From Poseidonibacter lekithochrous (GTDB taxonomy: Bacteria; Campylobacterota; Campylobacteria; Campylobacterales; Arcobacteraceae): DNA of 64,000 bases. Position 1 is the first letter of the stretch; each line of letters opens with the position of its first letter. Position numbers and translations under genes: made by a program. Positions 1 through 64,000 of the stretch are shown piece by piece. Below the pieces are notes generated by a model that worked only from the letters and a program-made list of their open reading frames with translations, was not told the origin of the DNA and ran no database searches. The stretch is from the NCBI RefSeq assembly GCF_018861145.1, contig NZ_JAHKQT010000023.1, positions 248,001 through 312,000 on the forward strand. Reading direction: 5' to 3'.

Positions 1-2
1 TA

Positions 3-992
3 CTTTTTTCTAAAAGAAGAATGGGTAAAAGCACTCTAATAAAGAATGTTTTTTCAAAAGTAGAAAAAGATTTTACTGTTATATATATTGATATTTTTAA
101 TATTATAACAGCAAAAGACTTTGCAGAAATATTATTAAAAGGTATTACAAATGCTCAAAAAGGTGATATTACAAAGACTATTAAACAAGTAACTAAAATC
201 TTAAAGAAGACAAGAATTGAACCTACTTTTGATATGAGAAGTGGAAAGATGAGTATCTCTCCTGTTGTTTTAAACTCAACTTTTGAAGAGATAATAGAAG
301 ATGCTTTTGCATTGTTATTTGAACTTGCTAAGAAATCAAATGTAGTTTTAGCAATCGATGAGTTTCAGCAAATATCAACCATAAAAGAGAAAAAAATAGA
401 TGCCCTACTTCGTAAATATATACAAGAGGCTCATAATATTTCATATATTTTTTTAGGTTCAAAAAGAAATATTTTAAATAGTCTTTTTCAATACAAAGCA
501 CCCTTATATGAAATGGCAACACCAATGCTTTTAAAAAGTATAGATATTGAAGAAATATATGATTATTCAAAAAAATATATTAATATATCAAAAGATACAG
601 CTGAGTATATTTATACTTTATCAGATGGAGAAACAAAACTAATTCAAATGATTTTACATAAAGCTTATATTTTAAATGCAAAGAAAAATGAAACTACTAT
701 TGAAATAATTGATGATTTATTAGATGAAATTCTAATTACAAAAAATGACCATTATAAAAGTTTATTTGAGATTTTTAGTACTAATCAGAAAAAAGCATTT
801 AAACTCTTATCAAAGTATAAAGTTGAGTTATTTTCAAATGAAGTTTTAAAACAAGAAGATATTTCAAGAGCTTCAATGCAATCATCATTAAATCAATTAT
901 ATGCAAAAGAGTTTGTAGATAAAGAAGATGATATTTGGTTTATTCCAGATAGAACATTTGAGCTTTGGGGAGAAAAAGTTTTAAATTCGTAG
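3..992 (+). CDS. AAA/archaeal-type ATPase, 5' end cut by window
   Basis: The reading frame is open to the window edge: residues LFSKRR come directly before MGKSTL, so the ATG at 21 lies inside the Walker A loop and is not the start. Walker B is VVLAIDEFQQI, followed by a sensor-like strand YIFLGSKR. The last ~80 residues look like a winged-helix domain. This matches the archaeal ATPase/STAND-like family (P-loop ATPase plus HTH), whose members are often linked to DNA-related or toxin-antitoxin-like functions; the substrate is unknown. It converges on the kinase at 998-2386 with five bases between the genes. Family assignment is fairly sure, role is not. Confidence 0.8.
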   Translation, partial: LFSKRRMGKSTLIKNVFSKVEKDFTVIYIDIFNIITAKDFAEILLKGITNAQKGDITKTIKQVTKILKKTRIEPTFDMRSGKMSISPVVLNSTFEEIIEDAFALLFELAKKSNVVLAIDEFQQISTIKEKKIDALLRKYIQEAHNISYIFLGSKRNILNSLFQYKAPLYEMATPMLLKSIDIEEIYDYSKKYINISKDTAEYIYTLSDGETKLIQMILHKAYILNAKKNETTIEIIDDLLDEILITKNDHYKSLFEIFSTNQKKAFKLLSKYKVELFSNEVLKQEDISRASMQSSLNQLYAKEFVDKEDDIWFIPDRTFELWGEKVLNS

Positions 993-1015
993 AAGAACTA
1001 CTCTTTTACGAATTT
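983..1015. terminator. Bidirectional hairpin between convergent genes
   Basis: Arms 983-996 and 1002-1015 pair over 14 positions with one G-U pair and a five-base loop. The outer nine pairs (AAATTCGTA/TACGAATTT) are perfect. The hairpin covers the stop codons of both converging genes and is A/T-rich on its flanks, so it probably terminates both transcripts. Confidence 0.6.
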
Positions 1016-2386
1016 TATAATAAATCTTGCTCCAATATATTTAACATTTTCATACATATACTCTGAATTTGAAACACTTATCGTTCCATTTAAATGGTTT
1101 ACAATGATATTTTCACACATATATAAACCAATACCTGTACCTTGAGATTGATGTTTAGTTGTGAAATATGGTTCAAATATTCTATTAATAATTTCTTTTT
1201 TTATCCCTTTACCATTATCTTTTATTTCAATAATGATATCTTCTTCTTTTTTGTAAGCAGAAATAAATATTAATCTTTTTTCATTTTCTAAATCAAGTAA
1301 TGCATCTTTTGAATTATTTAATATATTTAAAATAACTTGTATTAATTCATTTTCTAAAGAAATAATAGATATGTTTTCTATATCTTTTATTATTTCAATA
1401 TCTTTAGAAACAAATTGTGAACTTACAATTCGTAATGCTTTATCAATTGTAAAAGGAAGTAAAAACTCTTTTTGTTTATTGTTTTTAGGATTAAAGAAAC
1501 TTCTAAAATCTTCTATTGTTTCTGATAAGTATTGTACTGAAGCATTAATTGTATCCATTGAAGAATCAAAGTCTTTATCACTTAAGATTTTCATTTCTTT
1601 TTGTAATTTTGTACCAGTTGCGAGAGTAGAAATTGTAGATAAAGGCTGTCTCCATTGATGTGCTATATTTCCTAGCATTTCTCCCATTGCTGCCATTTTT
1701 GATTGTTCAGCTAATTTAAGTTCATGTTTTATATTTTTTTCAATTTCATCTTTAACTCTCGTTTCAAGATTATTATTAAAATGATTTAACTCTGCTATTT
1801 TACTTTCTAATTTAATATTAACTTCTTTTAAGGAAGTAGCATAGTTTTCTCTATTTGTTTCATATAAATTAATAATCAAGCCTATTAAAAATAATAAGAT
1901 AAGAGGAAGTACTGATTCAACTTCATTTAAATGTGTATCAATAAATGATTGAAAATTATATAAAAGGATTGTAAGAAATACTAATGAAAACATAAAGTAT
2001 CCAAATTTTCTACCAGCAAGAAAGAAAGATAAAAGAACTGTTAGGAAAAACCATGCTTCTCTTAGCGAATCTTCAACTAAATTTATCATAATAAGTACTT
2101 GAAGGATATATAGATAAAATAATGATATATAAATAACTGTATTTAAGTACTTTTTATCATATCTTAAAAAAAAGAAAAGTGCTATACATAAAGCCCCGTT
2201 TGAAAGCTCTAAGGTAATTACAAAAAATTTATTTTCGACACTTCCTATAAAGATAAATAAAAAAGCCATAAAAAAAGATACAAAAATACCAATTAGTAAA
2301 ATAGTATTGATTAATTGAAGTTTGTTATTAAAAAACTTATCATTGTTTTTTGAATCCAAACCACTATATATTATATTTTTCCACAT
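998..2386 (-). CDS. Membrane sensor histidine kinase, orphan
   Basis: The 462-residue protein has about six hydrophobic segments between residues ~25 and 175, a coiled-coil linker (~180-228), a HisKA box with the phospho-acceptor at His243 (NIAHQWRQPLS), and a HATPase domain with N box (NILNNSKDAL), G1 (DNGKGI) and G2 (GTGIGLYM). It should autophosphorylate in response to a membrane or membrane-near signal. There is no response regulator next to it and no separate periplasmic sensor domain. Its HisKA region closely resembles those of the kinases at 39588-41000 and 53976-56261. No clear ribosome binding site precedes the ATG, but a TATAAT-like box lies just upstream, so the leader may be very short. 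Signal unknown. Confidence 0.9.
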   Translation of the reverse strand: MWKNIIYSGLDSKNNDKFFNNKLQLINTILLIGIFVSFFMAFLFIFIGSVENKFFVITLELSNGALCIALFFFLRYDKKYLNTVIYISLFYLYILQVLIMINLVEDSLREAWFFLTVLLSFFLAGRKFGYFMFSLVFLTILLYNFQSFIDTHLNEVESVLPLILLFLIGLIINLYETNRENYATSLKEVNIKLESKIAELNHFNNNLETRVKDEIEKNIKHELKLAEQSKMAAMGEMLGNIAHQWRQPLSTISTLATGTKLQKEMKILSDKDFDSSMDTINASVQYLSETIEDFRSFFNPKNNKQKEFLLPFTIDKALRIVSSQFVSKDIEIIKDIENISIISLENELIQVILNILNNSKDALLDLENEKRLIFISAYKKEEDIIIEIKDNGKGIKKEIINRIFEPYFTTKHQSQGTGIGLYMCENIIVNHLNGTISVSNSEYMYENVKYIGARFIIKFVKE

Positions 2387-2449
2387 AATAATATTATATC
2401 ATATTTAATATTATTAAAAAAAAGTGTATCTAATAAATTAAATCTTAAT

Positions 2450-3814
2450 CTATAATAAAATAATTGTAGCTAAGCCTAAAAATGAGAAAAAACCTACTAT
2501 ATCAGTTACAGTTGTTAAGATAACGGTTGAACCAATAGCAGGATCTATTTTAAATTTTTCTAAAACTAGAGGAATAACAGCGCCAAAAAAACCTGCACTT
2601 AATAAATTTATAACCATAGAAATTGCAATAACAAGCCCTAAAAGTGGTATTTTAAACCAGAAATATGCAATTACTCCAATTACTAAAGCAAATAAAAGTC
2701 CATTTACTAAAGAAATTGTTACTTCTTTTATAATTGTTTTTTTTGCATCATCATATTCAATATCACCTAAAGCCATTTGCCTAACTGTTACAGTTAGTGT
2801 TTGTGTTCCTGCATTTCCACCCATAGATGCAACTATAGGCATTAAAACAGCTAATGCTACAAAAGATTGGATTGTTGCATCAAAAATACCAATAACTAAA
2901 GATGCTAGAATTGCAGTTATTAAATTAATACTCAGCCAAAAAGCTCTAGTTTTTCCAATTTTAAAAATACTTTCATCTTCTTCAACTTTATCATTAACTC
3001 CAGCTAAAGAGTAAAGTTGTTTAGTATTTTGTTCTTGCATTAATGTAGAAATATCATTATGTGTAACTCTTCCTAATAGCTTATTATTAGCATCAACTAT
3101 TGCTAAGGAATTTAAATCATAATTTACAAACATATTAACAACATCAGAAATATCATCATTATCATTATGACTATAATGTTCAATTTTATCAGCTGGAATT
3201 TCTTCAAACTTTTGACTTCTTTCAAAAAGTATAAGTTCTTCAAGTCCAATAGAACCTAAGAAGTTGTTTTCATCATCAACTAAAAAAGCATGAAATACAT
3301 TACTTAAAATATGTAAATCTTTTTTCTCTTTTAATCTCTTAAGTGCATCACCTATATTTTCTTTTAAATTTACAGAAAAGAGTTCCTTTTGCATATAAGC
3401 ACCAGCTTGAGCAAATTCATAAGCATTAAGCTCTTCAATTATTTGTTGTTCTTCTAAATTTAATTTTGATAATACAGTTTGAGCAGAAGATTCATTCTTT
3501 TGAGAGATATTATAAATAAGCATAGAAGCATCATCACTATCCATATTAGAAGTAACTTTTGCAACTTTTTGTTCACTAATTACTTCTGTAATCTCTTCTT
3601 GAATATATGTTGGCATGTTTATTAAAATCTGTGCAAATAAATCACTTGGTATTTTTTTACAAATACTTTTATATTCATTAAAATCCATTTCTCTAATATA
3701 TTGTAAATCTTTTGCTATATCAAAAGGATGGTCATCAGAGATGTTATTTTTAAAGTTTGATATTGTTTTGTTTATTTCTAAAACTAATTGTTCTAATTTT
3801 TCTGTATTATTCAT
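2450..3814 (-). CDS. mgtE: Magnesium transporter MgtE
   Basis: The 454-residue protein has the MgtE order: an N-terminal helical domain (~1-130), a CBS pair (~135-255, including VDANNKLLGRVTHNDI), and a C-terminal membrane domain with five helices from ~290. The conserved segment GNAGTQTLTVTVRQMALGDI lies in the membrane part. It is a Mg2+-gated Mg2+ channel of the inner membrane. Its start lies 9 bases from the stop of the upstream MscS gene on the same strand, suggesting an operon of ion-handling genes reading from ~7297 down to 2450. An AAAGAGAG box precedes the ATG. Confidence 0.95.
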   Translation of the reverse strand: MNNTEKLEQLVLEINKTISNFKNNISDDHPFDIAKDLQYIREMDFNEYKSICKKIPSDLFAQILINMPTYIQEEITEVISEQKVAKVTSNMDSDDASMLIYNISQKNESSAQTVLSKLNLEEQQIIEELNAYEFAQAGAYMQKELFSVNLKENIGDALKRLKEKKDLHILSNVFHAFLVDDENNFLGSIGLEELILFERSQKFEEIPADKIEHYSHNDNDDISDVVNMFVNYDLNSLAIVDANNKLLGRVTHNDISTLMQEQNTKQLYSLAGVNDKVEEDESIFKIGKTRAFWLSINLITAILASLVIGIFDATIQSFVALAVLMPIVASMGGNAGTQTLTVTVRQMALGDIEYDDAKKTIIKEVTISLVNGLLFALVIGVIAYFWFKIPLLGLVIAISMVINLLSAGFFGAVIPLVLEKFKIDPAIGSTVILTTVTDIVGFFSFLGLATIILL

Positions 3815-3823
3815 AGTCTCTCT

Positions 3824-5248
3824 TTATACTTTTTTTACTGTTGTTTTTAATTTTATATTTTCATTACTTGTATACTCTTTTAATAAAGCAATTGATACTT
3901 CACCTCTTTTCTTTGTAGCAACTTTATAGTTTACTTGGTATGAAATAAGTCCTACAATTCCTGTTTTAGCACTATTTAATGAAAATGCAATTGTATAAGG
4001 GAAAGAAAAAGTTTTTAAAACATTTTCTGTGGCTTTTTCAATAAAATCAAAGTCATTATCTTTGTCAAATTCAAATTCTATTAAATCATTTATTATTCCA
4101 TTTTGCTTTAATGAATAATTATAAAATACTTTAGTAAACATATAACTATTTGGTATATAAATAGTCCTACCTACATTTTTTATATCTTTTATATTAGAGT
4201 AATCACACACTTCATTTAGTTTCATTTTTATTAAAGAAATACTAACAATATCACCTACAACATGTTTTGTTTCAAACTGAACCATAACTCTATCACCTAC
4301 TCTAATTACATTTGAAAAGAAGATATAAATTGCACCTGCTATATTTAAAATAATTTCTCTAGTTGCTAGTGTTAAAGCTGCTGCTACAACTCCTAAAAAA
4401 GTAATTATATATAATAAATCATCCATATATCTAACTACTACAAAAATTAAAATAGTTATTACAAATAATAAAGATAATATCTTTCTATAATTTTGTTCTA
4501 ACTCTTGATTATCTTTATTTCTAATAATATAAAAGAAGACAAATAATAAAAATTTATAAGAGATATATGCAGCTAGAATACTTCCTAGTGTGATTATATG
4601 CTTTATAAATACTTCGTTTTCATACTCATTATATTTTTTAGTTAATTCATCTTGAAGATCTAAAAAGCTTTGATAAGTTTTTTCTATATTTTCAGAATAT
4701 TCATTAAAATAATTGATTTGTTCTAATAAAAGTTGATTCTTCTTTTTATCTTTTATTACTTTTTTATCTTTATTATATTTCTCTTGTAGATAGGAAAGAG
4801 CAGCATAGAACTCTTTTTTTAATAACTCATATTTTGTAATTTTCTTTTGTAATTCATTTGAAGAGACATTAAATAAATAGTCATAAATAGTAATATCTAT
4901 AATCTCAAATTTATAATTTTTTAATAAATCATTAAAGTTTTGATTCTTCTCATATAAAGAAAGTTTAGACTTATTTATACTAAGTTTACTAGTTAATTCT
5001 TGAACCTTATTTATATTCCTTTTATTTCTCTCAACTTCTTGTTCAATTTTATTAATATTAATCAGAATTGTATTGTATTTCTTATAGTTTTTATATGTTT
5101 TTAACCATATGTTATTGGGAGTTTTTTCAATCTTTTTAATTTCAATAACTTTTTTACTGTCATTTTTTGTGTCATTAGTAGCTTCTACATTAGCTAACAT
5201 AATTGTGTTAAAAAGTATTAAGACAATTAATATAAATATAGTTTTCAA
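3824..5248 (-). CDS. Mechanosensitive channel, MscS family
   Basis: Begins with a signal peptide (~1-23), then a long Lys/Glu-rich coiled-coil periplasmic region (~25-205), three or so membrane helices (~215-310) and an MscS beta domain with GDRVMVQFETKHVVGDIVS. The pore-lining helix is Ala/Gly-rich (TFLGVVAAALTLATREIIL). The role is release of solutes on osmotic downshock. The start codon is TTG, chosen because AAGGA lies five bases upstream and no in-frame ATG fits. It lies between mgtE and a protease-like gene on the same strand with 8-9 base gaps. Longer than the minimal MscS (~286 residues) because of the periplasmic part. Confidence 0.9.
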   Translation of the reverse strand: MKTIFILIVLILFNTIMLANVEATNDTKNDSKKVIEIKKIEKTPNNIWLKTYKNYKKYNTILININKIEQEVERNKRNINKVQELTSKLSINKSKLSLYEKNQNFNDLLKNYKFEIIDITIYDYLFNVSSNELQKKITKYELLKKEFYAALSYLQEKYNKDKKVIKDKKKNQLLLEQINYFNEYSENIEKTYQSFLDLQDELTKKYNEYENEVFIKHIITLGSILAAYISYKFLLFVFFYIIRNKDNQELEQNYRKILSLLFVITILIFVVVRYMDDLLYIITFLGVVAAALTLATREIILNIAGAIYIFFSNVIRVGDRVMVQFETKHVVGDIVSISLIKMKLNEVCDYSNIKDIKNVGRTIYIPNSYMFTKVFYNYSLKQNGIINDLIEFEFDKDNDFDFIEKATENVLKTFSFPYTIAFSLNSAKTGIVGLISYQVNYKVATKKRGEVSIALLKEYTSNENIKLKTTVKKV

Positions 5249-5256
5249 ATAAATCC

Positions 5257-5745
5257 TTATTTTAATTTCTTTTGCGAATAAGATAGATAACCTTCTCTTA
5301 CATCAACTAAAAAACCTTGTTTTAAAAACTCTCTACCTAAAAGAATAGGATAATTCATCTTAGTTCTATTTCTTAATGTGAACTCAGTATTATAACTCTT
5401 TTTGAAAATAACTACTTTTGTTGAAATCACAAATCTCTTTTCTACAATACCATTTGAACTACGAACACTTGCAATTCGTTTTATAGGCATTGTATATCTT
5501 TTGTCTTTATACTTTTTGTGTGTTTCATCTAGTACTTCAAAAGTAACATTCTTTTCATCAATTTGTTTTATATAACTACAGTGAAGAGAAGATGTTTTAG
5601 CACCTGTATCAATTTTAGCACCTAAGTTTTTCAAGTTAAGTTTGGGCAAGTCTAATCTATCAAACTTACCAATTACAAAATCTTGTGCTAGTAAACTTTG
5701 TAAAGAAAGTAATAATGTTACAAAAGAAAATGCTAACTTATTCAA
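5257..5745 (-). CDS. Retropepsin-like aspartic / 'ATP-dependent zinc' protease
   Basis: 162 residues with an N-terminal signal peptide (~1-20) and the retropepsin-like core: the D-T-G-A motif in GAKIDTGAKTSSLHCSYI, and ILLGREFLKQ near the C terminus. This is the small protein family annotated as putative ATP-dependent zinc protease (RimK-associated in some genomes); no RimK is present here. The start is TTG with AGGA six bases upstream. It overlaps the preceding peptidase gene by 8 bases, so translation is probably coupled. Predicted periplasmic; substrate unknown. Confidence 0.8.
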   Translation of the reverse strand: MNKLAFSFVTLLLSLQSLLAQDFVIGKFDRLDLPKLNLKNLGAKIDTGAKTSSLHCSYIKQIDEKNVTFEVLDETHKKYKDKRYTMPIKRIASVRSSNGIVEKRFVISTKVVIFKKSYNTEFTLRNRTKMNYPILLGREFLKQGFLVDVREGYLSYSQKKLK

Positions 5746-6784
5746 TAATTTCCTGCTCTAAATAAAGTTTTTTTAATATAAGTAAAATACTGTCAACAGA
5801 CTCTATTTTTGCAGTCTCTTTTACTGTATGATATCCAATAGTAGGAATTTGCAATGTTGTTCCTTGTATTTGACCTTTACTTGCATGAATAATTCTACCA
5901 AGCTCTGTAATACCAAGTGATGACTTAGTATTGTTTTGTTTCATAATATTTTTTAAATACTCATCTTTATAATGATATTTGATTCTATTTTTAATTGCAA
6001 TTTTCTTTATCTTAGTTTTTAGAGGTGATCTAAAATATCCATTTGCATCTCTATTTCTTAAAACAATATCAATATTTTTCAAATCTTCCATTGTTTTATA
6101 TGGACTTGTATCTAAAACTAATAATTCATTTGTAGTTATTTCAAATCTTCTAAAATAATCAAGTAAAAACCTCCAACTTTTTCCAGCTTCTTCAGATGCC
6201 GTGAAAAATGCAGTTCCTTGATATCCTAGGTGATATAAATAGATTAAAATTGCAACAGATAAGACATTGTCCAATTGTGCAGAAACTACTTCATCATTAA
6301 TTTCTAGTTTATCCATAAAGGCAATTGGAGTACCAGGGAATAGATGGTCAAAACCATTTATTTGAAAAATTATATTTTCTCTTCTTTCACATAAGAAAGC
6401 ATTTTCAATCATTCCCATACCTAAATAACTTCCAGACCAAGGCTCATAAGCTTGCACTTTTTGAGTGGTAAATCTTTTCTCAAAGTTTTTTAATACTTGA
6501 TCTTTATTTAAATTCTCAGCTAATGAAGATTGATTTTTTGCAATATAAGCTGCGTATTGAAATTCATTATGTCCAGTACAAATAAGTCCATGCCTATCAG
6601 CATGTGCTGAAATATATCCAGATTCTGGTTCCTTTCCTTTTGCAACAAGAACACCATCATAGTATTCAACTGTTATATTTAAATCTTCTAATTCTCTTTT
6701 TAAAAACATGAAAAAAGAGTGTTCATGTCCTGTCACACTTGGTACTCTAATTAATTGTTTTAAAATATCGTAAAATGCATCCAA
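5738..6784 (-). CDS. M42-like zinc aminopeptidase
   Basis: 348 residues related to M42/M20-type co-catalytic zinc peptidases. Visible markers are ISAHADRHG (metal His and Asp), AQLDNVLSVAILIYL (the bridging Asp region), TASEEAGKSW (Glu pair, catalytic base) and VLDTSPYKT. A late His in TIGYHTVKETAKIESV fits the final metal ligand. The protein is probably cytoplasmic; substrate unknown. The TTG start abuts the TAG stop of the upstream gene and has AAGGA seven bases upstream, so the gene is probably translationally coupled. Family call is good, exact specificity is not known. Confidence 0.8.
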   Translation of the reverse strand: MDAFYDILKQLIRVPSVTGHEHSFFMFLKRELEDLNITVEYYDGVLVAKGKEPESGYISAHADRHGLICTGHNEFQYAAYIAKNQSSLAENLNKDQVLKNFEKRFTTQKVQAYEPWSGSYLGMGMIENAFLCERRENIIFQINGFDHLFPGTPIAFMDKLEINDEVVSAQLDNVLSVAILIYLYHLGYQGTAFFTASEEAGKSWRFLLDYFRRFEITTNELLVLDTSPYKTMEDLKNIDIVLRNRDANGYFRSPLKTKIKKIAIKNRIKYHYKDEYLKNIMKQNNTKSSLGITELGRIIHASKGQIQGTTLQIPTIGYHTVKETAKIESVDSILLILKKLYLEQEIIE

Positions 6785-7297
6785 CTACACATCCTTATTT
6801 TCATCGTTATATTTTTTAATAAAATTTTCTAAAACTTCATAAAAGTTCTCTAACTCTTCTTCTTTACTTAATTCATCAGTTAATTGTTCTTGAATATATT
6901 CATCCGTGATTGTTAAAAGAAGAAGTTTTATTGCTTTTTTTATACTTATATTATTACGCATACTATATGAAACTACTGTATTAACAATAATGTTATATAC
7001 AAAAGAATCAGGATATGCTTTATTTAAATTTATATTGTGAGAGTAAAGAATTTCATGATCATGTTTAACTTTTGGAATAATTGTCTCTAACTCTTTTTTA
7101 TAACTTAATTTTATATCTAAACTATTTTTTAATGATTTTAAATCTTTTACATCATCAGAAACTTTTTCTCCGAAATACTTTGAAAGTGTTTTTGTTTCCT
7201 CTTCTAAAATTACATTTTTTATCTTCTTAGATTTTCTTATCATTGTAATTATAAATATAACAATAAGTATGATTGTCAAAATAATAAATATTTTCAT
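6785..7297 (-). CDS. Single-pass membrane protein, unknown
   Basis: 170 residues: one N-terminal membrane helix (~2-20, very Ile-rich), then a charged, helical cytoplasmic region. I do not recognise a domain. It is the first gene of the tight run 7297 to 2450 and has GAAGGAAGAG upstream of its ATG. Its stop abuts the start of the peptidase gene. The conserved placement suggests a small scaffold or regulator for the operon, but that is only inference. Confidence 0.7.
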   Translation of the reverse strand: MKIFIILTIILIVIFIITMIRKSKKIKNVILEEETKTLSKYFGEKVSDDVKDLKSLKNSLDIKLSYKKELETIIPKVKHDHEILYSHNINLNKAYPDSFVYNIIVNTVVSYSMRNNISIKKAIKLLLLTITDEYIQEQLTDELSKEEELENFYEVLENFIKKYNDENKDV

Positions 7298-7367
7298 TTA
7301 CTCTTCCTTCTGTTTAATCTATAATGATTTTATACTAACTTAACTAATAAATTAGCTTTTTCATTAT

Positions 7368-8321
7368 TTAAATCCACTTCTTTTTCTTGAAAATATACAA
7401 TTGAACACTAACAATGAAAATTAGAAATATTGAGAAAATCAAAAATGCATCTTTATTTTCAGCTCCAGGCATTCCTCCAATATTTATGCCTAATAAACCA
7501 GTTAGAAAACCAATTGGCAAAAATATTGCAGAGATTACAGATAAAACATACATTCTAAGATTCATTTGTTCATTTAGTTTATTTGATAATTCTTCTTGTG
7601 TTAATGTCACTCTATCTTTAATAGAATCAAGTTCTTCTATATATCTAATTACTTGATCATTAATCTCACGCAATTGGTTTTTTTTATAATCATCTAACCA
7701 AGAAATTTTTTCATAATAAAGTCTTGATATCGCATCTTTTTGAGGTGATAGATATCTTCTTAAACTTATTGCTTCTTTTCTAATAGTTGATATTTCAGTT
7801 CTTTTTTCAAAGTTATTTGAATCAAGTATTGATTCTTCTAAATCAGAACTTCTCTCTTCCATTTGAGAAATAGTATTTTCCATTCTTGAAGTTAAATTAT
7901 TAGTAAGTGATACTATAAATTCAGCTGAACTTTTAGGACCTTTATTTACTTTTAAACTATCTACTATATCTTTTACAGATAATAAATTTCTTCTTTTTGT
8001 ACTAATTATAATGTTCTCATTTATAAATAATCTAATAGAAATCATATCTTCAGCATCAGAATTAGGATGTAAATTTACACCTCTTAATGCTAATAAAATT
8101 GACTCTTCTAAAATAATAGTTCGAGGTCTAGTTTCTTCTGTCAATAGAGCTTCAATTGCTAAGGGGTCGATATTACTTTTATTTGTAAGCCATTGAATTG
8201 TATCATTTTTAGAATAATCAAGATGCAACCATAACAGTCCCATTCCTTCTTTATATTCCTCAATGTTAATTTCTTTAGCTCCTCCCTTTTTATCTAGGAT
8301 AAGGGCATGTTCATATTCCAT
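7368..8321 (-). CDS. zntB: CorA-family transporter, ZntB type
   Basis: 317 residues with the CorA/ZntB order: an acidic N-terminal cytoplasmic domain, a long stalk helix (~140-250) and two C-terminal membrane helices separated by GINIGGMPGAENKDA. The G-x-N motif (GIN) and following GGMPG are of the ZntB kind rather than the YGMNF of classical CorA. It probably moves Zn2+ (or another divalent cation) across the inner membrane. The C terminus is Lys-rich. AAGGA lies upstream of the ATG. It stands alone between the 7297 run and hemD. Confidence 0.88.
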   Translation of the reverse strand: MEYEHALILDKKGGAKEINIEEYKEGMGLLWLHLDYSKNDTIQWLTNKSNIDPLAIEALLTEETRPRTIILEESILLALRGVNLHPNSDAEDMISIRLFINENIIISTKRRNLLSVKDIVDSLKVNKGPKSSAEFIVSLTNNLTSRMENTISQMEERSSDLEESILDSNNFEKRTEISTIRKEAISLRRYLSPQKDAISRLYYEKISWLDDYKKNQLREINDQVIRYIEELDSIKDRVTLTQEELSNKLNEQMNLRMYVLSVISAIFLPIGFLTGLLGINIGGMPGAENKDAFLIFSIFLIFIVSVQLYIFKKKKWI

Positions 8322-8426
8322 AAAAAATCCTTATAATATAATTTCGAATTGTATCATATAAAATATGATTTTGATTCTTTTTTTATAAGAATTTTCACCT
8401 AATATTAGAGGAGTTTTTCTCTTAGA

Positions 8427-9311
8427 TTAAACTTCTAATTCTAACGCTTTATCAACACAAGATTTAAAAGAAGTATTATCAGCAATTATAGGTTTAATAT
8501 TTTTAGGAAAATACTGAGCTGTAGTTTTCCCAATAGATATAGCTTGATAAGATTCATCCCATGAAAATACCTTAAAGAAGTATTCAATTGTAGAAGGAGA
8601 TGTAAAAATAATTTTAGAATTTTTTGGGATTTCTACAGTTTTAACTGCTTCATCAAAGCAGTTTTCATAAATTATTTCATCATCAATTTGAATTTTATTA
8701 TCACTTAGAATATTTATTAAATTAGAAACAATTTCTTTACCACGTAAATATAATACTTTCTTGTTTTTTAACAAAGTCAAGATTTCATATGCAAACTCAT
8801 CTCCATGTTTTATCTTACTAATATATTCTATTTTTCCATTTAAATCTTTTACTAATTTAGCAGTTTGTTCAGAAATAACATAAGAAGGGATATTTTTCCA
8901 AGCTTTATTAAAAGAATTAATTGCATTGATTGCATTTTTAGAAGTAAATATAATTGCATCATACTTACTAAAATCTATTTTTTTATTTATATATTCAATT
9001 TTAAATAAAGGAATATTTTTAACACCTTTAATTTTATAGTTATTTAATAAATAAATATTTTTAGTCTTAGTCTTATCTATGATTTGTGAGAAATATTTTT
9101 TAATATTAAATTTTGTTTTTTCTAAGCTAATAGTTTTGTTTTTCAATACCTCAAAAGGAACATATACTTTAGATAAATGATATGTGATTTTTAAAAACTC
9201 CATTTCTGTGAATCTATTTGAATAATTAATATCTTTTATTAGAATTTTTTTCTTTTCATCATACTCATAATATATTAAATCAAGTGAATTAATAATTTTT
9301 TTAATATCCAT
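8427..9311 (-). CDS. hemD: Uroporphyrinogen-III synthase
   Basis: 294 residues. The HemD fold starts near residue 83 (NIYLLNNYKIKGVKNIPLF) and runs to the end, with IIFTSKNAINAI, KKVLYLRGKEIVSNL and KIIFTSPSTIEYFF as typical landmarks. It cyclises hydroxymethylbilane to uroporphyrinogen III in haem synthesis. The first ~80 residues are an extension not found in the usual ~210-250 residue enzyme; it has no motif I recognise. A very strong ribosome binding site (AAAGGAGGT) precedes the ATG. No other haem genes are next to it. Confidence 0.85.
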   Translation of the reverse strand: MDIKKIINSLDLIYYEYDEKKKILIKDINYSNRFTEMEFLKITYHLSKVYVPFEVLKNKTISLEKTKFNIKKYFSQIIDKTKTKNIYLLNNYKIKGVKNIPLFKIEYINKKIDFSKYDAIIFTSKNAINAINSFNKAWKNIPSYVISEQTAKLVKDLNGKIEYISKIKHGDEFAYEILTLLKNKKVLYLRGKEIVSNLINILSDNKIQIDDEIIYENCFDEAVKTVEIPKNSKIIFTSPSTIEYFFKVFSWDESYQAISIGKTTAQYFPKNIKPIIADNTSFKSCVDKALELEV

Positions 9312-9373
9312 AACTACCTCCTTTATTAAGTTCTATTATAACAGTTTTGTCTATAAAGTTTGTTTTTAGTATT

Positions 9374-9402
9374 AAAAAAGAAAGTAAATTACTTCCTTTT
9401 TT
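9374..9402 (-). terminator. Rho-independent terminator after ABC permease
   Basis: Read on the minus strand, AAAAAAGGAAGTAA and TTACTTTCTTTTTT pair over 14 positions with one G-U pair and end in a T run. It lies just after the permease stop and before hemD, closing the tesA-ABC operon. Confidence 0.8.
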
Positions 9403-9410
9403 AATTAAAG

Positions 9411-11915
9411 CTATTCACCAAAAAGAATGTTTTCTTTTTGATGTATCATTTTTGAAGTAAAAAAGCTAACAATTAAAATCGTTAAAATTGGTATAAAGAA
9501 AAAATAAACCAAAAGAACATCAGGTCTAAAATCCCAGTATGAATCAAAAAGTATATTACTTATAGCATAAGAGCCAATACTTCCTAAAATAATTCCAAAA
9601 GTACTTGCAGTAAAAGAGATTAGTCCAAACTCTATTAAAAAAGAGTTTCTAATAGCTTTGTTTTTTACTCCAATCATTTTTAATCTTAGAATATTATTCT
9701 TTTGTAAATTCATTTGATATTGAATAATAATAAAACTCATTAAAAGTCCAATTATGATGGAATAAATACTCATCTTATTCGTTATGTTTGTGACATTTTT
9801 TACAAGCTTTGCAAAAGATTCAAATAAGTTCTTAACATCAATAACTGTTAATGTTGGGAAAAGATCTGATAGTTTTATAAGCATTTGCGTTGCATCATAA
9901 TCTCCTGTTGAAATAGTAGCAAGTATTGTTTTTGGAGCATCACTTAAAGCACCTTCTTGTAAAATCAAAAAGAAATTTGGTACAAATTCAGTCCATTTAA
10001 CAGTTCTAATATTTACAACCACAGCTTCTAACTCTAATCCTAAAATATCAAAAACAAGAGTATCATTTAGATTTATTCCTCGTCTATTTGCATAGTTTTT
10101 TTCTACACTTACTTCTATAGGTTTTGAAAAGTCTGGGGAATCATAAACACCTGAGAATTCCCTTCCCTCTATAATCTCTTCACTTTTCTTTAAAGTATTT
10201 CTATATGAAAGATTAACCGCCCTATTTTTAAGTTCACTTTGTTCTGCTTTTAACTCTTTATTTGCATTTTTTTGTGAATGCTTTGTAAAATCCATATCAT
10301 TTACTTTTATTATACGCCCTCTTATCATTGGTGCAATATTTTCTAATTTTGCACCCATACTATTTACTTCCTTTTTGATATCTTTAATCTGTTCTTCTTT
10401 AGCATCAACTACAAAAAATCTAGGTCTATCATCAATACTTTGTGTTAAAGCAGAAGATAGTGATGAACCAATTTGAGGAATAAGACTAAAAAATGTTGTA
10501 CATAAAAGTATTGCTGTAAACAGTGTAAGGGATGTTCTTCTTTGTCTAACAATATTTTTTAAAGCTAAAGATAAAGATAAATTTTCTAAATGTCCTACAA
10601 AATCAAACTTCTTTAAAATTATTGAACCAAGGGCAAAAAATATTGCAATTATTACAAGCATAGCACTTGCAAAATAAAGACCTACAAATTTATTTGGCGT
10701 TACAAAATGAGATATTACTAATAAAAGAATAATAAAAGGAACAAAACCTAAAACAACCTTATAAAATGGCCTCTTTGTTCTTTGAAGTAATGGTAAAATC
10801 AAAGGAAGTCCAATACTTAAACTAAGTAGCAGTAAAACTAAAGCAGACTTTAAAAAGAAAGTAAAATCTAAGCTTAGATCAAATTTAAAATCAATAAGTT
10901 TCTCAATTATTGGAGCTAAGAATGAAGCTGATATGGTCATAAGTGAAAATACTATTACAGATGCTGTTGAAACTAATACAAACAGATGTAAAAGATAAGT
11001 TAGGCTTAAACTCTTTTTATTTAATCCTAAATCACTTAAAACTGTAATATCTTTTTGATGCTTCTTTAAAAATCCTGAATATAAATATATAAGTCCAACG
11101 AGTCCTAAGAAGAATGAAATAAGTGAAACCAATGATAAAAAGTTTGTAACAAAGTTTAAAACACGCAACAATCTATCTCTTCCATCATTTGGAGAAAGTG
11201 CTCTTAAATCTTGGTCAATACTCTTTTCAAGTTTGTTTTCAATCTCTTCAAGTTTATCATTTTCAAAATTTTCTTTAAAAAGATAATTTAGTTTATATCT
11301 CGCCGTTGAGCCAAACTGTAAAAGTTCTGTTTTATCTAAACCTTCACTACTTATATAAATTTTTGGCATAAAACCACTAAAACTTATAGCTTTTAAACTA
11401 TCCTCTTCAATAACTTTTTTTATAATAAAGTTTGCTTTTCCAATTTTTACTTTATCTTGTAACTTTAAATTTAGAAGGTCTAGAACTTCTTGATAAACCC
11501 AAACTTCATTTGATGCAGGCATTGCTTCACCTTTTGGATAGATTGTTTTATCTTTAAAAACTAAGCCACCATAATAAGGAAAACCTTCATTTAACTTTAC
11601 AACTTCCATAAGTCTAGCTCTTTTTTCACTAGATATCATACTAACTGTTGAAATACCTTGAGTAAAACTTTTTATTTCTGGTAGCTTATTTTTAATATCT
11701 TCAATTTGTTCTTTATTTATAGGAAATCTTGAAGATACAACAAGATCAGAACCTAATAAAATCTTTGCTTTTGTATCAAGTGAGTTTTCCATACTTCCTT
11801 TAAAAAACTGTAAATAAGAAAGTGAAGCAATAGCTAAACAAAAGTTGAATATAAATATAAGTGAGAAAGATTTTGAACGTGCAAGTGCTTTATATACTAG
11901 TTCTAGTACTAACAT
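9411..11915 (-). CDS. ABC transporter permease, YbbP/FtsX type
   Basis: 834 residues with an N-terminal membrane helix (~20-40), a large periplasmic region (MacB-like, ~45-250), three helices (~255-385), a middle cluster of helices, a second periplasmic region (~480-690) and a last FtsX block (~700-834). This doubled FtsX layout matches E. coli YbbP. It overlaps the ATPase gene by 7 bases. With the ATPase it probably forms a lipoprotein or lipid-extracting ABC machine rather than a small-molecule importer. The neighbouring tesA homologue repeats the E. coli tesA-ybbA-ybbP arrangement. Confidence 0.88.
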   Translation of the reverse strand: MLVLELVYKALARSKSFSLIFIFNFCLAIASLSYLQFFKGSMENSLDTKAKILLGSDLVVSSRFPINKEQIEDIKNKLPEIKSFTQGISTVSMISSEKRARLMEVVKLNEGFPYYGGLVFKDKTIYPKGEAMPASNEVWVYQEVLDLLNLKLQDKVKIGKANFIIKKVIEEDSLKAISFSGFMPKIYISSEGLDKTELLQFGSTARYKLNYLFKENFENDKLEEIENKLEKSIDQDLRALSPNDGRDRLLRVLNFVTNFLSLVSLISFFLGLVGLIYLYSGFLKKHQKDITVLSDLGLNKKSLSLTYLLHLFVLVSTASVIVFSLMTISASFLAPIIEKLIDFKFDLSLDFTFFLKSALVLLLLSLSIGLPLILPLLQRTKRPFYKVVLGFVPFIILLLVISHFVTPNKFVGLYFASAMLVIIAIFFALGSIILKKFDFVGHLENLSLSLALKNIVRQRRTSLTLFTAILLCTTFFSLIPQIGSSLSSALTQSIDDRPRFFVVDAKEEQIKDIKKEVNSMGAKLENIAPMIRGRIIKVNDMDFTKHSQKNANKELKAEQSELKNRAVNLSYRNTLKKSEEIIEGREFSGVYDSPDFSKPIEVSVEKNYANRRGINLNDTLVFDILGLELEAVVVNIRTVKWTEFVPNFFLILQEGALSDAPKTILATISTGDYDATQMLIKLSDLFPTLTVIDVKNLFESFAKLVKNVTNITNKMSIYSIIIGLLMSFIIIQYQMNLQKNNILRLKMIGVKNKAIRNSFLIEFGLISFTASTFGIILGSIGSYAISNILFDSYWDFRPDVLLVYFFFIPILTILIVSFFTSKMIHQKENILFGE

Positions 11916-12571
11916 TTATTTAAATTTCCAGAGTTAAGCTCATAAGTTTTTTCACATCGAGTTGCTACATCTTTTGAATGAGTTACTAAAATCAAAGTAG
12001 TGTTATTTTGCTTTATTAACTCAAAAAGTTTATCCATAACTGCAATCCCAGTCTCTTCATCTAAGTTTCCACTTGGTTCATCTGCTAATATAATTTTAGG
12101 ATTATGAATAAGCGCCCTTGCAATTGCAACACGTTGTTTCTCACCACCACTTAACTGTGAGGGCAAATGATCTAATCTATGAGATAGCCCTACACTTTTT
12201 AAAAGCTCAATTGCTTTTTCTTTTGCATTTGCAATATTACAAACTTTTGCAGGAAGCATCACATTTTCTAAAGCATTTAAATAAGAAACTAAATGAAAGT
12301 TTTGAAAGATAAAACCAATATTTGTAGCTCTAAAGTCATTTAATTCACTCTCTTGTAAATCTTTATAAGAAACAGAGTTTAAAATAATATCACCAGAGTC
12401 TGCTTTAATAATCCCTGAGATTAGTGAAAGCAGTGTTGATTTACCACTTCCTGATTTTCCCATAATAGCAACTCTTTCACCCTCTTTTAAATGAAAGTTT
12501 AGATTTTCAAATATTTCAATCTTTTGTGAGCCTTGGATATAGGCCTTTTTTAGTGATTTTAATTCTAACAT
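11909..12571 (-). CDS. ABC transporter ATP-binding protein, YbbA/LolD type
   Basis: 220 residues with a full set of ABC motifs: Walker A GKSGSGKST, Q-loop FIFQNFHLV, signature LSGGEKQRVAIARAL, Walker B IILADEPSGNLDE and switch His LVTHS. This is the MacB/LolD/YbbA class. The start codon overlaps the tesA stop in TAATG, and the 3' end overlaps the permease, so the three genes are one translationally coupled operon. Confidence 0.93.
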   Translation of the reverse strand: MLELKSLKKAYIQGSQKIEIFENLNFHLKEGERVAIMGKSGSGKSTLLSLISGIIKADSGDIILNSVSYKDLQESELNDFRATNIGFIFQNFHLVSYLNALENVMLPAKVCNIANAKEKAIELLKSVGLSHRLDHLPSQLSGGEKQRVAIARALIHNPKIILADEPSGNLDEETGIAVMDKLFELIKQNNTTLILVTHSKDVATRCEKTYELNSGNLNKC

Positions 12572-13179
12572 TATAATTTTTCCTTTAAAAATTCGAAAAC
12601 TTCTTTTGCAATATATTTATGACCATCAACATTTGGATGAATTCCATCTCTTTGATTTAACTCTTTAACTCCTGCAACTCCTTGCAGTAAAAAAGGCATA
12701 GATTCTAAATTGTATTTAATTTTTATATTTTCATACATTTTTTTAAATTGTTGTGAGTAATCAGGGCCATAATTAGGTGGAATTAACATTCCTGCTAATA
12801 AAACTTTTGCATTTGATTTTTGTGCGTATTGAATAATCTCTTCTAAGTTCTTTTGACTTGATTCAAGATTTAAACCTCTTAATCCATCATTTGCTCCAAG
12901 TGCTAAAAAAACGATATATGGCTTCTTTTTTAAATACCATTTAAGACGTGAAAGTCCATCACTAGTTGTTGAACCACTTACTCCTGCATTTATTACTGTG
13001 ATGTCTTTTTTAAGTTCACTTTGTATTAAAGTTTCAACTAACTTTGGAAATGCCTCTTCTTTATTTACGCCTAATCCTTCAGTTAAAGAATCACCTAAAA
13101 AAAGAATATTATTTGAGTTTGCGCTTAGTATTTGTATGTTTATTAAAAACAGTATTAATATAAATTTTTTCATGCGCAA
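12571..13179 (-). CDS. tesA: SGNH lipase/arylesterase, TesA-like
   Basis: 202 residues with a signal peptide (~1-22) and the four SGNH blocks: GDSLTEGLG (nucleophile Ser), Gly in NAGVSGSTTSDG, GANDG, and DGIHPNVDGH (Asp and His). It acts as a periplasmic thioesterase, lysophospholipase or arylesterase. It is the first gene of the operon with the YbbA/YbbP-type ABC pair. Its promoter lies in the 13180-13268 gap shared with ycaO; a TATTAT box is visible on the minus strand. Confidence 0.9.
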   Translation of the reverse strand: MRMKKFILILFLINIQILSANSNNILFLGDSLTEGLGVNKEEAFPKLVETLIQSELKKDITVINAGVSGSTTSDGLSRLKWYLKKKPYIVFLALGANDGLRGLNLESSQKNLEEIIQYAQKSNAKVLLAGMLIPPNYGPDYSQQFKKMYENIKIKYNLESMPFLLQGVAGVKELNQRDGIHPNVDGHKYIAKEVFEFLKEKL

Positions 13180-13274
13180 TTCTATCTAAAATGATAATAT
13201 TTGTCCACAGTAATTATGTTTAATTAATACCACCATTTTATTCAGTTATACTCGAAAAAAACACAAAGTTGAAC

Positions 13275-14894
13275 ATGAAAATATTATCAAAAAACTCTTC
13301 ATTAGAAGAATCGTTAGAAAAAATGACAAAAACATTAAAAGATGTTGGATCAGAGGTAACTTTTGCAGAAGTTAAACATCCTTTAAAAAACTGCTTTTCA
13401 GTAAATTTAAGCTCAAATGATGCTCCAAAACATATTTACTCAAATGGAAAAGGTACTTGTATTGAAGCTAGTACGGTTAGTGCTCTTGGTGAATTCATCG
13501 AAAGATTACAAACAAACAATAGTTTTATAGAATTTTATATTCCAAATAGAGAGGCTTATCCTGATCAAAAAGTATTTTCATTTGATGAAGAGTACTTAGA
13601 TAAAGACTTAGCTAAGTTTTACAATAAAGATAATACTTTTGAAGCAAAAGATTTTGTTGATTATCATAGTAACTACTTTGATAAGATTGTATCTTTACCT
13701 TTTGTAAATTTAAGCACAAATAAAAAAGCATATTTACCAGTAAACTTAACACATAACCTTTATGTAAGTAACGGACTTGCTACTGGAAATACTCCAAAAG
13801 AAGCACAGGTACAATCATTAAGTGAGATTTTTGAAAGATATGTAAAAATTGCTATTATTAAAGAAGGATATTCACTTCCTGCTTTTCCTAAAGTTGCTTT
13901 AGAAAATTTTACAAAACTAAATGAAGATATAAAAGCCTTAGAAGACTTAGGTTATATAATCGAAGTATTAGATTGTTCTTTTGAAGGTAAATTTCCTGTA
14001 ACTGCAATCTCTTTAATTAACCCAAAAACATCTACACTGTTTGTATCATTTGGTGCTCACCCTATTTTAGAAGTTTCATTACAAAGAACAATGACTGAAC
14101 TTATGCAAGGTAGAGATTTAGGTGATTTAGATGGTTTTGAAAAGCCAACTTTTGATAAAGAATTAATCCAAACAAATTCAAATATTGAATCTCATTTTAT
14201 TGATTCAAATGGAAAAATTGGTTTTGAGTTTTTATCTGCTAAAAAAACATTTGAATATACTCCTTGGGTTTATAATGGAACGAATACAGATGAAGAATAT
14301 GATTATCTAATTAATATTACAAAGACAATGAAAAAAGATGTCTATATAAGAGAGTATAATTATCTAGGATTCTATTCTTGTCAAATTATAGTTCCAAGTG
14401 TTTCAGAAGTATATCCTTTGGAAGATATGATATATAACAATACAAATGCTGGAAAAATGATCAGAGATATGGTTTTAAACTTTAAAGAGTATGATCCAGA
14501 AGAGATTTTAAATGAAATTGAAGCCTTTGATAATAATCTAAATATAGAAAAATACATCGGTGTAATTTTCAAAGAAAACTTTACTATTTGTGATTTTAAA
14601 GCACAATTACATTTAATGCTTGGAAATTATGAAGAAGCTATAGAATACTTTGAAATGTCAAATAAACCTTTAGCTTTTGCTTTAGCACAATTAACAAGAA
14701 TGTATATTGATGAAACATCTTGGGAAGATTATGAGACTGCTTTAAATAATGTCTTTACAAAAGAAAAAGTAGAACTTGCAACACAAATATTTAATGGAGA
14801 TAGTGAGTTTATTAATGTAACTTATCATCAAGATTATTTAAATATTCTTGATTTATATGATAAATTGGCAATTAAAAAATCATTACAAAAGTAA
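13275..14894 (+). CDS. ycaO: YcaO-domain protein
   Basis: About 539 residues, as in the E. coli YcaO class (~586). The YcaO ATP-binding fold is marked by GKGTCIEASTVSALGEFIER, NGLATGNTPKEAQVQSLSEI and the Glu/Arg-rich EIFERYVK and QGRDLGDLDGFE regions. The C-terminal ~120 residues are helical, TPR-like (HLMLGNYEEAIEYFEMSNK). YcaO proteins phosphorylate amide backbones; the E. coli form is tied to RimO-dependent beta-methylthiolation of ribosomal protein S12. No peptide substrate gene or RimO is adjacent. I chose the ATG at 13275 over a TTG two codons upstream because AAAG is correctly spaced from the ATG only. A TATACT box lies at 13247-13252. Confidence 0.88.
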   Translation: MKILSKNSSLEESLEKMTKTLKDVGSEVTFAEVKHPLKNCFSVNLSSNDAPKHIYSNGKGTCIEASTVSALGEFIERLQTNNSFIEFYIPNREAYPDQKVFSFDEEYLDKDLAKFYNKDNTFEAKDFVDYHSNYFDKIVSLPFVNLSTNKKAYLPVNLTHNLYVSNGLATGNTPKEAQVQSLSEIFERYVKIAIIKEGYSLPAFPKVALENFTKLNEDIKALEDLGYIIEVLDCSFEGKFPVTAISLINPKTSTLFVSFGAHPILEVSLQRTMTELMQGRDLGDLDGFEKPTFDKELIQTNSNIESHFIDSNGKIGFEFLSAKKTFEYTPWVYNGTNTDEEYDYLINITKTMKKDVYIREYNYLGFYSCQIIVPSVSEVYPLEDMIYNNTNAGKMIRDMVLNFKEYDPEEILNEIEAFDNNLNIEKYIGVIFKENFTICDFKAQLHLMLGNYEEAIEYFEMSNKPLAFALAQLTRMYIDETSWEDYETALNNVFTKEKVELATQIFNGDSEFINVTYHQDYLNILDLYDKLAIKKSLQK

Positions 14895-14948
14895 AAGCAT
14901 TCATTAAGTATAATTAGAAACTAAAATACTTAGAAAAAAGAAAAAAGA

Positions 14949-15842
14949 ATGAATATACTAAAAGATTTATTTACTGATTTAGAAAACTTATTAAACTTAC
15001 TGAATGATTTTGATTACAGTAAGTTAATATTATTGACAATTACATTGTCAATAATCTATTTAATTCATGTTATTATCTTAAGTAAATATTATAAAAATAA
15101 AATAAATAAGTCAAAAATTACACTAAAAAAAATAAACTTAGAAGCTACTTTAAATAACAAAAGACAATATATGTTAAGAATCTATTTAATAATATTTTCT
15201 TTTGTTTCATTCTTTATTATTTCAAATAATAATTTAACAGTAATAATCCCTGTATTATCAGCATTGATCTTGATTTCACTCTTTTCAATGAAAGAACAAT
15301 TAAATAATATATTTTTAGGTCTTGCATATAAATCATCCATTTCAACAACATTATATGAAGGTATGGAATTTTATTTTAAAGATAAACCTAATGAAGTTTG
15401 TAAAATATCAAAAGTTAATTTATTTAAATCAATATATAGAAATGAGATGACAGGTCAATTATTTTCACTTGAAAATAGAGCCCTAAATGAAATAGAAATA
15501 ATTCATAAAGCTATTAAAGATTTAGACTATTTAGAATTTAAATATACAGTTAAAAATGATTATCCTTTAGAAGAGTATGTAGAAGAAACAAAAGAAAAAT
15601 TAAACTCATTAGTGAAAAGAGTTGATGTAGATTTTAATACTCTAAGAGAGACAATACTATCTCTAAAATCTAAATATAATACAACACCATTTTTAAAACC
15701 ATTTTATACGATAGATTTAGAATTTGGTATAAAAGAAGATGTAATTATAAAAATAAAAGTAACTACATATAAATATGATTATAATAACTACTTAGATGAT
15801 TTATTAAGATTTAGACCAAAGACAGTAAAGCAAATAGTTTAA
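14949..15842 (+). CDS. Membrane protein, possible divergent MscS-like
   Basis: 297 residues with an N-terminal amphipathic stretch and three hydrophobic segments (~25-45, ~78-92, ~95-115), followed by a soluble C-terminal part. The segment after the third helix (SMKEQLNNIFLGLAYKSS) resembles the MscS pore/beta-domain junction, and the rest has an alpha/beta C-terminal shape. Similarity is weak and I do not see the usual conserved Gly/Ala pore pattern. The gene follows ycaO by about 55 bases on the same strand. Confidence 0.65.
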   Translation: MNILKDLFTDLENLLNLLNDFDYSKLILLTITLSIIYLIHVIILSKYYKNKINKSKITLKKINLEATLNNKRQYMLRIYLIIFSFVSFFIISNNNLTVIIPVLSALILISLFSMKEQLNNIFLGLAYKSSISTTLYEGMEFYFKDKPNEVCKISKVNLFKSIYRNEMTGQLFSLENRALNEIEIIHKAIKDLDYLEFKYTVKNDYPLEEYVEETKEKLNSLVKRVDVDFNTLRETILSLKSKYNTTPFLKPFYTIDLEFGIKEDVIIKIKVTTYKYDYNNYLDDLLRFRPKTVKQIV

Positions 15843-16469
15843 AAGCCCACTTTTTATTCCAAAATTCCTTAAGGTTTATGGAACTTTGCAGTTTTTACTT
15901 TTTGAACACTTTGTGGAACATGAAAACTAAAATGAGAAGTTCGTGCTCCAAATATAAGAGGTTGAGGAAGAGACTATTCAGAATTTTGTGTCCTATTTCT
16001 TGTTGCCATATCACTAGATAGCTAACGTATGAAAGATATAGGATATTGGTTTTCTATTATTCATAAGTTTACATTTCAATTAGTATTCTTTGAAAAAATC
16101 CTAAACGTCCTTGTTAAATTGGGTCTGACATGTATTTTTTCTTCATTTATTTTTCACTAAGGGGAAATGATGTAAAATATAAATAAAACATTATATTATT
16201 ATTTTGTTTGAAACATAAAGAGGTTAACTATATGTTTAAATATAATAAAATGATTATTGCAAGAGAGAATCATCCTTCTTTAGTTGTATAGAATACTTTG
16301 TGATAATTCATTTATGCTACCTTTTTTCTTCTATTCTGGGTTTTTACATTAAGTTATTTTTTTTATTTATGATAAAAAGACTTTTTGTTTTTGAGTATTT
16401 ATAAGATATAAATGTACCTTTTGTTAAATTTATTAAATAATAGTTATACATAAATTAAATAGGATCCTT
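15843..16469. other. Intergenic region with decayed repeat sequence
   Basis: No gene is visible in 627 bases. Two stretches resemble other gaps in the window: 15914-15963 (tggaaca ... gctccaa ... aagaggtt) resembles 18219-18269 and 31713-31763, and 15982-16007 matches 26110-26135 at 23 of 26 positions. All frames are full of stops. The pieces look like the worn end of one inserted element. The last ~100 bases before 16470 are A/T-rich and probably hold the promoter of the cyclase gene. Confidence 0.5.
15982..16007 (+). repeat. Dispersed repeat A, copy 1
   Basis: 26 bases starting AATTTTGTGTCCTAT and ending TTGTTGCC. 23 of 26 positions match 26110-26135. It joins directly onto a copy of repeat B (15914-15963), which suggests A and B were once one element. 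Confidence 0.5.
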
Positions 16470-17942
16470 ATGATTTCAAAATATATCAAAAACTACATCA
16501 TCTATTTTATTATTTCATATACTTTAGTATTTGGAATTATTTTTTTAATTAGTTATAACTTTTTCATTAATGATTTTATTTCTCTAGAAAAAATACAAAA
16601 CAAAAGTAATATAAAAACTTTTCTAAATAATATAAATAACGATCTTAAAAATCTAAAAAATATTACAGAAGATTATTCAAAATGGGATGATGCCTACACA
16701 TTTATAGAAGGTAAAAATGAAGAATTTATTTATGAAAACTTTAGAGAAGGTTCTGGAACTCTTGGAAACCTAAATATTGATACAATAATCTATTTAAATT
16801 TTAAAAATAAAGTTACATATTCTACTTATTCAAATAAAAATTTGGAAGATAAAAAAAAGAATTTTGAGAGTTTTTTAATTAATAAGTTTAAAGAAAAACA
16901 AAATCTGGACACCATAATAAATTATGATTCTACTTTCTTATATTTCTCAAAGAAGGAGATTCAAAAGAGTGATAGAACAGGAGATAGCAGAGGTTACTTA
17001 ATAACAATAAAATCATTAAATGATATATTCTTTGATAAAAGCTATACGATATTTAAAGATATAAAAATTAATAATGAGAAAACATTAACTAATGACTTAA
17101 AACTAGATTTGTCTACTCTTAAAAATGTAAAAATAAAATTTGATACAACTTCAAATAAAATCATAAATTACATTCAATTTTTTGACTATAATGATAAATA
17201 TATTATTTCAATAATTGTATCAAATCCGCGAGATATTGTAAATAATGGGGAAGAAACTATTTATATGTTTAACTTAATTGTTTCTATTATTTTATTCTTA
17301 TTTTTCTTATTTTTCTTTAAAAATCAATATTTAATTCAAACTCAAAATGATACTTTAAATAAAGAAGTTGAGAAAAGAACGGGGCAGCTGGATAAAGCAC
17401 TTAGAAAAGTAAATGATAAGAATAAAGAGCTTTATACTCTTGCTAATATAGATTCACTTACAAAAATCAGAAATAGAAGATGTTTTTTTATAGATAGTAA
17501 CCAAGCTTTAAAAAAAGTAATTAAAAATAAAGAAACTCTTTGTATTTTAATGATTGATATTGATAATTTCAAGTCTGTAAATGATACATATGGACATGCT
17601 ATTGGAGATGAAGTATTAATAAAACTTTCTGCAATAGTTAATTCTGTAATTGATGATGAAACAATTTTTGGAAGAATTGGTGGAGAAGAGTTTTGCATAA
17701 CTTTTTATAATAAAAGTTTAGATGAAGTAACTAATATCTCTCAAGAAATTAGAAATAAATGTGCAAATACTCTGATAGAAATAAATAATTATAAGTTCAA
17801 ATTTACAGTTTCTATGGGATTAAGCTGTAACGGCAATTTAACGGATATTGATAAAATTTTGAATAAATCTGATGAATTATTATATGAAGCAAAAAAATCA
17901 GGTAAAAATCGATTAGTTAGAGTCAATCGATTAAATATCTAA
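16470..17942 (+). CDS. Diguanylate cyclase with CHASE4 sensor domain
   Basis: 490 residues: a membrane helix (~10-32), an extracytoplasmic region with the CHASE4 signature YSKWDDAYTFI, a second helix (~265-285), a short coiled coil and a GGDEF domain (~325-488). The active-site loop is GGEEF in GRIGGEEF, a functional variant, so the enzyme should make c-di-GMP from two GTP. The inhibitory I-site RxxD is absent: the positions seven and four residues before the loop Arg are Asp and Thr. AGGATCC upstream of the ATG serves as ribosome binding site. Alone, with repeat-bearing gaps on both sides. Confidence 0.93.
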   Translation: MISKYIKNYIIYFIISYTLVFGIIFLISYNFFINDFISLEKIQNKSNIKTFLNNINNDLKNLKNITEDYSKWDDAYTFIEGKNEEFIYENFREGSGTLGNLNIDTIIYLNFKNKVTYSTYSNKNLEDKKKNFESFLINKFKEKQNLDTIINYDSTFLYFSKKEIQKSDRTGDSRGYLITIKSLNDIFFDKSYTIFKDIKINNEKTLTNDLKLDLSTLKNVKIKFDTTSNKIINYIQFFDYNDKYIISIIVSNPRDIVNNGEETIYMFNLIVSIILFLFFLFFFKNQYLIQTQNDTLNKEVEKRTGQLDKALRKVNDKNKELYTLANIDSLTKIRNRRCFFIDSNQALKKVIKNKETLCILMIDIDNFKSVNDTYGHAIGDEVLIKLSAIVNSVIDDETIFGRIGGEEFCITFYNKSLDEVTNISQEIRNKCANTLIEINNYKFKFTVSMGLSCNGNLTDIDKILNKSDELLYEAKKSGKNRLVRVNRLNI

Positions 17943-18273
17943 AACTATTAAATATGATTGGAGAAGTACTTATTCTTTTGCCATTATATAAGAAAGTAAA
18001 GGTCTCTTTATGAGAGTAGATTGATTTTCCATTCTCTTCTCGTAATAATGTTAATATTTTTTCTGATCTGGTCGCAGTTTATGGGACATAAAAAAATACT
18101 AAATATATTGGAATCTGCAATGTAGGTAAACTCTTATTTTAAAGATGAGTTATAAAAATATGTATATACAAGTTTCCCCAACCTGTACCTTTTGTGAATG
18201 TTCAACAATTCAACTCTTTTTGGAACAAGCTTTTTATTAGTAAAAACTGCTCCAAGAGTAAGAGGTTATTTAT
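17943..18273. other. Intergenic region with repeat B copy
   Basis: 331 bases without a gene. The right part (18219-18269) is repeat B. No clear terminator, RNA gene or ORF is seen in the rest. Confidence 0.45.
18219..18269 (+). repeat. Dispersed repeat B, copy 1
   Basis: 51 bases beginning TTTGGAACAAGCT and containing GTAAAAACTGCTC and AGTAAGAG. By eye 44 of 51 positions match 31713-31763; a third, weaker copy is at 15914-15963. All copies lie in gene-free gaps. Confidence 0.55.
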
Positions 18274-19149
18274 CTAAAATATTAATTGAACAGGCATAAA
18301 AAAATCACATTCTAAAATTCCATTATTTAATAGGTTTTCCGGATTTTTATATTCTACATATGCAGGAAAGTTTCTAACCTCATAATTTGAATCAGGAAGC
18401 CATTTTATATATGCTAAATGCATCATTTTATAAAGGTCTTTATGCTTACATGTAAATTTAAACTTGGCAAATCTACCATTACTTATAATACATTTTCCTA
18501 CTTTACCACTTCTAAATGCATCTGATTTTGTTTGGATACAAGCTAAATATCTAGCTTCATTATATGGAGAAAAAGAAGGATGATTATGAAACAATCCAAT
18601 ATACCTATGTGGTTCATTTAAAATACCTATAGACTCAGACCATTCAATCATATGATTCCAAATATCACTCATATCATCTTCATATCCATATACTCTCATG
18701 TACATCATTGGGATTTCATCTTCTTTTACTATTTCAGGGGCTTTTATCTCAATATTATCATCCACTTCTATCATGGATATAGAGTCATTTGAACTTTCTT
18801 CATAGCCACCTTTTCTCCACTGTTTTGGAGTCATTCCAAATTTCTTTTTAAATGCTGATGTAAATCCAGTTGCTGTTGAAAAACCTGAGTCCATTGATAT
18901 TTGTTCTATAGTTTTATGTTGATTGTAAAGTAAAAGGTTTGATGCTTTTTCTAGTCTTGTATTTCTTATATAATCATTTACATTTTGGCCTACAATATCC
19001 TTGAATATTCTATGAAAGTGAAATATAGAATAACCGCTAACTTCTGCTAAGTCTTCAGCTGTTATATATGAATCAAAATGATTGTGTACATATACTAAAC
19101 TTAAGTTTATTTGTTCTAGATGTGATTTATTAGTTGTTGATTTTTTCAT
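18274..19149 (-). CDS. AraC-family regulator with GyrI-like domain (Rob type)
   Basis: 291 residues: two AraC helix-turn-helix motifs in ~10-112 (ending in KKKFGMTPKQWRKGGY) and a GyrI-like ligand domain from ~125 to the end (QSKSDAFRSGKVGKCIISNG). The same order is found in E. coli Rob, which senses hydrophobic small molecules and binds marboxes. The gene is divergent from the 19315-21759 genes; its start is 74 bases from a marbox-like motif at 19221. It most likely activates those genes under chemical stress. Confidence 0.9.
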   Translation of the reverse strand: MKKSTTNKSHLEQINLSLVYVHNHFDSYITAEDLAEVSGYSIFHFHRIFKDIVGQNVNDYIRNTRLEKASNLLLYNQHKTIEQISMDSGFSTATGFTSAFKKKFGMTPKQWRKGGYEESSNDSISMIEVDDNIEIKAPEIVKEDEIPMMYMRVYGYEDDMSDIWNHMIEWSESIGILNEPHRYIGLFHNHPSFSPYNEARYLACIQTKSDAFRSGKVGKCIISNGRFAKFKFTCKHKDLYKMMHLAYIKWLPDSNYEVRNFPAYVEYKNPENLLNNGILECDFFMPVQLIF

Positions 19150-19220
19150 AGTACAATTTTAACTTGCATATAAACATAAGTACCTTAAAAAGTTAAATTA
19201 TAATAGATGAGATTCTAAAA

Positions 19221-19298
19221 ATCGCACAAATGATTGATTTTATTAGCAGAAAATCTATTTTTTAAAGCCTTTAATAAATATATAATACTCTCATATAA
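19221..19298 (+). promoter_or_regulatory. Marbox-like operator and promoter, copy 1
   Basis: Positions 19223-19250 differ from 21371-21398 at only one of 28 bases. The core ATCGCACAAATGATTGATTT fits the marbox pattern (GCAC, a 7-8 base gap, then a pyrimidine/A-rich half). A TATAATACTCTCATATAA segment at 19281-19298 is identical to 21429-21446. The distance from operator start to this segment is 58 bases in both copies. Predicted target of the divergent Rob-type regulator. Confidence 0.75.
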
Positions 19299-19314
19299 TA
19301 ACAAAAGGAAAAAA

Positions 19315-20334
19315 ATGAAATTAAGAAAAATAATATTAGGTTCAGTATTAGCTTTATCAACATTAACATTTGCAGATAATTTAAAGCAAGTTAAAGAGAC
19401 AGAAGTTTTTGCAAAGTTCCACGAACATAGACCTGGAAACATGGCTATTTCGAATGATGGTAGAATTTTTGCTACAAATACACCATTAATAACTCCTGAG
19501 ACAAAAGTATTTGAACTTTTATCAAATGGAAAAACTAAAGCATATCCAAATGATAAAGTATCTCATGGAAAAGATTCAACAATAAAAGCAACTATTGGTA
19601 TTAGAGTTGATAAAAACAATAACCTTTGGGTTTTAGATATGGGTGTAAAACAATTTGTTGTATGGAATATAAATGAGAATAAATTAACTAAAACAATTAA
19701 AATTCCAGAAGAAGTTACTACACCAACTTCATTTTTACAAGATTTTGTTCTTGATGAAAAAAGAAACAGAGTAATTATCGCAGATATGACTCAAGGAGAT
19801 TTAAAAAGTGCTCCAACTCCTGCCTTTATTGTTGTAGATATGAACACAGGAAAAGCTTCAAGAGTTGCACAATCACATGCTTCAATGATGCCTGAAATTG
19901 AAGGTGGATTTGCTTTAAATCCAATCGCACTTGATCCTAGTTTTGAATGGCTTTATTTTGGAGCTTTGAATGGTAGAAAAGTTTATAGAGTAAAAGCATC
20001 TAGCTTTGATAATGAGAAAGAAGTAGCAAACAATATTGAATATTATGCACCAAAAGCTTTTAGTGATGGAATGACAGTTGATAAATATCAAAATATTTAT
20101 AGTACAAATATTGAACAAAACGCAATTGGTTTTTCAAATGATAAAGATGGATACAAAATCATTGCAAAAGTACCAGCAGGACAATCATGGCCAGATGGCT
20201 TAGTTGTAAATGAAAAAGATGGATACCTTTATGGAACAGTTGATCAATTAAATAGAACAGCTGCATTAAATGGTGGTAAAGAAGAAGGTACTGGAACTTA
20301 TATGATTGTAAGAACTCCATTAATTAAAAAATAA
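19315..20334 (+). CDS. Secreted MRJP/yellow-like beta-propeller protein
   Basis: 339 residues with a signal peptide (~1-19, cleavage near TFADN). The rest has the repeats of the major royal jelly/yellow family: NNLWVLDMGVKQFVVWNI, NRVIIADMT, WLYFGALNGRKVYRV, FSDGMTVDKYQNIYSTN and GQSWPDGLVV. Bacterial members are SMP-30/yellow-like six-blade propellers of unclear substrate, predicted periplasmic. The ATG at 19315 is chosen because AAAAGGAAAA precedes it and the signal peptide begins there; a longer frame from 19234 would run through the promoter. It heads the regulated unit with the ADH gene. Confidence 0.85.
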   Translation: MKLRKIILGSVLALSTLTFADNLKQVKETEVFAKFHEHRPGNMAISNDGRIFATNTPLITPETKVFELLSNGKTKAYPNDKVSHGKDSTIKATIGIRVDKNNNLWVLDMGVKQFVVWNINENKLTKTIKIPEEVTTPTSFLQDFVLDEKRNRVIIADMTQGDLKSAPTPAFIVVDMNTGKASRVAQSHASMMPEIEGGFALNPIALDPSFEWLYFGALNGRKVYRVKASSFDNEKEVANNIEYYAPKAFSDGMTVDKYQNIYSTNIEQNAIGFSNDKDGYKIIAKVPAGQSWPDGLVVNEKDGYLYGTVDQLNRTAALNGGKEEGTGTYMIVRTPLIKK

Positions 20335-20349
20335 ACAAAAGGAAAAAAC

Positions 20350-21363
20350 ATGAAAGCAATAGGATTTAAAAAATCATTTAAAATAGAAGAAAATGAAAGT
20401 TTAATTGAAATAGAAAAAGATATGCCAAAAGCAGTAGGTTTAGACATTGTTGTTAAAGTTAATGCTGTTTCAGTTAATCCTGCAGATGCAAAGATAAGAA
20501 TTAGAACAGCTCCAGATGCACAACTTGAAACTGCAAAAATCATGGGATATGATGCTGTTGGTATTGTTGAATCAATTGGTGAAGAAGTTAGAAACTTTAA
20601 AATTGGTGATAGAGTATTTTATGCAGGTGATGTTACAAGAGATGGTTCAAATGCACAGTTTCAAGCGGTTGATTCAAGAATAGTTGCACTTGCACCTAAA
20701 AGTTTGAATGATGCACAAGCTGCTGTTATGCCTCTTACATCGCTAACAGGTTATGAAGCACTATTTGATAGATTAAAAGTTAATCCCCATGAAAAGAAAA
20801 CTATTTTAATCATTGGAGGAGCAGGAGGTGTTGGTTCAATTACAACTCAAATTGCAAAAGAGTTAACAAACCTAACTGTAATTACAACTGCTTCAAGAAA
20901 AGAAACTATTACTTGGTGTAAAGAAATGGGTGCAGATGTAGTTGTAAATCATAAAGATTTAGTAAACTCTGTAAAAGAAGCTGGCTTTGAAACTGTTGAT
21001 TATATTTTTAATGTAGCAGATACAAAAGGTCACTGGGATTCAATGGTTGAACTTATTGCTCCTTTTGGAATGATTGCGTCTATTGTTGAGTTTGAAGGTG
21101 GAGTTGATTTAAGTATGCTTCAAGGAAAAGCAGCTGGTTTTGTATGGGAACTAATGTTTACAAGAAGTCTATTTAAAATGGATGATATTGCAAGACAAGG
21201 TGAAATATTAACAGATATTGCAAACTTAATTGATTGTGGGAGAATAAAGACAACTCTAACTCAAACAATAAATGGTTTTAGTGTAGAATCATTAAAAGAA
21301 GCTCATAAAAGAGTTGAAACAAGTACATCAATAGGTAAATTAGCTATTGATTATACTAAATAA
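20350..21363 (+). CDS. Zinc-type alcohol dehydrogenase-like protein (MDR family)
   Basis: 337 residues of the medium-chain dehydrogenase/quinone reductase family. Cofactor loop GGAGGVGSITTQIA (Rossmann, NADPH) and GDRVFYAGDVTRDGS are typical of the zinc-type ADH-like subgroup; catalytic zinc ligands of true ADHs are missing, so reduction of quinones or enones is likelier. It starts 15 bases after the MRJP stop with AAAAGGAAAA, so the two are cotranscribed. A clear paralogue is at 23704-24711. Confidence 0.9.
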   Translation: MKAIGFKKSFKIEENESLIEIEKDMPKAVGLDIVVKVNAVSVNPADAKIRIRTAPDAQLETAKIMGYDAVGIVESIGEEVRNFKIGDRVFYAGDVTRDGSNAQFQAVDSRIVALAPKSLNDAQAAVMPLTSLTGYEALFDRLKVNPHEKKTILIIGGAGGVGSITTQIAKELTNLTVITTASRKETITWCKEMGADVVVNHKDLVNSVKEAGFETVDYIFNVADTKGHWDSMVELIAPFGMIASIVEFEGGVDLSMLQGKAAGFVWELMFTRSLFKMDDIARQGEILTDIANLIDCGRIKTTLTQTINGFSVESLKEAHKRVETSTSIGKLAIDYTK

Positions 21364-21370
21364 AAGTTTT

Positions 21371-21446
21371 CGCACAAATGTTTGATTTTATTAGCAGATT
21401 ATCACTTTTTTTACTCTACTAATACAGTTATAATACTCTCATATAA
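21371..21446 (+). promoter_or_regulatory. Marbox-like operator and promoter, copy 2
   Basis: Same element as at 19223-19298: a 28-base operator (21371-21398, one mismatch) and an identical 18-base TATAAT-containing segment at 21429-21446, with the same 58-base spacing. The bases between are not conserved (about 30 positions, mostly different), so this is selection on the two ends rather than a recent duplication. It drives the monooxygenase gene separately from the ADH unit. Confidence 0.75.
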
Positions 21447-21468
21447 AAAAGAAAAGAAGGAATTTAAA

Positions 21469-21759
21469 ATGGCACAATTAACAATCGTTGCAAATATTAT
21501 TGCAAAAGCGGACAAAATAGAATTGGTAAAAGCTGAGCTTTTAAAACTTATTGATATCACAAGAGCAGAAGAAGGTTGTATTAACTATGATTTACACCAA
21601 GATAATGAAAATAAAAACCACTTTATGTTTTATGAAAACTGGGAATCTAGAGAATTATGGCAAACACATATGGGTAATCAACATTTAGCTGATTATATGG
21701 CTGCTACTGATGGTGCTGTTGATGAGTTCATTTTAAATGAAATGACTAAAATAGCATAA
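21469..21759 (+). CDS. Antibiotic biosynthesis monooxygenase-fold protein (YgiN-like)
   Basis: 96 residues with the ABM ferredoxin-like fold: VANIIAKADKIELVKAELLKL, TRAEEGCINYDLHQD, FMFYENWESRELWQTHM and HLADYMAAT. The close relative YgiN oxidises quinols without cofactor. The ATG at 21469 follows GAAAAGAAGGAATTT; a longer frame from 21382 overlaps the promoter and lacks conserved sequence. The neighbourhood (quinone-reductase-like ADH, Rob-like regulator) agrees with a quinone/electrophile role. Confidence 0.9.
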   Translation: MAQLTIVANIIAKADKIELVKAELLKLIDITRAEEGCINYDLHQDNENKNHFMFYENWESRELWQTHMGNQHLADYMAATDGAVDEFILNEMTKIA

Positions 21760-21770
21760 TTACTAATTAA

Positions 21771-21799
21771 AAAGATGGTACGAAAGTACCTCTTTTTTT
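21771..21799 (+). terminator. Rho-independent terminator
   Basis: GGTAC-GAAA-GTACC tetraloop stem with an outer AAAG/CTTT pairing and a run of seven T (21793-21799), directly after the monooxygenase gene. Confidence 0.8.
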
Positions 21800-21836
21800 A
21801 TTATGGCAAGTTAAATATATAACTTGCCATAATAAA
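21797..21836. repeat. 16-bp perfect inverted repeat upstream of radical SAM gene
   Basis: Arms 21797-21812 and 21821-21836 pair at all 16 positions with an 8-base A/T loop (core ATGGCAAGTT/AACTTGCCAT). It ends 19 bases before the radical SAM ATG. Neither strand has a T tract after it, so it is not a simple terminator; it could be an operator or an RNA hairpin in the leader. Confidence 0.6.
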
Positions 21837-21855
21837 GAAAGAATAAGGAACTAGT

Positions 21856-22737
21856 ATGAAATTTACAGGAATAACATATAGACCACCACCTGAAGCAAAT
21901 ACTCTTTTACTTCAAGTAACAGCAGGTTGTGCACATAATAATTGTACTTACTGTTCTATGTATACAGATGTAAAGTTTAAAGTAGAAAAATTAGAGCAAA
22001 TTGAAAAAGATTTACAAGAAGCACAAAAACTTTATAAATCAGAAACAAGAATATTTTTAGTAAATGGCGATGCTTTTGTTTTAAGTGCAAAAAAACTAAG
22101 AAAAATATCTGATTTAATTCTTAAATATTTTCCAATGATGGAAACTATTACAATGTACTCTTCTATTAGAAATATAATGACTAAAACAGATGAAGAGTTA
22201 AAAGATTTAAGAGATAACTATAGAATCAATGACCTTTGGGTAGGAGTTGAAACTGGTGATGCAGATGTTTTAAAATCTTTTAATAAAGGTTATACTATGG
22301 ATGATACATATACTCAACTTAAAAGACTAAAAACAGCTGGTTTTGATTATAACTGTAAATTGATGTTAGGAACTGGTGGAAGAGGAAAAGGTATTGAGGT
22401 TGCACAAAAAACAGCAGAGTTAATAAATAAAACAAAACCAAAAATGGTTAGGGAAACAACACTTGGCTTCTTTGATGGCACACAGTTACAAGAGGATGTT
22501 AAAAATGGAAAGTTTTTACCGGCAACTGAATTAGAAATATTAGAAGAACAAAAAAAGTTAATTGAACTAATTAATGTTGAGGATACTCATTTTGCAAGTA
22601 ATCATTATATAAATGCAGTAAGTGTTAATGGTTTTCTTCCTATTCAAAAAGAGAATATGCTAAATAGCATTAATTCTTTTATAAATAATGCTGATACAAG
22701 TTTTTTAAATAGTGTAGCAGCAAGGCAGAGTTTATAA
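21856..22737 (+). CDS. Radical SAM protein
   Basis: 293 residues. The iron-sulfur motif is CAHNNCTYC (Cys-x4-Cys-x2-Cys rather than the more usual x3 spacing), the form used by a family of short radical SAM proteins. Other markers are DLWVGVETGDADVLKSFNKG (SAM-binding region) and GGRGKG. The protein is about as long as the core barrel, with no added substrate domain, so the reaction is unknown. AATAAGGAAC precedes the ATG. It stands alone after a terminator and a long inverted repeat. Confidence 0.88.
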   Translation: MKFTGITYRPPPEANTLLLQVTAGCAHNNCTYCSMYTDVKFKVEKLEQIEKDLQEAQKLYKSETRIFLVNGDAFVLSAKKLRKISDLILKYFPMMETITMYSSIRNIMTKTDEELKDLRDNYRINDLWVGVETGDADVLKSFNKGYTMDDTYTQLKRLKTAGFDYNCKLMLGTGGRGKGIEVAQKTAELINKTKPKMVRETTLGFFDGTQLQEDVKNGKFLPATELEILEEQKKLIELINVEDTHFASNHYINAVSVNGFLPIQKENMLNSINSFINNADTSFLNSVAARQSL

Positions 22738-22803
22738 GATAATTGGTTTTCTGATAAAATAAATAAATGGAAATATAATTGAATCCATTTAATTTAATAA
22801 TAG

Positions 22804-22920
22804 ATTTTAAAAATATACGAGATTCTTAACTCCCAAAATTTATCTGAAATTTTTGATATAAAAATTAATTTACAAAAAGAAAGGGAAAGATATTACATCA
22901 AAAATATAGATGATATCTAG
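22804..22920 (+). pseudogene. Unrecognised C-terminal ORF fragment
   Basis: A 39-codon frame without a start codon, ending with TAG at 22918-22920 and containing NLSEIFDIKINLQKERERYY. Its composition is protein-like, but nothing upstream continues it. It may be the end of a lost gene. The stretch touches the 3' end of the broken oxygenase gene on the other strand. Confidence 0.25.
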
Positions 22921-23693
22921 TTATTTCTCAAATAAGACATCAGTTCTTATTATATATTTTACGCCAGATAAGATTTTATCTGAACTATGTAAACAGTGTA
23001 AAGGATGCATTCCATGAGGAAAACATAAAACTCCTCCTGTGGGTGTTCTTATATTTTCTATTTTTGAATTTGATAAATTTCGAGCTGGCTTTGAAGGATT
23101 TTCTTCATCAATATAAAACTGAGTTGCACCACCTTCAAACTCTTCATTTAATAGAATTAAAAATGACATTTGACTAAATCTATCTGGATATGCATCTGTT
23201 ATTAACCTATTATCTTTTACTGAACTACCAGGCCAAGCTCCGTCTGTATGAACTTTAAAAAAATCACCTTCATCATATTTATAAAATCTAAACCTTTTGT
23301 TTATTCCTAAAACTTTTTACCATTAAAAATAGAGTCTTCATCACTCATATATTCTTTAACTCTATTCCAAATAATATCATGAGTCATATCATCAATAATC
23401 CACGTAAGACTATTATTATGTCGAACACTTCTTGGTAATGATACCGCTGCATCTTCTAAGTAACCTAATTTTTCTGTTTGTATTATAAACCTATTACACT
23501 CTTCTTTTGTTAAAATATTAAGAACTTGAAATGATCCTGGTATATTTGAAAGATTTATTCGTTTTATATTTTGAGTTATATTTTCGTCAAGCATTATTGG
23601 ATTATTATTTGTATTAGCCCATGCCGGAATATTATGATTCTCTGCACCAGCTTCTCTTGCTACAATATAAAAATTGTTTTCTAAGTTTTTCAT
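22921..23693 (-). pseudogene. 2OG-Fe(II) oxygenase gene with frameshift
   Basis: Two frames together make one prolyl-4-hydroxylase-like dioxygenase of ~257 residues. The N-terminal part (23693 to 23307, 128 codons) ends at GKKF. The rest continues in another frame as VLGINKRFRFYKYDEGDFFKVHTDGAW, with the metal HxD in HTD, FEGGATQFY, a distal His in FPHGMHPLHC and the 2OG-binding VKYIIRTDVLF. The switch is at a run of five A (minus strand GGTAAAAAGTTTTAG); one more A would restore the frame. This could be a mutation, a sequencing error, or, less likely, programmed -1 shifting. It is on the same strand and just after the ADH paralogue. Confidence 0.75.
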
Positions 23694-23703
23694 TTAATTC
23701 TTC

Positions 23704-24711
23704 TTAAAAAGAAATGGCTATCTTACCGATATTATTGCCACTTTCAGTAAGTTCATGTGCTTGCTTTAAACTTTTAACACTAAAACCTTCAATTGTTTTA
23801 CTAAGCGTAGTTTTAATTTTTCCCTCATCTACTAAAGAAGCAATTTGACTTAAAATATTACTTTGTTCTCTAATATCTTCAGTATTAAACATAGCTCTTG
23901 TAAACATAAATTCCCAGATAAAAGTTACTGATTTTGGCTTTAATTTATTGATATCTACGGGTTCTGTTGTATCAACAATTGAACAAATTTTACCTTGTGG
24001 AGCAATAAGTTCAGCCATTGCATCCCAGTGAATTTTTGTATCTGCTAAATTGAAAATATAATCAACAGTTTCAAAGCCAGCTTCTCTAACTGAAGTTAAT
24101 AAATCTCTATGATTAACAACAATATCAGCTCCCATATCTTTACACCAAGCACTTGTTTCTTCTCTTGAAGCTGTTGCAATTACAGTAAGTTCCGTAGTTG
24201 CTTTTGCAATTTGTGTTGCAATTGAACCAACACCTCCTGCTCCACCAATAATTAAAATAGTTTTTTTCTTATCTTTTTTGATATTCATTCTATCAAACAT
24301 TGCTTCCCATGCAGTAAGAGAGGTAAGAGGTAGAACTACAGCTTCTGTATCACTAATTGTAGTTGGAGCAAGTGCAACAATTCTTGAATCAATTAATTGA
24401 AATTCACTATTTGAACCATTTCTTGTAACATCACCTGCATAAAATACTCTATCACCAACTTTAAAGTTTGTAACATCAGAACCAATACTATCTACAATTC
24501 CTATACCATCATAACCTAGAACTTTTGGATTTTCTAATACAGTATCTTTAACTGCATTTGCTCTAACTTTTGTATCAACTGGATTCATAGAAACAGCGTT
24601 TACTTTTACTACAATATCAAAGCCATTTGCAGCTGGTTTATTCATTTCAAACTCAACTAGACTCTCTTCATGATTAATTTCGTGTGATGTTTTAATTCCT
24701 ATTGCTTTCAT
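23704..24711 (-). CDS. Zinc-type alcohol dehydrogenase-like protein, paralogue
   Basis: 335 residues, same subgroup as 20350-21363: GGAGGVGSIATQIA and GDRVFYAGDVTRNGS are shared nearly intact, and identity looks well above half along the length. Probably an NADPH-dependent quinone or enone reductase. Its ATG overlaps the stop of the small upstream gene (ATGA), so translation is coupled. The unit is divergent from the second AraC/GyrI regulator at 25135. Confidence 0.9.
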   Translation of the reverse strand: MKAIGIKTSHEINHEESLVEFEMNKPAANGFDIVVKVNAVSMNPVDTKVRANAVKDTVLENPKVLGYDGIGIVDSIGSDVTNFKVGDRVFYAGDVTRNGSNSEFQLIDSRIVALAPTTISDTEAVVLPLTSLTAWEAMFDRMNIKKDKKKTILIIGGAGGVGSIATQIAKATTELTVIATASREETSAWCKDMGADIVVNHRDLLTSVREAGFETVDYIFNLADTKIHWDAMAELIAPQGKICSIVDTTEPVDINKLKPKSVTFIWEFMFTRAMFNTEDIREQSNILSQIASLVDEGKIKTTLSKTIEGFSVKSLKQAHELTESGNNIGKIAISF

Positions 24712-25016
24712 ATTCTTCCTTTATTATTATAGATTAAAAAATTATCTATTATTTCTCTTCTTGAACTTTTTAAAAAAGACTTTAAGTCTTTTAAAAAAAT
24801 ATTTCTTTTCTCTAAATTCATATTATCAAAATTGATTTTTATTGAACCTGATTCTAAAATAGTAATATTTAAACCTCTATTAAAAAAATGTTTATTTGCT
24901 AATTGCGAAAAAGGCGGAAATATTTCAATACTATTATTATATGTTAGAGCTGGTAAAAACTCAAATCCTGATATAACTATCTGTTCATTACTCTTTGTCA
25001 TTGGTGTTCTACTCAT
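24708..25016 (-). CDS. Small hypothetical protein, first gene of ADH unit
   Basis: 102 residues, no membrane helix or signal peptide, and no family I recognise. A basic N terminus (MSRTPMTKSNEQIV) is followed by a mixed alpha/beta-looking body. I chose the ATG at 25016 because AAGGAG lies seven bases upstream; a longer frame from 25052 has a poorly coding MIIIIRK start. Overlap with the ADH start shows they are cotranslated. Confidence 0.65.
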   Translation of the reverse strand: MSRTPMTKSNEQIVISGFEFLPALTYNNSIEIFPPFSQLANKHFFNRGLNITILESGSIKINFDNMNLEKRNIFLKDLKSFLKSSRREIIDNFLIYNNKGRI

Positions 25017-25069
25017 AATATTCTCCTTAATTTTTCTTATTATTATAATCAATAAGATAAATTAATTCT

Positions 25070-25098
25070 TTATCCTATATTCTTTCTTTATTATCCTA
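25070..25098. promoter_or_regulatory. Direct repeat, candidate AraC operator
   Basis: TTATCCTA occurs at 25070-25077 and 25091-25098, exactly 21 bases apart (two helical turns), in the gap between the ADH unit and the divergent AraC/GyrI gene. This phasing fits the two half-sites bound by an AraC-family dimer. Nothing like the GCAC marbox is present in this gap, so the two regulators should have different specificity. Confidence 0.5.
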
Positions 25099-25134
25099 AA
25101 TTACTATTTTTATATCTTCTGATATAATAAAATT

Positions 25135-26004
25135 ATGAAAAAAGATACCAAACATATACGAGCTGATATTGTAAACAAATCTCTTAATTATATTTATAAA
25201 TATATAGATACAAATATTACATTAGAAGAATTGGCAAAATTAAATAGTGTAAGTAAGTCTCACTTTCTTACAATTTTTAAAGAAGAAATAGGAGAAAATG
25301 TTTTTGAAAGAGTTACCTCTATAAGACTTCAAAAGGCTGCAAATCTTCTTATTACTAATAAATTTTCTACAATTAGTGAAATAAGTCAATCATGTGGATA
25401 TGCTTCTCATACTTCTTTTATAAAAGCATTTAAAAAACGTTTTTCTTATACACCTTCTCAATGGAAAAAGGGTGCATATAAAAATTTCACAAAAGAAAAA
25501 CTAGATTTAGAAGAAAAATTTTATGAGAAGTTTAAAGATTTAGAGCCTAAAATAGAAGGAGTACCCACTCGAACATGTGCTTATATTAGGCATAAAGGTT
25601 ATGATGGAGTTGAATTATCAAAGTTATGGCAAAGACTTATGGCATATGCGTATGAAAAGGATATTAAAAATGCTACACAAATTGGTGTTTATCATGATAA
25701 TACAATTATTATTCCATATGAGGAATGTAACTATATAGCAGCATTAGAAGTAAATGATGATTTTATACCTACAAACTCAATTAGTAAATTTGAAGTTATA
25801 GAATCGTTATGTGCAATTTTTCACTATGAAGGATCATATGGTGATGTATGTAAGTTAATGACTTATATATATCAGTATTGGATGCCAAATAGTGGCTATG
25901 AAGCTATTACACTACCTGCTTATGCTATTTATCATAAGAATCATTATTTAGCGGGTAATAAAACATTTATTTTAGATTTTTATGTACCTGTTCGTGTAGT
26001 GTAA
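25135..26004 (+). CDS. AraC-family regulator with GyrI-like domain
   Basis: 289 residues, the same layout as 18274-19149: AraC double helix-turn-helix (~12-112, ending KKRFSYTPSQWKKGAY) and a GyrI-like effector domain (~130-289). It is divergent from the 25016-22921 unit and probably controls it through the 21-base-phased direct repeat in the 118-base gap. Effector unknown, likely a small hydrophobic or electrophilic compound. Confidence 0.88.
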   Translation: MKKDTKHIRADIVNKSLNYIYKYIDTNITLEELAKLNSVSKSHFLTIFKEEIGENVFERVTSIRLQKAANLLITNKFSTISEISQSCGYASHTSFIKAFKKRFSYTPSQWKKGAYKNFTKEKLDLEEKFYEKFKDLEPKIEGVPTRTCAYIRHKGYDGVELSKLWQRLMAYAYEKDIKNATQIGVYHDNTIIIPYEECNYIAALEVNDDFIPTNSISKFEVIESLCAIFHYEGSYGDVCKLMTYIYQYWMPNSGYEAITLPAYAIYHKNHYLAGNKTFILDFYVPVRVV

Positions 26005-26109
26005 TGAAACCTTATAATATTCTCTGTTCCTAAGCTTTACTATATTAGTAGTATAGAAAGATTTATTTACAAATGATTATACAAATGTCCAATAACCTGT
26101 AACTTTTAA

Positions 26110-26135
26110 AATTTTGTGTCCTATCTTTTGTTGAC
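26110..26135 (+). repeat. Dispersed repeat A, copy 2
   Basis: AATTTTGTGTCCTAT followed by CTTTTGTTGAC. 23 of 26 positions match 15982-16007. The preceding AACCTGTA-CTTTT resembles the bases before repeat B at 18181. Confidence 0.5.
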
Positions 26136-26306
26136 AGATCAAAGTTAAAATAATAAATTAAACATCCATTAATTATTGATTGTCAATCAGTTAGTTGAGA
26201 CAGGTTATACTTTTACATAACATAAGAAGAAATGTAAAACTTCTTAGAGAGTTTAAAAACTGCGAATTTTTAAACTTATGAAACTTGTTTCCTTCTGTGA
26301 AAAGAA

Positions 26307-26329
26307 CTTCTTGAATAAGAAGCTTTTTT
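26307..26329 (+). terminator. Rho-independent terminator
   Basis: CTTCTT-GAAT-AAGAAG stem followed by C and a run of T. It lies 300 bases after the AraC gene, so it may belong to a lost gene rather than to that regulator. Confidence 0.5.
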
Positions 26330-26423
26330 TACCTAATAAAAATTAGCCTATCAAACTAAGATGTATAACACCAGTTTAAAATAGAGTGCTCAAATACTCT
26401 GTTTATAAGTCAAATATTTAAAT

Positions 26424-27002
26424 CTATTTGTCTAAAAGTTTTTTATCATCTTGCGTATCTATATCAATCGAGAATTCATCCTGCAACGATACAAATTCTA
26501 GAGTATTTTCTTCAAGAAATTTTCTTGCACCTTTATCACCTTTTAATTCTTCAAGATTTTTATAATAATTTTTTGGAAATATTGAAGGCACTGCAAATCT
26601 ATTTTGATACTTTGAACATACAATAGTATTTTCATTTTCAATCGATTTTTTAACTAATTTTATATAATGACTTAAAGGAATTAGAGGTTGGTCGCATAAC
26701 ATAATTAATACATTAGTAGATTTAAAAAAGTCATTCATGCCATAAGATATTGAACTGCCCATACCTTCTTCATAGTTTGGATTAACTATAATTGATATTG
26801 GAAAATTTATTATTTCATTTATTATTTCATCACTTTTATATCCTAAGACAACTCTTACCTTGGAGCTAATTTTCAAAGCTTTTTTTACAGCATTTTTAAT
26901 AAGTGTATCATTCCCTATTTTTAATAATTGTTTTGGCTCGCCTAATCGAGAAGATGTGCCTGCTGCTAGGATAAGTACAGCAAGACTACTAAATTTTTCC
27001 AT
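26424..27002 (-). CDS. MocA-type molybdenum cofactor nucleotidyltransferase
   Basis: 192 residues of the MobA-like NTP-transferase fold with LILAAGTSSRLGEPKQLL at the N terminus, NPNYEEGMGSSISYG and LIMLCDQPLI. The LGEPKQ form and the neighbouring XdhC and molybdo-hydroxylase genes point to MocA (CTP:molybdopterin cytidylyltransferase), which makes the MCD cofactor of xanthine-dehydrogenase-family enzymes. It overlaps xdhC by 14 bases and is the last gene of the operon. Confidence 0.85.
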   Translation of the reverse strand: MEKFSSLAVLILAAGTSSRLGEPKQLLKIGNDTLIKNAVKKALKISSKVRVVLGYKSDEIINEIINFPISIIVNPNYEEGMGSSISYGMNDFFKSTNVLIMLCDQPLIPLSHYIKLVKKSIENENTIVCSKYQNRFAVPSIFPKNYYKNLEELKGDKGARKFLEENTLEFVSLQDEFSIDIDTQDDKKLLDK

Positions 27003-27876
27003 TTTTCCTAGCCTCTATTTGTGAACAAATTGAAAGTGCTATTGATTGCTGAGTATTTCCACCAATATCAAAACCAACTGGAGCAAAAAATCTTCTGTCA
27101 TTTTCTAAGCCAAATTGTTCTATTTTACTTTGCATATTCTTTTTATTTCCCATCATTCCAATATATTCAACATTTGAATCAAGTAATGCTCTTAAATAAA
27201 TATCATCAGTTTTTGGACTATGACTTAATATTACTGATGCAGTATAAGAACTTAAATCCATTGTTAAAATATCTTCTAATTTTTCTAATTCAATTAGTTT
27301 ATCAGCATCTTCTACGTACTTATTCATTTTTATATCTATTATGGTTGTTTTCCAAGCCATAATATTTGCCATTTCAATAAGTGCTTTGACATGAACTCCT
27401 GAACCAAAGACTAATAAAGAATAAGGAGATTTTATAGTTTGATAGAATTCATCATATTCAAGTTTAGTATTACATTCTTCATTAAGAATTTTGTAGCTAT
27501 TATCTTTAATTGATCTTACAAGTGTTTTGCCTATATTTTTAAGAGATAAACCTAGTACTCCATAATTTTCACTTAGAAAAAAAGGCTGTGAAAAATATTT
27601 GCTATTTCCATGTCCGGATGACTCATCTTGTGCTACAGATTCAAAAATATAGGATTCTTTACTTTTTAAAATATTTTTTGAAATCTCTAAAATTTTATTA
27701 TGTAAAAAAGGACTTCCTAATACGCCAGTAAATTCGCCTATTGAATTTACAAGCATCATATTCCCAGGCTTTGCAAAAGTAGAACCAAGTGTTTCAATAA
27801 CACTTGTTCCTACTATATCTAAACCTTTTTGTTTACTATCTTCAATAAATTTTAAGTACTCTTTATTTAAAAACAT
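26989..27876 (-). CDS. xdhC: XdhC-family molybdo-hydroxylase maturation factor
   Basis: 295 residues in two blocks: an N-terminal XdhC/CoxI domain (GTSVIETLGSTFAKPGNMMLV) and a C-terminal Rossmann-like domain (SLLVFGSGVHVKALIEMANI; VEYIGMMGNKKNMQSKIEQFG). XdhC binds sulfurated molybdenum cofactor and inserts it into xanthine-oxidase-family enzymes. It begins three bases after the stop of the large subunit gene. The usual CxxC or single Cys used by some XdhC proteins is not obvious. Confidence 0.88.
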   Translation of the reverse strand: MFLNKEYLKFIEDSKQKGLDIVGTSVIETLGSTFAKPGNMMLVNSIGEFTGVLGSPFLHNKILEISKNILKSKESYIFESVAQDESSGHGNSKYFSQPFFLSENYGVLGLSLKNIGKTLVRSIKDNSYKILNEECNTKLEYDEFYQTIKSPYSLLVFGSGVHVKALIEMANIMAWKTTIIDIKMNKYVEDADKLIELEKLEDILTMDLSSYTASVILSHSPKTDDIYLRALLDSNVEYIGMMGNKKNMQSKIEQFGLENDRRFFAPVGFDIGGNTQQSIALSICSQIEARKNGKI

Positions 27877-27879
27877 TTT

Positions 27880-30012
27880 TTATCCAATTTTTATTGGCAT
27901 TGAAGTATATAATTTTCCTGTTGCATCAAAAATTGCATTTGGAACTGCTGCTAAAATTGGAGGCGTTCCAGGTTCACCAATACCACCAATTTTTTCACCA
28001 GAATTGATAATACTAACTTCAATATCAGGAGCATCTGAAATTCTAGTAACTGTGTAATCATAGAAGTTATTTTGAACTGTTGCCCCATCTTTTATTGTAA
28101 TTTCACTACTTAATAGAGTTGCAATTCCAAAGTTAATACTACTAATCATTTGATTTTCGACATTTTGAGGATTGAAAGCAAAACCACAATCAATAGAACA
28201 CCAGACCTTTTCTACTTTAAAATCATTTTTACTAACTCTAACTTTTGCAATCTGAGCACATATACTTCCAAATGATTCAACAATAGCTACACCATAACCA
28301 ACATTTTTCTCTTTTTTTCTATTTTTCCAATTTGCCTTTAAAGCAACATCGTCAAGTAAAGTTATAAATCTTTCATTACTTAGCATAGATTTTCTATATT
28401 CTATTGGATCTTTTTTAGCATATGCTGCTGCTTGGTCAATACTACATTCAACTGTTTGTGCTGATTGTGTATGTCCAACTGATCTCCACCAAAGTACAGG
28501 GATTGGTGATTCCATAACATGTGCTTGCATGTCATTATTATCAATATTATAGGGATGGGATGCTAGTCCTTCTTTTTGTGCACCATCAACACCATCTTTA
28601 AATCCAAAACCTTCAAATGGTGAACCTTTAAAAATAGATTGACTTGCAACTTTAGCATCAAAGGCCGTAATATCACCATGCTCATCTAAAGCTAATTTAA
28701 CTTTATTTTTATATTTAGGTCTATAGTTTCCAAGTTTTATATCATCTTCTCTAGTCCATAATGTAAGAACTGGGAAACCTTCATCTTTAGCTACATGAAG
28801 TCCATCTAAAATAAAGTCAAGATTAATAGCACCACGTCTTCCAAATGCTCCGCCTAAATATGGAGTATTGTAAGTGATATTTTCTGCTTTTACACCAAGA
28901 ACTTTAAGTGTTGCACCAAAAGTTAAAGTCTGAGATTGTGCTGATGACCATAGAGTTGCTTTACCATCTTTGTGATGTGCTGCAAAACTCAAAGGTTCCA
29001 TTGCGGCATGAGCTAAAAATGGAAAATCATAATCTAGTTCGATTACTTTTGAAGCTTCATTAAATGCCTCGGCAGAATTACCATCTTTTCGCATAGATGC
29101 TCCCTCTTTTTCCATAGCAGCAGCATACTCTTTATCCATATCAGCAGTACTAATCTTTGCAAAGTCTCCTAAATCCCAATCAACATTAATATCATTTAAA
29201 GCCTCTTTTGCAAGATACCATGAATCTGCAATAACAGCTATTCCTGATGGAATTTGTTTTACTTTTATAATCCCAGTTTTTTTCTCTAATGCACTAGCAT
29301 CAAAACTTTTAACTTTTGCACCAAAAACTGTAGGATGTAAAACTGCTGCATATTTTAAGTCATCAACCCTTGTATCTAACCCAAAATCAGCTTTTCCAGT
29401 AACTTTAGCCCAAGCTTCTTTAGGATGTCTTGAATGAGGTTTTCCTATAATTGTACAATCTTTTAAATGTTTTATTTTAGGATCTTTTGGAACTTTTATT
29501 GAAGGTAAATCAGCTATAAGTTCTCCAAAAGTAAAATCTTCTTTTGTTTTTTTATTTATAACTTTTGAATCTTTAGTTTTAATATCATAAACTCTTACAT
29601 TCCATTTTTTGGAAGCTGCTTCTTTTAACATAGTATTTAATGCAGACCCTATTTTTCTCATTTCTAATTGTTTTGCAACAATTGAGCTTGAACCGCCTGT
29701 AATCATAAGAGGACCATAAAAATGATTATAAACAGGAGCAACTTGTGCGCCTTTAAAATTAATCTCTTCCCAATTTACATTTAATTCTTCAGCAATACAC
29801 ATAGCTAAAGTAGTATATGTTCCTTGTCCCATTTCAACTTGTCCTATAATAAAATTAATTGTATTATCAGATTTGATTTCTACAAAAGCATTTGGCTCTA
29901 GAGGTTTTGCTACTGTTGTTTCTGCTGCTCTTGATTTAGTTGGAAGATAAAAACCAATTACAAACGCTGAACTTACAAGTGAAGTTGTTTTTAAAAAATC
30001 TCTTCTTTCCAT
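27880..30012 (-). CDS. Molybdopterin-binding subunit of periplasmic hydroxylase (IorB-like)
   Basis: 710 residues. A Tat signal (MERRDFLKTTSLVSSAFVIG) is followed by the two molybdopterin-binding aldehyde-oxidase domains: GQVEMGQGTYTTLAMCIAEE, GGAFGRRGAINLDF, PVLWWRSVGHTQSAQTVE and the catalytic-Glu region GGIGEPGTPPILAAVPNAI. This is the isoquinoline 1-oxidoreductase beta/membrane-bound aldehyde dehydrogenase class, which hydroxylates N-heterocycles or oxidises aldehydes in the periplasm. There is no FAD subunit and no adjacent cytochrome c gene to receive electrons, so the acceptor is unknown. It starts one base after the 2Fe-2S gene. Confidence 0.9.
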   Translation of the reverse strand: MERRDFLKTTSLVSSAFVIGFYLPTKSRAAETTVAKPLEPNAFVEIKSDNTINFIIGQVEMGQGTYTTLAMCIAEELNVNWEEINFKGAQVAPVYNHFYGPLMITGGSSSIVAKQLEMRKIGSALNTMLKEAASKKWNVRVYDIKTKDSKVINKKTKEDFTFGELIADLPSIKVPKDPKIKHLKDCTIIGKPHSRHPKEAWAKVTGKADFGLDTRVDDLKYAAVLHPTVFGAKVKSFDASALEKKTGIIKVKQIPSGIAVIADSWYLAKEALNDINVDWDLGDFAKISTADMDKEYAAAMEKEGASMRKDGNSAEAFNEASKVIELDYDFPFLAHAAMEPLSFAAHHKDGKATLWSSAQSQTLTFGATLKVLGVKAENITYNTPYLGGAFGRRGAINLDFILDGLHVAKDEGFPVLTLWTREDDIKLGNYRPKYKNKVKLALDEHGDITAFDAKVASQSIFKGSPFEGFGFKDGVDGAQKEGLASHPYNIDNNDMQAHVMESPIPVLWWRSVGHTQSAQTVECSIDQAAAYAKKDPIEYRKSMLSNERFITLLDDVALKANWKNRKKEKNVGYGVAIVESFGSICAQIAKVRVSKNDFKVEKVWCSIDCGFAFNPQNVENQMISSINFGIATLLSSEITIKDGATVQNNFYDYTVTRISDAPDIEVSIINSGEKIGGIGEPGTPPILAAVPNAIFDATGKLYTSMPIKIG

Positions 30013-30013
30013 C

Positions 30014-30469
30014 TTATGCCTCTTCTATCGCAGCTTTAATTGCTGTCTTGATTTTATTATAAGTTCCACATCTACAAATATTTCCATTCATAGCTGTTAA
30101 GATTTCACTATCACTTGGTTTTGCATTAGATTTTAATAATCCAGCTGCATTCATAATTTGTCCTGATTGACAATATCCACATTGAACAACATCTTCTTGT
30201 ACCCAGAACTTTTGAAGTTTTTGAACAGTTTTGTCTTCTTTTGTTTCAATAGTAGTAATTTGTGCATCATTTAATGTATTAATAGGTGTTGCACATGCTC
30301 TTGTTGCTACTCCATTTATTAATACTGTACATGCTCCACATTGTGCAACACCACATCCAAACTTTGTACCAGTAAGATTTAGAGTATCTCTTAATACCCA
30401 CAAAAGTGGTGTATCAGGATTTACATCAACTGAATAAACTTTTTTATCAACAGTTATTTTTATTGACAT
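30014..30469 (-). CDS. 2Fe-2S subunit of molybdo-hydroxylase (IorA-like)
   Basis: 151 residues with both clusters: plant-type ferredoxin motif GCGVAQCGACTVLINGVATRAC (Cys spread over ~22 residues) and the helical second cluster QCGYCQSGQIM and NICRCGTY. It relays electrons from the molybdenum centre. No signal peptide: it should be carried through Tat with the large subunit. First gene of the operon; AAAGGAAAAT precedes the ATG. Confidence 0.93.
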   Translation of the reverse strand: MSIKITVDKKVYSVDVNPDTPLLWVLRDTLNLTGTKFGCGVAQCGACTVLINGVATRACATPINTLNDAQITTIETKEDKTVQKLQKFWVQEDVVQCGYCQSGQIMNAAGLLKSNAKPSDSEILTAMNGNICRCGTYNKIKTAIKAAIEEA

Positions 30470-31108
30470 TTATTTTCCTTTTTATATGATTTTTATTTCA
30501 ATAATATCTAAAAGTTAGCACAATTCAAATATTAAAAAATACAAATAGCATGTCAATTACTACAAAATCTTGAATATTAGTTCCTAAGATTTAGAAACTA
30601 TCTATTATAAAACAACTGTTATTTAGAAATCAGAAGCTTCAACTTTTTTAACACACTATAGAAGTAACTTTATAAATCATTCATTAAATTTAATAAGTGG
30701 TGAAAATAGTGTTGAAATCCAAATAAATATTATAAATAAGATAATCTTATTATTTCAAAAGGAAATTGAAAACAAGACTTTAAAATAATTTACTTGATAT
30801 TAATACTTCTGTTCTTATACAAGAATAAGCACTTTTCCAATACGAAATATCTAGTAAATCTCTTGAAGACCTTATTACAACAGCTTTGTAAGAGACCAAA
30901 GTTCTTTTATTGAAATACAACTTTATTAATTTCTTTTAATCCTCATCTAACCAAACTATTAATAATCTGATCATCAGTAGGTTTAATAAATCCCATAGTA
31001 TTACTAACATTTTCATGCCCCACAAACTGTTCTTCAGGAAATTAATCACTGCTTTACATTCCTTCAAATATATGAGATAAATAATAAGTTCAAAACAAAG
31101 GATTTATT
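30470..31108. other. Intergenic region, island boundary
   Basis: About 640 bases with no intact gene. The left part should hold the promoter of the molybdo-hydroxylase operon. The right part contains the tyrosine-recombinase remnant at 30943-31041. Between them I see no ORF or RNA. Confidence 0.5.
30943..31041 (-). pseudogene. Tyrosine recombinase C-terminal remnant
   Basis: A 33-codon frame ends at TGA (30943-30945) and reads FPEEQFVGHENVSNTMGFIK, then PTDDQIINSLVR. The GHENVSNTM stretch looks like the catalytic His/Arg-to-Tyr end of phage-type integrases, but Tyr would be replaced by Phe and the frame is closed upstream by TAA. It is cut off just before the serine recombinase start. Confidence 0.5.
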
Positions 31109-31672
31109 ATGAATGTAGGTTATACAAGAGTTTCAACTTCAAGTCAAAATCTTGAGAATCAAATTAATCAACTTAAAAGTGTTGGTTGTAAAAAGATCTT
31201 CTCCGAAAAAAGGTCAGGAAAGAATGAATCAGATAGAGAACAGTTTAAGATTATGATGGATTTCGTAAGAGAAGGTGATGTACTTTATGTTACTAAACTT
31301 GATAGATTAGCAAGGTCTGTAATAGACCTTCATAATACTGCAAAGTTTTTACAAAATAAAGATGTAAACTTAAAAGTATTACATCAAAATATTGATACAA
31401 CATCACCAGCAGGGAGACTGTTATTTACAATGTTAGGTGCTATTACAGAATTTGAACGTGATTTAATAAATGAACGTGTTAGAGAAGGAATTGAAGCTGC
31501 AAAGAAAAAAGGTGTTCAGTTTGGTAGAAAAGCTATTCTGGGTACTGAAGAGAAAAAACTTATATACTCGCAGCATGAAAAAGGAAAGTCTGTTGAATGG
31601 TTATCTAAGTTCTTTCATGTAGCTCGTAATACAATCTATAGAGCAATTAAAGATATAGATAAAAAGAAGTAG
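31109..31672 (+). CDS. Serine recombinase (resolvase/invertase family)
   Basis: 187 residues: catalytic Ser in YTRVSTSSQ near the N terminus, Arg motifs LDRLARS and the late FERDLINERVREGIEAA, then a C-terminal helix-turn-helix (SVEWLSKFFHVARNTIYRAI). This is the small Hin/Pin/Tn3-resolvase type that inverts or resolves DNA. I found no obvious pair of crossover sites in the flanks. Strong start context (AAAGGATTTATT-ATG). It lies between an integrase remnant and the Wadjet operon, which fits a mobile defence island. Confidence 0.93.
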   Translation: MNVGYTRVSTSSQNLENQINQLKSVGCKKIFSEKRSGKNESDREQFKIMMDFVREGDVLYVTKLDRLARSVIDLHNTAKFLQNKDVNLKVLHQNIDTTSPAGRLLFTMLGAITEFERDLINERVREGIEAAKKKGVQFGRKAILGTEEKKLIYSQHEKGKSVEWLSKFFHVARNTIYRAIKDIDKKK

Positions 31673-31689
31673 TCAATTTGACTACTTCT
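31665..31689 (+). terminator. Hairpin over recombinase stop codon
   Basis: Arms 31665-31676 and 31678-31689 form a perfect 12-bp inverted repeat (GAAGTAGTCAA core) around one base. It contains the TAG stop of the recombinase. No T tract, so termination is likely but not certain. Confidence 0.5.
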
Positions 31690-31712
31690 ATATGTTCAAA
31701 AATTAAAGTCTA

Positions 31713-31763
31713 TTTGGAACAAGCTATTTTTTTGTAAAAACTGCTCAAAAAGTAAGAGAATAT
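31713..31763 (+). repeat. Dispersed repeat B, copy 2
   Basis: 51 bases, 44 of them matching 18219-18269 by eye. Placed just after the recombinase, which supports the idea that repeat B is part of a mobile element. Confidence 0.5.
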
Positions 31764-31851
31764 GGGAAATTAAATATTAAAGCTCTTGACTCTTTTTTTG
31801 TGCTTAAATATGTTCAATATTTGTTTTTATTAGTACTATTTAACTTGATAC

Positions 31852-32076
31852 CTAAACAAGATTACTCGACCAGATAAATGATGCACCTGAACCTGAAAAT
31901 TGTTCTTGAAAATTCATGTAAGATTTTTTATTATTAACACCAATTTCATCTTCTGTGAATTCTACAGCATTTCGCCAAGATTTATATATCTTATTTGATT
32001 GCCAATCTAGTGCATATTTATTTGAACCATTTACATTACAATCTTTTGTTATACGTTTATTTCCATTTTCTTCCAC
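31852..32076 (-). pseudogene. Small hypothetical fragment
   Basis: 74 codons from a GTG, but the frame runs further back (SIYDLSC before the GTG) to an upstream stop without an ATG. The sequence (WRNAVEFTEDEIGVNNKK, ending SGASFIWSSNL) is protein-like but has no family I know. Reads as the end of a broken gene between recombinase and Wadjet. Confidence 0.3.
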
Positions 32077-32190
32077 ACAACTTAAGTCATAAATGGAAAA
32101 TAAACTTTTTTAAATGGGTTCTCGAATTAATTCAACTTCATTTTTTTAGGTAATTTACAAGCTAAATACAATGACCCAAATGATAATATT

Positions 32191-33066
32191 TTATACGCTT
32201 AACATTTCTTGTTCAAGAGTTATTTTATTAGTTTTAATAAAATCTATTAATTCTTGTAATATAAAATCATCTTTTGATTCTATATTTTCATATTTTGTTT
32301 GATGTGAATAATCTTTTTTATAATCTTTTTCTTTTATTATTTTATAAATATTTTCAGGTATTAAAAAAGAGTGTTTTTTACACTTTTTTAGTCTTGGAAT
32401 AATTGTGTTTAAATAGATATTAATCCCTGCTAAATCAAAATCTCCAAAGTGTATATACTCTCCTTTAAAAGTTTCAAGCCACTTGTATTGATAGTTTGTT
32501 TTATACTCACTAATTGATAGGAATAAATACTTTTTATTTTCAGCAAATAAATGTTTATATTTTTTGATTTGCCATACTACTTGAGGATTTTCTACACCTA
32601 CTACAATCACATCATCAAGTAATTCTAACTTTGAAGAATAGTGCAAAAATAAGCCAGTTGCTTGTATATTTGGATAAAGATATTCTTTTTTATTATTGAA
32701 AGTAACTTCTAACTTATCTAATACAGCTATCATCAAGCCATTAAAACTTTTTGATTCTACTCTTTTTGTATCTGAATAATCATTAGCTACATCATCACGA
32801 CTTTTAGGTATTTCTTCTTGATTTATAAAGTGCTCTATATCTCTTAAAGATGTTACATTATATCCATTTGCTTTTATTACACCTAAGAGTGCTTTTTCAT
32901 CATTTAGGTATATTTTTACAGGTCTTTCTTCGCTAATTGATATACTATTGCAAGCTAATAATGCACTTAAGAGTTTTTTGTTTTTAAAAGTACTCTTAGA
33001 TATATATTTCTCTTCAAGTAGTATTTTTATAACTATAAAATTATTCTTAGTTATATTAATTGCCAT
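32191..33066 (-). CDS. jetD: Wadjet JetD, Toprim-type nuclease subunit
   Basis: 291 residues. The Toprim core is visible: Glu159 in VVGVENPQVV and the DxD pair Asp209/Asp211 in HFGDFDLAGINIYL. JetD is the subunit that cuts circular plasmid DNA after the JetABC motor has extruded it. The protein is shorter than the ~350-400 residues I remember for common JetD proteins, with a reduced N-terminal arm region. It is the last gene of the operon, 13 bases after jetC. Confidence 0.88.
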   Translation of the reverse strand: MAINITKNNFIVIKILLEEKYISKSTFKNKKLLSALLACNSISISEERPVKIYLNDEKALLGVIKANGYNVTSLRDIEHFINQEEIPKSRDDVANDYSDTKRVESKSFNGLMIAVLDKLEVTFNNKKEYLYPNIQATGLFLHYSSKLELLDDVIVVGVENPQVVWQIKKYKHLFAENKKYLFLSISEYKTNYQYKWLETFKGEYIHFGDFDLAGINIYLNTIIPRLKKCKKHSFLIPENIYKIIKEKDYKKDYSHQTKYENIESKDDFILQELIDFIKTNKITLEQEMLSV

Positions 33067-33079
33067 TACAAATCATCTC

Positions 33080-36000
33080 TTACCAGTCATCCATTGCATT
33101 TCTTGCATCAATTAAGTTAAGTTCAACATGATTAGAGCTCTCTCTAGTACCCATATATATTCTTGGATATGCTTCAATAATATCATCATCATTTGCAGCA
33201 GTACCGTTTATAAAAACAAATTCTAAGTGTTTTGCATATTTCATTAACTCAGTAAAATAATCTGCTGAAATTTGTCCAATTTCATCAATAATACAGTGAT
33301 ATGTTATATCTTCACTATTTACAAACTTATTTGCAACCATACGAAGTAAAGTAATATAAATAATAGCTTTTATCATAATAGAAGTACCATTACTTCCTAC
33401 ACTATCAAGTGTAGCTATTCCTTTTGTAACTTGTGCATTTTCACTAACATCAAAAGTTAGAGTACTAATATCAGCAACTGTAATACTTTTTTTGAAGGTT
33501 TTATCAAGTACTATTTTTAAATCTTGCGCTATTTTTACTAGTTCATTTTTTAATTCATCTGCTCTTTGACTTTTTTCATAACCTATAAGCATATTTGCAC
33601 TTAGCATATCACCAATACTCTCTATTTTACTTACAACTTCATCTTTTCCTATATCTTTAAAATTTAATCTAATAGAGTCAATTACTGCAATATTTTCAAT
33701 ACCTTTTCTAATAGTAAGATTTATCTTATTTACATCTTTTACAATACTATTAAAAGTACCTTTTATATGTGATATTTTACTTACAGCATCGTTAATAGCT
33801 TCTATTAACCTATGAAGTTGTAAACTAGTTCCTTCAATATCAAACTTTGTTTTAATAAAATCTACATAAGATTTAGCTATTAAAATATATTGTTCTATAT
33901 TGTCTTCAAAGCTGTTTATATCAAATTTTGTTTTTAATTGCATCATATTATCAGCAGGAATACCATCAATTACTTTTCCAGTTTCTAAAATAATAGTTTT
34001 TTCTCTATCAGTTTCTTGAGATAATAGAATTTTAAATCTTTCTAATATGTTAATATTTTTCTTACTTTTAAGAAGTAATACAATCTCATCATCACTATAA
34101 GCTTCATATATTTTATCAAGTTTTAGTTCAGATATTTCTAGTTCAAAGTTTTTAAAAGACTCATTATAATTCTTCCAAATATCTATTTCTTTTTCAATTT
34201 CTTTTAAATCAAGAGTAAGAACTGTAAGCTCTTTTTCAAAATAATCTCTATCCTTATCTCTTTGTTTAATCATTTGTTCATATTGTTCATTTAAAAAAGG
34301 AACTTTTTTATAGTTTGGCTCTACTTCATCTTTATATCTTATAACTAAGGCTCTGTTTTTATTAATATCTCTAAGAGATTTTTCTATGAGTTTTATATTT
34401 TTTTGATATGATTCAAGTTCATTGATATCAATGTTTTCTTTTTTCTTGATTTCATTATATATAGCATGAATTTCTTTATCTGAAGTATTTATAAGTTCTA
34501 AATATTTTTTATTTATACTTTTAATACTTTGTATACAAATATTTAATTCACCAGATAACTTTCTTTCATCATCTTCATATTTTTTATTAACTTTGAAAAT
34601 AAAAGCTGACTTGTTTTCTTTTATATTTGATATATACTCTTTTAGTGTTTGTAGTTGCTCTTTATCTTTTTTAAGGTTTTCTTTTTTATCAAGTATTGTT
34701 TTGTCAAGTTCATCTTTTAATCTTAGAATTTCATCTTCTAATCTTTTTGATTCGTTTCTAATTTTTATGTCATAATCTTTTACTTTTGGACTTAATTCAT
34801 AAGCAGCCCTAGTTTTTTCTTTAATTGTTTTGTCATATTTATTAGCAATTGTTTTTAGATTATCTTGTGAATTTTTATACCTAATATTATATCTTGATAC
34901 TAATTCATCATGTTGTTTTTGCAAAGATGTTTTATTGTTTTCAAGCGTTTCAATATCATATTTACTAGCAAGTGCTTCAATATTTCCATCAATTTTTAAG
35001 CCATAAAAAGTGTCATTACTCTGATGTACAGAATATTTTAAATTACGCTCATCAAATAAAATATCATCACTAGATAAGGCTAATATCTTTCTTTTATTTG
35101 GTACATCATTTTTATTTAAAAATCCAAATAAGTTGTTTTTATCAATATCTAGTTTTGCATTAACTTTTTCTAGTTTAGTACTAAGTTCAGCTTTATTTTT
35201 AATATATATACTAACTTCATTTTCAATTTTTATATTAGCTTCTTTTAGATTTTCATCTTTTTGTTTTTGAAGACCTTCTTTTTCACTTTCTAAAACTATA
35301 ACTTGGGATTCAATAGAGTTTTTTAAACTATCTAATCTTTGTATTTCTTCTTTGATTTTTTTTGTATTATTGTTCTCTAACGTTTGCTTTGGTAAATATG
35401 AAAGTGCAGTTTCATCTTGAGATATTTTCTTATCTAGTTTTGTATATTCAAGGTTTTTATCTTCAAGTTCTTTATCAAAAGAGCTTACACCTGTTTGTAT
35501 TTCAATCTCTTTATTTTTTGATAGGTTTAATAACTTATTGTTTAAATCATCTTTTTTATTATCAAGTTCTTGTTTTTCTATATCTTTTTTTTCATTTATA
35601 AGTGCAGTTTCTTTTTGTTTTTTTGTTTTTTCTTCTGCTTCAAGTTCTTCAATACTACTTGATATTGCACTTACTTTAATATTTAGTTCATTAAGTTTTT
35701 TTTCATACTCACTTTGTCTATTTTGCTCTTTTATTAAATTATCTATTCTATATTGTTGATGGAAGTTATTATAGTTTTTTTCATTTGTTTTAATCTCTAT
35801 ACTTAAATCTGAGATTTGAGAATTATAGTTATTTAGTTTAATTTTCCATTCATTTAAGAAGCTGTTTTTCTTATCACTTTTTATTTTTTGCTGTGCTAAT
35901 AAATCTAGATGATTATTGTTTATTACTTCTTTTATTCTGTCTTTGTTATAAGACATTGTTTCAAGTTCAAAGGTAGTTTTATCTATCTCATCACATAAAG

Positions 36001-36778
36001 CTTTATAAGAAATAATTGTATCATCAAGTTTTAATATTCTCTCTCTTCTATCCTCTATTAGTTCAAAATGAGCCACGTTTTTTAAAGCATCTGATAATTT
36101 ATTTTTAAAGTCTAAAATATCTAATGAGTACTCTTTTTCACCAATTAGTGAAATAAGCATATCTTTTATACCTTTATCTCTAACTGATGAATTTGAATAG
36201 ATATTAAAAAGGTATTTACCAAAAATATGTGCTGACTCTTCACTATCATAAAAAGAAAAATCAATATTTGGTTTATCTTTATTTGGAAGCATTCTATAGC
36301 TTTTTTTGCACATCATTTTTCTAAAAGTACTTACTGTTTCACTTTTATAATAAGTTAGAAAGTTTTTTGAACAATTTGCTAAAATTTCTTTTAAATTTAA
36401 ACATCTTTTATCTTCATCTAAATATAAAGTGCTTATATCTTCTTGGAAATTATGAATATTTATAAAGGTATGTTTTACTTTACCCTCATCTTTACTTAAT
36501 ATTAAAGCATTTCTTCCAATACTATTTTCATATATATAAATAAGATGCGAATACATACTATCTAAATGCCAATCATAGAAACTAAGTTCTTTATCAACAG
36601 GTCTAGTTTTAGATTTATCCATAGTATAAAAATAACATATAGCACTCATAACAGTAGTTTTTCCAACTCCTGAACTTCCAAGTAAAAGTGTAAAGTCATC
36701 AAGTAATACTCTTTCATTTGGAAAGTGTCCACTGTTTATAAATCTTATCTCTTTTAATCCAAGTTTATTAGAGTTCAT
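33080..36778 (-). CDS. jetC: Wadjet JetC, SMC-like ATPase
   Basis: About 1232 residues with the SMC/MukB-like order: Walker A GSSGVGKTT near residue 36, very long coiled coils (~250-900) interrupted by a hinge-like stretch (NVNAKLDIDKNNLFGFLNK ~ 540-600), then a C-terminal ATPase half with the signature region SVGSNGTSIM and Walker B IIDEIGQI. With JetA and JetB it forms the loop-extruding motor. I chose the ATG at 36778 over a TTG two codons upstream, because AGAGGA is properly spaced only for the ATG. It overlaps jetB by 11 bases. Confidence 0.92.
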   Translation of the reverse strand: MNSNKLGLKEIRFINSGHFPNERVLLDDFTLLLGSSGVGKTTVMSAICYFYTMDKSKTRPVDKELSFYDWHLDSMYSHLIYIYENSIGRNALILSKDEGKVKHTFINIHNFQEDISTLYLDEDKRCLNLKEILANCSKNFLTYYKSETVSTFRKMMCKKSYRMLPNKDKPNIDFSFYDSEESAHIFGKYLFNIYSNSSVRDKGIKDMLISLIGEKEYSLDILDFKNKLSDALKNVAHFELIEDRRERILKLDDTIISYKALCDEIDKTTFELETMSYNKDRIKEVINNNHLDLLAQQKIKSDKKNSFLNEWKIKLNNYNSQISDLSIEIKTNEKNYNNFHQQYRIDNLIKEQNRQSEYEKKLNELNIKVSAISSSIEELEAEEKTKKQKETALINEKKDIEKQELDNKKDDLNNKLLNLSKNKEIEIQTGVSSFDKELEDKNLEYTKLDKKISQDETALSYLPKQTLENNNTKKIKEEIQRLDSLKNSIESQVIVLESEKEGLQKQKDENLKEANIKIENEVSIYIKNKAELSTKLEKVNAKLDIDKNNLFGFLNKNDVPNKRKILALSSDDILFDERNLKYSVHQSNDTFYGLKIDGNIEALASKYDIETLENNKTSLQKQHDELVSRYNIRYKNSQDNLKTIANKYDKTIKEKTRAAYELSPKVKDYDIKIRNESKRLEDEILRLKDELDKTILDKKENLKKDKEQLQTLKEYISNIKENKSAFIFKVNKKYEDDERKLSGELNICIQSIKSINKKYLELINTSDKEIHAIYNEIKKKENIDINELESYQKNIKLIEKSLRDINKNRALVIRYKDEVEPNYKKVPFLNEQYEQMIKQRDKDRDYFEKELTVLTLDLKEIEKEIDIWKNYNESFKNFELEISELKLDKIYEAYSDDEIVLLLKSKKNINILERFKILLSQETDREKTIILETGKVIDGIPADNMMQLKTKFDINSFEDNIEQYILIAKSYVDFIKTKFDIEGTSLQLHRLIEAINDAVSKISHIKGTFNSIVKDVNKINLTIRKGIENIAVIDSIRLNFKDIGKDEVVSKIESIGDMLSANMLIGYEKSQRADELKNELVKIAQDLKIVLDKTFKKSITVADISTLTFDVSENAQVTKGIATLDSVGSNGTSIMIKAIIYITLLRMVANKFVNSEDITYHCIIDEIGQISADYFTELMKYAKHLEFVFINGTAANDDDIIEAYPRIYMGTRESSNHVELNLIDARNAMDDW

Positions 36779-37334
36779 ATTCAATTTCCTCTATCATATC
36801 TTCTATAAATTTAAATGACCTAAGTATTAAAAATTCTTCTTCTTTATTACCAATACTTTGGGCAAAACCATCATTTTTTAGTCTTAATATTATTGAATCG
36901 ATGGCTTCTCTATTAGTTGAACGTTTCTTTAAAAAGTTCATTTTATCAACCATAGTTTTTAACTCAATATCACCGTTTAATCTGCTTTCAATATCACTAG
37001 CACTATAAGGTCCACCATTTGCTGAACTGATATTTGTATTAAGTAATTTTAAAAATCTATAGATATCTATATAGTCAATATAAGCGTTTACATAAGACTT
37101 AGGAATAGTTTCATAACCTTCAATAATAAAGTAAAAATAACCCTTGTCAGATTCTAAAGAATATCCAAGAATACTAAAAAAAGTTTTTACTTCTTGTTTG
37201 TATTGATATATAAAATTATATGCATCTTTGATTTTGTAATCTGCGCTATTTTCATTTATAAATTTACCATTTACCCTACACTCTTCAATCACTTGAAAAA
37301 TTTCTTTATACTCTTCTAATTGCGATAGATCCAA
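36768..37334 (-). CDS. jetB: Wadjet JetB, kleisin-associated KITE-like subunit
   Basis: 188 residues, acidic, mostly helical with no recognisable catalytic motif. Size and position between the JetA-like and SMC-like genes match JetB (MksE-like, winged-helix KITE protein), which bridges kleisin and SMC heads. The start is a TTG with AGAGGGG in front and only one base after the jetA stop. Called from context and size more than from sequence. Confidence 0.8.
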   Translation of the reverse strand: MDLSQLEEYKEIFQVIEECRVNGKFINENSADYKIKDAYNFIYQYKQEVKTFFSILGYSLESDKGYFYFIIEGYETIPKSYVNAYIDYIDIYRFLKLLNTNISSANGGPYSASDIESRLNGDIELKTMVDKMNFLKKRSTNREAIDSIILRLKNDGFAQSIGNKEEEFLILRSFKFIEDMIEEIEYEL

Positions 37335-37335
37335 T

Positions 37336-38523
37336 TTATCCCCTCTTTATAATATATGGCAATTCTATGCCTTTATGTTCAATAGTTATATCTTTTTCTA
37401 TTTTTAAAAACTTATTGTATTGCAGTGTTGTTCTAATAAAGATTGATAAGAACTGCTTTTTATTTAACTCTTTTTCTTTTAAAAATGAAGCTAAATCTTT
37501 ATCTTGCTTAATAAAACTATAATAGACTTTTTTTGTTCCTAAAATCATTCTTTGTTTTGGTACTTTATTTTGATTAAGTTCTATAGCTTCAGGTCTTTGC
37601 TCTTCTACTTTTATTTCAGAACTTGGTGCAATTTTATTTTCTTTTGCAAGTTCTACTATTGCTGTGATTAAATCATAATCATTCATATATTGAGATTTTA
37701 CTTTTACAGATGGTGCTATATTCTTCAATCTACTTATAACAGAGTCAATATTGCTTTTTTCAAACAACTCACCGTGAACTTTTAGCTTATATAAGTGATT
37801 TAGTTTTTCAATTTTTTTAGCTTCTTTTTCTATATGAATAAGATATTTTGAAAGTTCATTTAATGTTTTGCTTATATTTTCTCTAACATCATGTAGATGA
37901 TGTGCTAAGGCATTAATATGATAAGAAATAGATTCATTTGCAAGTTCATCTATAAAATAAGACTTATACTCAATTAAAAATTTATCAGTATTTGTTACAG
38001 CTTCAGAAAGTGCTGTTAAATCAGCTTTACAATCATATAAGTTTGCTTTTTTAACTTCAAAGTTTACTTCTGCTTTAAACTTCATCTCTTTTTCATTTAA
38101 TGATTCAATTGCTCTATAAATAACCTTTTTAATATTTCTAAAAGAAGAGTTTATTCTTTTTATTTCACTTGAATAGTCATTAAAATCTTTTCTTTTTATT
38201 TTAATATCTCTGATTAGCTTCTTAATAATCTTTTGCTTATCTTCAATATCTTTGATATTTACATCTGTATAAGTTTGTAAATGAGCATTGTAATCATCAC
38301 TTAATAATAAAGAATAAGAGTAATCATCATAATCAAATACATTAAAGTCAATTAGTTTTTCAATTGCAGGTGATAAATCTTTATTTTTATTAGAACTAGT
38401 AGAAGAATAGTATGGCATATTTTCAATATATTCGATACTACCTTTAAAATGAGCTTCGATTATTGCTTCTTTTGCATCATTTTGTACTTTTATGAACTCT
38501 TTTGGATTAATGTTAGTTGTCAT
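37336..38523 (-). CDS. jetA: Wadjet JetA, kleisin-like subunit
   Basis: 395 residues, mainly helical, with coiled coil between ~90 and 250 and a wing-like C terminus. Length and position (first gene of jetABCD) fit JetA (MksF-like kleisin), which closes the SMC ring. The Wadjet subtype cannot be fixed from the sequence by eye. The operon start lies in a 180-base gap facing a divergent binding-protein gene. Confidence 0.8.
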   Translation of the reverse strand: MTTNINPKEFIKVQNDAKEAIIEAHFKGSIEYIENMPYYSSTSSNKNKDLSPAIEKLIDFNVFDYDDYSYSLLLSDDYNAHLQTYTDVNIKDIEDKQKIIKKLIRDIKIKRKDFNDYSSEIKRINSSFRNIKKVIYRAIESLNEKEMKFKAEVNFEVKKANLYDCKADLTALSEAVTNTDKFLIEYKSYFIDELANESISYHINALAHHLHDVRENISKTLNELSKYLIHIEKEAKKIEKLNHLYKLKVHGELFEKSNIDSVISRLKNIAPSVKVKSQYMNDYDLITAIVELAKENKIAPSSEIKVEEQRPEAIELNQNKVPKQRMILGTKKVYYSFIKQDKDLASFLKEKELNKKQFLSIFIRTTLQYNKFLKIEKDITIEHKGIELPYIIKRG

Positions 38524-38553
38524 TTATAATTGCCATTCTTTTGTATAATATTA

Positions 38554-38572
38554 GTTATGATGAAATCATAAC
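38554..38572. promoter_or_regulatory. Inverted repeat in the jet operon promoter
   Basis: GTTATGAT-GAA-ATCATAAC, perfect over 8 bp per arm, 31 bases upstream of the jetA ATG. A TATTATAC box on the minus strand lies between it and the gene, so a protein bound here would sit over the -35 region. A second, wider 9-bp inverted repeat (ATGAAACTT at 38600-38608 with AAGTTTCAT at 38646-38654) is further upstream. Confidence 0.45.
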
Positions 38573-38706
38573 ATTTAATCTTTCATCTTTTCTTTATTTA
38601 TGAAACTTTCCTATAAATTAAGAGTTTTCTACTTAAAGAATAGACAAGTTTCATGATTTTAGCTAAAATTACTTATTGACTTTATTACAAAAAAGGAGTT
38701 CATATT

Positions 38707-39579
38707 ATGAAAAAAATAAATATGCTTACTTTTTATGTTTTAATAATACTAATACCTACATTTATTATTGCTTCTCCAATTACACTAATTTACCATGCTG
38801 AAGATAATGAAGTAGATGCAAGAAAGCATTATGAAATAGAATTACTAAGCTTAGCTCTTGATAAAACAAAAGATAAATATGGTGAGTATAAATTAATTCC
38901 TTCAAAAAAAATGACTATTACACGTGCTGTATATAATTTAAAAGAGAATAAAATCAAGAACTTTATTTTAAAGACTTCGGTTGATAATACTTTGCTTAAT
39001 AAATTTTCATTTTCCAATTTTCCTGTAGATAGAGGGATAGTTGGATATAGAGTGAGTTTTATTTCCCCTCAAATGAAAGAAAAAATACATAATATAAAAT
39101 CATTAGAAGAACTAAAAACATTAAAATTTGCACAAGGTGTTGGTTGGTTAGATACAAATATTTTAAAATCAAATGGATTTAATGTACGTATCATCGCTAA
39201 TTATTCTAGTTTTTTTCATATGATAACATTAAATAGAATAGATCTTTTTCCAAGAGGAATCAATGAAGTCTTAGCTGAATATGAAGCATATAAACATCTA
39301 GATAAATTAGACTATGATAGAACATTTGCTCTATATTACCCTCTTCCACGTTTTTTCTTTATGAATAAAAAAAATGAGAAAATTGCTAAAAGAATAGAAG
39401 AAGGATTGAAAATCGGATTTTATGATGGTTCAATAGATAAACTATTTGAAAAATACTATCAACCTAGTATTAATTTTATAAATATGAAACAAAGAAAAAT
39501 TTATAAGATAGACAACCCTTTTTTAAAAGGTATTGACAAATCTTATGAAAAATATAATTATCCTTTTCTAATAAAGTAG
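38707..39579 (+). CDS. Periplasmic solute-binding-like protein
   Basis: 290 residues with a signal peptide (~1-22) and the shape of extracellular solute-binding family 3 (two lobes; TSVDNTLLNKFSFSNFPVDR, GVGWLDTNILKSNG, PLPRFFFMNKKN). No ABC permease or ATPase is near. It ends eight bases before a histidine kinase gene, so it is likely a periplasmic sensor or ligand presenter for that kinase. AAAGGAG precedes the ATG. Ligand unknown. Confidence 0.82.
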   Translation: MKKINMLTFYVLIILIPTFIIASPITLIYHAEDNEVDARKHYEIELLSLALDKTKDKYGEYKLIPSKKMTITRAVYNLKENKIKNFILKTSVDNTLLNKFSFSNFPVDRGIVGYRVSFISPQMKEKIHNIKSLEELKTLKFAQGVGWLDTNILKSNGFNVRIIANYSSFFHMITLNRIDLFPRGINEVLAEYEAYKHLDKLDYDRTFALYYPLPRFFFMNKKNEKIAKRIEEGLKIGFYDGSIDKLFEKYYQPSINFINMKQRKIYKIDNPFLKGIDKSYEKYNYPFLIK

Positions 39580-39587
39580 AGCTAAAT

Positions 39588-41000
39588 ATGAACTTAACCT
39601 ATAAACTTTTTTTATCAGTACTTATTTCAGTTATTATCTTTTTTGGTTTATTTGTTACAGTAGTAATTAAAATTGAAAAAGATAAAGTTAATGAAATTTT
39701 TTATTCAAAGATTGAACACAATAAAGAAATTTATAGTGCATCAATATCTACTTTACTTTATACTTTGAATGAAGATGTTATTAAATCAATGATTACTTCT
39801 ATTTATAAAGATACAGAGATTGTAAAATTAGAATTAATTGATAATTCAAAATTGATAAATATAAAAATTGATAATAAAAAATATAAAAATGAAAACTTAG
39901 TAAAAAGTCTTATTTCTTTAAAATATAATGATGAAGATTTAGGTAAATTAATAATCTATTATTCAAAAGATTTAATATTTGAACATTTAAGCAATTATAA
40001 ATTCATAATATTCTCTTTTGCTTTACTATTAACTCTAATACTAACTTTAATTATATATTTCTTTATTAATAAGATTTCATCTTCTTTAAAATTATTGACA
40101 AAAGCTAGTGTAAAAATTGCTCATGGAGATTTAAGTCAAGAAATCAAAATTGATGAAAGAAAAGATGAAATAGGTATACTATCTGAACAATTTAATCTTA
40201 TGAGAAAAGCTCTAATAAAAAGAAGAGAGATAAATAAAAGACAATTAGTAGAACTAAAAGAAAAAGATTTAATATTAATTCAACAAACTAAGATGGCTGC
40301 AATGGGTGAAATGCTAGAAAATATTGCACATCAATGGCGTCAACCATTATCAGTTATTTCAACAGCAGCTACTGGTGCAAAGCTACAAAAAGAAATGAAT
40401 ACCTTATCAGATACTGAGTTAACTTCAATATTAACAAGCATTAATAATTCTGCACAATATCTTTCTAGTACAATTGAATACTTTAGAGGTTTTTTTGATC
40501 CAAGAAATAATAAAGAAAGAAAGCTTTTGATTTCTTCTATAATTGAAAAAGCTTTAAGCTTAATAAACACTCAATTTGAAGATAAAAATATCCAAATAAT
40601 CACAAATATTGAAGACTGTACTATTCTTTCAATTGAGAATGAATTAATACAAGTTTTTGTTAATATATTAAATAATTCAAGAGATGCTCTACTAAAAATA
40701 GAAAGTAAAGAAAAACTAGTTTTTATAGATACAAAAGTAAAAAAGAATTCTCTAATCATTGAAATAAAAGATAACGCACAGGGTATTGATGAGAGAATAA
40801 TTGATAAAATTTTTGAATTATATTTTACTACAAAACATCAAAGTCAAGGTACAGGAGTAGGATTATATATGTGTGAAAATATTATTAGAAATCATTTAAA
40901 AGGAAGTATTACTGTTAAAAATGTGTCTTTTAAATATAAAGACATTCCTTATACTGGAACAAATTTCACTATTAAAATTAGTTTAAAACACCTAAAATAG
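39588..41000 (+). CDS. Histidine kinase with HAMP domain
   Basis: 470 residues: a membrane helix (~7-27), a periplasmic part of ~115 residues, a second helix (~140-162), HAMP (~165-215), HisKA with NIAHQWRQPLSVIS and HATPase with NILNNSRDAL, DNAQGI (Gly-poor G1 variant) and GTGVGLYM. Cotranscribed with the binding protein upstream. No response regulator is adjacent. Converges on selO, with a terminator across its stop codon. Confidence 0.92.
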   Translation: MNLTYKLFLSVLISVIIFFGLFVTVVIKIEKDKVNEIFYSKIEHNKEIYSASISTLLYTLNEDVIKSMITSIYKDTEIVKLELIDNSKLINIKIDNKKYKNENLVKSLISLKYNDEDLGKLIIYYSKDLIFEHLSNYKFIIFSFALLLTLILTLIIYFFINKISSSLKLLTKASVKIAHGDLSQEIKIDERKDEIGILSEQFNLMRKALIKRREINKRQLVELKEKDLILIQQTKMAAMGEMLENIAHQWRQPLSVISTAATGAKLQKEMNTLSDTELTSILTSINNSAQYLSSTIEYFRGFFDPRNNKERKLLISSIIEKALSLINTQFEDKNIQIITNIEDCTILSIENELIQVFVNILNNSRDALLKIESKEKLVFIDTKVKKNSLIIEIKDNAQGIDERIIDKIFELYFTTKHQSQGTGVGLYMCENIIRNHLKGSITVKNVSFKYKDIPYTGTNFTIKISLKHLK

Positions 41001-41010
41001 GTGTTTTAAA
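40982..41010. terminator. Bidirectional terminator between kinase and selO
   Basis: Perfect 13-bp arms (40982-40994 and 40998-41010, core AAAACACCTA/TAGGTGTTTT) around AAA. It includes the stop of the kinase and is A/T-flanked on both sides. Confidence 0.75.
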
Positions 41011-41013
41011 GAT

Positions 41014-42717
41014 TTATGATGAGCAGCTAACATGAGATACGCCACCAAGCTCAAAAAACTCTAGTGGTTTTAAACTATAATATTTATTCTCTACTTCAAT
41101 AGATTGTTCAGAATATGGGTTTGTCATAATTTCTTGTAGCTCTTTTATTAAAGCATAATCACCCTCATTTGCTTGCTTATAAGCAGGAACTAAAAACCAC
41201 TCTCTTAAAGTATATTTTGGATTTATAAGTTTCATTTGAGAACTTAATTCATTTGTATTATTACTTATAAGTGAATTCCATTTTTCAAGCCACTTTATCC
41301 AAGACTGTTCAATACTCTCATCATAATTAGAACCATAAAAGCTTTTTTTAAGTGCTTTTATTTCAGTTGGAATAGAAGAAAGTTCTCGGAAGAAAATAGT
41401 ATAATCAACAGAACTTTTAACCATTAGAATTACTAGTTCATTAAATAATTCTTCATCAAAAGTATCAAGGCCAAGTTTAGAAGCCCACATTATATTCATT
41501 TCTTCTTGCATTACTTTTGAAAAATCATCTCTGATTTTATCTAATTCTTCTATATGCTTTTTACTTGAACCTATTAAAACTCTTAATGCAGAATAAAATA
41601 CATGAAAATTTTGCTCTGCAGCAAGAGGCTGATTTAAAAAGGAGAAGTGATCTCCACTACTACTCCAAGGTTGATAGTATGGGTCAAATGCTTCTATAAA
41701 ACCAAAAGGCCCATAATCAAGTGTAAAACCACCAGCTGCACAGTTGTCACTGTTAAAATTACCTTGGCAATATCCAACCCTAATCCAGTTAGCTATAAGT
41801 TTTGTAAGTCTTTTTCTAAACTTTATTGCTAATAAAACTACTTTGTCTTCAAGAGATAAGTTTTTATCAATCACATCAATTTCATTACTATATTCACGTT
41901 CAATTAAGTGTAATACAATCTGTTCAAGCTCTTGCATAGCTTTTGGATGCTCATTTTTTCTAGCACGTCTTGCAAAAAGCTCAACTTGTCCAACTCTAAT
42001 AAATGATGGAGCAACACGCGTAGTAATTGCAATATTTTCACTTATCATCATATCAGGATCTTTAGAATATGAACCTTGTGAAAACCAAGGTCTATCAACT
42101 GTTTCACTTTTAGAAGTATATAAACTCAAAGACCTAGATGTAGGAACTCCAAGTGAGTACATATGCTCTTGTGCTAAAAACTCTCGAACACTTGAACGTA
42201 AAACAGCTCTTCCATCAGCTCCTCTACAATAAGGAGTTCGGCCACCACCTTTTAGTTGCATTTCCCAACGCTTATCATTTATAACAGCTTCTAAAACAGA
42301 AACTGCTCTTCCATCACCATATCCATTTCCTGTTTGAAAAGGACATTGTTGATAGTACTCATTCCCATAGATAGAAAGTGCATAACCACAAGCCCAACCA
42401 ACTTTACTCATAGGCTTTGGAACTTGTGAAATATCTCCTGAAAACATTTTAATAAAATCAGCAGACTGTGCTAGACTATCATCAAAGCCTAATTCAGCAA
42501 ATAAACTTTTACTATGTGCAATATATTCTGGGTTTTTAATTGGTGTTGGATTTACAGGTACATAATGACCCGAGAAAACTTGTCTAGGATTATGATCAGT
42601 ACCATCTGCTTTTGATTGTGGATCTTCATTTAATGTCTTCATTAACGAGTAATCAGCAAATTTAGCTAAATCCTCTAAGCTTTTTATAGGTTTTTGGTTT
42701 TGTTTTATTTCATTCAT
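41014..42717 (-). CDS. selO: Protein adenylyltransferase SelO
   Basis: 567 residues. The SelO pseudokinase fold is marked by [32 protein letters not shown] and [20 protein letters not shown] (the metal-binding Asn/Asp). SelO transfers AMP from ATP to Ser/Thr/Tyr of proteins and is linked to redox stress. The C terminus reads [10 protein letters not shown]; the position of selenocysteine in some homologues is an ordinary Cys (TGC) here, so this is not a selenoprotein. It starts alone, convergent with the kinase. Confidence 0.95.
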
Positions 42718-42740
42718 ATATTTTCCTTAAAATCCTATTT

Positions 42741-44447
42741 TTATATAAGTGTTATTTTTATATCATCATAAGATATTTTTTCATCTAGTTTCATAAATAT
42801 TGGTTTTAATCTAATTTTTCCATCTTCTGAAAAATCTTCTTCTTTATTTGTTTTTTTGATTTCTTCTACTGCGGCTTTTATTAGATTAATAGTACTTAAA
42901 CTTGGCATATATTTTGATATATCTAAATTTGGTTCATCTGCTTTTATTAAACTTAAGTGATTCATAATAGTTGATACAGAATAACCTGCATTTTTTGCTA
43001 AATCTTGTAGCGTTGCTGAGTTTTCTATTTGATTTTTTGTTTTTATATGATTTGGCATTTTTACTTCTATTTTAGGTTCACTATCAAGTGCTACTTTCTC
43101 TTTTGCTATTTCTTTTTCATCAATAGTTCCACCAAGTCTTTGGATATATGATAATTGCATAGCATTTAATTGATTTTCTTCAAAAGATTCTATTTTTTTA
43201 GCTGCTTTTTGTGAAGCTTGCTTTATTCGTGGATCTATATTTAAAATCAAAGGATCTACACTTAGAGCATTGTCATTAAAGCCCATTAACTTTAGGCCTT
43301 CAATATTTTTTATTCTTGAAAGTGCTACATAACCTTGCCCTACTTCAAACGTCTTTGATAAATCAATTTGTGCAGCATCAAGTGTCATACCTTGCGATTT
43401 ATGAATTGTAATAGCCCAAGCAAGTTTTAGAGGTACTTGAGAGATTTTTGCTTGTATTTTTCCTGAATCATTTTCAATTTTCCAATCTTCATATTCTACT
43501 TTTACGATATAACCATTTGAAAGTTTAACAATTGGAAGTTTTTGTTCATCTTTTGAAAAATCAATTACAACTCCAGTAGTTCCATTTATATAATACTTTT
43601 CAGGATTATTTTTAATAAACATAACAACAGCATCTTTTTTTAACGTTACTTCTTCTTGAACTAGTGCTGATTTAAACAGCTTTTCAATATTACTCTTTGC
43701 ACCCTCACTTGTGTATTTAAAAACTTCTGCCTTGTCATCAATACTATTTAATTCATCATTATTAATTCTATCTACATCCATATTATGAGTGTAGAGTTTT
43801 GTAGGTGTAAAATCTATATCTAAATCTTTTTGCAATCTTGCATTTAAAATATCATGACTTCTTTGTGATACCTGACCACTTCTAATTTCATCTAAAACAA
43901 AAATAAGTTGATTATCATCTTGTCTAAACTTTTTTTCTAAATAACAAGTTTGTAAATCTAACTCTTTCCATGATGGACTTTGCCATGCGAATCTTTTTCC
44001 ATCTATATTTCTTGATATTGGAGGTAACTGGAAAAAATCACCTGAAAGTATAACTTGAATACCAGCAAAGGTCTCATCACTTTGTTTAAAAGCTCTTAAT
44101 ATTCTGTCAATTGATGAAAAAACATTTGGTGAAACCATAGAAATCTCATCTATAATTAAAATCTTTAGTTTCTTAAATCTTGTTTGAAGATATTTTTTAT
44201 CCAATAAATTAGAAATAAAATTTTCATCAATACTATCTTTTATACCTAAGCTAAAATAAGAATGAATTGTTTGACCATTTAAATGTGAAGCAGCAATCCC
44301 TGTAGGTGCTACAATAGTAGGAATAATTTTCCTAGATTTTAAATATAAAATATATTCATTTAAGATATGAGTTTTACCTGTTCCTGCTGATCCTGTTAAG
44401 AAAACATTTTGACCAGTTTTTAGTATTTTAAGAGCTGTTTCTTGCAT
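42741..44447 (-). CDS. Pif1/RecD2-like DNA helicase with C-terminal HTH
   Basis: 568 residues. Superfamily 1 helicase motifs: Walker A GSAGTGKTH, motif II IIDEISMVS, motif III GDFFQLPP and motif VI AITIHKSQGMTLD. The C-terminal ~120 residues carry a helix-turn-helix (LQDLAKNAGYSVSTIMNHLS), as in bacterial Pif1 relatives. Likely 5'-3' helicase in replication or recombination. It precedes selO by 23 bases on the same strand. Confidence 0.9.
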   Translation of the reverse strand: MQETALKILKTGQNVFLTGSAGTGKTHILNEYILYLKSRKIIPTIVAPTGIAASHLNGQTIHSYFSLGIKDSIDENFISNLLDKKYLQTRFKKLKILIIDEISMVSPNVFSSIDRILRAFKQSDETFAGIQVILSGDFFQLPPISRNIDGKRFAWQSPSWKELDLQTCYLEKKFRQDDNQLIFVLDEIRSGQVSQRSHDILNARLQKDLDIDFTPTKLYTHNMDVDRINNDELNSIDDKAEVFKYTSEGAKSNIEKLFKSALVQEEVTLKKDAVVMFIKNNPEKYYINGTTGVVIDFSKDEQKLPIVKLSNGYIVKVEYEDWKIENDSGKIQAKISQVPLKLAWAITIHKSQGMTLDAAQIDLSKTFEVGQGYVALSRIKNIEGLKLMGFNDNALSVDPLILNIDPRIKQASQKAAKKIESFEENQLNAMQLSYIQRLGGTIDEKEIAKEKVALDSEPKIEVKMPNHIKTKNQIENSATLQDLAKNAGYSVSTIMNHLSLIKADEPNLDISKYMPSLSTINLIKAAVEEIKKTNKEEDFSEDGKIRLKPIFMKLDEKISYDDIKITLI

Positions 44448-44633
44448 TTTTTACCTAATTTGCTTTATGGTTAAAGCTTTTATATTTTGATTTTGGATTA
44501 TAGCGTATATACATAATAAGAATATTTAGTCTATATAACTTCAAAGTCCTTCAAGCTTATTCTCTTTATCTTTAAATATTATCTCATAGTTTTTTATGAT
44601 AAAATCTTTTTAATTTTACGTTCAAGGATAAAA

Positions 44634-46115
44634 ATGAAGGCTTATAAAAAACTTGTAGAAAAATATGAAAGAATACATCACTTATCACATATGCAATCAA
44701 TTGTTTACTGGGATCAGCAAAGTATGATGCCTAAAGGTTCAAGTGATGCTAGAGCAAAAGCAATGGCAGAGTTTGGTGTGATTTTACATGAAGCATCAGT
44801 AGATAAAGAGATAGCTCTACTTTTAGATGATGCAATGGCTGAAAACTTAAATTCTATAGAAAAAGCATCATTATATGAAATGAAAAGAGCATACTCAAAT
44901 AATACCCTACTTCCAAGTGCACTTGTAAAAGCACAAAGTTTAGCTCACTCAAGATGTAATCATATATGGATGGAACAAAGAAAAAACAATAATTGGAAAG
45001 CTTTTCAACCAAGTTTAGAAGAAGTTATAAAACTATCACGTGAAGAAGCGAGTATTAGATCAGAAATAAATGGATTAAGTGCTTATGATTCACTTTTAGA
45101 CTTATATGAACCAGGAATGAAAAGTGAAACATTGGATGATATTTTTGCAGATGTAAAAACTTGGTTACCGCAGCTTATTCAAAATATAGTAGAAAAACAA
45201 AAATCTCAAAACTTTATAAAACCCCAAGGAATATTTGAAATACAAGCTCAAAAAGAGCTTGGAATAAAAGTAATGAATCATCTAGGTTTTGATTTTAATA
45301 AAGGTCGAGTTGATATCTCAGAGCATCCTTTTTGTGGAGGTGTTCCTGAAGATGTAAGACTAACTACAAGATATGATGAAAAAGATTTTGTTCAATCTCT
45401 TATGGGAATAATCCATGAAACAGGACATGCTTGCTACGAACAAGGCTTACCACAAGAGCTATTAGGATTACCCGTTGCACAGGCTCGTTCTATGGGAATA
45501 CATGAAAGTCAAAGTTTGTTTTTTGAAATGCAAATAGGAAGAAGTAGTCAGTTTTTAAAATCTATTCACCCTTTTATTACAAAATCTTTTGGAAAGAAAA
45601 ATGAGTTAGAACTTGATAATTTAATAAAAATCTATTCAAAAGTAGAGCCATCTTTAATTCGTGTATATGCAGATGAAGTAACCTATGCTTCGCATGTGAT
45701 TTTAAGATATGAAATTGAGCGTGCTTTAATAAATGGACAAATAGAAACTTCAGATATTCCAGATATATGGAATGAAAAAATGCAAGAAGCTTTAGGATTG
45801 GATACAAAAGGAAACTATAAAGACGGATGTATGCAAGATGTACATTGGAGTGAAGGAATATTTGGATATTTCCCCTCATATACTCTAGGAGCAATGTATG
45901 CAGCACAGCAATTTAACACTGTAAAAAAAATCCATCCAAATATAAATGAATCAATAGAAAAAGGCGATTTATCGCAAATAAAATCTTGGCTAAAAGAAAA
46001 TATTTGGAGTAATGCAAGTATTTATTCTACAGATGAGTTAATCACAAAAGCTACAGGAGAGACTTTAAATCCTAAGTACTTTAAAGCTCATCTAGAAAAT
46101 AGATATTTATTCTAG
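44634..46115 (+). CDS. Carboxypeptidase M32 (Taq type)
   Basis: 493 residues, with the zinc motif HExxH as HETGH in IHETGHACYEQGL, followed by HESQS and TLGAMYAAQ typical of M32. The family removes C-terminal amino acids in the cytoplasm. AAGGATAAAA precedes the ATG. Divergent from the helicase gene. Confidence 0.93.
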   Translation: MKAYKKLVEKYERIHHLSHMQSIVYWDQQSMMPKGSSDARAKAMAEFGVILHEASVDKEIALLLDDAMAENLNSIEKASLYEMKRAYSNNTLLPSALVKAQSLAHSRCNHIWMEQRKNNNWKAFQPSLEEVIKLSREEASIRSEINGLSAYDSLLDLYEPGMKSETLDDIFADVKTWLPQLIQNIVEKQKSQNFIKPQGIFEIQAQKELGIKVMNHLGFDFNKGRVDISEHPFCGGVPEDVRLTTRYDEKDFVQSLMGIIHETGHACYEQGLPQELLGLPVAQARSMGIHESQSLFFEMQIGRSSQFLKSIHPFITKSFGKKNELELDNLIKIYSKVEPSLIRVYADEVTYASHVILRYEIERALINGQIETSDIPDIWNEKMQEALGLDTKGNYKDGCMQDVHWSEGIFGYFPSYTLGAMYAAQQFNTVKKIHPNINESIEKGDLSQIKSWLKENIWSNASIYSTDELITKATGETLNPKYFKAHLENRYLF

Positions 46116-46227
46116 TTTTAATTTCTTTTCTAATTATTATATTATTATTATTTTTTTTGTTTAATTTCTTAACAAGGGTGTTTATATTATTATTAATATA
46201 TAAATTAAATTTAACAGGAGAATAATA

Positions 46228-48120
46228 ATGAGTATTTCTAAGAAATTATATTCAGGATTTGGATTAATGATTTTTTTAATCATTATGTTAACAGTAATTG
46301 GTATAAATAGGGTTTCTTTTATTGATAATACTCTTTATAATATAGCTGAAGTAAATTCAGTAAAACAAAGACACGCAATAGATTTTAGAGGTAGTGTTCA
46401 TGATAGAGCTATTTCTATTAGAGATGTTGTTTTATCTTTAGATAAAAACACTCTTTTATTTAAAAAATCTATTGTAGATATAAAAAAACTAGAAGATTCT
46501 TATGCTAATTCAGCAAAATTAATGGATAGTATATTTTTAAAAAAAGAAGGGATTGAAGAAAAAGAAATTGTAATTCTTAATAAAATCAAAGAAGTTGAGA
46601 AAAAAACTATGCCTTTAGTAAAAGAGATAATTAACTCAAAACTTTCAGGAAATCACGAAAAAGCTCTTAATTTACTTACAAATCAAGCAAGTCCACTTTT
46701 TTCAAAATGGTTAAGTGTGATTAATGAATTTATTGATTATCAAGAGGCAAAAAATCAAATAGCAACTCCACAAGCAAGAGATGTTGCAAGTAGTTTTTCT
46801 ATTTTAATGATTACAATTTTAATAATTTCATTAATTTTAGGTTCACTTGTTGCTTATTTCATTTCAAAACAATTATCAAGTTCTGCTTGTACTATTCAAA
46901 ATGGCTTACAAGAATTCTTTTCTTTTTTAAATAAAGAAAAAGAGTCAACAGCTTTAATCACACTAGATACAAAAGATGAATTTGGTCAAATGGCCAAAGT
47001 AATTAATGAAAATATACAAAATACAAAAAATCTTATTGTTCAAGATAATGAATTAATTGAAGATGTAAAAAGAGTTGTAAATGAAGTTAAAAAAGGTAAA
47101 TTAAATGAAAAAATACTTAAATCAACTCAAAATCAAAACCTTGAAGAACTAAAAAATAGTTTTAATGAAATGCTTGAAAATACAGCAAAAAATGTTTGTG
47201 AAGATATAAATAAGATAACAAAAATTTTAGATAACTTTGCTAATCTTGACTTTAGAGATAGAGTAGAAAATGATAAGGGAATTGTTTCAATAGGATTAAA
47301 TAATTTAGCTCAAATTATTAATGAGATGTTAGTTGAGAATAAATCAAATGGCTTAACACTCGATAATAGCTCAAATATTTTACTTAAAAATGTTATTGAA
47401 CTAAATAAAAGTTCAAGTGAAGCTGCAACTTCTTTAGAACAAACAACAGCCGTTTTAAATGAAATAACAACAAATATAAGAAATAATACGCAAAATATTG
47501 GGAAAATGTCTTCTTATTCAAATAGTGTTACAAAATCAGCAAATGATGGTGAAAAACTTGCTAATCAAACTACTATTGCTATGGATGATATAAATACTCA
47601 AGTTAATACAATAAATGAAGCTATTAGCGTGATTGACCAAATTGCATTTCAAACAAATATCCTTTCACTAAATGCAGCAGTTGAAGCAGCAACTGCTGGT
47701 GAAGCTGGAAAAGGCTTTGCCGTTGTTGCACAAGAAGTACGAAACTTAGCAAATAGAAGTGCAGAAGCTGCACATGAAATAAAAACAATTGTTAAAAATG
47801 CTACAGATAAAGCAAATCATGGAAAAGAAATTGCCAGTCATATGATAGAAGGATATAAAGAATTAAATGAAAATATATCATTAACAATAAATTTAATCTC
47901 AGATATCGAAACATCAAGTAAAGAGCAACTTTCAGGAATAGAACAAATTAATCAAGCAGTAAATCAATTAGATCAACAAACTCAACAAAATGCAAAAATA
48001 GCTTCTCAAACTCATGAAGTAGCAGAAACAACAGATAAAATTGCAAAATTAGTTGTAAGTAGTGCAAATGAAAAAGAGTTTATTGGTAAAAATGAAGTAA
48101 CAGCAAAAATTGATTTTTAA
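46228..48120 (+). CDS. Methyl-accepting chemotaxis protein
   Basis: 630 residues: membrane helix (~8-28), four-helix-bundle ligand domain (~30-190), second helix (~188-212), HAMP-like region, and the cytoplasmic signalling domain with hairpin tip [19 protein letters not shown]. It ends with a lone [16 protein letters not shown] tail rather than an NWETF-like CheR motif. Cytoplasmic domain signals to CheA/CheW; ligand unknown. ACAGGAGAAT precedes the ATG. Confidence 0.93.
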
Positions 48121-48124
48121 TATT

Positions 48125-48166
48125 AGAAAGATTTGGGAATCTTATGAATCCCAAACTTTCTTTTTT
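48125..48166. terminator. Terminator between chemoreceptor and methyltransferase
   Basis: AGAAAGATTTGGGA and TCCCAAACTTTCT pair with one bulged base, then a T run (to 48166) for the plus strand. It spans the methyltransferase stop codon, so it may serve both convergent genes. Confidence 0.65.
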
Positions 48167-48906
48167 ACTGCTCTAACTCTCAACCTTACATAATCAGCAC
48201 TCCAACCATCTATCTCATTATATTGAGTTGGTTTTAGTATTTCTTTTACTTCTTTTTTAAATGTAATTTTTTGTTCATCATCTAGATTTTCTGTTATACC
48301 ATTTGCAAATACATCTAGCCAATTTGTAATATCATCAATTGGTGTTGGTCTTTTTATTAGTTCTATATATTCTACTTTAAAGCCATTGTTTTCTAAAAGC
48401 ACTTTATAGTCTGTATCTTTTAAAAAAATCCAAGGATTGTTAAACTCTCCCCATGAAGAATGATTATCAAAAACTTCTTTCATAGCATCAGTTAGACTTT
48501 TTATATTTCCATATCCTCCAAATTCAGCTACAAACCTACCCTCTTTTTTTAAAGCTTTATGTATCTTTTGGATTGCTAGTTCACTATTTTTTACCCAATG
48601 TAATACAGCATTTGAAAAAACTGCATCAAACTTATTTTCAAAATCTAAATTTGTAGCACTCATTACTTTTGCATCTATTCCTTTAGATTTTGTTTTTTTA
48701 ATCATTTCTTCACTTAAATCTACACCAATAACTTCAGCTCCAGATTTTTTTATCTCTAAAGCTAAAGTTCCCTCACCACAACCTAAATCCAAAATTTTTT
48801 CGCCCTCTTTTGGATCTAATAACTCTACTACAGGTAAAGCTAGATTTGATACGAAATCAGCGTGTTTTTTATATTTGTTTGGATTCCAATCATTTGATTC
48901 TTTCAT
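48142..48906 (-). CDS. SAM-dependent methyltransferase
   Basis: 254 residues of the class I fold with motif I ILDLGCGEGTLALEI, acidic end of beta-2 (VIGVDLSEEMI) and FDAVFSNAVLHWVK. Resembles trans-aconitate/UbiE-like small-molecule methyltransferases. The ATG at 48906 is chosen: AAGGAAAA lies just upstream, while a longer frame from 48963 reads through that site. Follows the AraC gene upstream on the same strand. Confidence 0.87.
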   Translation of the reverse strand: MKESNDWNPNKYKKHADFVSNLALPVVELLDPKEGEKILDLGCGEGTLALEIKKSGAEVIGVDLSEEMIKKTKSKGIDAKVMSATNLDFENKFDAVFSNAVLHWVKNSELAIQKIHKALKKEGRFVAEFGGYGNIKSLTDAMKEVFDNHSSWGEFNNPWIFLKDTDYKVLLENNGFKVEYIELIKRPTPIDDITNWLDVFANGITENLDDEQKITFKKEVKEILKPTQYNEIDGWSADYVRLRVRAVKKKVWDS

Positions 48907-48969
48907 ATTTTTCCTTTTGTAAATTTTAAGTATTTTACAAGAACTAAAAATAGAAAGGTACAAGTAATC

Positions 48970-49821
48970 TTAGATTTTGTATCGGAATTCTTTAGGTGTT
49001 TGTTTGTGGTATTTTTTAAATTGAGAAATAAACCATGAAACAGTAGAGTATCCACAAGTTGTAGATATATCTGAAATACTTTTATTTGTATTATTTAAAA
49101 GTAAAACTGCTTTTTCTAATCTTTTTGTGTCTAGCCATATTTTTGGAGTTTGATTAAACTCTTTTTTAATATATCTTCTTATCTTGTTTTCTGATAATCT
49201 TGTGATACTACACATATCATCAAGGGTTTGAATAAGGTCTATATTTGATTCTAAAATATATTTAATTCTATCTTGACTTGTAGCTAAAATAGAGTTAAAA
49301 AAAGAGTACATCTGTTTTTCATTGTGTTTTATTGCTTGTAAAAACATCTCTTCAATTTTGAGTTTTAAAAGATTTTCGTTAAAATCAACTTTTAAATACT
49401 CTTGAAATGTTTGTACACTATTTTCAAATAACTTATCACTTTTGTAACTTGCTTTTACTATACTTTGTTCATTTTTTATATTGATTTTAATATTATATTT
49501 GTTTATAAAATCAAAAATAAACTTATCATCAAAATATACTAATAATGATTTATATTTAGAATCATCAGCTACTCTTTCACTCATATAATAGTTATTTTGA
49601 GTAAGAAAGAATATATCATTTTTTTCTATAGTAATATCTTCATTACTAAGATGTATCACTTTTGAACCTTCAAGCATAATTCCCATACTATGCATAGTTG
49701 TTCTAGCATATACATTGGAATTTTTTGTTTTGCTAATATAATTTAAGCACAATAAATTATCTATTTTTAAAAGATTTGAATATTTGTTTTCTATAAAATA
49801 ATTTGGTACTACATATGTCAA
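48970..49821 (-). CDS. AraC-family transcriptional regulator
   Basis: 283 residues: an N-terminal cupin-like sensor region (HSMGIMLEGSKVIHLSNEDI) and C-terminal AraC helix-turn-helix pair (~185-283; ISDISTTCGYSTVSWFISQFKK and HKQTPKEFR). The start is TTG, with GGAAG seven bases upstream. It lies 63 bases before the methyltransferase ATG, so it may regulate that gene or be its operon partner. No GyrI domain, unlike the two regulators at 18-26 kb. Confidence 0.88.
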   Translation of the reverse strand: MTYVVPNYFIENKYSNLLKIDNLLCLNYISKTKNSNVYARTTMHSMGIMLEGSKVIHLSNEDITIEKNDIFFLTQNNYYMSERVADDSKYKSLLVYFDDKFIFDFINKYNIKINIKNEQSIVKASYKSDKLFENSVQTFQEYLKVDFNENLLKLKIEEMFLQAIKHNEKQMYSFFNSILATSQDRIKYILESNIDLIQTLDDMCSITRLSENKIRRYIKKEFNQTPKIWLDTKRLEKAVLLLNNTNKSISDISTTCGYSTVSWFISQFKKYHKQTPKEFRYKI

Positions 49822-49991
49822 AAGTATCTTCCCTTATAAATATTTGAATAATAGTAAATATATCTAAAAAAGTTTTAACTCTTACCCTAGGCCATCAATC
49901 ACAAAAACCTATCCTATTGGAAACTTTAAAGTAAATGATGTAAAATACCTAAAATATTATAAAGAAACTTAAAAAATAGAAGGAAAATTAA

Positions 49992-50483
49992 ATGGAAAAT
50001 TATAAAAAAGCATATATTGCAGGCGGATGTTTTTGGGGTATGGAAGATTTGTTTAGAAAAACAAAAGGTATAATTGACACTGAAGTGGGATACCAAGGTG
50101 GAGAAAATGATAACCCTACATATGAAAACCATCCTGGTCATGCAGAAGGTATTGAACTTACTTATGATCCTAAATTAACATCTTTTAAAGAAATCCTTGA
50201 CTATTTTTTTAGAATACACAACCCTACAACAATAGATAGACAAGGTAACGATAGAGGGTCAAGTTACCGTTCAACGATATTCATACAAAATGAAGAAGAA
50301 CTAGAAATAGCTAAAGAGATTATAAAAGTTGTAAATGAATCAGGTAAATGGGAAGCGCCAATTGTTACAACATTGGAACCTTTTGATACATTTTGGCCTG
50401 CTGAAGCATATCATCAAGATTATTTAGTAAAAAATCCTGGTGGATATACCTGTCATTCAGAAAGATTTGGGTCATTTATTTAA
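49992..50483 (+). CDS. msrA: Peptide-methionine (S)-S-oxide reductase
   Basis: 163 residues. Catalytic GCFWGMEDLF near residue 13 (Cys nucleophile), YQGGENDNPTYENHPGHAEGIEL, and a C-terminal resolving Cys in GYTCHSERFG. Repairs oxidised methionine; no MsrB is fused. AGAAGGAAAA precedes the ATG. Followed after 28 bases by the polymerase gene. Confidence 0.95.
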   Translation: MENYKKAYIAGGCFWGMEDLFRKTKGIIDTEVGYQGGENDNPTYENHPGHAEGIELTYDPKLTSFKEILDYFFRIHNPTTIDRQGNDRGSSYRSTIFIQNEEELEIAKEIIKVVNESGKWEAPIVTTLEPFDTFWPAEAYHQDYLVKNPGGYTCHSERFGSFI

Positions 50484-50511
50484 TAAAATTAAACTTATAT
50501 AATGCGAAACT

Positions 50512-52458
50512 ATGAAATATTATATTTATGATGTAGAAACCTTTCCCAATATTTTTACTTGTGTTATACAAAATACTCAAAGCAAAGAGTTAAGAGTATT
50601 TGAACTAAGTTCTAGAAAAAATGACTTAACAAAGTTTTTAAAAACACTTGAATGGTTAAGTAAAAATGAAAAAATATTAGTAGGATACAATAATCTAAAC
50701 TTTGATTATGCTGTACTACAGTTTATCTATAAGAATGCAAAGAATTATTCTATAAAAGAGCTAGTTTACCAGATATTTCTTTTTGCAGATGGACTTATCA
50801 AAAACAATATCATTTATAAAGAAGATAAAAACACTTTAAAAATAGATCAACTTGATCTTATGAAAATCCACAACTTTGACTATAAAGCTACAAGAGTAAG
50901 TCTAAAAGTTTTAGAAGTAAATATGTGTATGGATTCTATTGAGGACTTGGATTTTAAAATAGGTGAAAATATAAAAATAGACGAGTTTGACAATCTAATT
51001 AAATACAACAAACACGATGTAGAAGCTACATTACTATTCTTTGAACACTCAAAAGAAGCCATAGAATTTAGAGAAGACTTAAGTTTAAAATACAATGAAA
51101 ATATGCTTAATTACAGTGATACAAAAATAGGTAAAAGATATTTTATAAGGAATCTAGAAGAAAAACTTGGAAAAGATATTTGTTATGTAAATGGCAAACC
51201 AAAACAAACTATTAGAAACTACTTGGACTTTGGCAAGATTATCTTTGACTATATTAGTTTTGAAACACCAGAGTTTCAAAGTCTACTTAAATATTTAAAA
51301 AAACAGTATTCAAACTCTATGAATGAAGTTTTTTCAAATATCAGCCAAGATAACTTAGAAGAATTAAGCTCATTTTGTACACTAAATTCTAAAAAAGAAG
51401 CCAACTCCTTACATTTAAACTACAAAGATTTTACTTTTTATTTAGGAACTGGCGGTTTGCATGGTAGTGTTGAAAGCAAGTTTTATGATAAAAGTGATGA
51501 GTTCTTAATCATAGATGTTGATGTAGCAAGTTATTATCCATCTATTGTAATTCAAAATAACTTATATCCAGAACACCTTGGAATTGAGTTTGTTGATATA
51601 TATAAAGAGATTCGAGATTTGAGATTTTCTTATAAAAAAGGTACTTCTCAAAACAAAATGCTAAAACTAGCACTAAACTCAACATATGGAGATACAAACA
51701 ATCAATTTAGTCCTTTTTATGACTTCAAGATGACTTTGGATATTACTATAAATGGACAACTGATGTTGTGTATGCTTGCTGAAAAACTTATGCAAATAGA
51801 TTCTGTTTCCCTAATCCAAGCAAATACCGATGGTCTTACTTTTAAAATAGCTAAAAAAGACAAGTCAAAATATGAAGATATATCAAATAAATGGCAAGAT
51901 TTTACAGGACTTGAACTAGAAGAAATAATATATAAAAAGCTATGGATTAGAGATGTAAACAACTATATAGCGTTAAAAGAAAATGGTGAAGCCAAAAAAA
52001 TAGGTGCATATAAATACGACTTAGCATGGAATCAAAACCATTCTTCTTTAGTAGTTCAAAAAGCAGTAGAAGCATACCTTATAAAAGGTATTCAAATTGA
52101 AGAGTTTATACATAATCATAGAAATAAATATGACTTCTTACTAAATTTTAAAGCCACAAGAAATATAGACTTAGTCCTTGAAAAAGTATATTCATTACAA
52201 AAAACTTATATGCCATTATCTAATACTATTAGATATTTTATAAGTAAAAACGGGTTTCCTTTAAAAAAGATTCTTCCACCTCTAAATAAAGATTCAGAAC
52301 AAAGAGTAATAGGAATAAATGTAGGATATAAAGTAGAACTTTGTAATAATATAGAAGACTTCTCTTATGAGTTTTTAGACTTTGATTATTATGTAAAAGA
52401 GGCTTATAAACTAATAGAACCATTTAATCAAAAACAAGAATCACTTTTTGATTTTTGA
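50512..52458 (+). CDS. Family B DNA polymerase, phage-type
   Basis: 648 residues. Exonuclease motifs: DVETF (I), NNLNFDYAVL (II) and YNKHDVEATL (III). Polymerase motifs: A (IDVDVASYYPSIV), B (LKLALNSTYGDTN) and C (IQANTDGLTF). The short form and TDG in place of the cellular YGDTD are typical of phage and plasmid polymerases, not of bacterial Pol II. No capsid, terminase or terminal protein gene is in the window. The SF2 helicase at 52567 follows on the same strand. Confidence 0.85.
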   Translation: MKYYIYDVETFPNIFTCVIQNTQSKELRVFELSSRKNDLTKFLKTLEWLSKNEKILVGYNNLNFDYAVLQFIYKNAKNYSIKELVYQIFLFADGLIKNNIIYKEDKNTLKIDQLDLMKIHNFDYKATRVSLKVLEVNMCMDSIEDLDFKIGENIKIDEFDNLIKYNKHDVEATLLFFEHSKEAIEFREDLSLKYNENMLNYSDTKIGKRYFIRNLEEKLGKDICYVNGKPKQTIRNYLDFGKIIFDYISFETPEFQSLLKYLKKQYSNSMNEVFSNISQDNLEELSSFCTLNSKKEANSLHLNYKDFTFYLGTGGLHGSVESKFYDKSDEFLIIDVDVASYYPSIVIQNNLYPEHLGIEFVDIYKEIRDLRFSYKKGTSQNKMLKLALNSTYGDTNNQFSPFYDFKMTLDITINGQLMLCMLAEKLMQIDSVSLIQANTDGLTFKIAKKDKSKYEDISNKWQDFTGLELEEIIYKKLWIRDVNNYIALKENGEAKKIGAYKYDLAWNQNHSSLVVQKAVEAYLIKGIQIEEFIHNHRNKYDFLLNFKATRNIDLVLEKVYSLQKTYMPLSNTIRYFISKNGFPLKKILPPLNKDSEQRVIGINVGYKVELCNNIEDFSYEFLDFDYYVKEAYKLIEPFNQKQESLFDF

Positions 52459-52566
52459 TGGTATTTTTATTTATTAAAACAGAAAACATTACAAATTGTC
52501 ATTATTTTTTAAGATTAGAATTTTTTTGCATATAATCTAAAAAATTAAATATTCTTAGGAAATATA

Positions 52567-53907
52567 ATGCAATTAATAATAGGATCACAAGTTAAACTTA
52601 TCGATGGAGCTATTGAAAAAATTTTCCCTTATGGAGAAGTTTTGCAATTGTTAAGTAAATTTAAGAATATTTGTACTGATATAAAATGGAATGTAAATGT
52701 ACCTGCAAGAGATAAGTGTAAGATTATAGAAAATCAAGAAACAATTAATATTAAAAATTTTCAGCCGCGTGATTTTCAACAAGATTGTATTGATAAATTT
52801 ACACGAACTACACTTACTGGTTATATTTATGCACCTACTGGCTCTGGAAAAACAAATATCGCTGCATATTTAATTGCTAAAAGAAATATAAGAACACTAT
52901 TTATTGTTCCTAAATATGATTTAGTTAAACAAACAAAAAAAAGATTTCAAGATATTTTAGATATAGACCCAGCAATGATTGGTGAGCTTAGTTCTGCTAA
53001 AAAAGAGTTTGGTGCAGCTATTTTAATTACAACATGGCAATCACTAAACAATGAAGAAACATTACAAAGAGTTAAAGAAGATAAATACTCACAGATTATC
53101 TGCGATGAGATGCATAAAGCTAGTGCAGATGTCTATTATGATGTGGTATCTTCTATACCTGCTATGTATAAACATGGTCTTACGGCAACACCATATAGAA
53201 ATAATATTAAAAATGAACAAAGACTTTACGATTTAGTTGGAAATGAGATTGCAAGTGTTGATATCATAGATTTATATAAAAATGGCTTTTTAGTACAACC
53301 AACTATAAGATTTAAAAATACATATTATAAAATCAATATTGACCAAGAATATTTAAGATCATTAGATTTTAATATAAAACTAGGAATGCTTAAAAAAAAT
53401 ATTGATAAATCAAAAAAGAGAAAAGAATTAATACTAAATGATATTAAAAAATCTCTTCAGCTTGAAAAAAACGAGTTCAAGGCTAATCAATCTGTAATAT
53501 TAGTAAATACTCTTGAATTAGGACTAGCTTTAAAAGAGGAGTTATCACTCTTCTATAATGTCTTATATATTGATGCAAGTACAAAAGCAAAAGAAAGAAA
53601 TGAAATATTTTCTGATTTAACAGAAAACAAAATCACTGATTATGTTCTAATAGGAACTTCTAAACTTCTAGGAGAAGGTACTGACATTCCTTCAATCAAG
53701 AATGTATTTTGCGCAAGTCCTGCTTACCCTCCTTTTGAAGATACAGCACGTTTACAACAAATCATAGGAAGAGCTATGAGACCATTTAAAAATAAAAATA
53801 GAGCACATATAATTATTTACAATGATGAAACAACAGGTTGGATAAATAAAAAGAAAAATGAAGTTTTAGATATTGTAATTAATAATGTGAAGCCTATTTT
53901 TTCGTAA
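52567..53907 (+). CDS. SF2 DEAD/DEAH-type helicase, phage-like
   Basis: 446 residues: Walker A APTGSGKTN, motif II ICDEMHKA, motif III TATPYRN, and motif VI QIIGRAMRPF. The type (short, with DEMH) is found in phage replication modules and some defence systems. AGGAAATATA precedes the ATG. With the family-B polymerase it forms a two-gene unit; no primase, SSB or origin is visible close by. Confidence 0.88.
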   Translation: MQLIIGSQVKLIDGAIEKIFPYGEVLQLLSKFKNICTDIKWNVNVPARDKCKIIENQETINIKNFQPRDFQQDCIDKFTRTTLTGYIYAPTGSGKTNIAAYLIAKRNIRTLFIVPKYDLVKQTKKRFQDILDIDPAMIGELSSAKKEFGAAILITTWQSLNNEETLQRVKEDKYSQIICDEMHKASADVYYDVVSSIPAMYKHGLTATPYRNNIKNEQRLYDLVGNEIASVDIIDLYKNGFLVQPTIRFKNTYYKINIDQEYLRSLDFNIKLGMLKKNIDKSKKRKELILNDIKKSLQLEKNEFKANQSVILVNTLELGLALKEELSLFYNVLYIDASTKAKERNEIFSDLTENKITDYVLIGTSKLLGEGTDIPSIKNVFCASPAYPPFEDTARLQQIIGRAMRPFKNKNRAHIIIYNDETTGWINKKKNEVLDIVINNVKPIFS

Positions 53908-53975
53908 GATGAAAAACATATAATAATTAAGGAATAGTTTTATATACTCTAAATAATACAATAGAGGAAAAACTT

Positions 53976-56261
53976 ATGGACGAAAAAGTTAAAAACCTAT
54001 TAAACATCATAAAATACACTCCCTTAACTATAACAACTTTAATTAGTATATTTATAATATTTTTAATGTATCAAGAAAAAAAACAAGATTTAAAAAATGA
54101 AAAATACTTTTCAGAAACTCAATACCTTCAAACAGAAAAGGAAGCTTTATACTCAAAAATAGATACTGTAAATAATTATATAAAAAATGAAAAAGCAAAA
54201 TCTGAAAAAGCATTAAAAGAAGATTTAACTTTTAAAATCAATAATGTTCATAAAATTGCTACAAATATGTATCTAAGAAACAAAGATACTCTTTCAAAAG
54301 ATGAAATAATTAAACAAATAAAAACTGCGCTTGAAGCTATTAGGTTTGATAATGGAAAAGGATACTTTTCTATACATACAATGGAAGGAATTAATATACT
54401 TCAACCTATAGTTCGTGAATATGAAGGGAAAAGCGTATTAAATAGAAAAGATCTTAGAGGTGATTATCCAGTACAAAAAGTAATAAAAATTGCAAAAACA
54501 AAGGGAGAAGGTTTTTTAAGTTGGTATTCACTTAAACCTAATAATACATCAAAAGAATTTAAAAAAATTGGAATTGTAAAAAAGTTTGAACCATATGATT
54601 TAATTATTACTACAGGTATATTTATTGATGACTATGAAGAAAATTTGAAAAAAAGAATTTTAAATCATCTAGCTAAATTAGAATTTAAAAATAAAGGTTT
54701 TGTTTCTATTATTAACTATGATGGAGATGTAATTCTTCATAAATCAAAAAGCGTCTTAAATCATAATGTATTTAAAGAAAAAGAATTTTCTCATGTAAAA
54801 AACTTCTTAAAAAATCTAATTTCTACAAAAAACAAAGAAAGTGGAGATTTCTTCAGCTATAAACCTATTATACAATTAGGAAAAGAAACAAACGAATTAA
54901 AAATAACTTATTCAAGAAAATTTGATGATTGGAAATGGATAATAAGTACAAGTTTTAAATTATCAGATGCAAATAAAATTATAGAAAAAAGAAAAGCAAT
55001 TATTGAAAAGAAATATGATAAAAAAGAAAAAGATCTTTTGATATATAGCTTTTTATTCATTATATTATTAGTAATAATTTCATTTTTTATAGCTAGATTA
55101 ATTGAAAAGAAGTTTTTAAATTATAAAGAAAATTTGGAAAACCAAATACTAGAAAATAAGGCTCAGAAAGAAACATTATTAGAAGCACATAAAATTGCTC
55201 ATATGGCAGGTTGGAAGTTAGAGATAAAAACGAAAAAAGTTATATGGTCAAATGAATTTATTAATATATTTGGGCTTAATATTAAAGATGAAGAGATTTT
55301 TGGGCTTGAGTATCTAGAAAATTTGATGTTTAAAGAAGATATATCTGCTTTCCAAGATTCAATGAAAAACTGTATAGTAATAGGGAAAGAACATAATTCT
55401 ACTTATAGAATAACTAAACCTAATGGTGAAATGATATGGATTAATTGTATAGGCCATTTAAATAAAGAAAAGACTTTTGTTATAGGTATAGTACAAGATA
55501 TAACAGCAATTAAAAAATTGGAAGCAGAAAAACAACAACAATCTGAATTATTGTATCAACAAAGTAAAATGGCAGCAATGGGTGAAATGATAGGTAATAT
55601 TGCACATCAATGGAGACAACCATTATCTACTATTACAACTGCATCAACTGGGACAAAGTTATTAAATGAGATGAATACTCTATCAGATAGTGAATTAAAT
55701 TCAGCTCTTCTAACTATCAATAATTCAGCCCAATACCTTTCACAAACTATTGATGACTTTAGAGGATTTTTTAATCCAAAGAATAGTGTTCTACACGAAT
55801 TTAAAATTGAAGATACTTTAATAAAAACCTTAAAATTAATTGACCCTCAATTTAATACAAAAAATATAGAAATTATAAAAAATATAGAAAATTATCAATT
55901 GTTATCAATTGAGAATGATCTAATACAAGTTTTAATAAATATACTTAATAATGCAAGAGATGTACTAATTACAAAAGAAAAAACAAGAAGATTAATCTTT
56001 ATAAATACATATCAAAAGAAAAATTCTTCATATATAGAAATAATTGATAATGCTGGTGGAATTGAAGATAATATTATTGATAGAATTTTTGAAGCATATT
56101 TTACTACAAAAGAAGAATCTCATGGAACAGGGATAGGATTACACATGAGTAAAGAAATTGTAATAAAACATTTAAAAGGAACTATAGAAGTGACAAATGA
56201 AACTTACAATTTCGAAGGTGTTCAATATACAGGTGCAAAATTTACTATTTCTATAGACTAA
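53976..56261 (+). CDS. Cache/PAS sensor histidine kinase
   Basis: 761 residues: membrane helix (~15-33), periplasmic Cache region(s) (~105-330; GKGYFSIHTMEGINILQPIV), second helix (~350-370), PAS (~405-520, with GWKLEIKTKKVIWSNEF), HisKA with NIAHQWRQPLSTIT, and HATPase with NILNNARDVL, DNAGGI and GTGIGLHM. Senses a small molecule outside and possibly a cytoplasmic cue by PAS. No response regulator beside it. Confidence 0.92.
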   Translation: MDEKVKNLLNIIKYTPLTITTLISIFIIFLMYQEKKQDLKNEKYFSETQYLQTEKEALYSKIDTVNNYIKNEKAKSEKALKEDLTFKINNVHKIATNMYLRNKDTLSKDEIIKQIKTALEAIRFDNGKGYFSIHTMEGINILQPIVREYEGKSVLNRKDLRGDYPVQKVIKIAKTKGEGFLSWYSLKPNNTSKEFKKIGIVKKFEPYDLIITTGIFIDDYEENLKKRILNHLAKLEFKNKGFVSIINYDGDVILHKSKSVLNHNVFKEKEFSHVKNFLKNLISTKNKESGDFFSYKPIIQLGKETNELKITYSRKFDDWKWIISTSFKLSDANKIIEKRKAIIEKKYDKKEKDLLIYSFLFIILLVIISFFIARLIEKKFLNYKENLENQILENKAQKETLLEAHKIAHMAGWKLEIKTKKVIWSNEFINIFGLNIKDEEIFGLEYLENLMFKEDISAFQDSMKNCIVIGKEHNSTYRITKPNGEMIWINCIGHLNKEKTFVIGIVQDITAIKKLEAEKQQQSELLYQQSKMAAMGEMIGNIAHQWRQPLSTITTASTGTKLLNEMNTLSDSELNSALLTINNSAQYLSQTIDDFRGFFNPKNSVLHEFKIEDTLIKTLKLIDPQFNTKNIEIIKNIENYQLLSIENDLIQVLINILNNARDVLITKEKTRRLIFINTYQKKNSSYIEIIDNAGGIEDNIIDRIFEAYFTTKEESHGTGIGLHMSKEIVIKHLKGTIEVTNETYNFEGVQYTGAKFTISID

Positions 56262-56288
56262 ATATTCTTATTTCAATTTAGTCTATAG
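56251..56288. terminator. Convergent-gene inverted repeat
   Basis: Perfect 13-bp arms (CTATAGACTAAAT, 56251-56263; partner 56276-56288) with a 12-base loop. It covers the kinase stop codon and lies 13 bases before the stop of the convergent DUF4242 gene. Confidence 0.55.
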
Positions 56289-56301
56289 TGTATAGTTACG
56301 A

Positions 56302-56574
56302 TTACTCAGCAGTAGTTGGATCAATGATATTTTTGATTTCACAAATACTGTTTGCAGGAAAATCACCTGATTTAGCATGTTCTCTTACTGAATCTTCATC
56401 TGGAGCAATATAGATACAATATACTTTATTATCTGTAACATAACTCTCTACCCATTGGATTTGTGGACCCATATTTTTTAAAATTCCACAAGACTTTTTA
56501 GAAATTCCTTGTAAATCCTCTGCTGTCAAATTTCCAGCATCTGGAATTTCTCGTTCGATTATATATTTTGGCAT
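56302..56574 (-). CDS. DUF4242 domain protein
   Basis: 90 residues matching the DUF4242 family: MPKYIIEREIPDAG at the start and WVESYVTDNKVYCIYIAPDE in the middle (ferredoxin-like fold). Function unknown in the family. A strong AAAGGAGAAA precedes the ATG. Single gene. Confidence 0.85.
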   Translation of the reverse strand: MPKYIIEREIPDAGNLTAEDLQGISKKSCGILKNMGPQIQWVESYVTDNKVYCIYIAPDEDSVREHAKSGDFPANSICEIKNIIDPTTAE

Positions 56575-56651
56575 AATATTTCTCCTTTTGTTAATTTAAA
56601 TAAATAGTATAGTATTGTATTTATAAACTAACCTTAATTAAATATACTATA

Positions 56652-57077
56652 TTAATAATCCTTCTGTACTCTTCCACGTAACTTCTTTTGGGAACTTAAT
56701 TTCTTTTTAGAGTTCAGTCGTCTGGTTACAGAGCCTCTTGTTGGTTTTGTAGGTACTCTTCTTTTTTGTACTACATTCACACTTTTTATTAGCTCTACCA
56801 AACGTTCAAGTGCTTCGTCTCTGTTTTGTTCTTGGCTTCTGTGCTGTTGTGACTTTATAACGATAATACCATCTTTGGTAATACGGTTATCTTTGAGTTC
56901 TAATAACTTATCTTTATAAAACTCTGGCAATGACGAAGCCTCTATTTCAAAACGCAAATGAATAGCAGCAGAAACCTTATTGACCTTCTGACCACCAGAA
57001 CCTTGTGCTCTAATAGCAGATATTTCTACTTCGTTTTCATCTAGTGTTATGCTGTTTGATATTTTTAATTCTGACAT
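56652..57077 (-). CDS. arfB: Peptidyl-tRNA hydrolase ArfB (ribosome rescue)
   Basis: 141 residues with the release-factor catalytic loop GSGGQKVNKVSAAIHLRF and a basic C-terminal tail (GSVTRRLNSKKKLSSQKKL) that binds the empty mRNA channel of stalled ribosomes. It hydrolyses peptidyl-tRNA on non-stop complexes. The length matches ArfB/YaeJ. Confidence 0.95.
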   Translation of the reverse strand: MSELKISNSITLDENEVEISAIRAQGSGGQKVNKVSAAIHLRFEIEASSLPEFYKDKLLELKDNRITKDGIIVIKSQQHRSQEQNRDEALERLVELIKSVNVVQKRRVPTKPTRGSVTRRLNSKKKLSSQKKLRGRVQKDY

Positions 57078-57172
57078 ATTATTTTATATCCTACTATTTA
57101 GAATTTTTAAATCTATGAAATATATTATATATAATTTTATACAACTTATATCATATTTTAACCTAATCCAAA

Positions 57173-57374
57173 TTATTCAATTAATCTACTCAATATATCA
57201 AAAGGTTCAATATCTAATCTTGAAAAAGCAAACCATTTTTTACCTAAGTCTTTTAAAATAGCACTTAACATAGAAACATCTTGTTCTGTGAAAACATAAG
57301 GTAAGTACCTTCGTCCTCAATGTTCTAAGGTCGCAATTTGCGACCTCAAGCTTTCAGGAAATCTTTCAAGTATT
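57173..57374 (-). pseudogene. ORF6N-domain protein remnant
   Basis: The minus-strand frame begins at the NERD gene's last codons and reads IKILERFPESLRSQIATLEH, then a TGA, then GRRYLPYVFTEQDVSMLSAI, then jumps to KDLGKKWFAFSRLDIEPFDI, and stops at TAA (57173-57175). FPESLRSQIATLxxG and YLPYVFTEQGVAML are landmarks of the ORF6N (KilA-N type) DNA-binding domain, and KDLGKKxFAFS is its usual C-terminal part. A stop codon and an internal deletion show it is dead. Confidence 0.7.
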
Positions 57375-58313
57375 TTAATTCCCACAGCTTTTACAAAAAA
57401 CTTCTTTTTGTGTAAATGTATTTAAACCTTTTCTTTGTGTAGTATTACAGTTTATGCAGATAAAACTAAGCATTTCATGTCCCATATATTTTTTTGAAGC
57501 TTGAATATCTTTAAATTTATTTAAATTTTTTGGATTTAACTTTGAAGTAATATCAATTTTTTCTTCTTTACTAGGTGTATCTTGAATATTCTCTTTAGTC
57601 TTTACATCTTTAATTCTATATTTTTTATCATAATCAATTAAAATAGGTTTATGCTCATTTATAAGAATATTTGCAACATTTTCTAGATTTTTAGTACTTG
57701 GTAAGTTATTTGTTATCATTTTTGCTGCGGCAGATAAAATTTTTAAAGGACTTTTTTTAAACTGACTTCTAATATCTTCAATAAATGTATCTGCCCTACA
57801 GAATTTTTTAGGAAGAACTTTATTTTTAATTTTAACACCTGGTAAAAAGACAACATAAGACATAATATCCATTTTTATATTGTACTTTTTTAAAATTTCT
57901 TCTAATACTAAAGCATGTCTTTGTGATTGCGCTAAAGGACTTGGAAGATTATGTGACTCTTTAGGATAAGTGTATAACATTGTTCCATCATCATTTATTG
58001 TTACTTCTGCTTTCGTATTTTTAGTTTCAACTAAAATAATACCTACTGCAACATTAATCAATAAATGGTCAATCTGTGCAGTTAATCCATCTATTTCAAA
58101 TCTTAAGTCATGTAATACCATATAGTTCTCACTATCTTTTAAATTAAAATCTATAAAGTAAGCAGTTTCTTTTTCTCCTTTTAACCCTGATTCTAACTTT
58201 GTTAATTCTTGTCTTATTATATATTTTTGTTTTTCATTATTTGAGAGTTTAAGCTTGTTCTTTAAACATTGAATATCTTCTTCTTTTCTTTTATCAATCT
58301 CTTTTAATAACAC
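57375..58313 (-). CDS. NERD-domain protein with C-terminal zinc ribbon
   Basis: 312 residues: coiled coil (~1-45), NERD domain (~50-175; YFIDFNLKDSENYMVLHDL and IDHLLINVAVGIILVETKN with the D...ExK nuclease-like core), a linker, and a zinc ribbon at the C terminus (Cys286, Cys289, Cys307, Cys310). NERD proteins are thought to be nucleases or nucleic-acid processing factors. Starts with GTG, supported by AAGGA eight bases upstream. It lies between the ORF6N remnant and the YobI-type gene, a neighbourhood that looks mobile. Confidence 0.85.
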   Translation of the reverse strand: MLLKEIDKRKEEDIQCLKNKLKLSNNEKQKYIIRQELTKLESGLKGEKETAYFIDFNLKDSENYMVLHDLRFEIDGLTAQIDHLLINVAVGIILVETKNTKAEVTINDDGTMLYTYPKESHNLPSPLAQSQRHALVLEEILKKYNIKMDIMSYVVFLPGVKIKNKVLPKKFCRADTFIEDIRSQFKKSPLKILSAAAKMITNNLPSTKNLENVANILINEHKPILIDYDKKYRIKDVKTKENIQDTPSKEEKIDITSKLNPKNLNKFKDIQASKKYMGHEMLSFICINCNTTQRKGLNTFTQKEVFCKSCGN

Positions 58314-58752
58314 CCGTTATTTCCTTTATTTTATTGAATATCATTTGAATTTGATGAATTTTATTTTTTAAGTCTATAACTTTATTTATTAAAAGTAAAT
58401 AAAAATTATTATTTGTAAATCTTTTAAATAGTAGTATAAGAACACTTCTAAAGTATCACCTCTTACATAAGAGCTATTTATATGTACTATATTTGCAGTT
58501 TTGATATATATCTACTAAGACTAAAATACCATTGAAATTAAAAGTAGCTTCATTTATATACTTGATAGCAATCTATAGATTTGGCTGTTTGTTCAATCAT
58601 CTGGGGGGGTGATAGTACTTCTTTTTAACCAAAGTACTTTTTTGCATTGGATGCCTTTGTGGAGAGGGATTTAGATAGGTTCATATTTTTCCTTCTCTCC
58701 TTTATCTAAAACTACTAAGAAGTATATTTATATTATTGCACTTATAATATAT
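58314..58752. other. Intergenic region with small broken ORF
   Basis: About 440 bases. It holds a possible minus-strand mini-gene (58550-58684), a stretch of seven G at 58603-58609 that is striking in this A/T-rich DNA, and a hairpin AGTACTT/AAGTACT (58614-58620 with 58632-58638) followed by T. The remainder is A/T-rich with nothing recognisable. Confidence 0.45.
58550..58684 (-). pseudogene. Small ORF with nonsense codon
   Basis: An ATG at 58684 has AGAAGGA in front and reads MNLSKSLSTKASNAKKYFG, then TAA, then in the same frame KEVLSPPQMIEQTAKSIDCY to TGA at 58550-58552. 45 codons in total. It contains a run of seven C on this strand. Not a family I know; possibly a broken antitoxin-like or leader gene. 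Confidence 0.3.
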
Positions 58753-61700
58753 TTAAGAATTAGTTTTATTTTTAATAACAAGTCTAATCTGATCTTTCTT
58801 TTCAGGCTTATCAGATGTAATAAATTCTCGTGAATATAATAGTTTGATAAGTTTTTTATTATAATCCTTATCAGAAATTAATGGTCTTTTTCCATCAAGT
58901 TTAGCTATTTTACTATATTCATCAGGCATTAATTCTAGTATTTCAATTAATTCTGTATCAACTAAATCACTCTCTTGTTCTACTAATAAGTTAACTTTTG
59001 ATTCTATAGATTCAAGTTGTGTAATCATCATTTTGGTATAGTAATAACCCATAATAATAGTTTTATCTATAATGGAATATATCAATTCTGCAATTCTTGG
59101 ATTACTTATAAAATCATAATCTATTAGCTCAATAATTTCTTTTTTATTTTTATCAGAAATATTTTTTGATTCCAATAACTTTGTAATATCATCACTATCT
59201 ATAATAAAATCAGAATAATTTTCAATAAACTCATTTATATTTTTTTCTAAAAAAACTATATGTTGATTTTCACTATTTTCTTTTAATTGTTCAAAGTTTG
59301 TATTTCCAAATTTTAGAATAACATCATTAACCAATATATTTATTTTTTCTTCTTCGAGTTTTGACAAATCAATATCTTCATAATGGTATCCATTCTTTTT
59401 GACTAAATTTGAATAAGAAACTAAATTAAACTTATTACACTCAATCAATTCTTTCAATAATGTTAAATTAAAATTTGAATGTAGTTCTTTATATTTTTTA
59501 TCTATACGAATATCTAATAACTCTTTTGAATTTTCTCCTATATCTAGAAATTCAATTAAACTATCATCTAATCCTTCAACATAATTGTAATATTCTGAAA
59601 CATTTTCCCAAGATGAAATCAACTTGTTATTGTTTAATAATTCAGTCCATAAATCTTTTTCTTTTATAGAATTAATTTCTAATATTCTTTGTTCTTGATG
59701 TTTTATAATTTCTACTTTTAATTCTTTTTCAACTTCTTCAACTTCTTCATCATTAAGTAATTTAAGTATAGTAGATTCAGATTCACCAACATTTGTCTTG
59801 ATTTTTAAATTCACATTTTTAATATATTCGTTGATATTCTCAGATATATATTGTTTTAGATTTTCAGCACTTGAATCTAAAATTACTGTGTAATGTGCCT
59901 TTGATAGACTATCATATATATTAGCATCGTAATCATTTTGAACAAAAATAATATAATCTATCATTTTTCGATTAAGTTCATAAAAATTATTTTCATAAAT
60001 AAATTTAAATGGTGTAATTTTGTCTTTATCTTCTCTAAAGAACTTGAACTTAACATTTAATTTACTTATTATAGATGTTAATCTATTATTAAATGCTTCA
60101 TGAGGGCTATTAAATTCTTTTAGTGCTTCTATATAATTTTTTAAAGTATTATCAATATTCAAGTTAAAAATATTGTCAAACTCTAAATTATGTAGTAATA
60201 TATAGAAATATTTACTTTTTTCTTCATCAGTTCTATTCATTACGATATATTTCCATATTGATGGATAATATTTAACTAAGCCTTTTATAAAAGCAACAAT
60301 ATTAGGTTGAGTATTTAGATAAGAAAAAATAAATTCTATCGAAGATTCACTCTCATTTGATAACTGCTTAAATATTTGAATAAATTGTTTAGGATAATCA
60401 CTTTTATTGTCAAGTATATAGAGTAATAATTGGAAATTTAGAACTGATTCTTTTTTAAAATCTCTAATTTCAAGTCTTTCTTTTCTAAGAATTTCTTTTA
60501 AATTTTTCAACTCATAACTAAAATTAAAGTGAGTTCCATTATTTTTAATATTTAATAAAAAGTCATTATCATTTTTTGAAATACTAACCCCAAAGAAATT
60601 TGATAAATAGATATTATAATCTTTATTTATATGACCATAACTGATCAAATATTTTAAAAGGTCTTTTTTATCAAAATTATCATCAAATACATTTACATCT
60701 TTATATTTATTTATTATTTCTTGAATTGAATAGTTTTCAATTTCAGTAATATCATCTTTCAATTTATTTATTTGATTTAATAATTCATTCTTTTTATTAT
60801 TTGTTTTATCTAAAATAAATTGTTCTCTTTGTTGATATGAATATTTTGAATTGATTTCATCTTCAATATCTTTAAAATTTAAACTTCCATTATAATTATA
60901 ATTATTATAATTTATCTTCTTACTATTTATAATCAGCTCAAAATCTTCATTCATTAATAATTCTTTTAAATCAAATCTATTTCCATCAATATAAATATTA
61001 CCACTAAAGGAAGACGAAAATTTTTCCATAATCTTAAAAAGATAAACCTGTCGTAATTCTCGTACATTTTTATGAAATTCTTTATCTATTTCATCAATTT
61101 TCTGTTGTAAATTTTCAATTTCACTATTTATTTCATCAATCACATTTTTTATATATTCTACTTTTTTATTAAAAACATTATAGACCAATCCTTCATATTT
61201 ATGTAATTTCTCGAAATCTTGTGGCTCAAAATTTTTATAAATAATCATTGCTAGTAATTTTGTTTTATCCAGTCTTGAATCAAGACTCATACTATATATT
61301 TCATATTCATTATAGATATTTTTCAAAAGTCGCATATCTGATATATAAAGTGAAATATCATATAAGAAATTAGTTTTAACTTCATTTTTAAAAAAATCTA
61401 ATAATTTTTCTTTTGAATTAGTTGCATTAATGTAAGGAATAATAGGTATTAAAAAATCAAAAAACTTCGTCCTTTCTTGTTCATTACAAAAGATTTTATC
61501 TTTTACTGCATATATAAATTTTATTTCTCTATCGATTTGTTCTGAATTATTAATAAAGTTATTTAATTCTCTTAATTTTGTGAAAATATCTAAATTTTCA
61601 AATCTATCTAAATCTTGGAAGACAATTACATTAAATGTAGTTTTTTCAAAAAAATACAAAATTTCATCCAAATGTTTATTTAATAAAGATTCATTTTTTT

Positions 61701-61761
61701 TATCATTTGAAACTAATTCCAAATCTTTCAAATTGAGTTTATCAATACTTGTATTACTCAA
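58753..61761 (-). CDS. YobI-family P-loop NTPase, C-terminal part of split gene
   Basis: 1002 codons from an internal TTG that is not the true start. The frame continues upstream to at least 61815 and there reads GILLVGCYYLIEKILFIL, a membrane helix, before LSNTSID. Next comes a KAP-like Walker B (FNVIVFQDLDRFENLDIF), then a very long, charged, helical part with coiled coils (~200-340). The matching N-terminal half (61800-62369) is in another frame. Together they form one YobI-type protein of ~1200 residues, a family of large membrane-linked NTPases of unclear role. See the N-terminal entry for the break. Confidence 0.75.
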   Translation of the reverse strand: MSNTSIDKLNLKDLELVSNDKKNESLLNKHLDEILYFFEKTTFNVIVFQDLDRFENLDIFTKLRELNNFINNSEQIDREIKFIYAVKDKIFCNEQERTKFFDFLIPIIPYINATNSKEKLLDFFKNEVKTNFLYDISLYISDMRLLKNIYNEYEIYSMSLDSRLDKTKLLAMIIYKNFEPQDFEKLHKYEGLVYNVFNKKVEYIKNVIDEINSEIENLQQKIDEIDKEFHKNVRELRQVYLFKIMEKFSSSFSGNIYIDGNRFDLKELLMNEDFELIINSKKINYNNYNYNGSLNFKDIEDEINSKYSYQQREQFILDKTNNKKNELLNQINKLKDDITEIENYSIQEIINKYKDVNVFDDNFDKKDLLKYLISYGHINKDYNIYLSNFFGVSISKNDNDFLLNIKNNGTHFNFSYELKNLKEILRKERLEIRDFKKESVLNFQLLLYILDNKSDYPKQFIQIFKQLSNESESSIEFIFSYLNTQPNIVAFIKGLVKYYPSIWKYIVMNRTDEEKSKYFYILLHNLEFDNIFNLNIDNTLKNYIEALKEFNSPHEAFNNRLTSIISKLNVKFKFFREDKDKITPFKFIYENNFYELNRKMIDYIIFVQNDYDANIYDSLSKAHYTVILDSSAENLKQYISENINEYIKNVNLKIKTNVGESESTILKLLNDEEVEEVEKELKVEIIKHQEQRILEINSIKEKDLWTELLNNNKLISSWENVSEYYNYVEGLDDSLIEFLDIGENSKELLDIRIDKKYKELHSNFNLTLLKELIECNKFNLVSYSNLVKKNGYHYEDIDLSKLEEEKINILVNDVILKFGNTNFEQLKENSENQHIVFLEKNINEFIENYSDFIIDSDDITKLLESKNISDKNKKEIIELIDYDFISNPRIAELIYSIIDKTIIMGYYYTKMMITQLESIESKVNLLVEQESDLVDTELIEILELMPDEYSKIAKLDGKRPLISDKDYNKKLIKLLYSREFITSDKPEKKDQIRLVIKNKTNS

Positions 61762-61799
61762 AATAAATAAGATCTTTTCTATAAGATAATAACATCCAA

Positions 61800-62369
61800 C
61801 TAGTAAGATTCCAATTGAAATAATTCAAGGATATCTTTAAGTAAGGTGATATTTGATAAATATTCTGGTTTAAATACTATAAAAAAAGACAACAATGATA
61901 ATAAAATATTAATAATTTTTATTGATAAATGGTCTAATCTATTAATTTTATTTAATCTTGATTGAGGAATTTTATTACTCTTAACTTTATAAAACATTTG
62001 CTCTAAAATACTTTTTTCAATAAGAGATGAATCTATAGAATTATTATCTTCATTCTTTTTATTAAATCTTGCCAATGATATATCTAAAAATTCATACACT
62101 CCATTTTCATGATTCTTTTCAAATGTTTTTATAAAACTACTTTTCCCAGAACCATATGAACCTGATATTGCGATATTTCTTACTTTTATTTCATTTAGTG
62201 CATTTTCTAAAGCGATTGAATATTCTTCTATATTTTCTGCTTTATCATTAGGTGTTAAAAATTGATATCTACTTTCTGTTTTATAATATTTATTTTTTAT
62301 ATAACAATGATAAATATTCAACTTCTTTATTAAAAAAACAATTATCTTATCTAGAAATTTTTCTAGCAT
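61800..62369 (-). CDS. YobI-family P-loop NTPase, N-terminal part of split gene
   Basis: 189 codons: RYQFLTPNDKAENIEEYSIAL (YobI-style start), Walker A GSYGSGKSS at ~70-78 and a first membrane helix (IINILLSLLSFFIVF). The frame ends in ELFQLESY-stop, while the other frame gives LFQLGILLVGCYYLIEK, so the break lies at about 61805-61815 and one missing base explains it. AGAGGATAAT precedes the ATG, so the gene was once expressed. Either a mutation or an assembly error. Confidence 0.75.
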   Translation of the reverse strand: MLEKFLDKIIVFLIKKLNIYHCYIKNKYYKTESRYQFLTPNDKAENIEEYSIALENALNEIKVRNIAISGSYGSGKSSFIKTFEKNHENGVYEFLDISLARFNKKNEDNNSIDSSLIEKSILEQMFYKVKSNKIPQSRLNKINRLDHLSIKIINILLSLLSFFIVFKPEYLSNITLLKDILELFQLESY

Positions 62370-62723
62370 TATTATCCTCTGTATTATTAATTTTAATCTA
62401 TCTCAACAAAACTCATCCCAGCACCCTTAGGAACAACTTTTATTTGTAATGGTATTCTCTCTTTCAATGCTTCCACATGAAAAATCACACCTACCATTTT
62501 TCCGCTACTTTGGAGTAGCTTTAGAGCATTTAGTGTTAGTTCACAACTATCTTCATCTAAAAAATCTATGATAAAAGTATAAATAAAAGACTAGTTATTT
62601 TATTTCTATTTTACAGTTATTCCTATTAAATTATAATAATTTATTATTTTATAATATTATTTAAAGTTTAATAGCTTTTAAAACCTTTATTTTGCTATTA
62701 TTCTAAAAAAATATGGAGATTAT
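62370..62723. other. Gap with sbcC remnant and channel promoter
   Basis: 354 bases between the YobI start and the channel ATG. The left part is the sbcC tail (62393-62585). The right part is A/T-rich and should hold the channel promoter, but I cannot single out one box. Confidence 0.5.
62393..62585 (-). pseudogene. sbcC: SbcC exonuclease C-terminal remnant
   Basis: The minus-strand frame reads IIDFLDEDSCELTLNALKLL, then QSSGKMVGVIFHVEALKERI and PLQIKVVPKGAGMSFVEID before TAA at 62393-62395. This is the end of SbcC/Rad50-type ATPases (Walker B FxDEGFGxLDE worn, then SGKxIGVISHVEALKERI). Everything upstream is missing, so only the 3' tail remains. Confidence 0.8.
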
Positions 62724-63527
62724 ATGAGCACAAAAATTAAGTCTATTATTGAAAGTAATTTTTTCACAAAGTTTATAATTTATTTGATTATTTTAAATGG
62801 TATTACTATGGGATTAGAGACTTCTAAAACTTTTATGTCAAATTATGAAAGTTATACTACGATATTTAATCAATTTGTTATAACGATTTTTACTATTGAG
62901 ATTATACTTAGGATTTATGTTTATAGAATCTCTTTTTTCAAAGACCCATGGAGTTTATTTGATTTCTTTGTTGTTGCTATTTCATTAGTTCCTACAAGTG
63001 GTGGTTTTGAGATATTAAGAACTTTAAGGGTATTAAGATTATTTAGACTTGTTACAGCAGTTCCACAAATGAAAAAGATAGTTGCTGCTATAGTTAGTGT
63101 GATTCCGGGTATGTTATCTGTGATTGCTTTGATGACACTATTTTTTTATATCTCAGCTATTATGTCAACACAACTTTTCTCAGAAAAATTCCCTGAATGG
63201 TTTGGAACATTAGGAGAGTCTTTTTATACCTTATTCCAAATTATGACATTAGAGTCTTGGTCAATGGGAATTGTAAGACCTATTATGGAAGTTCATCCTT
63301 ATGCATGGGTTTTCTTTGTGCCTTTTATTTTCGTTGTAACCTTTGTAATGATTAACTTAGTAGTTGCCATCATAGTTGATGCAATGGCTATTTTAAATCA
63401 AAAAGAAGAACAAAATATTTTAGATGAAGTACAATCAAATGAAACACATATAAATGAAGAGATAAAAAGTTTAAGAGAAGAAGTACGAGAGTTAAAAGTT
63501 TTATTAGAAAATAATTTCAAAAGGTAA
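62724..63527 (+). CDS. Voltage-gated sodium channel, NavAb ortholog
   Basis: 267 residues with six membrane helices. S4 carries regularly spaced Arg ([17 protein letters not shown]), the pore loop is [12 protein letters not shown] with the TLESWS sodium filter, and S6 is [20 protein letters not shown] followed by a coiled-coil tail. I recall NavAb of Arcobacter butzleri with nearly this sequence ([33 protein letters not shown]). It forms a homotetramer that conducts Na+ on depolarisation. GGAG precedes the ATG. A gene of unknown function starts three bases after its stop. Confidence 0.97.
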
Positions 63528-63530
63528 ATC

Positions 63531-64000
63531 ATGGAACATGAATCTAGTTATGAAGAAATAATTGTAGAAAAATCAGATAAAACGTATGAATTAAAAGATC
63601 AACTAAAAACTTATGGAATTCATTATAATTTTGATGAAAAAGAGTATTCAAACAACTCACCTATAAGTGAAAATACTCTTGAAGAGCTAAAGTGGTTTTT
63701 AAAAAGTAATGATTTGAAACATACAACAAGAAAAGCTAGCAAAAAAACACTAAATTATAAAATAATACCAATTGATAAAAACAACTTCATAATAGAACAA
63801 ATAAACAATAATTTAAAATGCTATTTTATAAATGTTTATATAGGTATGGATCAAAACAGAGTAAATATTTTAGATACAAGAAAATCACTGCACTTAAGTG
63901 CAAATTTGCCAAAGTTTGAATCTAGTGACAATTTATTTGAAGTACTCAAATACTTCTCTTTAAATAATGAAAAGCTTGTTGAAACAAAGTTTGATGAATC
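63531..64000 (+). CDS. Unknown gene linked to the Nav channel, 3' end cut by window
   Basis: The frame from ATG 63531 is open to the window end (156 codons, no stop). It starts MEHESSYEEIIVEKSDKTYE and continues EELKWFLKSNDLKHTTRKA and YIGMDQNRVNILDTRKSLHL. It is hydrophilic, with no membrane helix or signal peptide in the visible part. No family recognised. It begins three bases after the channel stop, with AAAAGG as ribosome site, so the two are almost surely cotranscribed. Confidence 0.75.
   Translation, partial: MEHESSYEEIIVEKSDKTYELKDQLKTYGIHYNFDEKEYSNNSPISENTLEELKWFLKSNDLKHTTRKASKKTLNYKIIPIDKNNFIIEQINNNLKCYFINVYIGMDQNRVNILDTRKSLHLSANLPKFESSDNLFEVLKYFSLNNEKLVETKFDE

Follow-up and report, generated by a model that had tools for sequence, protein, structure and literature searches.

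The window (the whole 64,000-nucleotide stretch of Poseidonibacter lekithochrous DNA that was analysed) contains a gene for a family-B DNA polymerase, preceded by msrA and followed by a gene for an SF2 helicase (Table 1). A preliminary description of the locus had reported a 648-residue polymerase with complete exonuclease and polymerase motifs and a TDG motif C, an SF2 helicase downstream of it, and a chromosomal context free of capsid, terminase and integrase genes. All three observations were reproduced: both reading frames lie where they had been placed, the polymerase motifs could be aligned and the helicase motifs are present, and neither phage structural genes nor a tRNA were found around the window's polymerase.

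Table 1. Features of the polymerase locus, in window coordinates; G numbers refer to individual genomes.
Feature	Position	Strand	Basis or remark
msrA-polymerase-helicase block common to the window and G099, with different flanks	49909..53898	+	91.7% DNA identity over 3995 columns
msrA (peptide methionine sulfoxide reductase), preceding the polymerase in G091, G099 and the window	49992..50483	+	Co-travelling gene
Family-B DNA polymerase, 648 aa, ATG start	50512..52458	+	PHROG 1252; exonuclease and polymerase motifs; fold; chromosomal homologues
C-terminal tail QKQESLFDF (residues 640-648), candidate beta-clamp-binding motif	52429..52455	+	9/9 chromosomal copies, 0/77 viral relatives; host DnaE GSLFGD
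Helicase upstream element AAACATTACAAATTGTCAT (52484-52502), then TATAAT box (52531-52536)	52484..52536	+	Conserved in 11 genomes
SF2 helicase, 446 aa, ATG start, XPB/UvsW-like (PHROG 16)	52567..53907	+	Profile matches

The phrog_1252 'DNA polymerase' profile matched the polymerase over its full length (residues 2-643, E 3.4e-167); searches with Pfam and NCBIfam profiles returned no match. The 3'-5' exonuclease motifs are ExoI (D7/E9), ExoII (GYNNLNFDY) and ExoIII (YNKHD), and the polymerase motifs are A (DVDVASYYPS), B (KLALNSTYG), C (ANTDGL, in the context ANTDGLT) and KxY (GAYKY). All of them align with those of phage relatives (27 relatives in the alignment), and the family-B motifs are retained across the chromosomal copies. 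In the copy of G055 (L038 8063-10051) motif B is interrupted by one inserted residue (LNSAGYGD), and the activity of this copy might be changed or impaired as a result. As ExoI is found at residue 7, so that the protein begins directly at this motif, the polymerase lacks a Pol II-type N-terminal domain.

The AlphaFold model of the polymerase displays a family-B fold, with the Thermococcus polymerase (Z 15.7) and E. coli Pol II (Z 14.3) among its best matches; its overall pLDDT is 63, and it is reliable in the polymerase half alone, to which these matches (Z 14-16) apply. Protein-primed and primer-independent PolB enzymes were absent from the listed fold matches of this model. Only 48 residues separate D337 of motif A from K385 of motif B, leaving little room for a TPR2 insertion when set against the phi29 spacing.

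Chromosomal copies and phage relatives

The distribution of the polymerase was surveyed in 104 Arcobacteraceae genomes, in a phylum sample of 397 genomes and, outside Campylobacterota, by one pattern scan. Close homologues are present in nine Arcobacteraceae genomes, comprising seven of the ten genomes of the genus Poseidonibacter (one of them Poseidonibacter ostreae), where identity to the window copy is 89-95%, and two genomes of other genera, G036 (84%) and G055 (64%). The polymerase is absent from three members of the genus, the assemblies of which are incomplete. Its distribution is patchy, and its function must therefore be dispensable. The sole additional match in the phylum sample lies in G443 and belongs to a phage-type replication module. 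Among the family genomes, G076 contains two distant phage-type copies (29-35% identity; L041 11092-13086 and L042 1772-3772) within a phage-like array of genes on one strand, and these have textbook clamp-type ends, QMKLF and QLTLF.

Examination of the neighbours of homologues across Campylobacterota placed the close ones among ordinary bacterial genes: SelO, Pif1, an M32 peptidase, msrA, TruD and an ABC/FtsX transporter, as well as sulfite reductase, a response regulator, an EamA transporter and a flavodoxin-fold protein. No capsid, portal, terminase, tail or integrase genes were found near the window copy or any of its chromosomal homologues (nine copies). The preliminary description had considered that homologues might always lie within prophages; this is contradicted by the nine chromosomal copies, none of which is in a prophage.

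A total of 953 phage records match the polymerase, none of them above ~42% identity, and full-length IMG/VR relatives reach ~43%, with higher figures for partial segments only. In a careful tree, the eight complete chromosomal copies form a single clade (support 100/100) nested among phages, and the support of this clade was 1.0 in a larger, quick tree to which IMG/VR sequences had been added. Barba/Vibrio phages appeared as the sister group in the careful tree (80/94), a position not reproduced in the larger one. The nearest known counterparts are tailed-phage polymerases of PHROG 1252, those of Sashavirus, Klebsiella phage Kpn BU9, Proteus phage RS10pmA, the Rheinheimera Barba phages and Marinobacter PS6. 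The Poseidonibacter enzyme resembles them in its full-length alignment (37-42% identity), its motifs, the NTDG motif C among them, and the absence of an N-terminal domain like that of Pol II, but differs from them in its chromosomal location away from phage genes, its ESLFDF tail and its membership of a clade of its own.

Among the Poseidonibacter and G036 copies the dN/dS ratio of the polymerase is ~0.05-0.11 (at dS 0.4-1.5); against the G055 copy it is 0.13-0.17, and no stop codon was found in any complete chromosomal copy. That the complete copies form one supported clade under strong purifying selection argues that the polymerase is no leftover. In many pairs it diverges about as fast as DnaE (84 vs 85% identity between the window and G036; 89 vs 88% between the window and G092). 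Two genomes depart from this pattern in opposite directions: in G091 the polymerase (95%) is more similar to that of the window than is DnaE (90%), which points to transfer, whereas in G055 it is less so (64 vs 83%).

DNA homology to the window stops near gene borders, and the combination of genes differs between genomes. The polymerase occurs alone in G036, as a block separate from the helicase in G092, with msrA in G091, with the helicase in G093, G094 and G098, and with both in G099. The msrA gene of the window is of a second, laterally exchanged type, with 90-96% identical copies in G091, G094 and G099; in the five polymerase-free genomes that were searched, MsrA reaches just 40-45% identity. 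The closest relative by DnaE (G096, 97.9%) shares the left flank of the window at 96% DNA identity up to position 49912 and differs beyond the equivalent of that point, ~100 bases from the end of its contig; it has no polymerase in an 86%-complete assembly. Neither a recombinase nor repeats were seen at the block. We propose that the polymerase passes between Arcobacteraceae as a gene-precise cassette, at times together with the helicase or msrA; our guess is that the block might move by homologous recombination following the uptake of DNA. Separately from these events, the chemotaxis-receptor gene of G096 that is homologous to 46228-48120 is broken by an insert with two ORFs of 343 and 254 aa (L118 1892-5732).

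The C-terminal tail

The chromosomal polymerases extend ~10 residues past the C-terminal end of their closest phage relatives, and all nine carry a related motif there: ESLFDF, or SNLFDY in the most distant copy, that of G055 (C-terminus SNLFDYLD). In the Poseidonibacter copies and in G036, ESLFDF at the C-terminal end is invariant, and most of the residues just upstream vary. By comparison, LF, LY, MF and MY are absent from the last ten residues of all 77 IMG/VR homologues whose C-termini are complete, and likewise from those of the closely related named phages. As the tail represents one event in one clade, this contrast does not amount to nine independent observations.

The tail resembles the QxxLF clamp-binding consensus, the sequence QGGNSLF, through which the H. 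pylori replicase is predicted to bind the clamp (PMC4976356), and GSLFGD in DnaE of the host. This last sequence is part of a similar putative clamp site, TGSLFGD or TNSLFGD, near residue 950 of the host replicase. A plain Q..LF search did not pick out a clamp motif in DnaE and gave no convincing one in either PolY protein, and a looser SLF search recovered the clamp-like motif in DnaE. The first residue of the tail motif is variable (Q, L or H), and the Q is likewise variable in host DnaE. From the resemblance of QKQESLFDF to the putative site of DnaE itself, we infer that the tail would bind the host beta sliding clamp. Clamp-type tails can arise more than once, since those of two crAss-like phages (QLELF, QLNLF) and of the G076 copies are distant in the polymerase tree.

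The helicase and its upstream element

The helicase matches the Pfam families ResIII/DEAD and Helicase_C and has the motifs APTGSGKT (P-loop), DEMH and QQIIGRAMR. Its best phage family is phrog_16 (E 1.6e-59), and its best solved relatives are archaeal XPBII proteins (E 3e-18). It has the helicase core in common with T4 UvsW and with SF2 helicases of the XPB-RadD type, but its NCBIfam scores are far under the curated equivalog cut-offs (89.5 of 610 bits for XPB, 56.7 of 720 bits for RadD). Identity to the best phage and archaeal-virus matches is only ~27-30%; the term 'phage-like' in the preliminary description suits the polymerase better. A pattern search of viral contigs found no relatives of the helicase. 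Another SF2 family, phrog_62, is found in the phage-type modules of Marinobacter PS6, phiTHAF39, DSL-LC05, L018 and G443, although Sasha phage encodes a phrog_16 helicase, on the opposite strand. The window's helicase therefore differs in type from that beside most of the sampled phage relatives of the polymerase. Derivation of both genes from one phage module was rejected on the grounds given below for a two-gene unit.

The element upstream of the helicase, AAACATTACAAATTGTCAT, and its TATAAT box are kept whether or not a polymerase gene precedes them. A regulon search revealed no clear second copy of the element in the genome, near-matches being no commoner than those of a reversed-pattern control. 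The intergenic region between polymerase and helicase shows no special RNA fold (z 0.06), and the results of a promoter/terminator scan were at chance level. Probably, this XPB/UvsW-like helicase is under separate control and acts independently of the polymerase in remodelling forks or branched DNA.

Origin and possible role of the polymerase

Bacterial PolB groups G1-G3 have been proposed to have arisen independently, probably from viruses (Kazlauskas et al. 2020, PMC7544198), and eight bacterial family-B groups have since been described, the five minor ones without an N-terminal domain (Timinskas et al. 2026, PMC12926913). By its motifs the chromosomal clade is outside G1 and G3; the minor groups were compared by description only. 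Its ExoII motif is GYN in all chromosomal copies, unlike the GWN of the clade of E. coli Pol II (G1; PMC7544198), and its motif C, ANTDGLT, does not contain the glutamate conserved in G3 (PMC7544198). It shares a proposed viral source with G3 and the minor groups (PMC7544198, PMC12926913) and, going by their description (PMC12926913), the missing N-terminal domain with the latter. No published description of this clade was found in the open-licence literature.

The genome, which has two Y-family polymerases, yielded no further family-B polymerase (PF00136 absent), and PF00136 is present in only one of the 104 family genomes. The explanation we favour, and consider rather likely, is that a tailed-phage replicative polymerase was captured and domesticated by an Arcobacteraceae ancestor and would act as an accessory enzyme on the host clamp. 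After its capture it would have gained the C-terminal tail, which is similar to the DnaE site and could tether it to the clamp; PolB group G1, too, has a beta-clamp-binding motif (PMC12926913). There it would serve in accurate accessory synthesis, dependent on the clamp, where DNA is damaged or stalled, as in gap filling, restart or proofread lesion bypass. An intact proofreading polymerase, a host-like clamp motif and strong selection speak for such a repair or restart role. By analogy, it is best read as doing the job of E. coli Pol II, likewise a proofreading family-B polymerase in a bacterium that replicates with DnaE, without being its orthologue, as it has no PF00136 match, no GWN signature and no N-terminal domain before the exonuclease domain. 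The patchy distribution speaks against this explanation, as does the G055 copy, diverged (64 vs 83% for DnaE) and with an insertion in motif B.

We see evenly balanced chances that the clade represents a further capture of a phage replicase beyond PolB groups G1-G3, independent and comparatively recent, the tail of which imitates the host clamp site and which substitutes for Pol II. If true, a Pol II substitute would exist in a lineage almost entirely devoid of other family-B polymerases, and would supply Arcobacteraceae, nearly all of which have no recognisable Pol II, with a proofreading accessory polymerase. The proposed viral origin of bacterial family-B enzymes (PMC7544198) so far rests on deep, old branches, whereas the present step would be recent, and phage and domesticated forms could be compared side by side in one clade with strong selection and one gained motif.

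An alternative which we regard as unlikely is that polymerase and helicase form a co-functional unit of repair or replication restart, in which the helicase opens or remodels forks. Both are enzymes of a DNA-repair type, encoded on one strand in the window with 108 bp between them and next to each other in four further genomes, and their co-occurrence in the family is above chance (Fisher p 4e-5, a value not corrected for kinship). However, the five genomes with neighbouring genes all belong to one genus, within which the co-occurrence has a p of 0.18. The helicase is present in 12 of the 104 family genomes, with the polymerase adjacent in those five, 11 kb away in G092 and absent in six; the polymerase occurs without it in three, and both are never found together outside the genus. 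Because each gene occurs alone, because they do not co-occur outside the genus and because a conserved element of its own precedes the helicase, we conclude that the adjacency is mostly a neighbourhood effect and the case for a pair weak. Of the 'domesticated replication module' suggested in the preliminary description, the domesticated polymerase is upheld by nine non-prophage copies, selection, a single clade and the tail; the module finds little support.

An anti-phage role, in which a phage-type polymerase has been retained to interfere with phage replication, appears improbable. The region is rich in defence genes, with Tmn/YobI-like and NERD genes 3-8 kb downstream and NACHT, DUF2779 or SF1 helicase genes behind the helicase in sister genomes, and unidentified host mechanisms that target phage polymerases have been proposed (PMC11348598). 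Yet PADLOC (2023 library, described systems only) returned no match to the polymerase and, for the helicase, only matches to part of the helicase core; none of the genes examined around the copies of G036, G055 and G091 is a defence gene, and every catalytic motif of the polymerase is kept. Even less probable is a satellite or other small mobile element that would use the polymerase for its own replication: gene-precise homology borders, a patchy distribution and the G091 copy, suggestive of transfer, would be compatible with it, but genes for an integrase, primase, relaxase or other element function are absent from the block, the gene sets differ between species, and the polymerase alone is the common unit. 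No evidence was obtained for the satellite element or the defence pair envisaged earlier. A decaying prophage remnant, to which only membership of a phage protein family would point, was rejected as exceedingly improbable in view of purifying selection across species (dN/dS ~0.05-0.11), complete copies free of stop codons and the failure to find any phage gene beside the nine chromosomal homologues.

Several further features of the neighbourhood were recorded. On the reverse strand, ORFs of 1002 and 189 aa (58753-62369) jointly match a Tmn/YobI-like ATPase, the N-terminal piece being in a separate frame; judging by its reading frames, the pair is a split or frameshifted defence gene. A NERD-domain protein is encoded at 57375-58313 (-), and a 90% identical copy lies behind the helicase in G093. 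This spot varies in sister genomes, being occupied by NACHT proteins of ~890 aa, DUF2779 or an SF1 helicase with DUF2726; loci of variable defence-like genes are L033 12520-16876, L034 3675-6341 and L035 12544-15078. At 32191-38523 (-), a condensin-like cluster, in which an MksE protein (Pfam) adjoins a 1234-aa protein, is possibly of the MksBEF type; it gave no strong PADLOC match. Finally, a cluster of GDSL lipase, ABC ATPase and FtsX-like permease genes at 9411-13179 (-), ~37 kb from the window's polymerase, immediately follows the polymerase in G092 and G036 and is close to it in G094.
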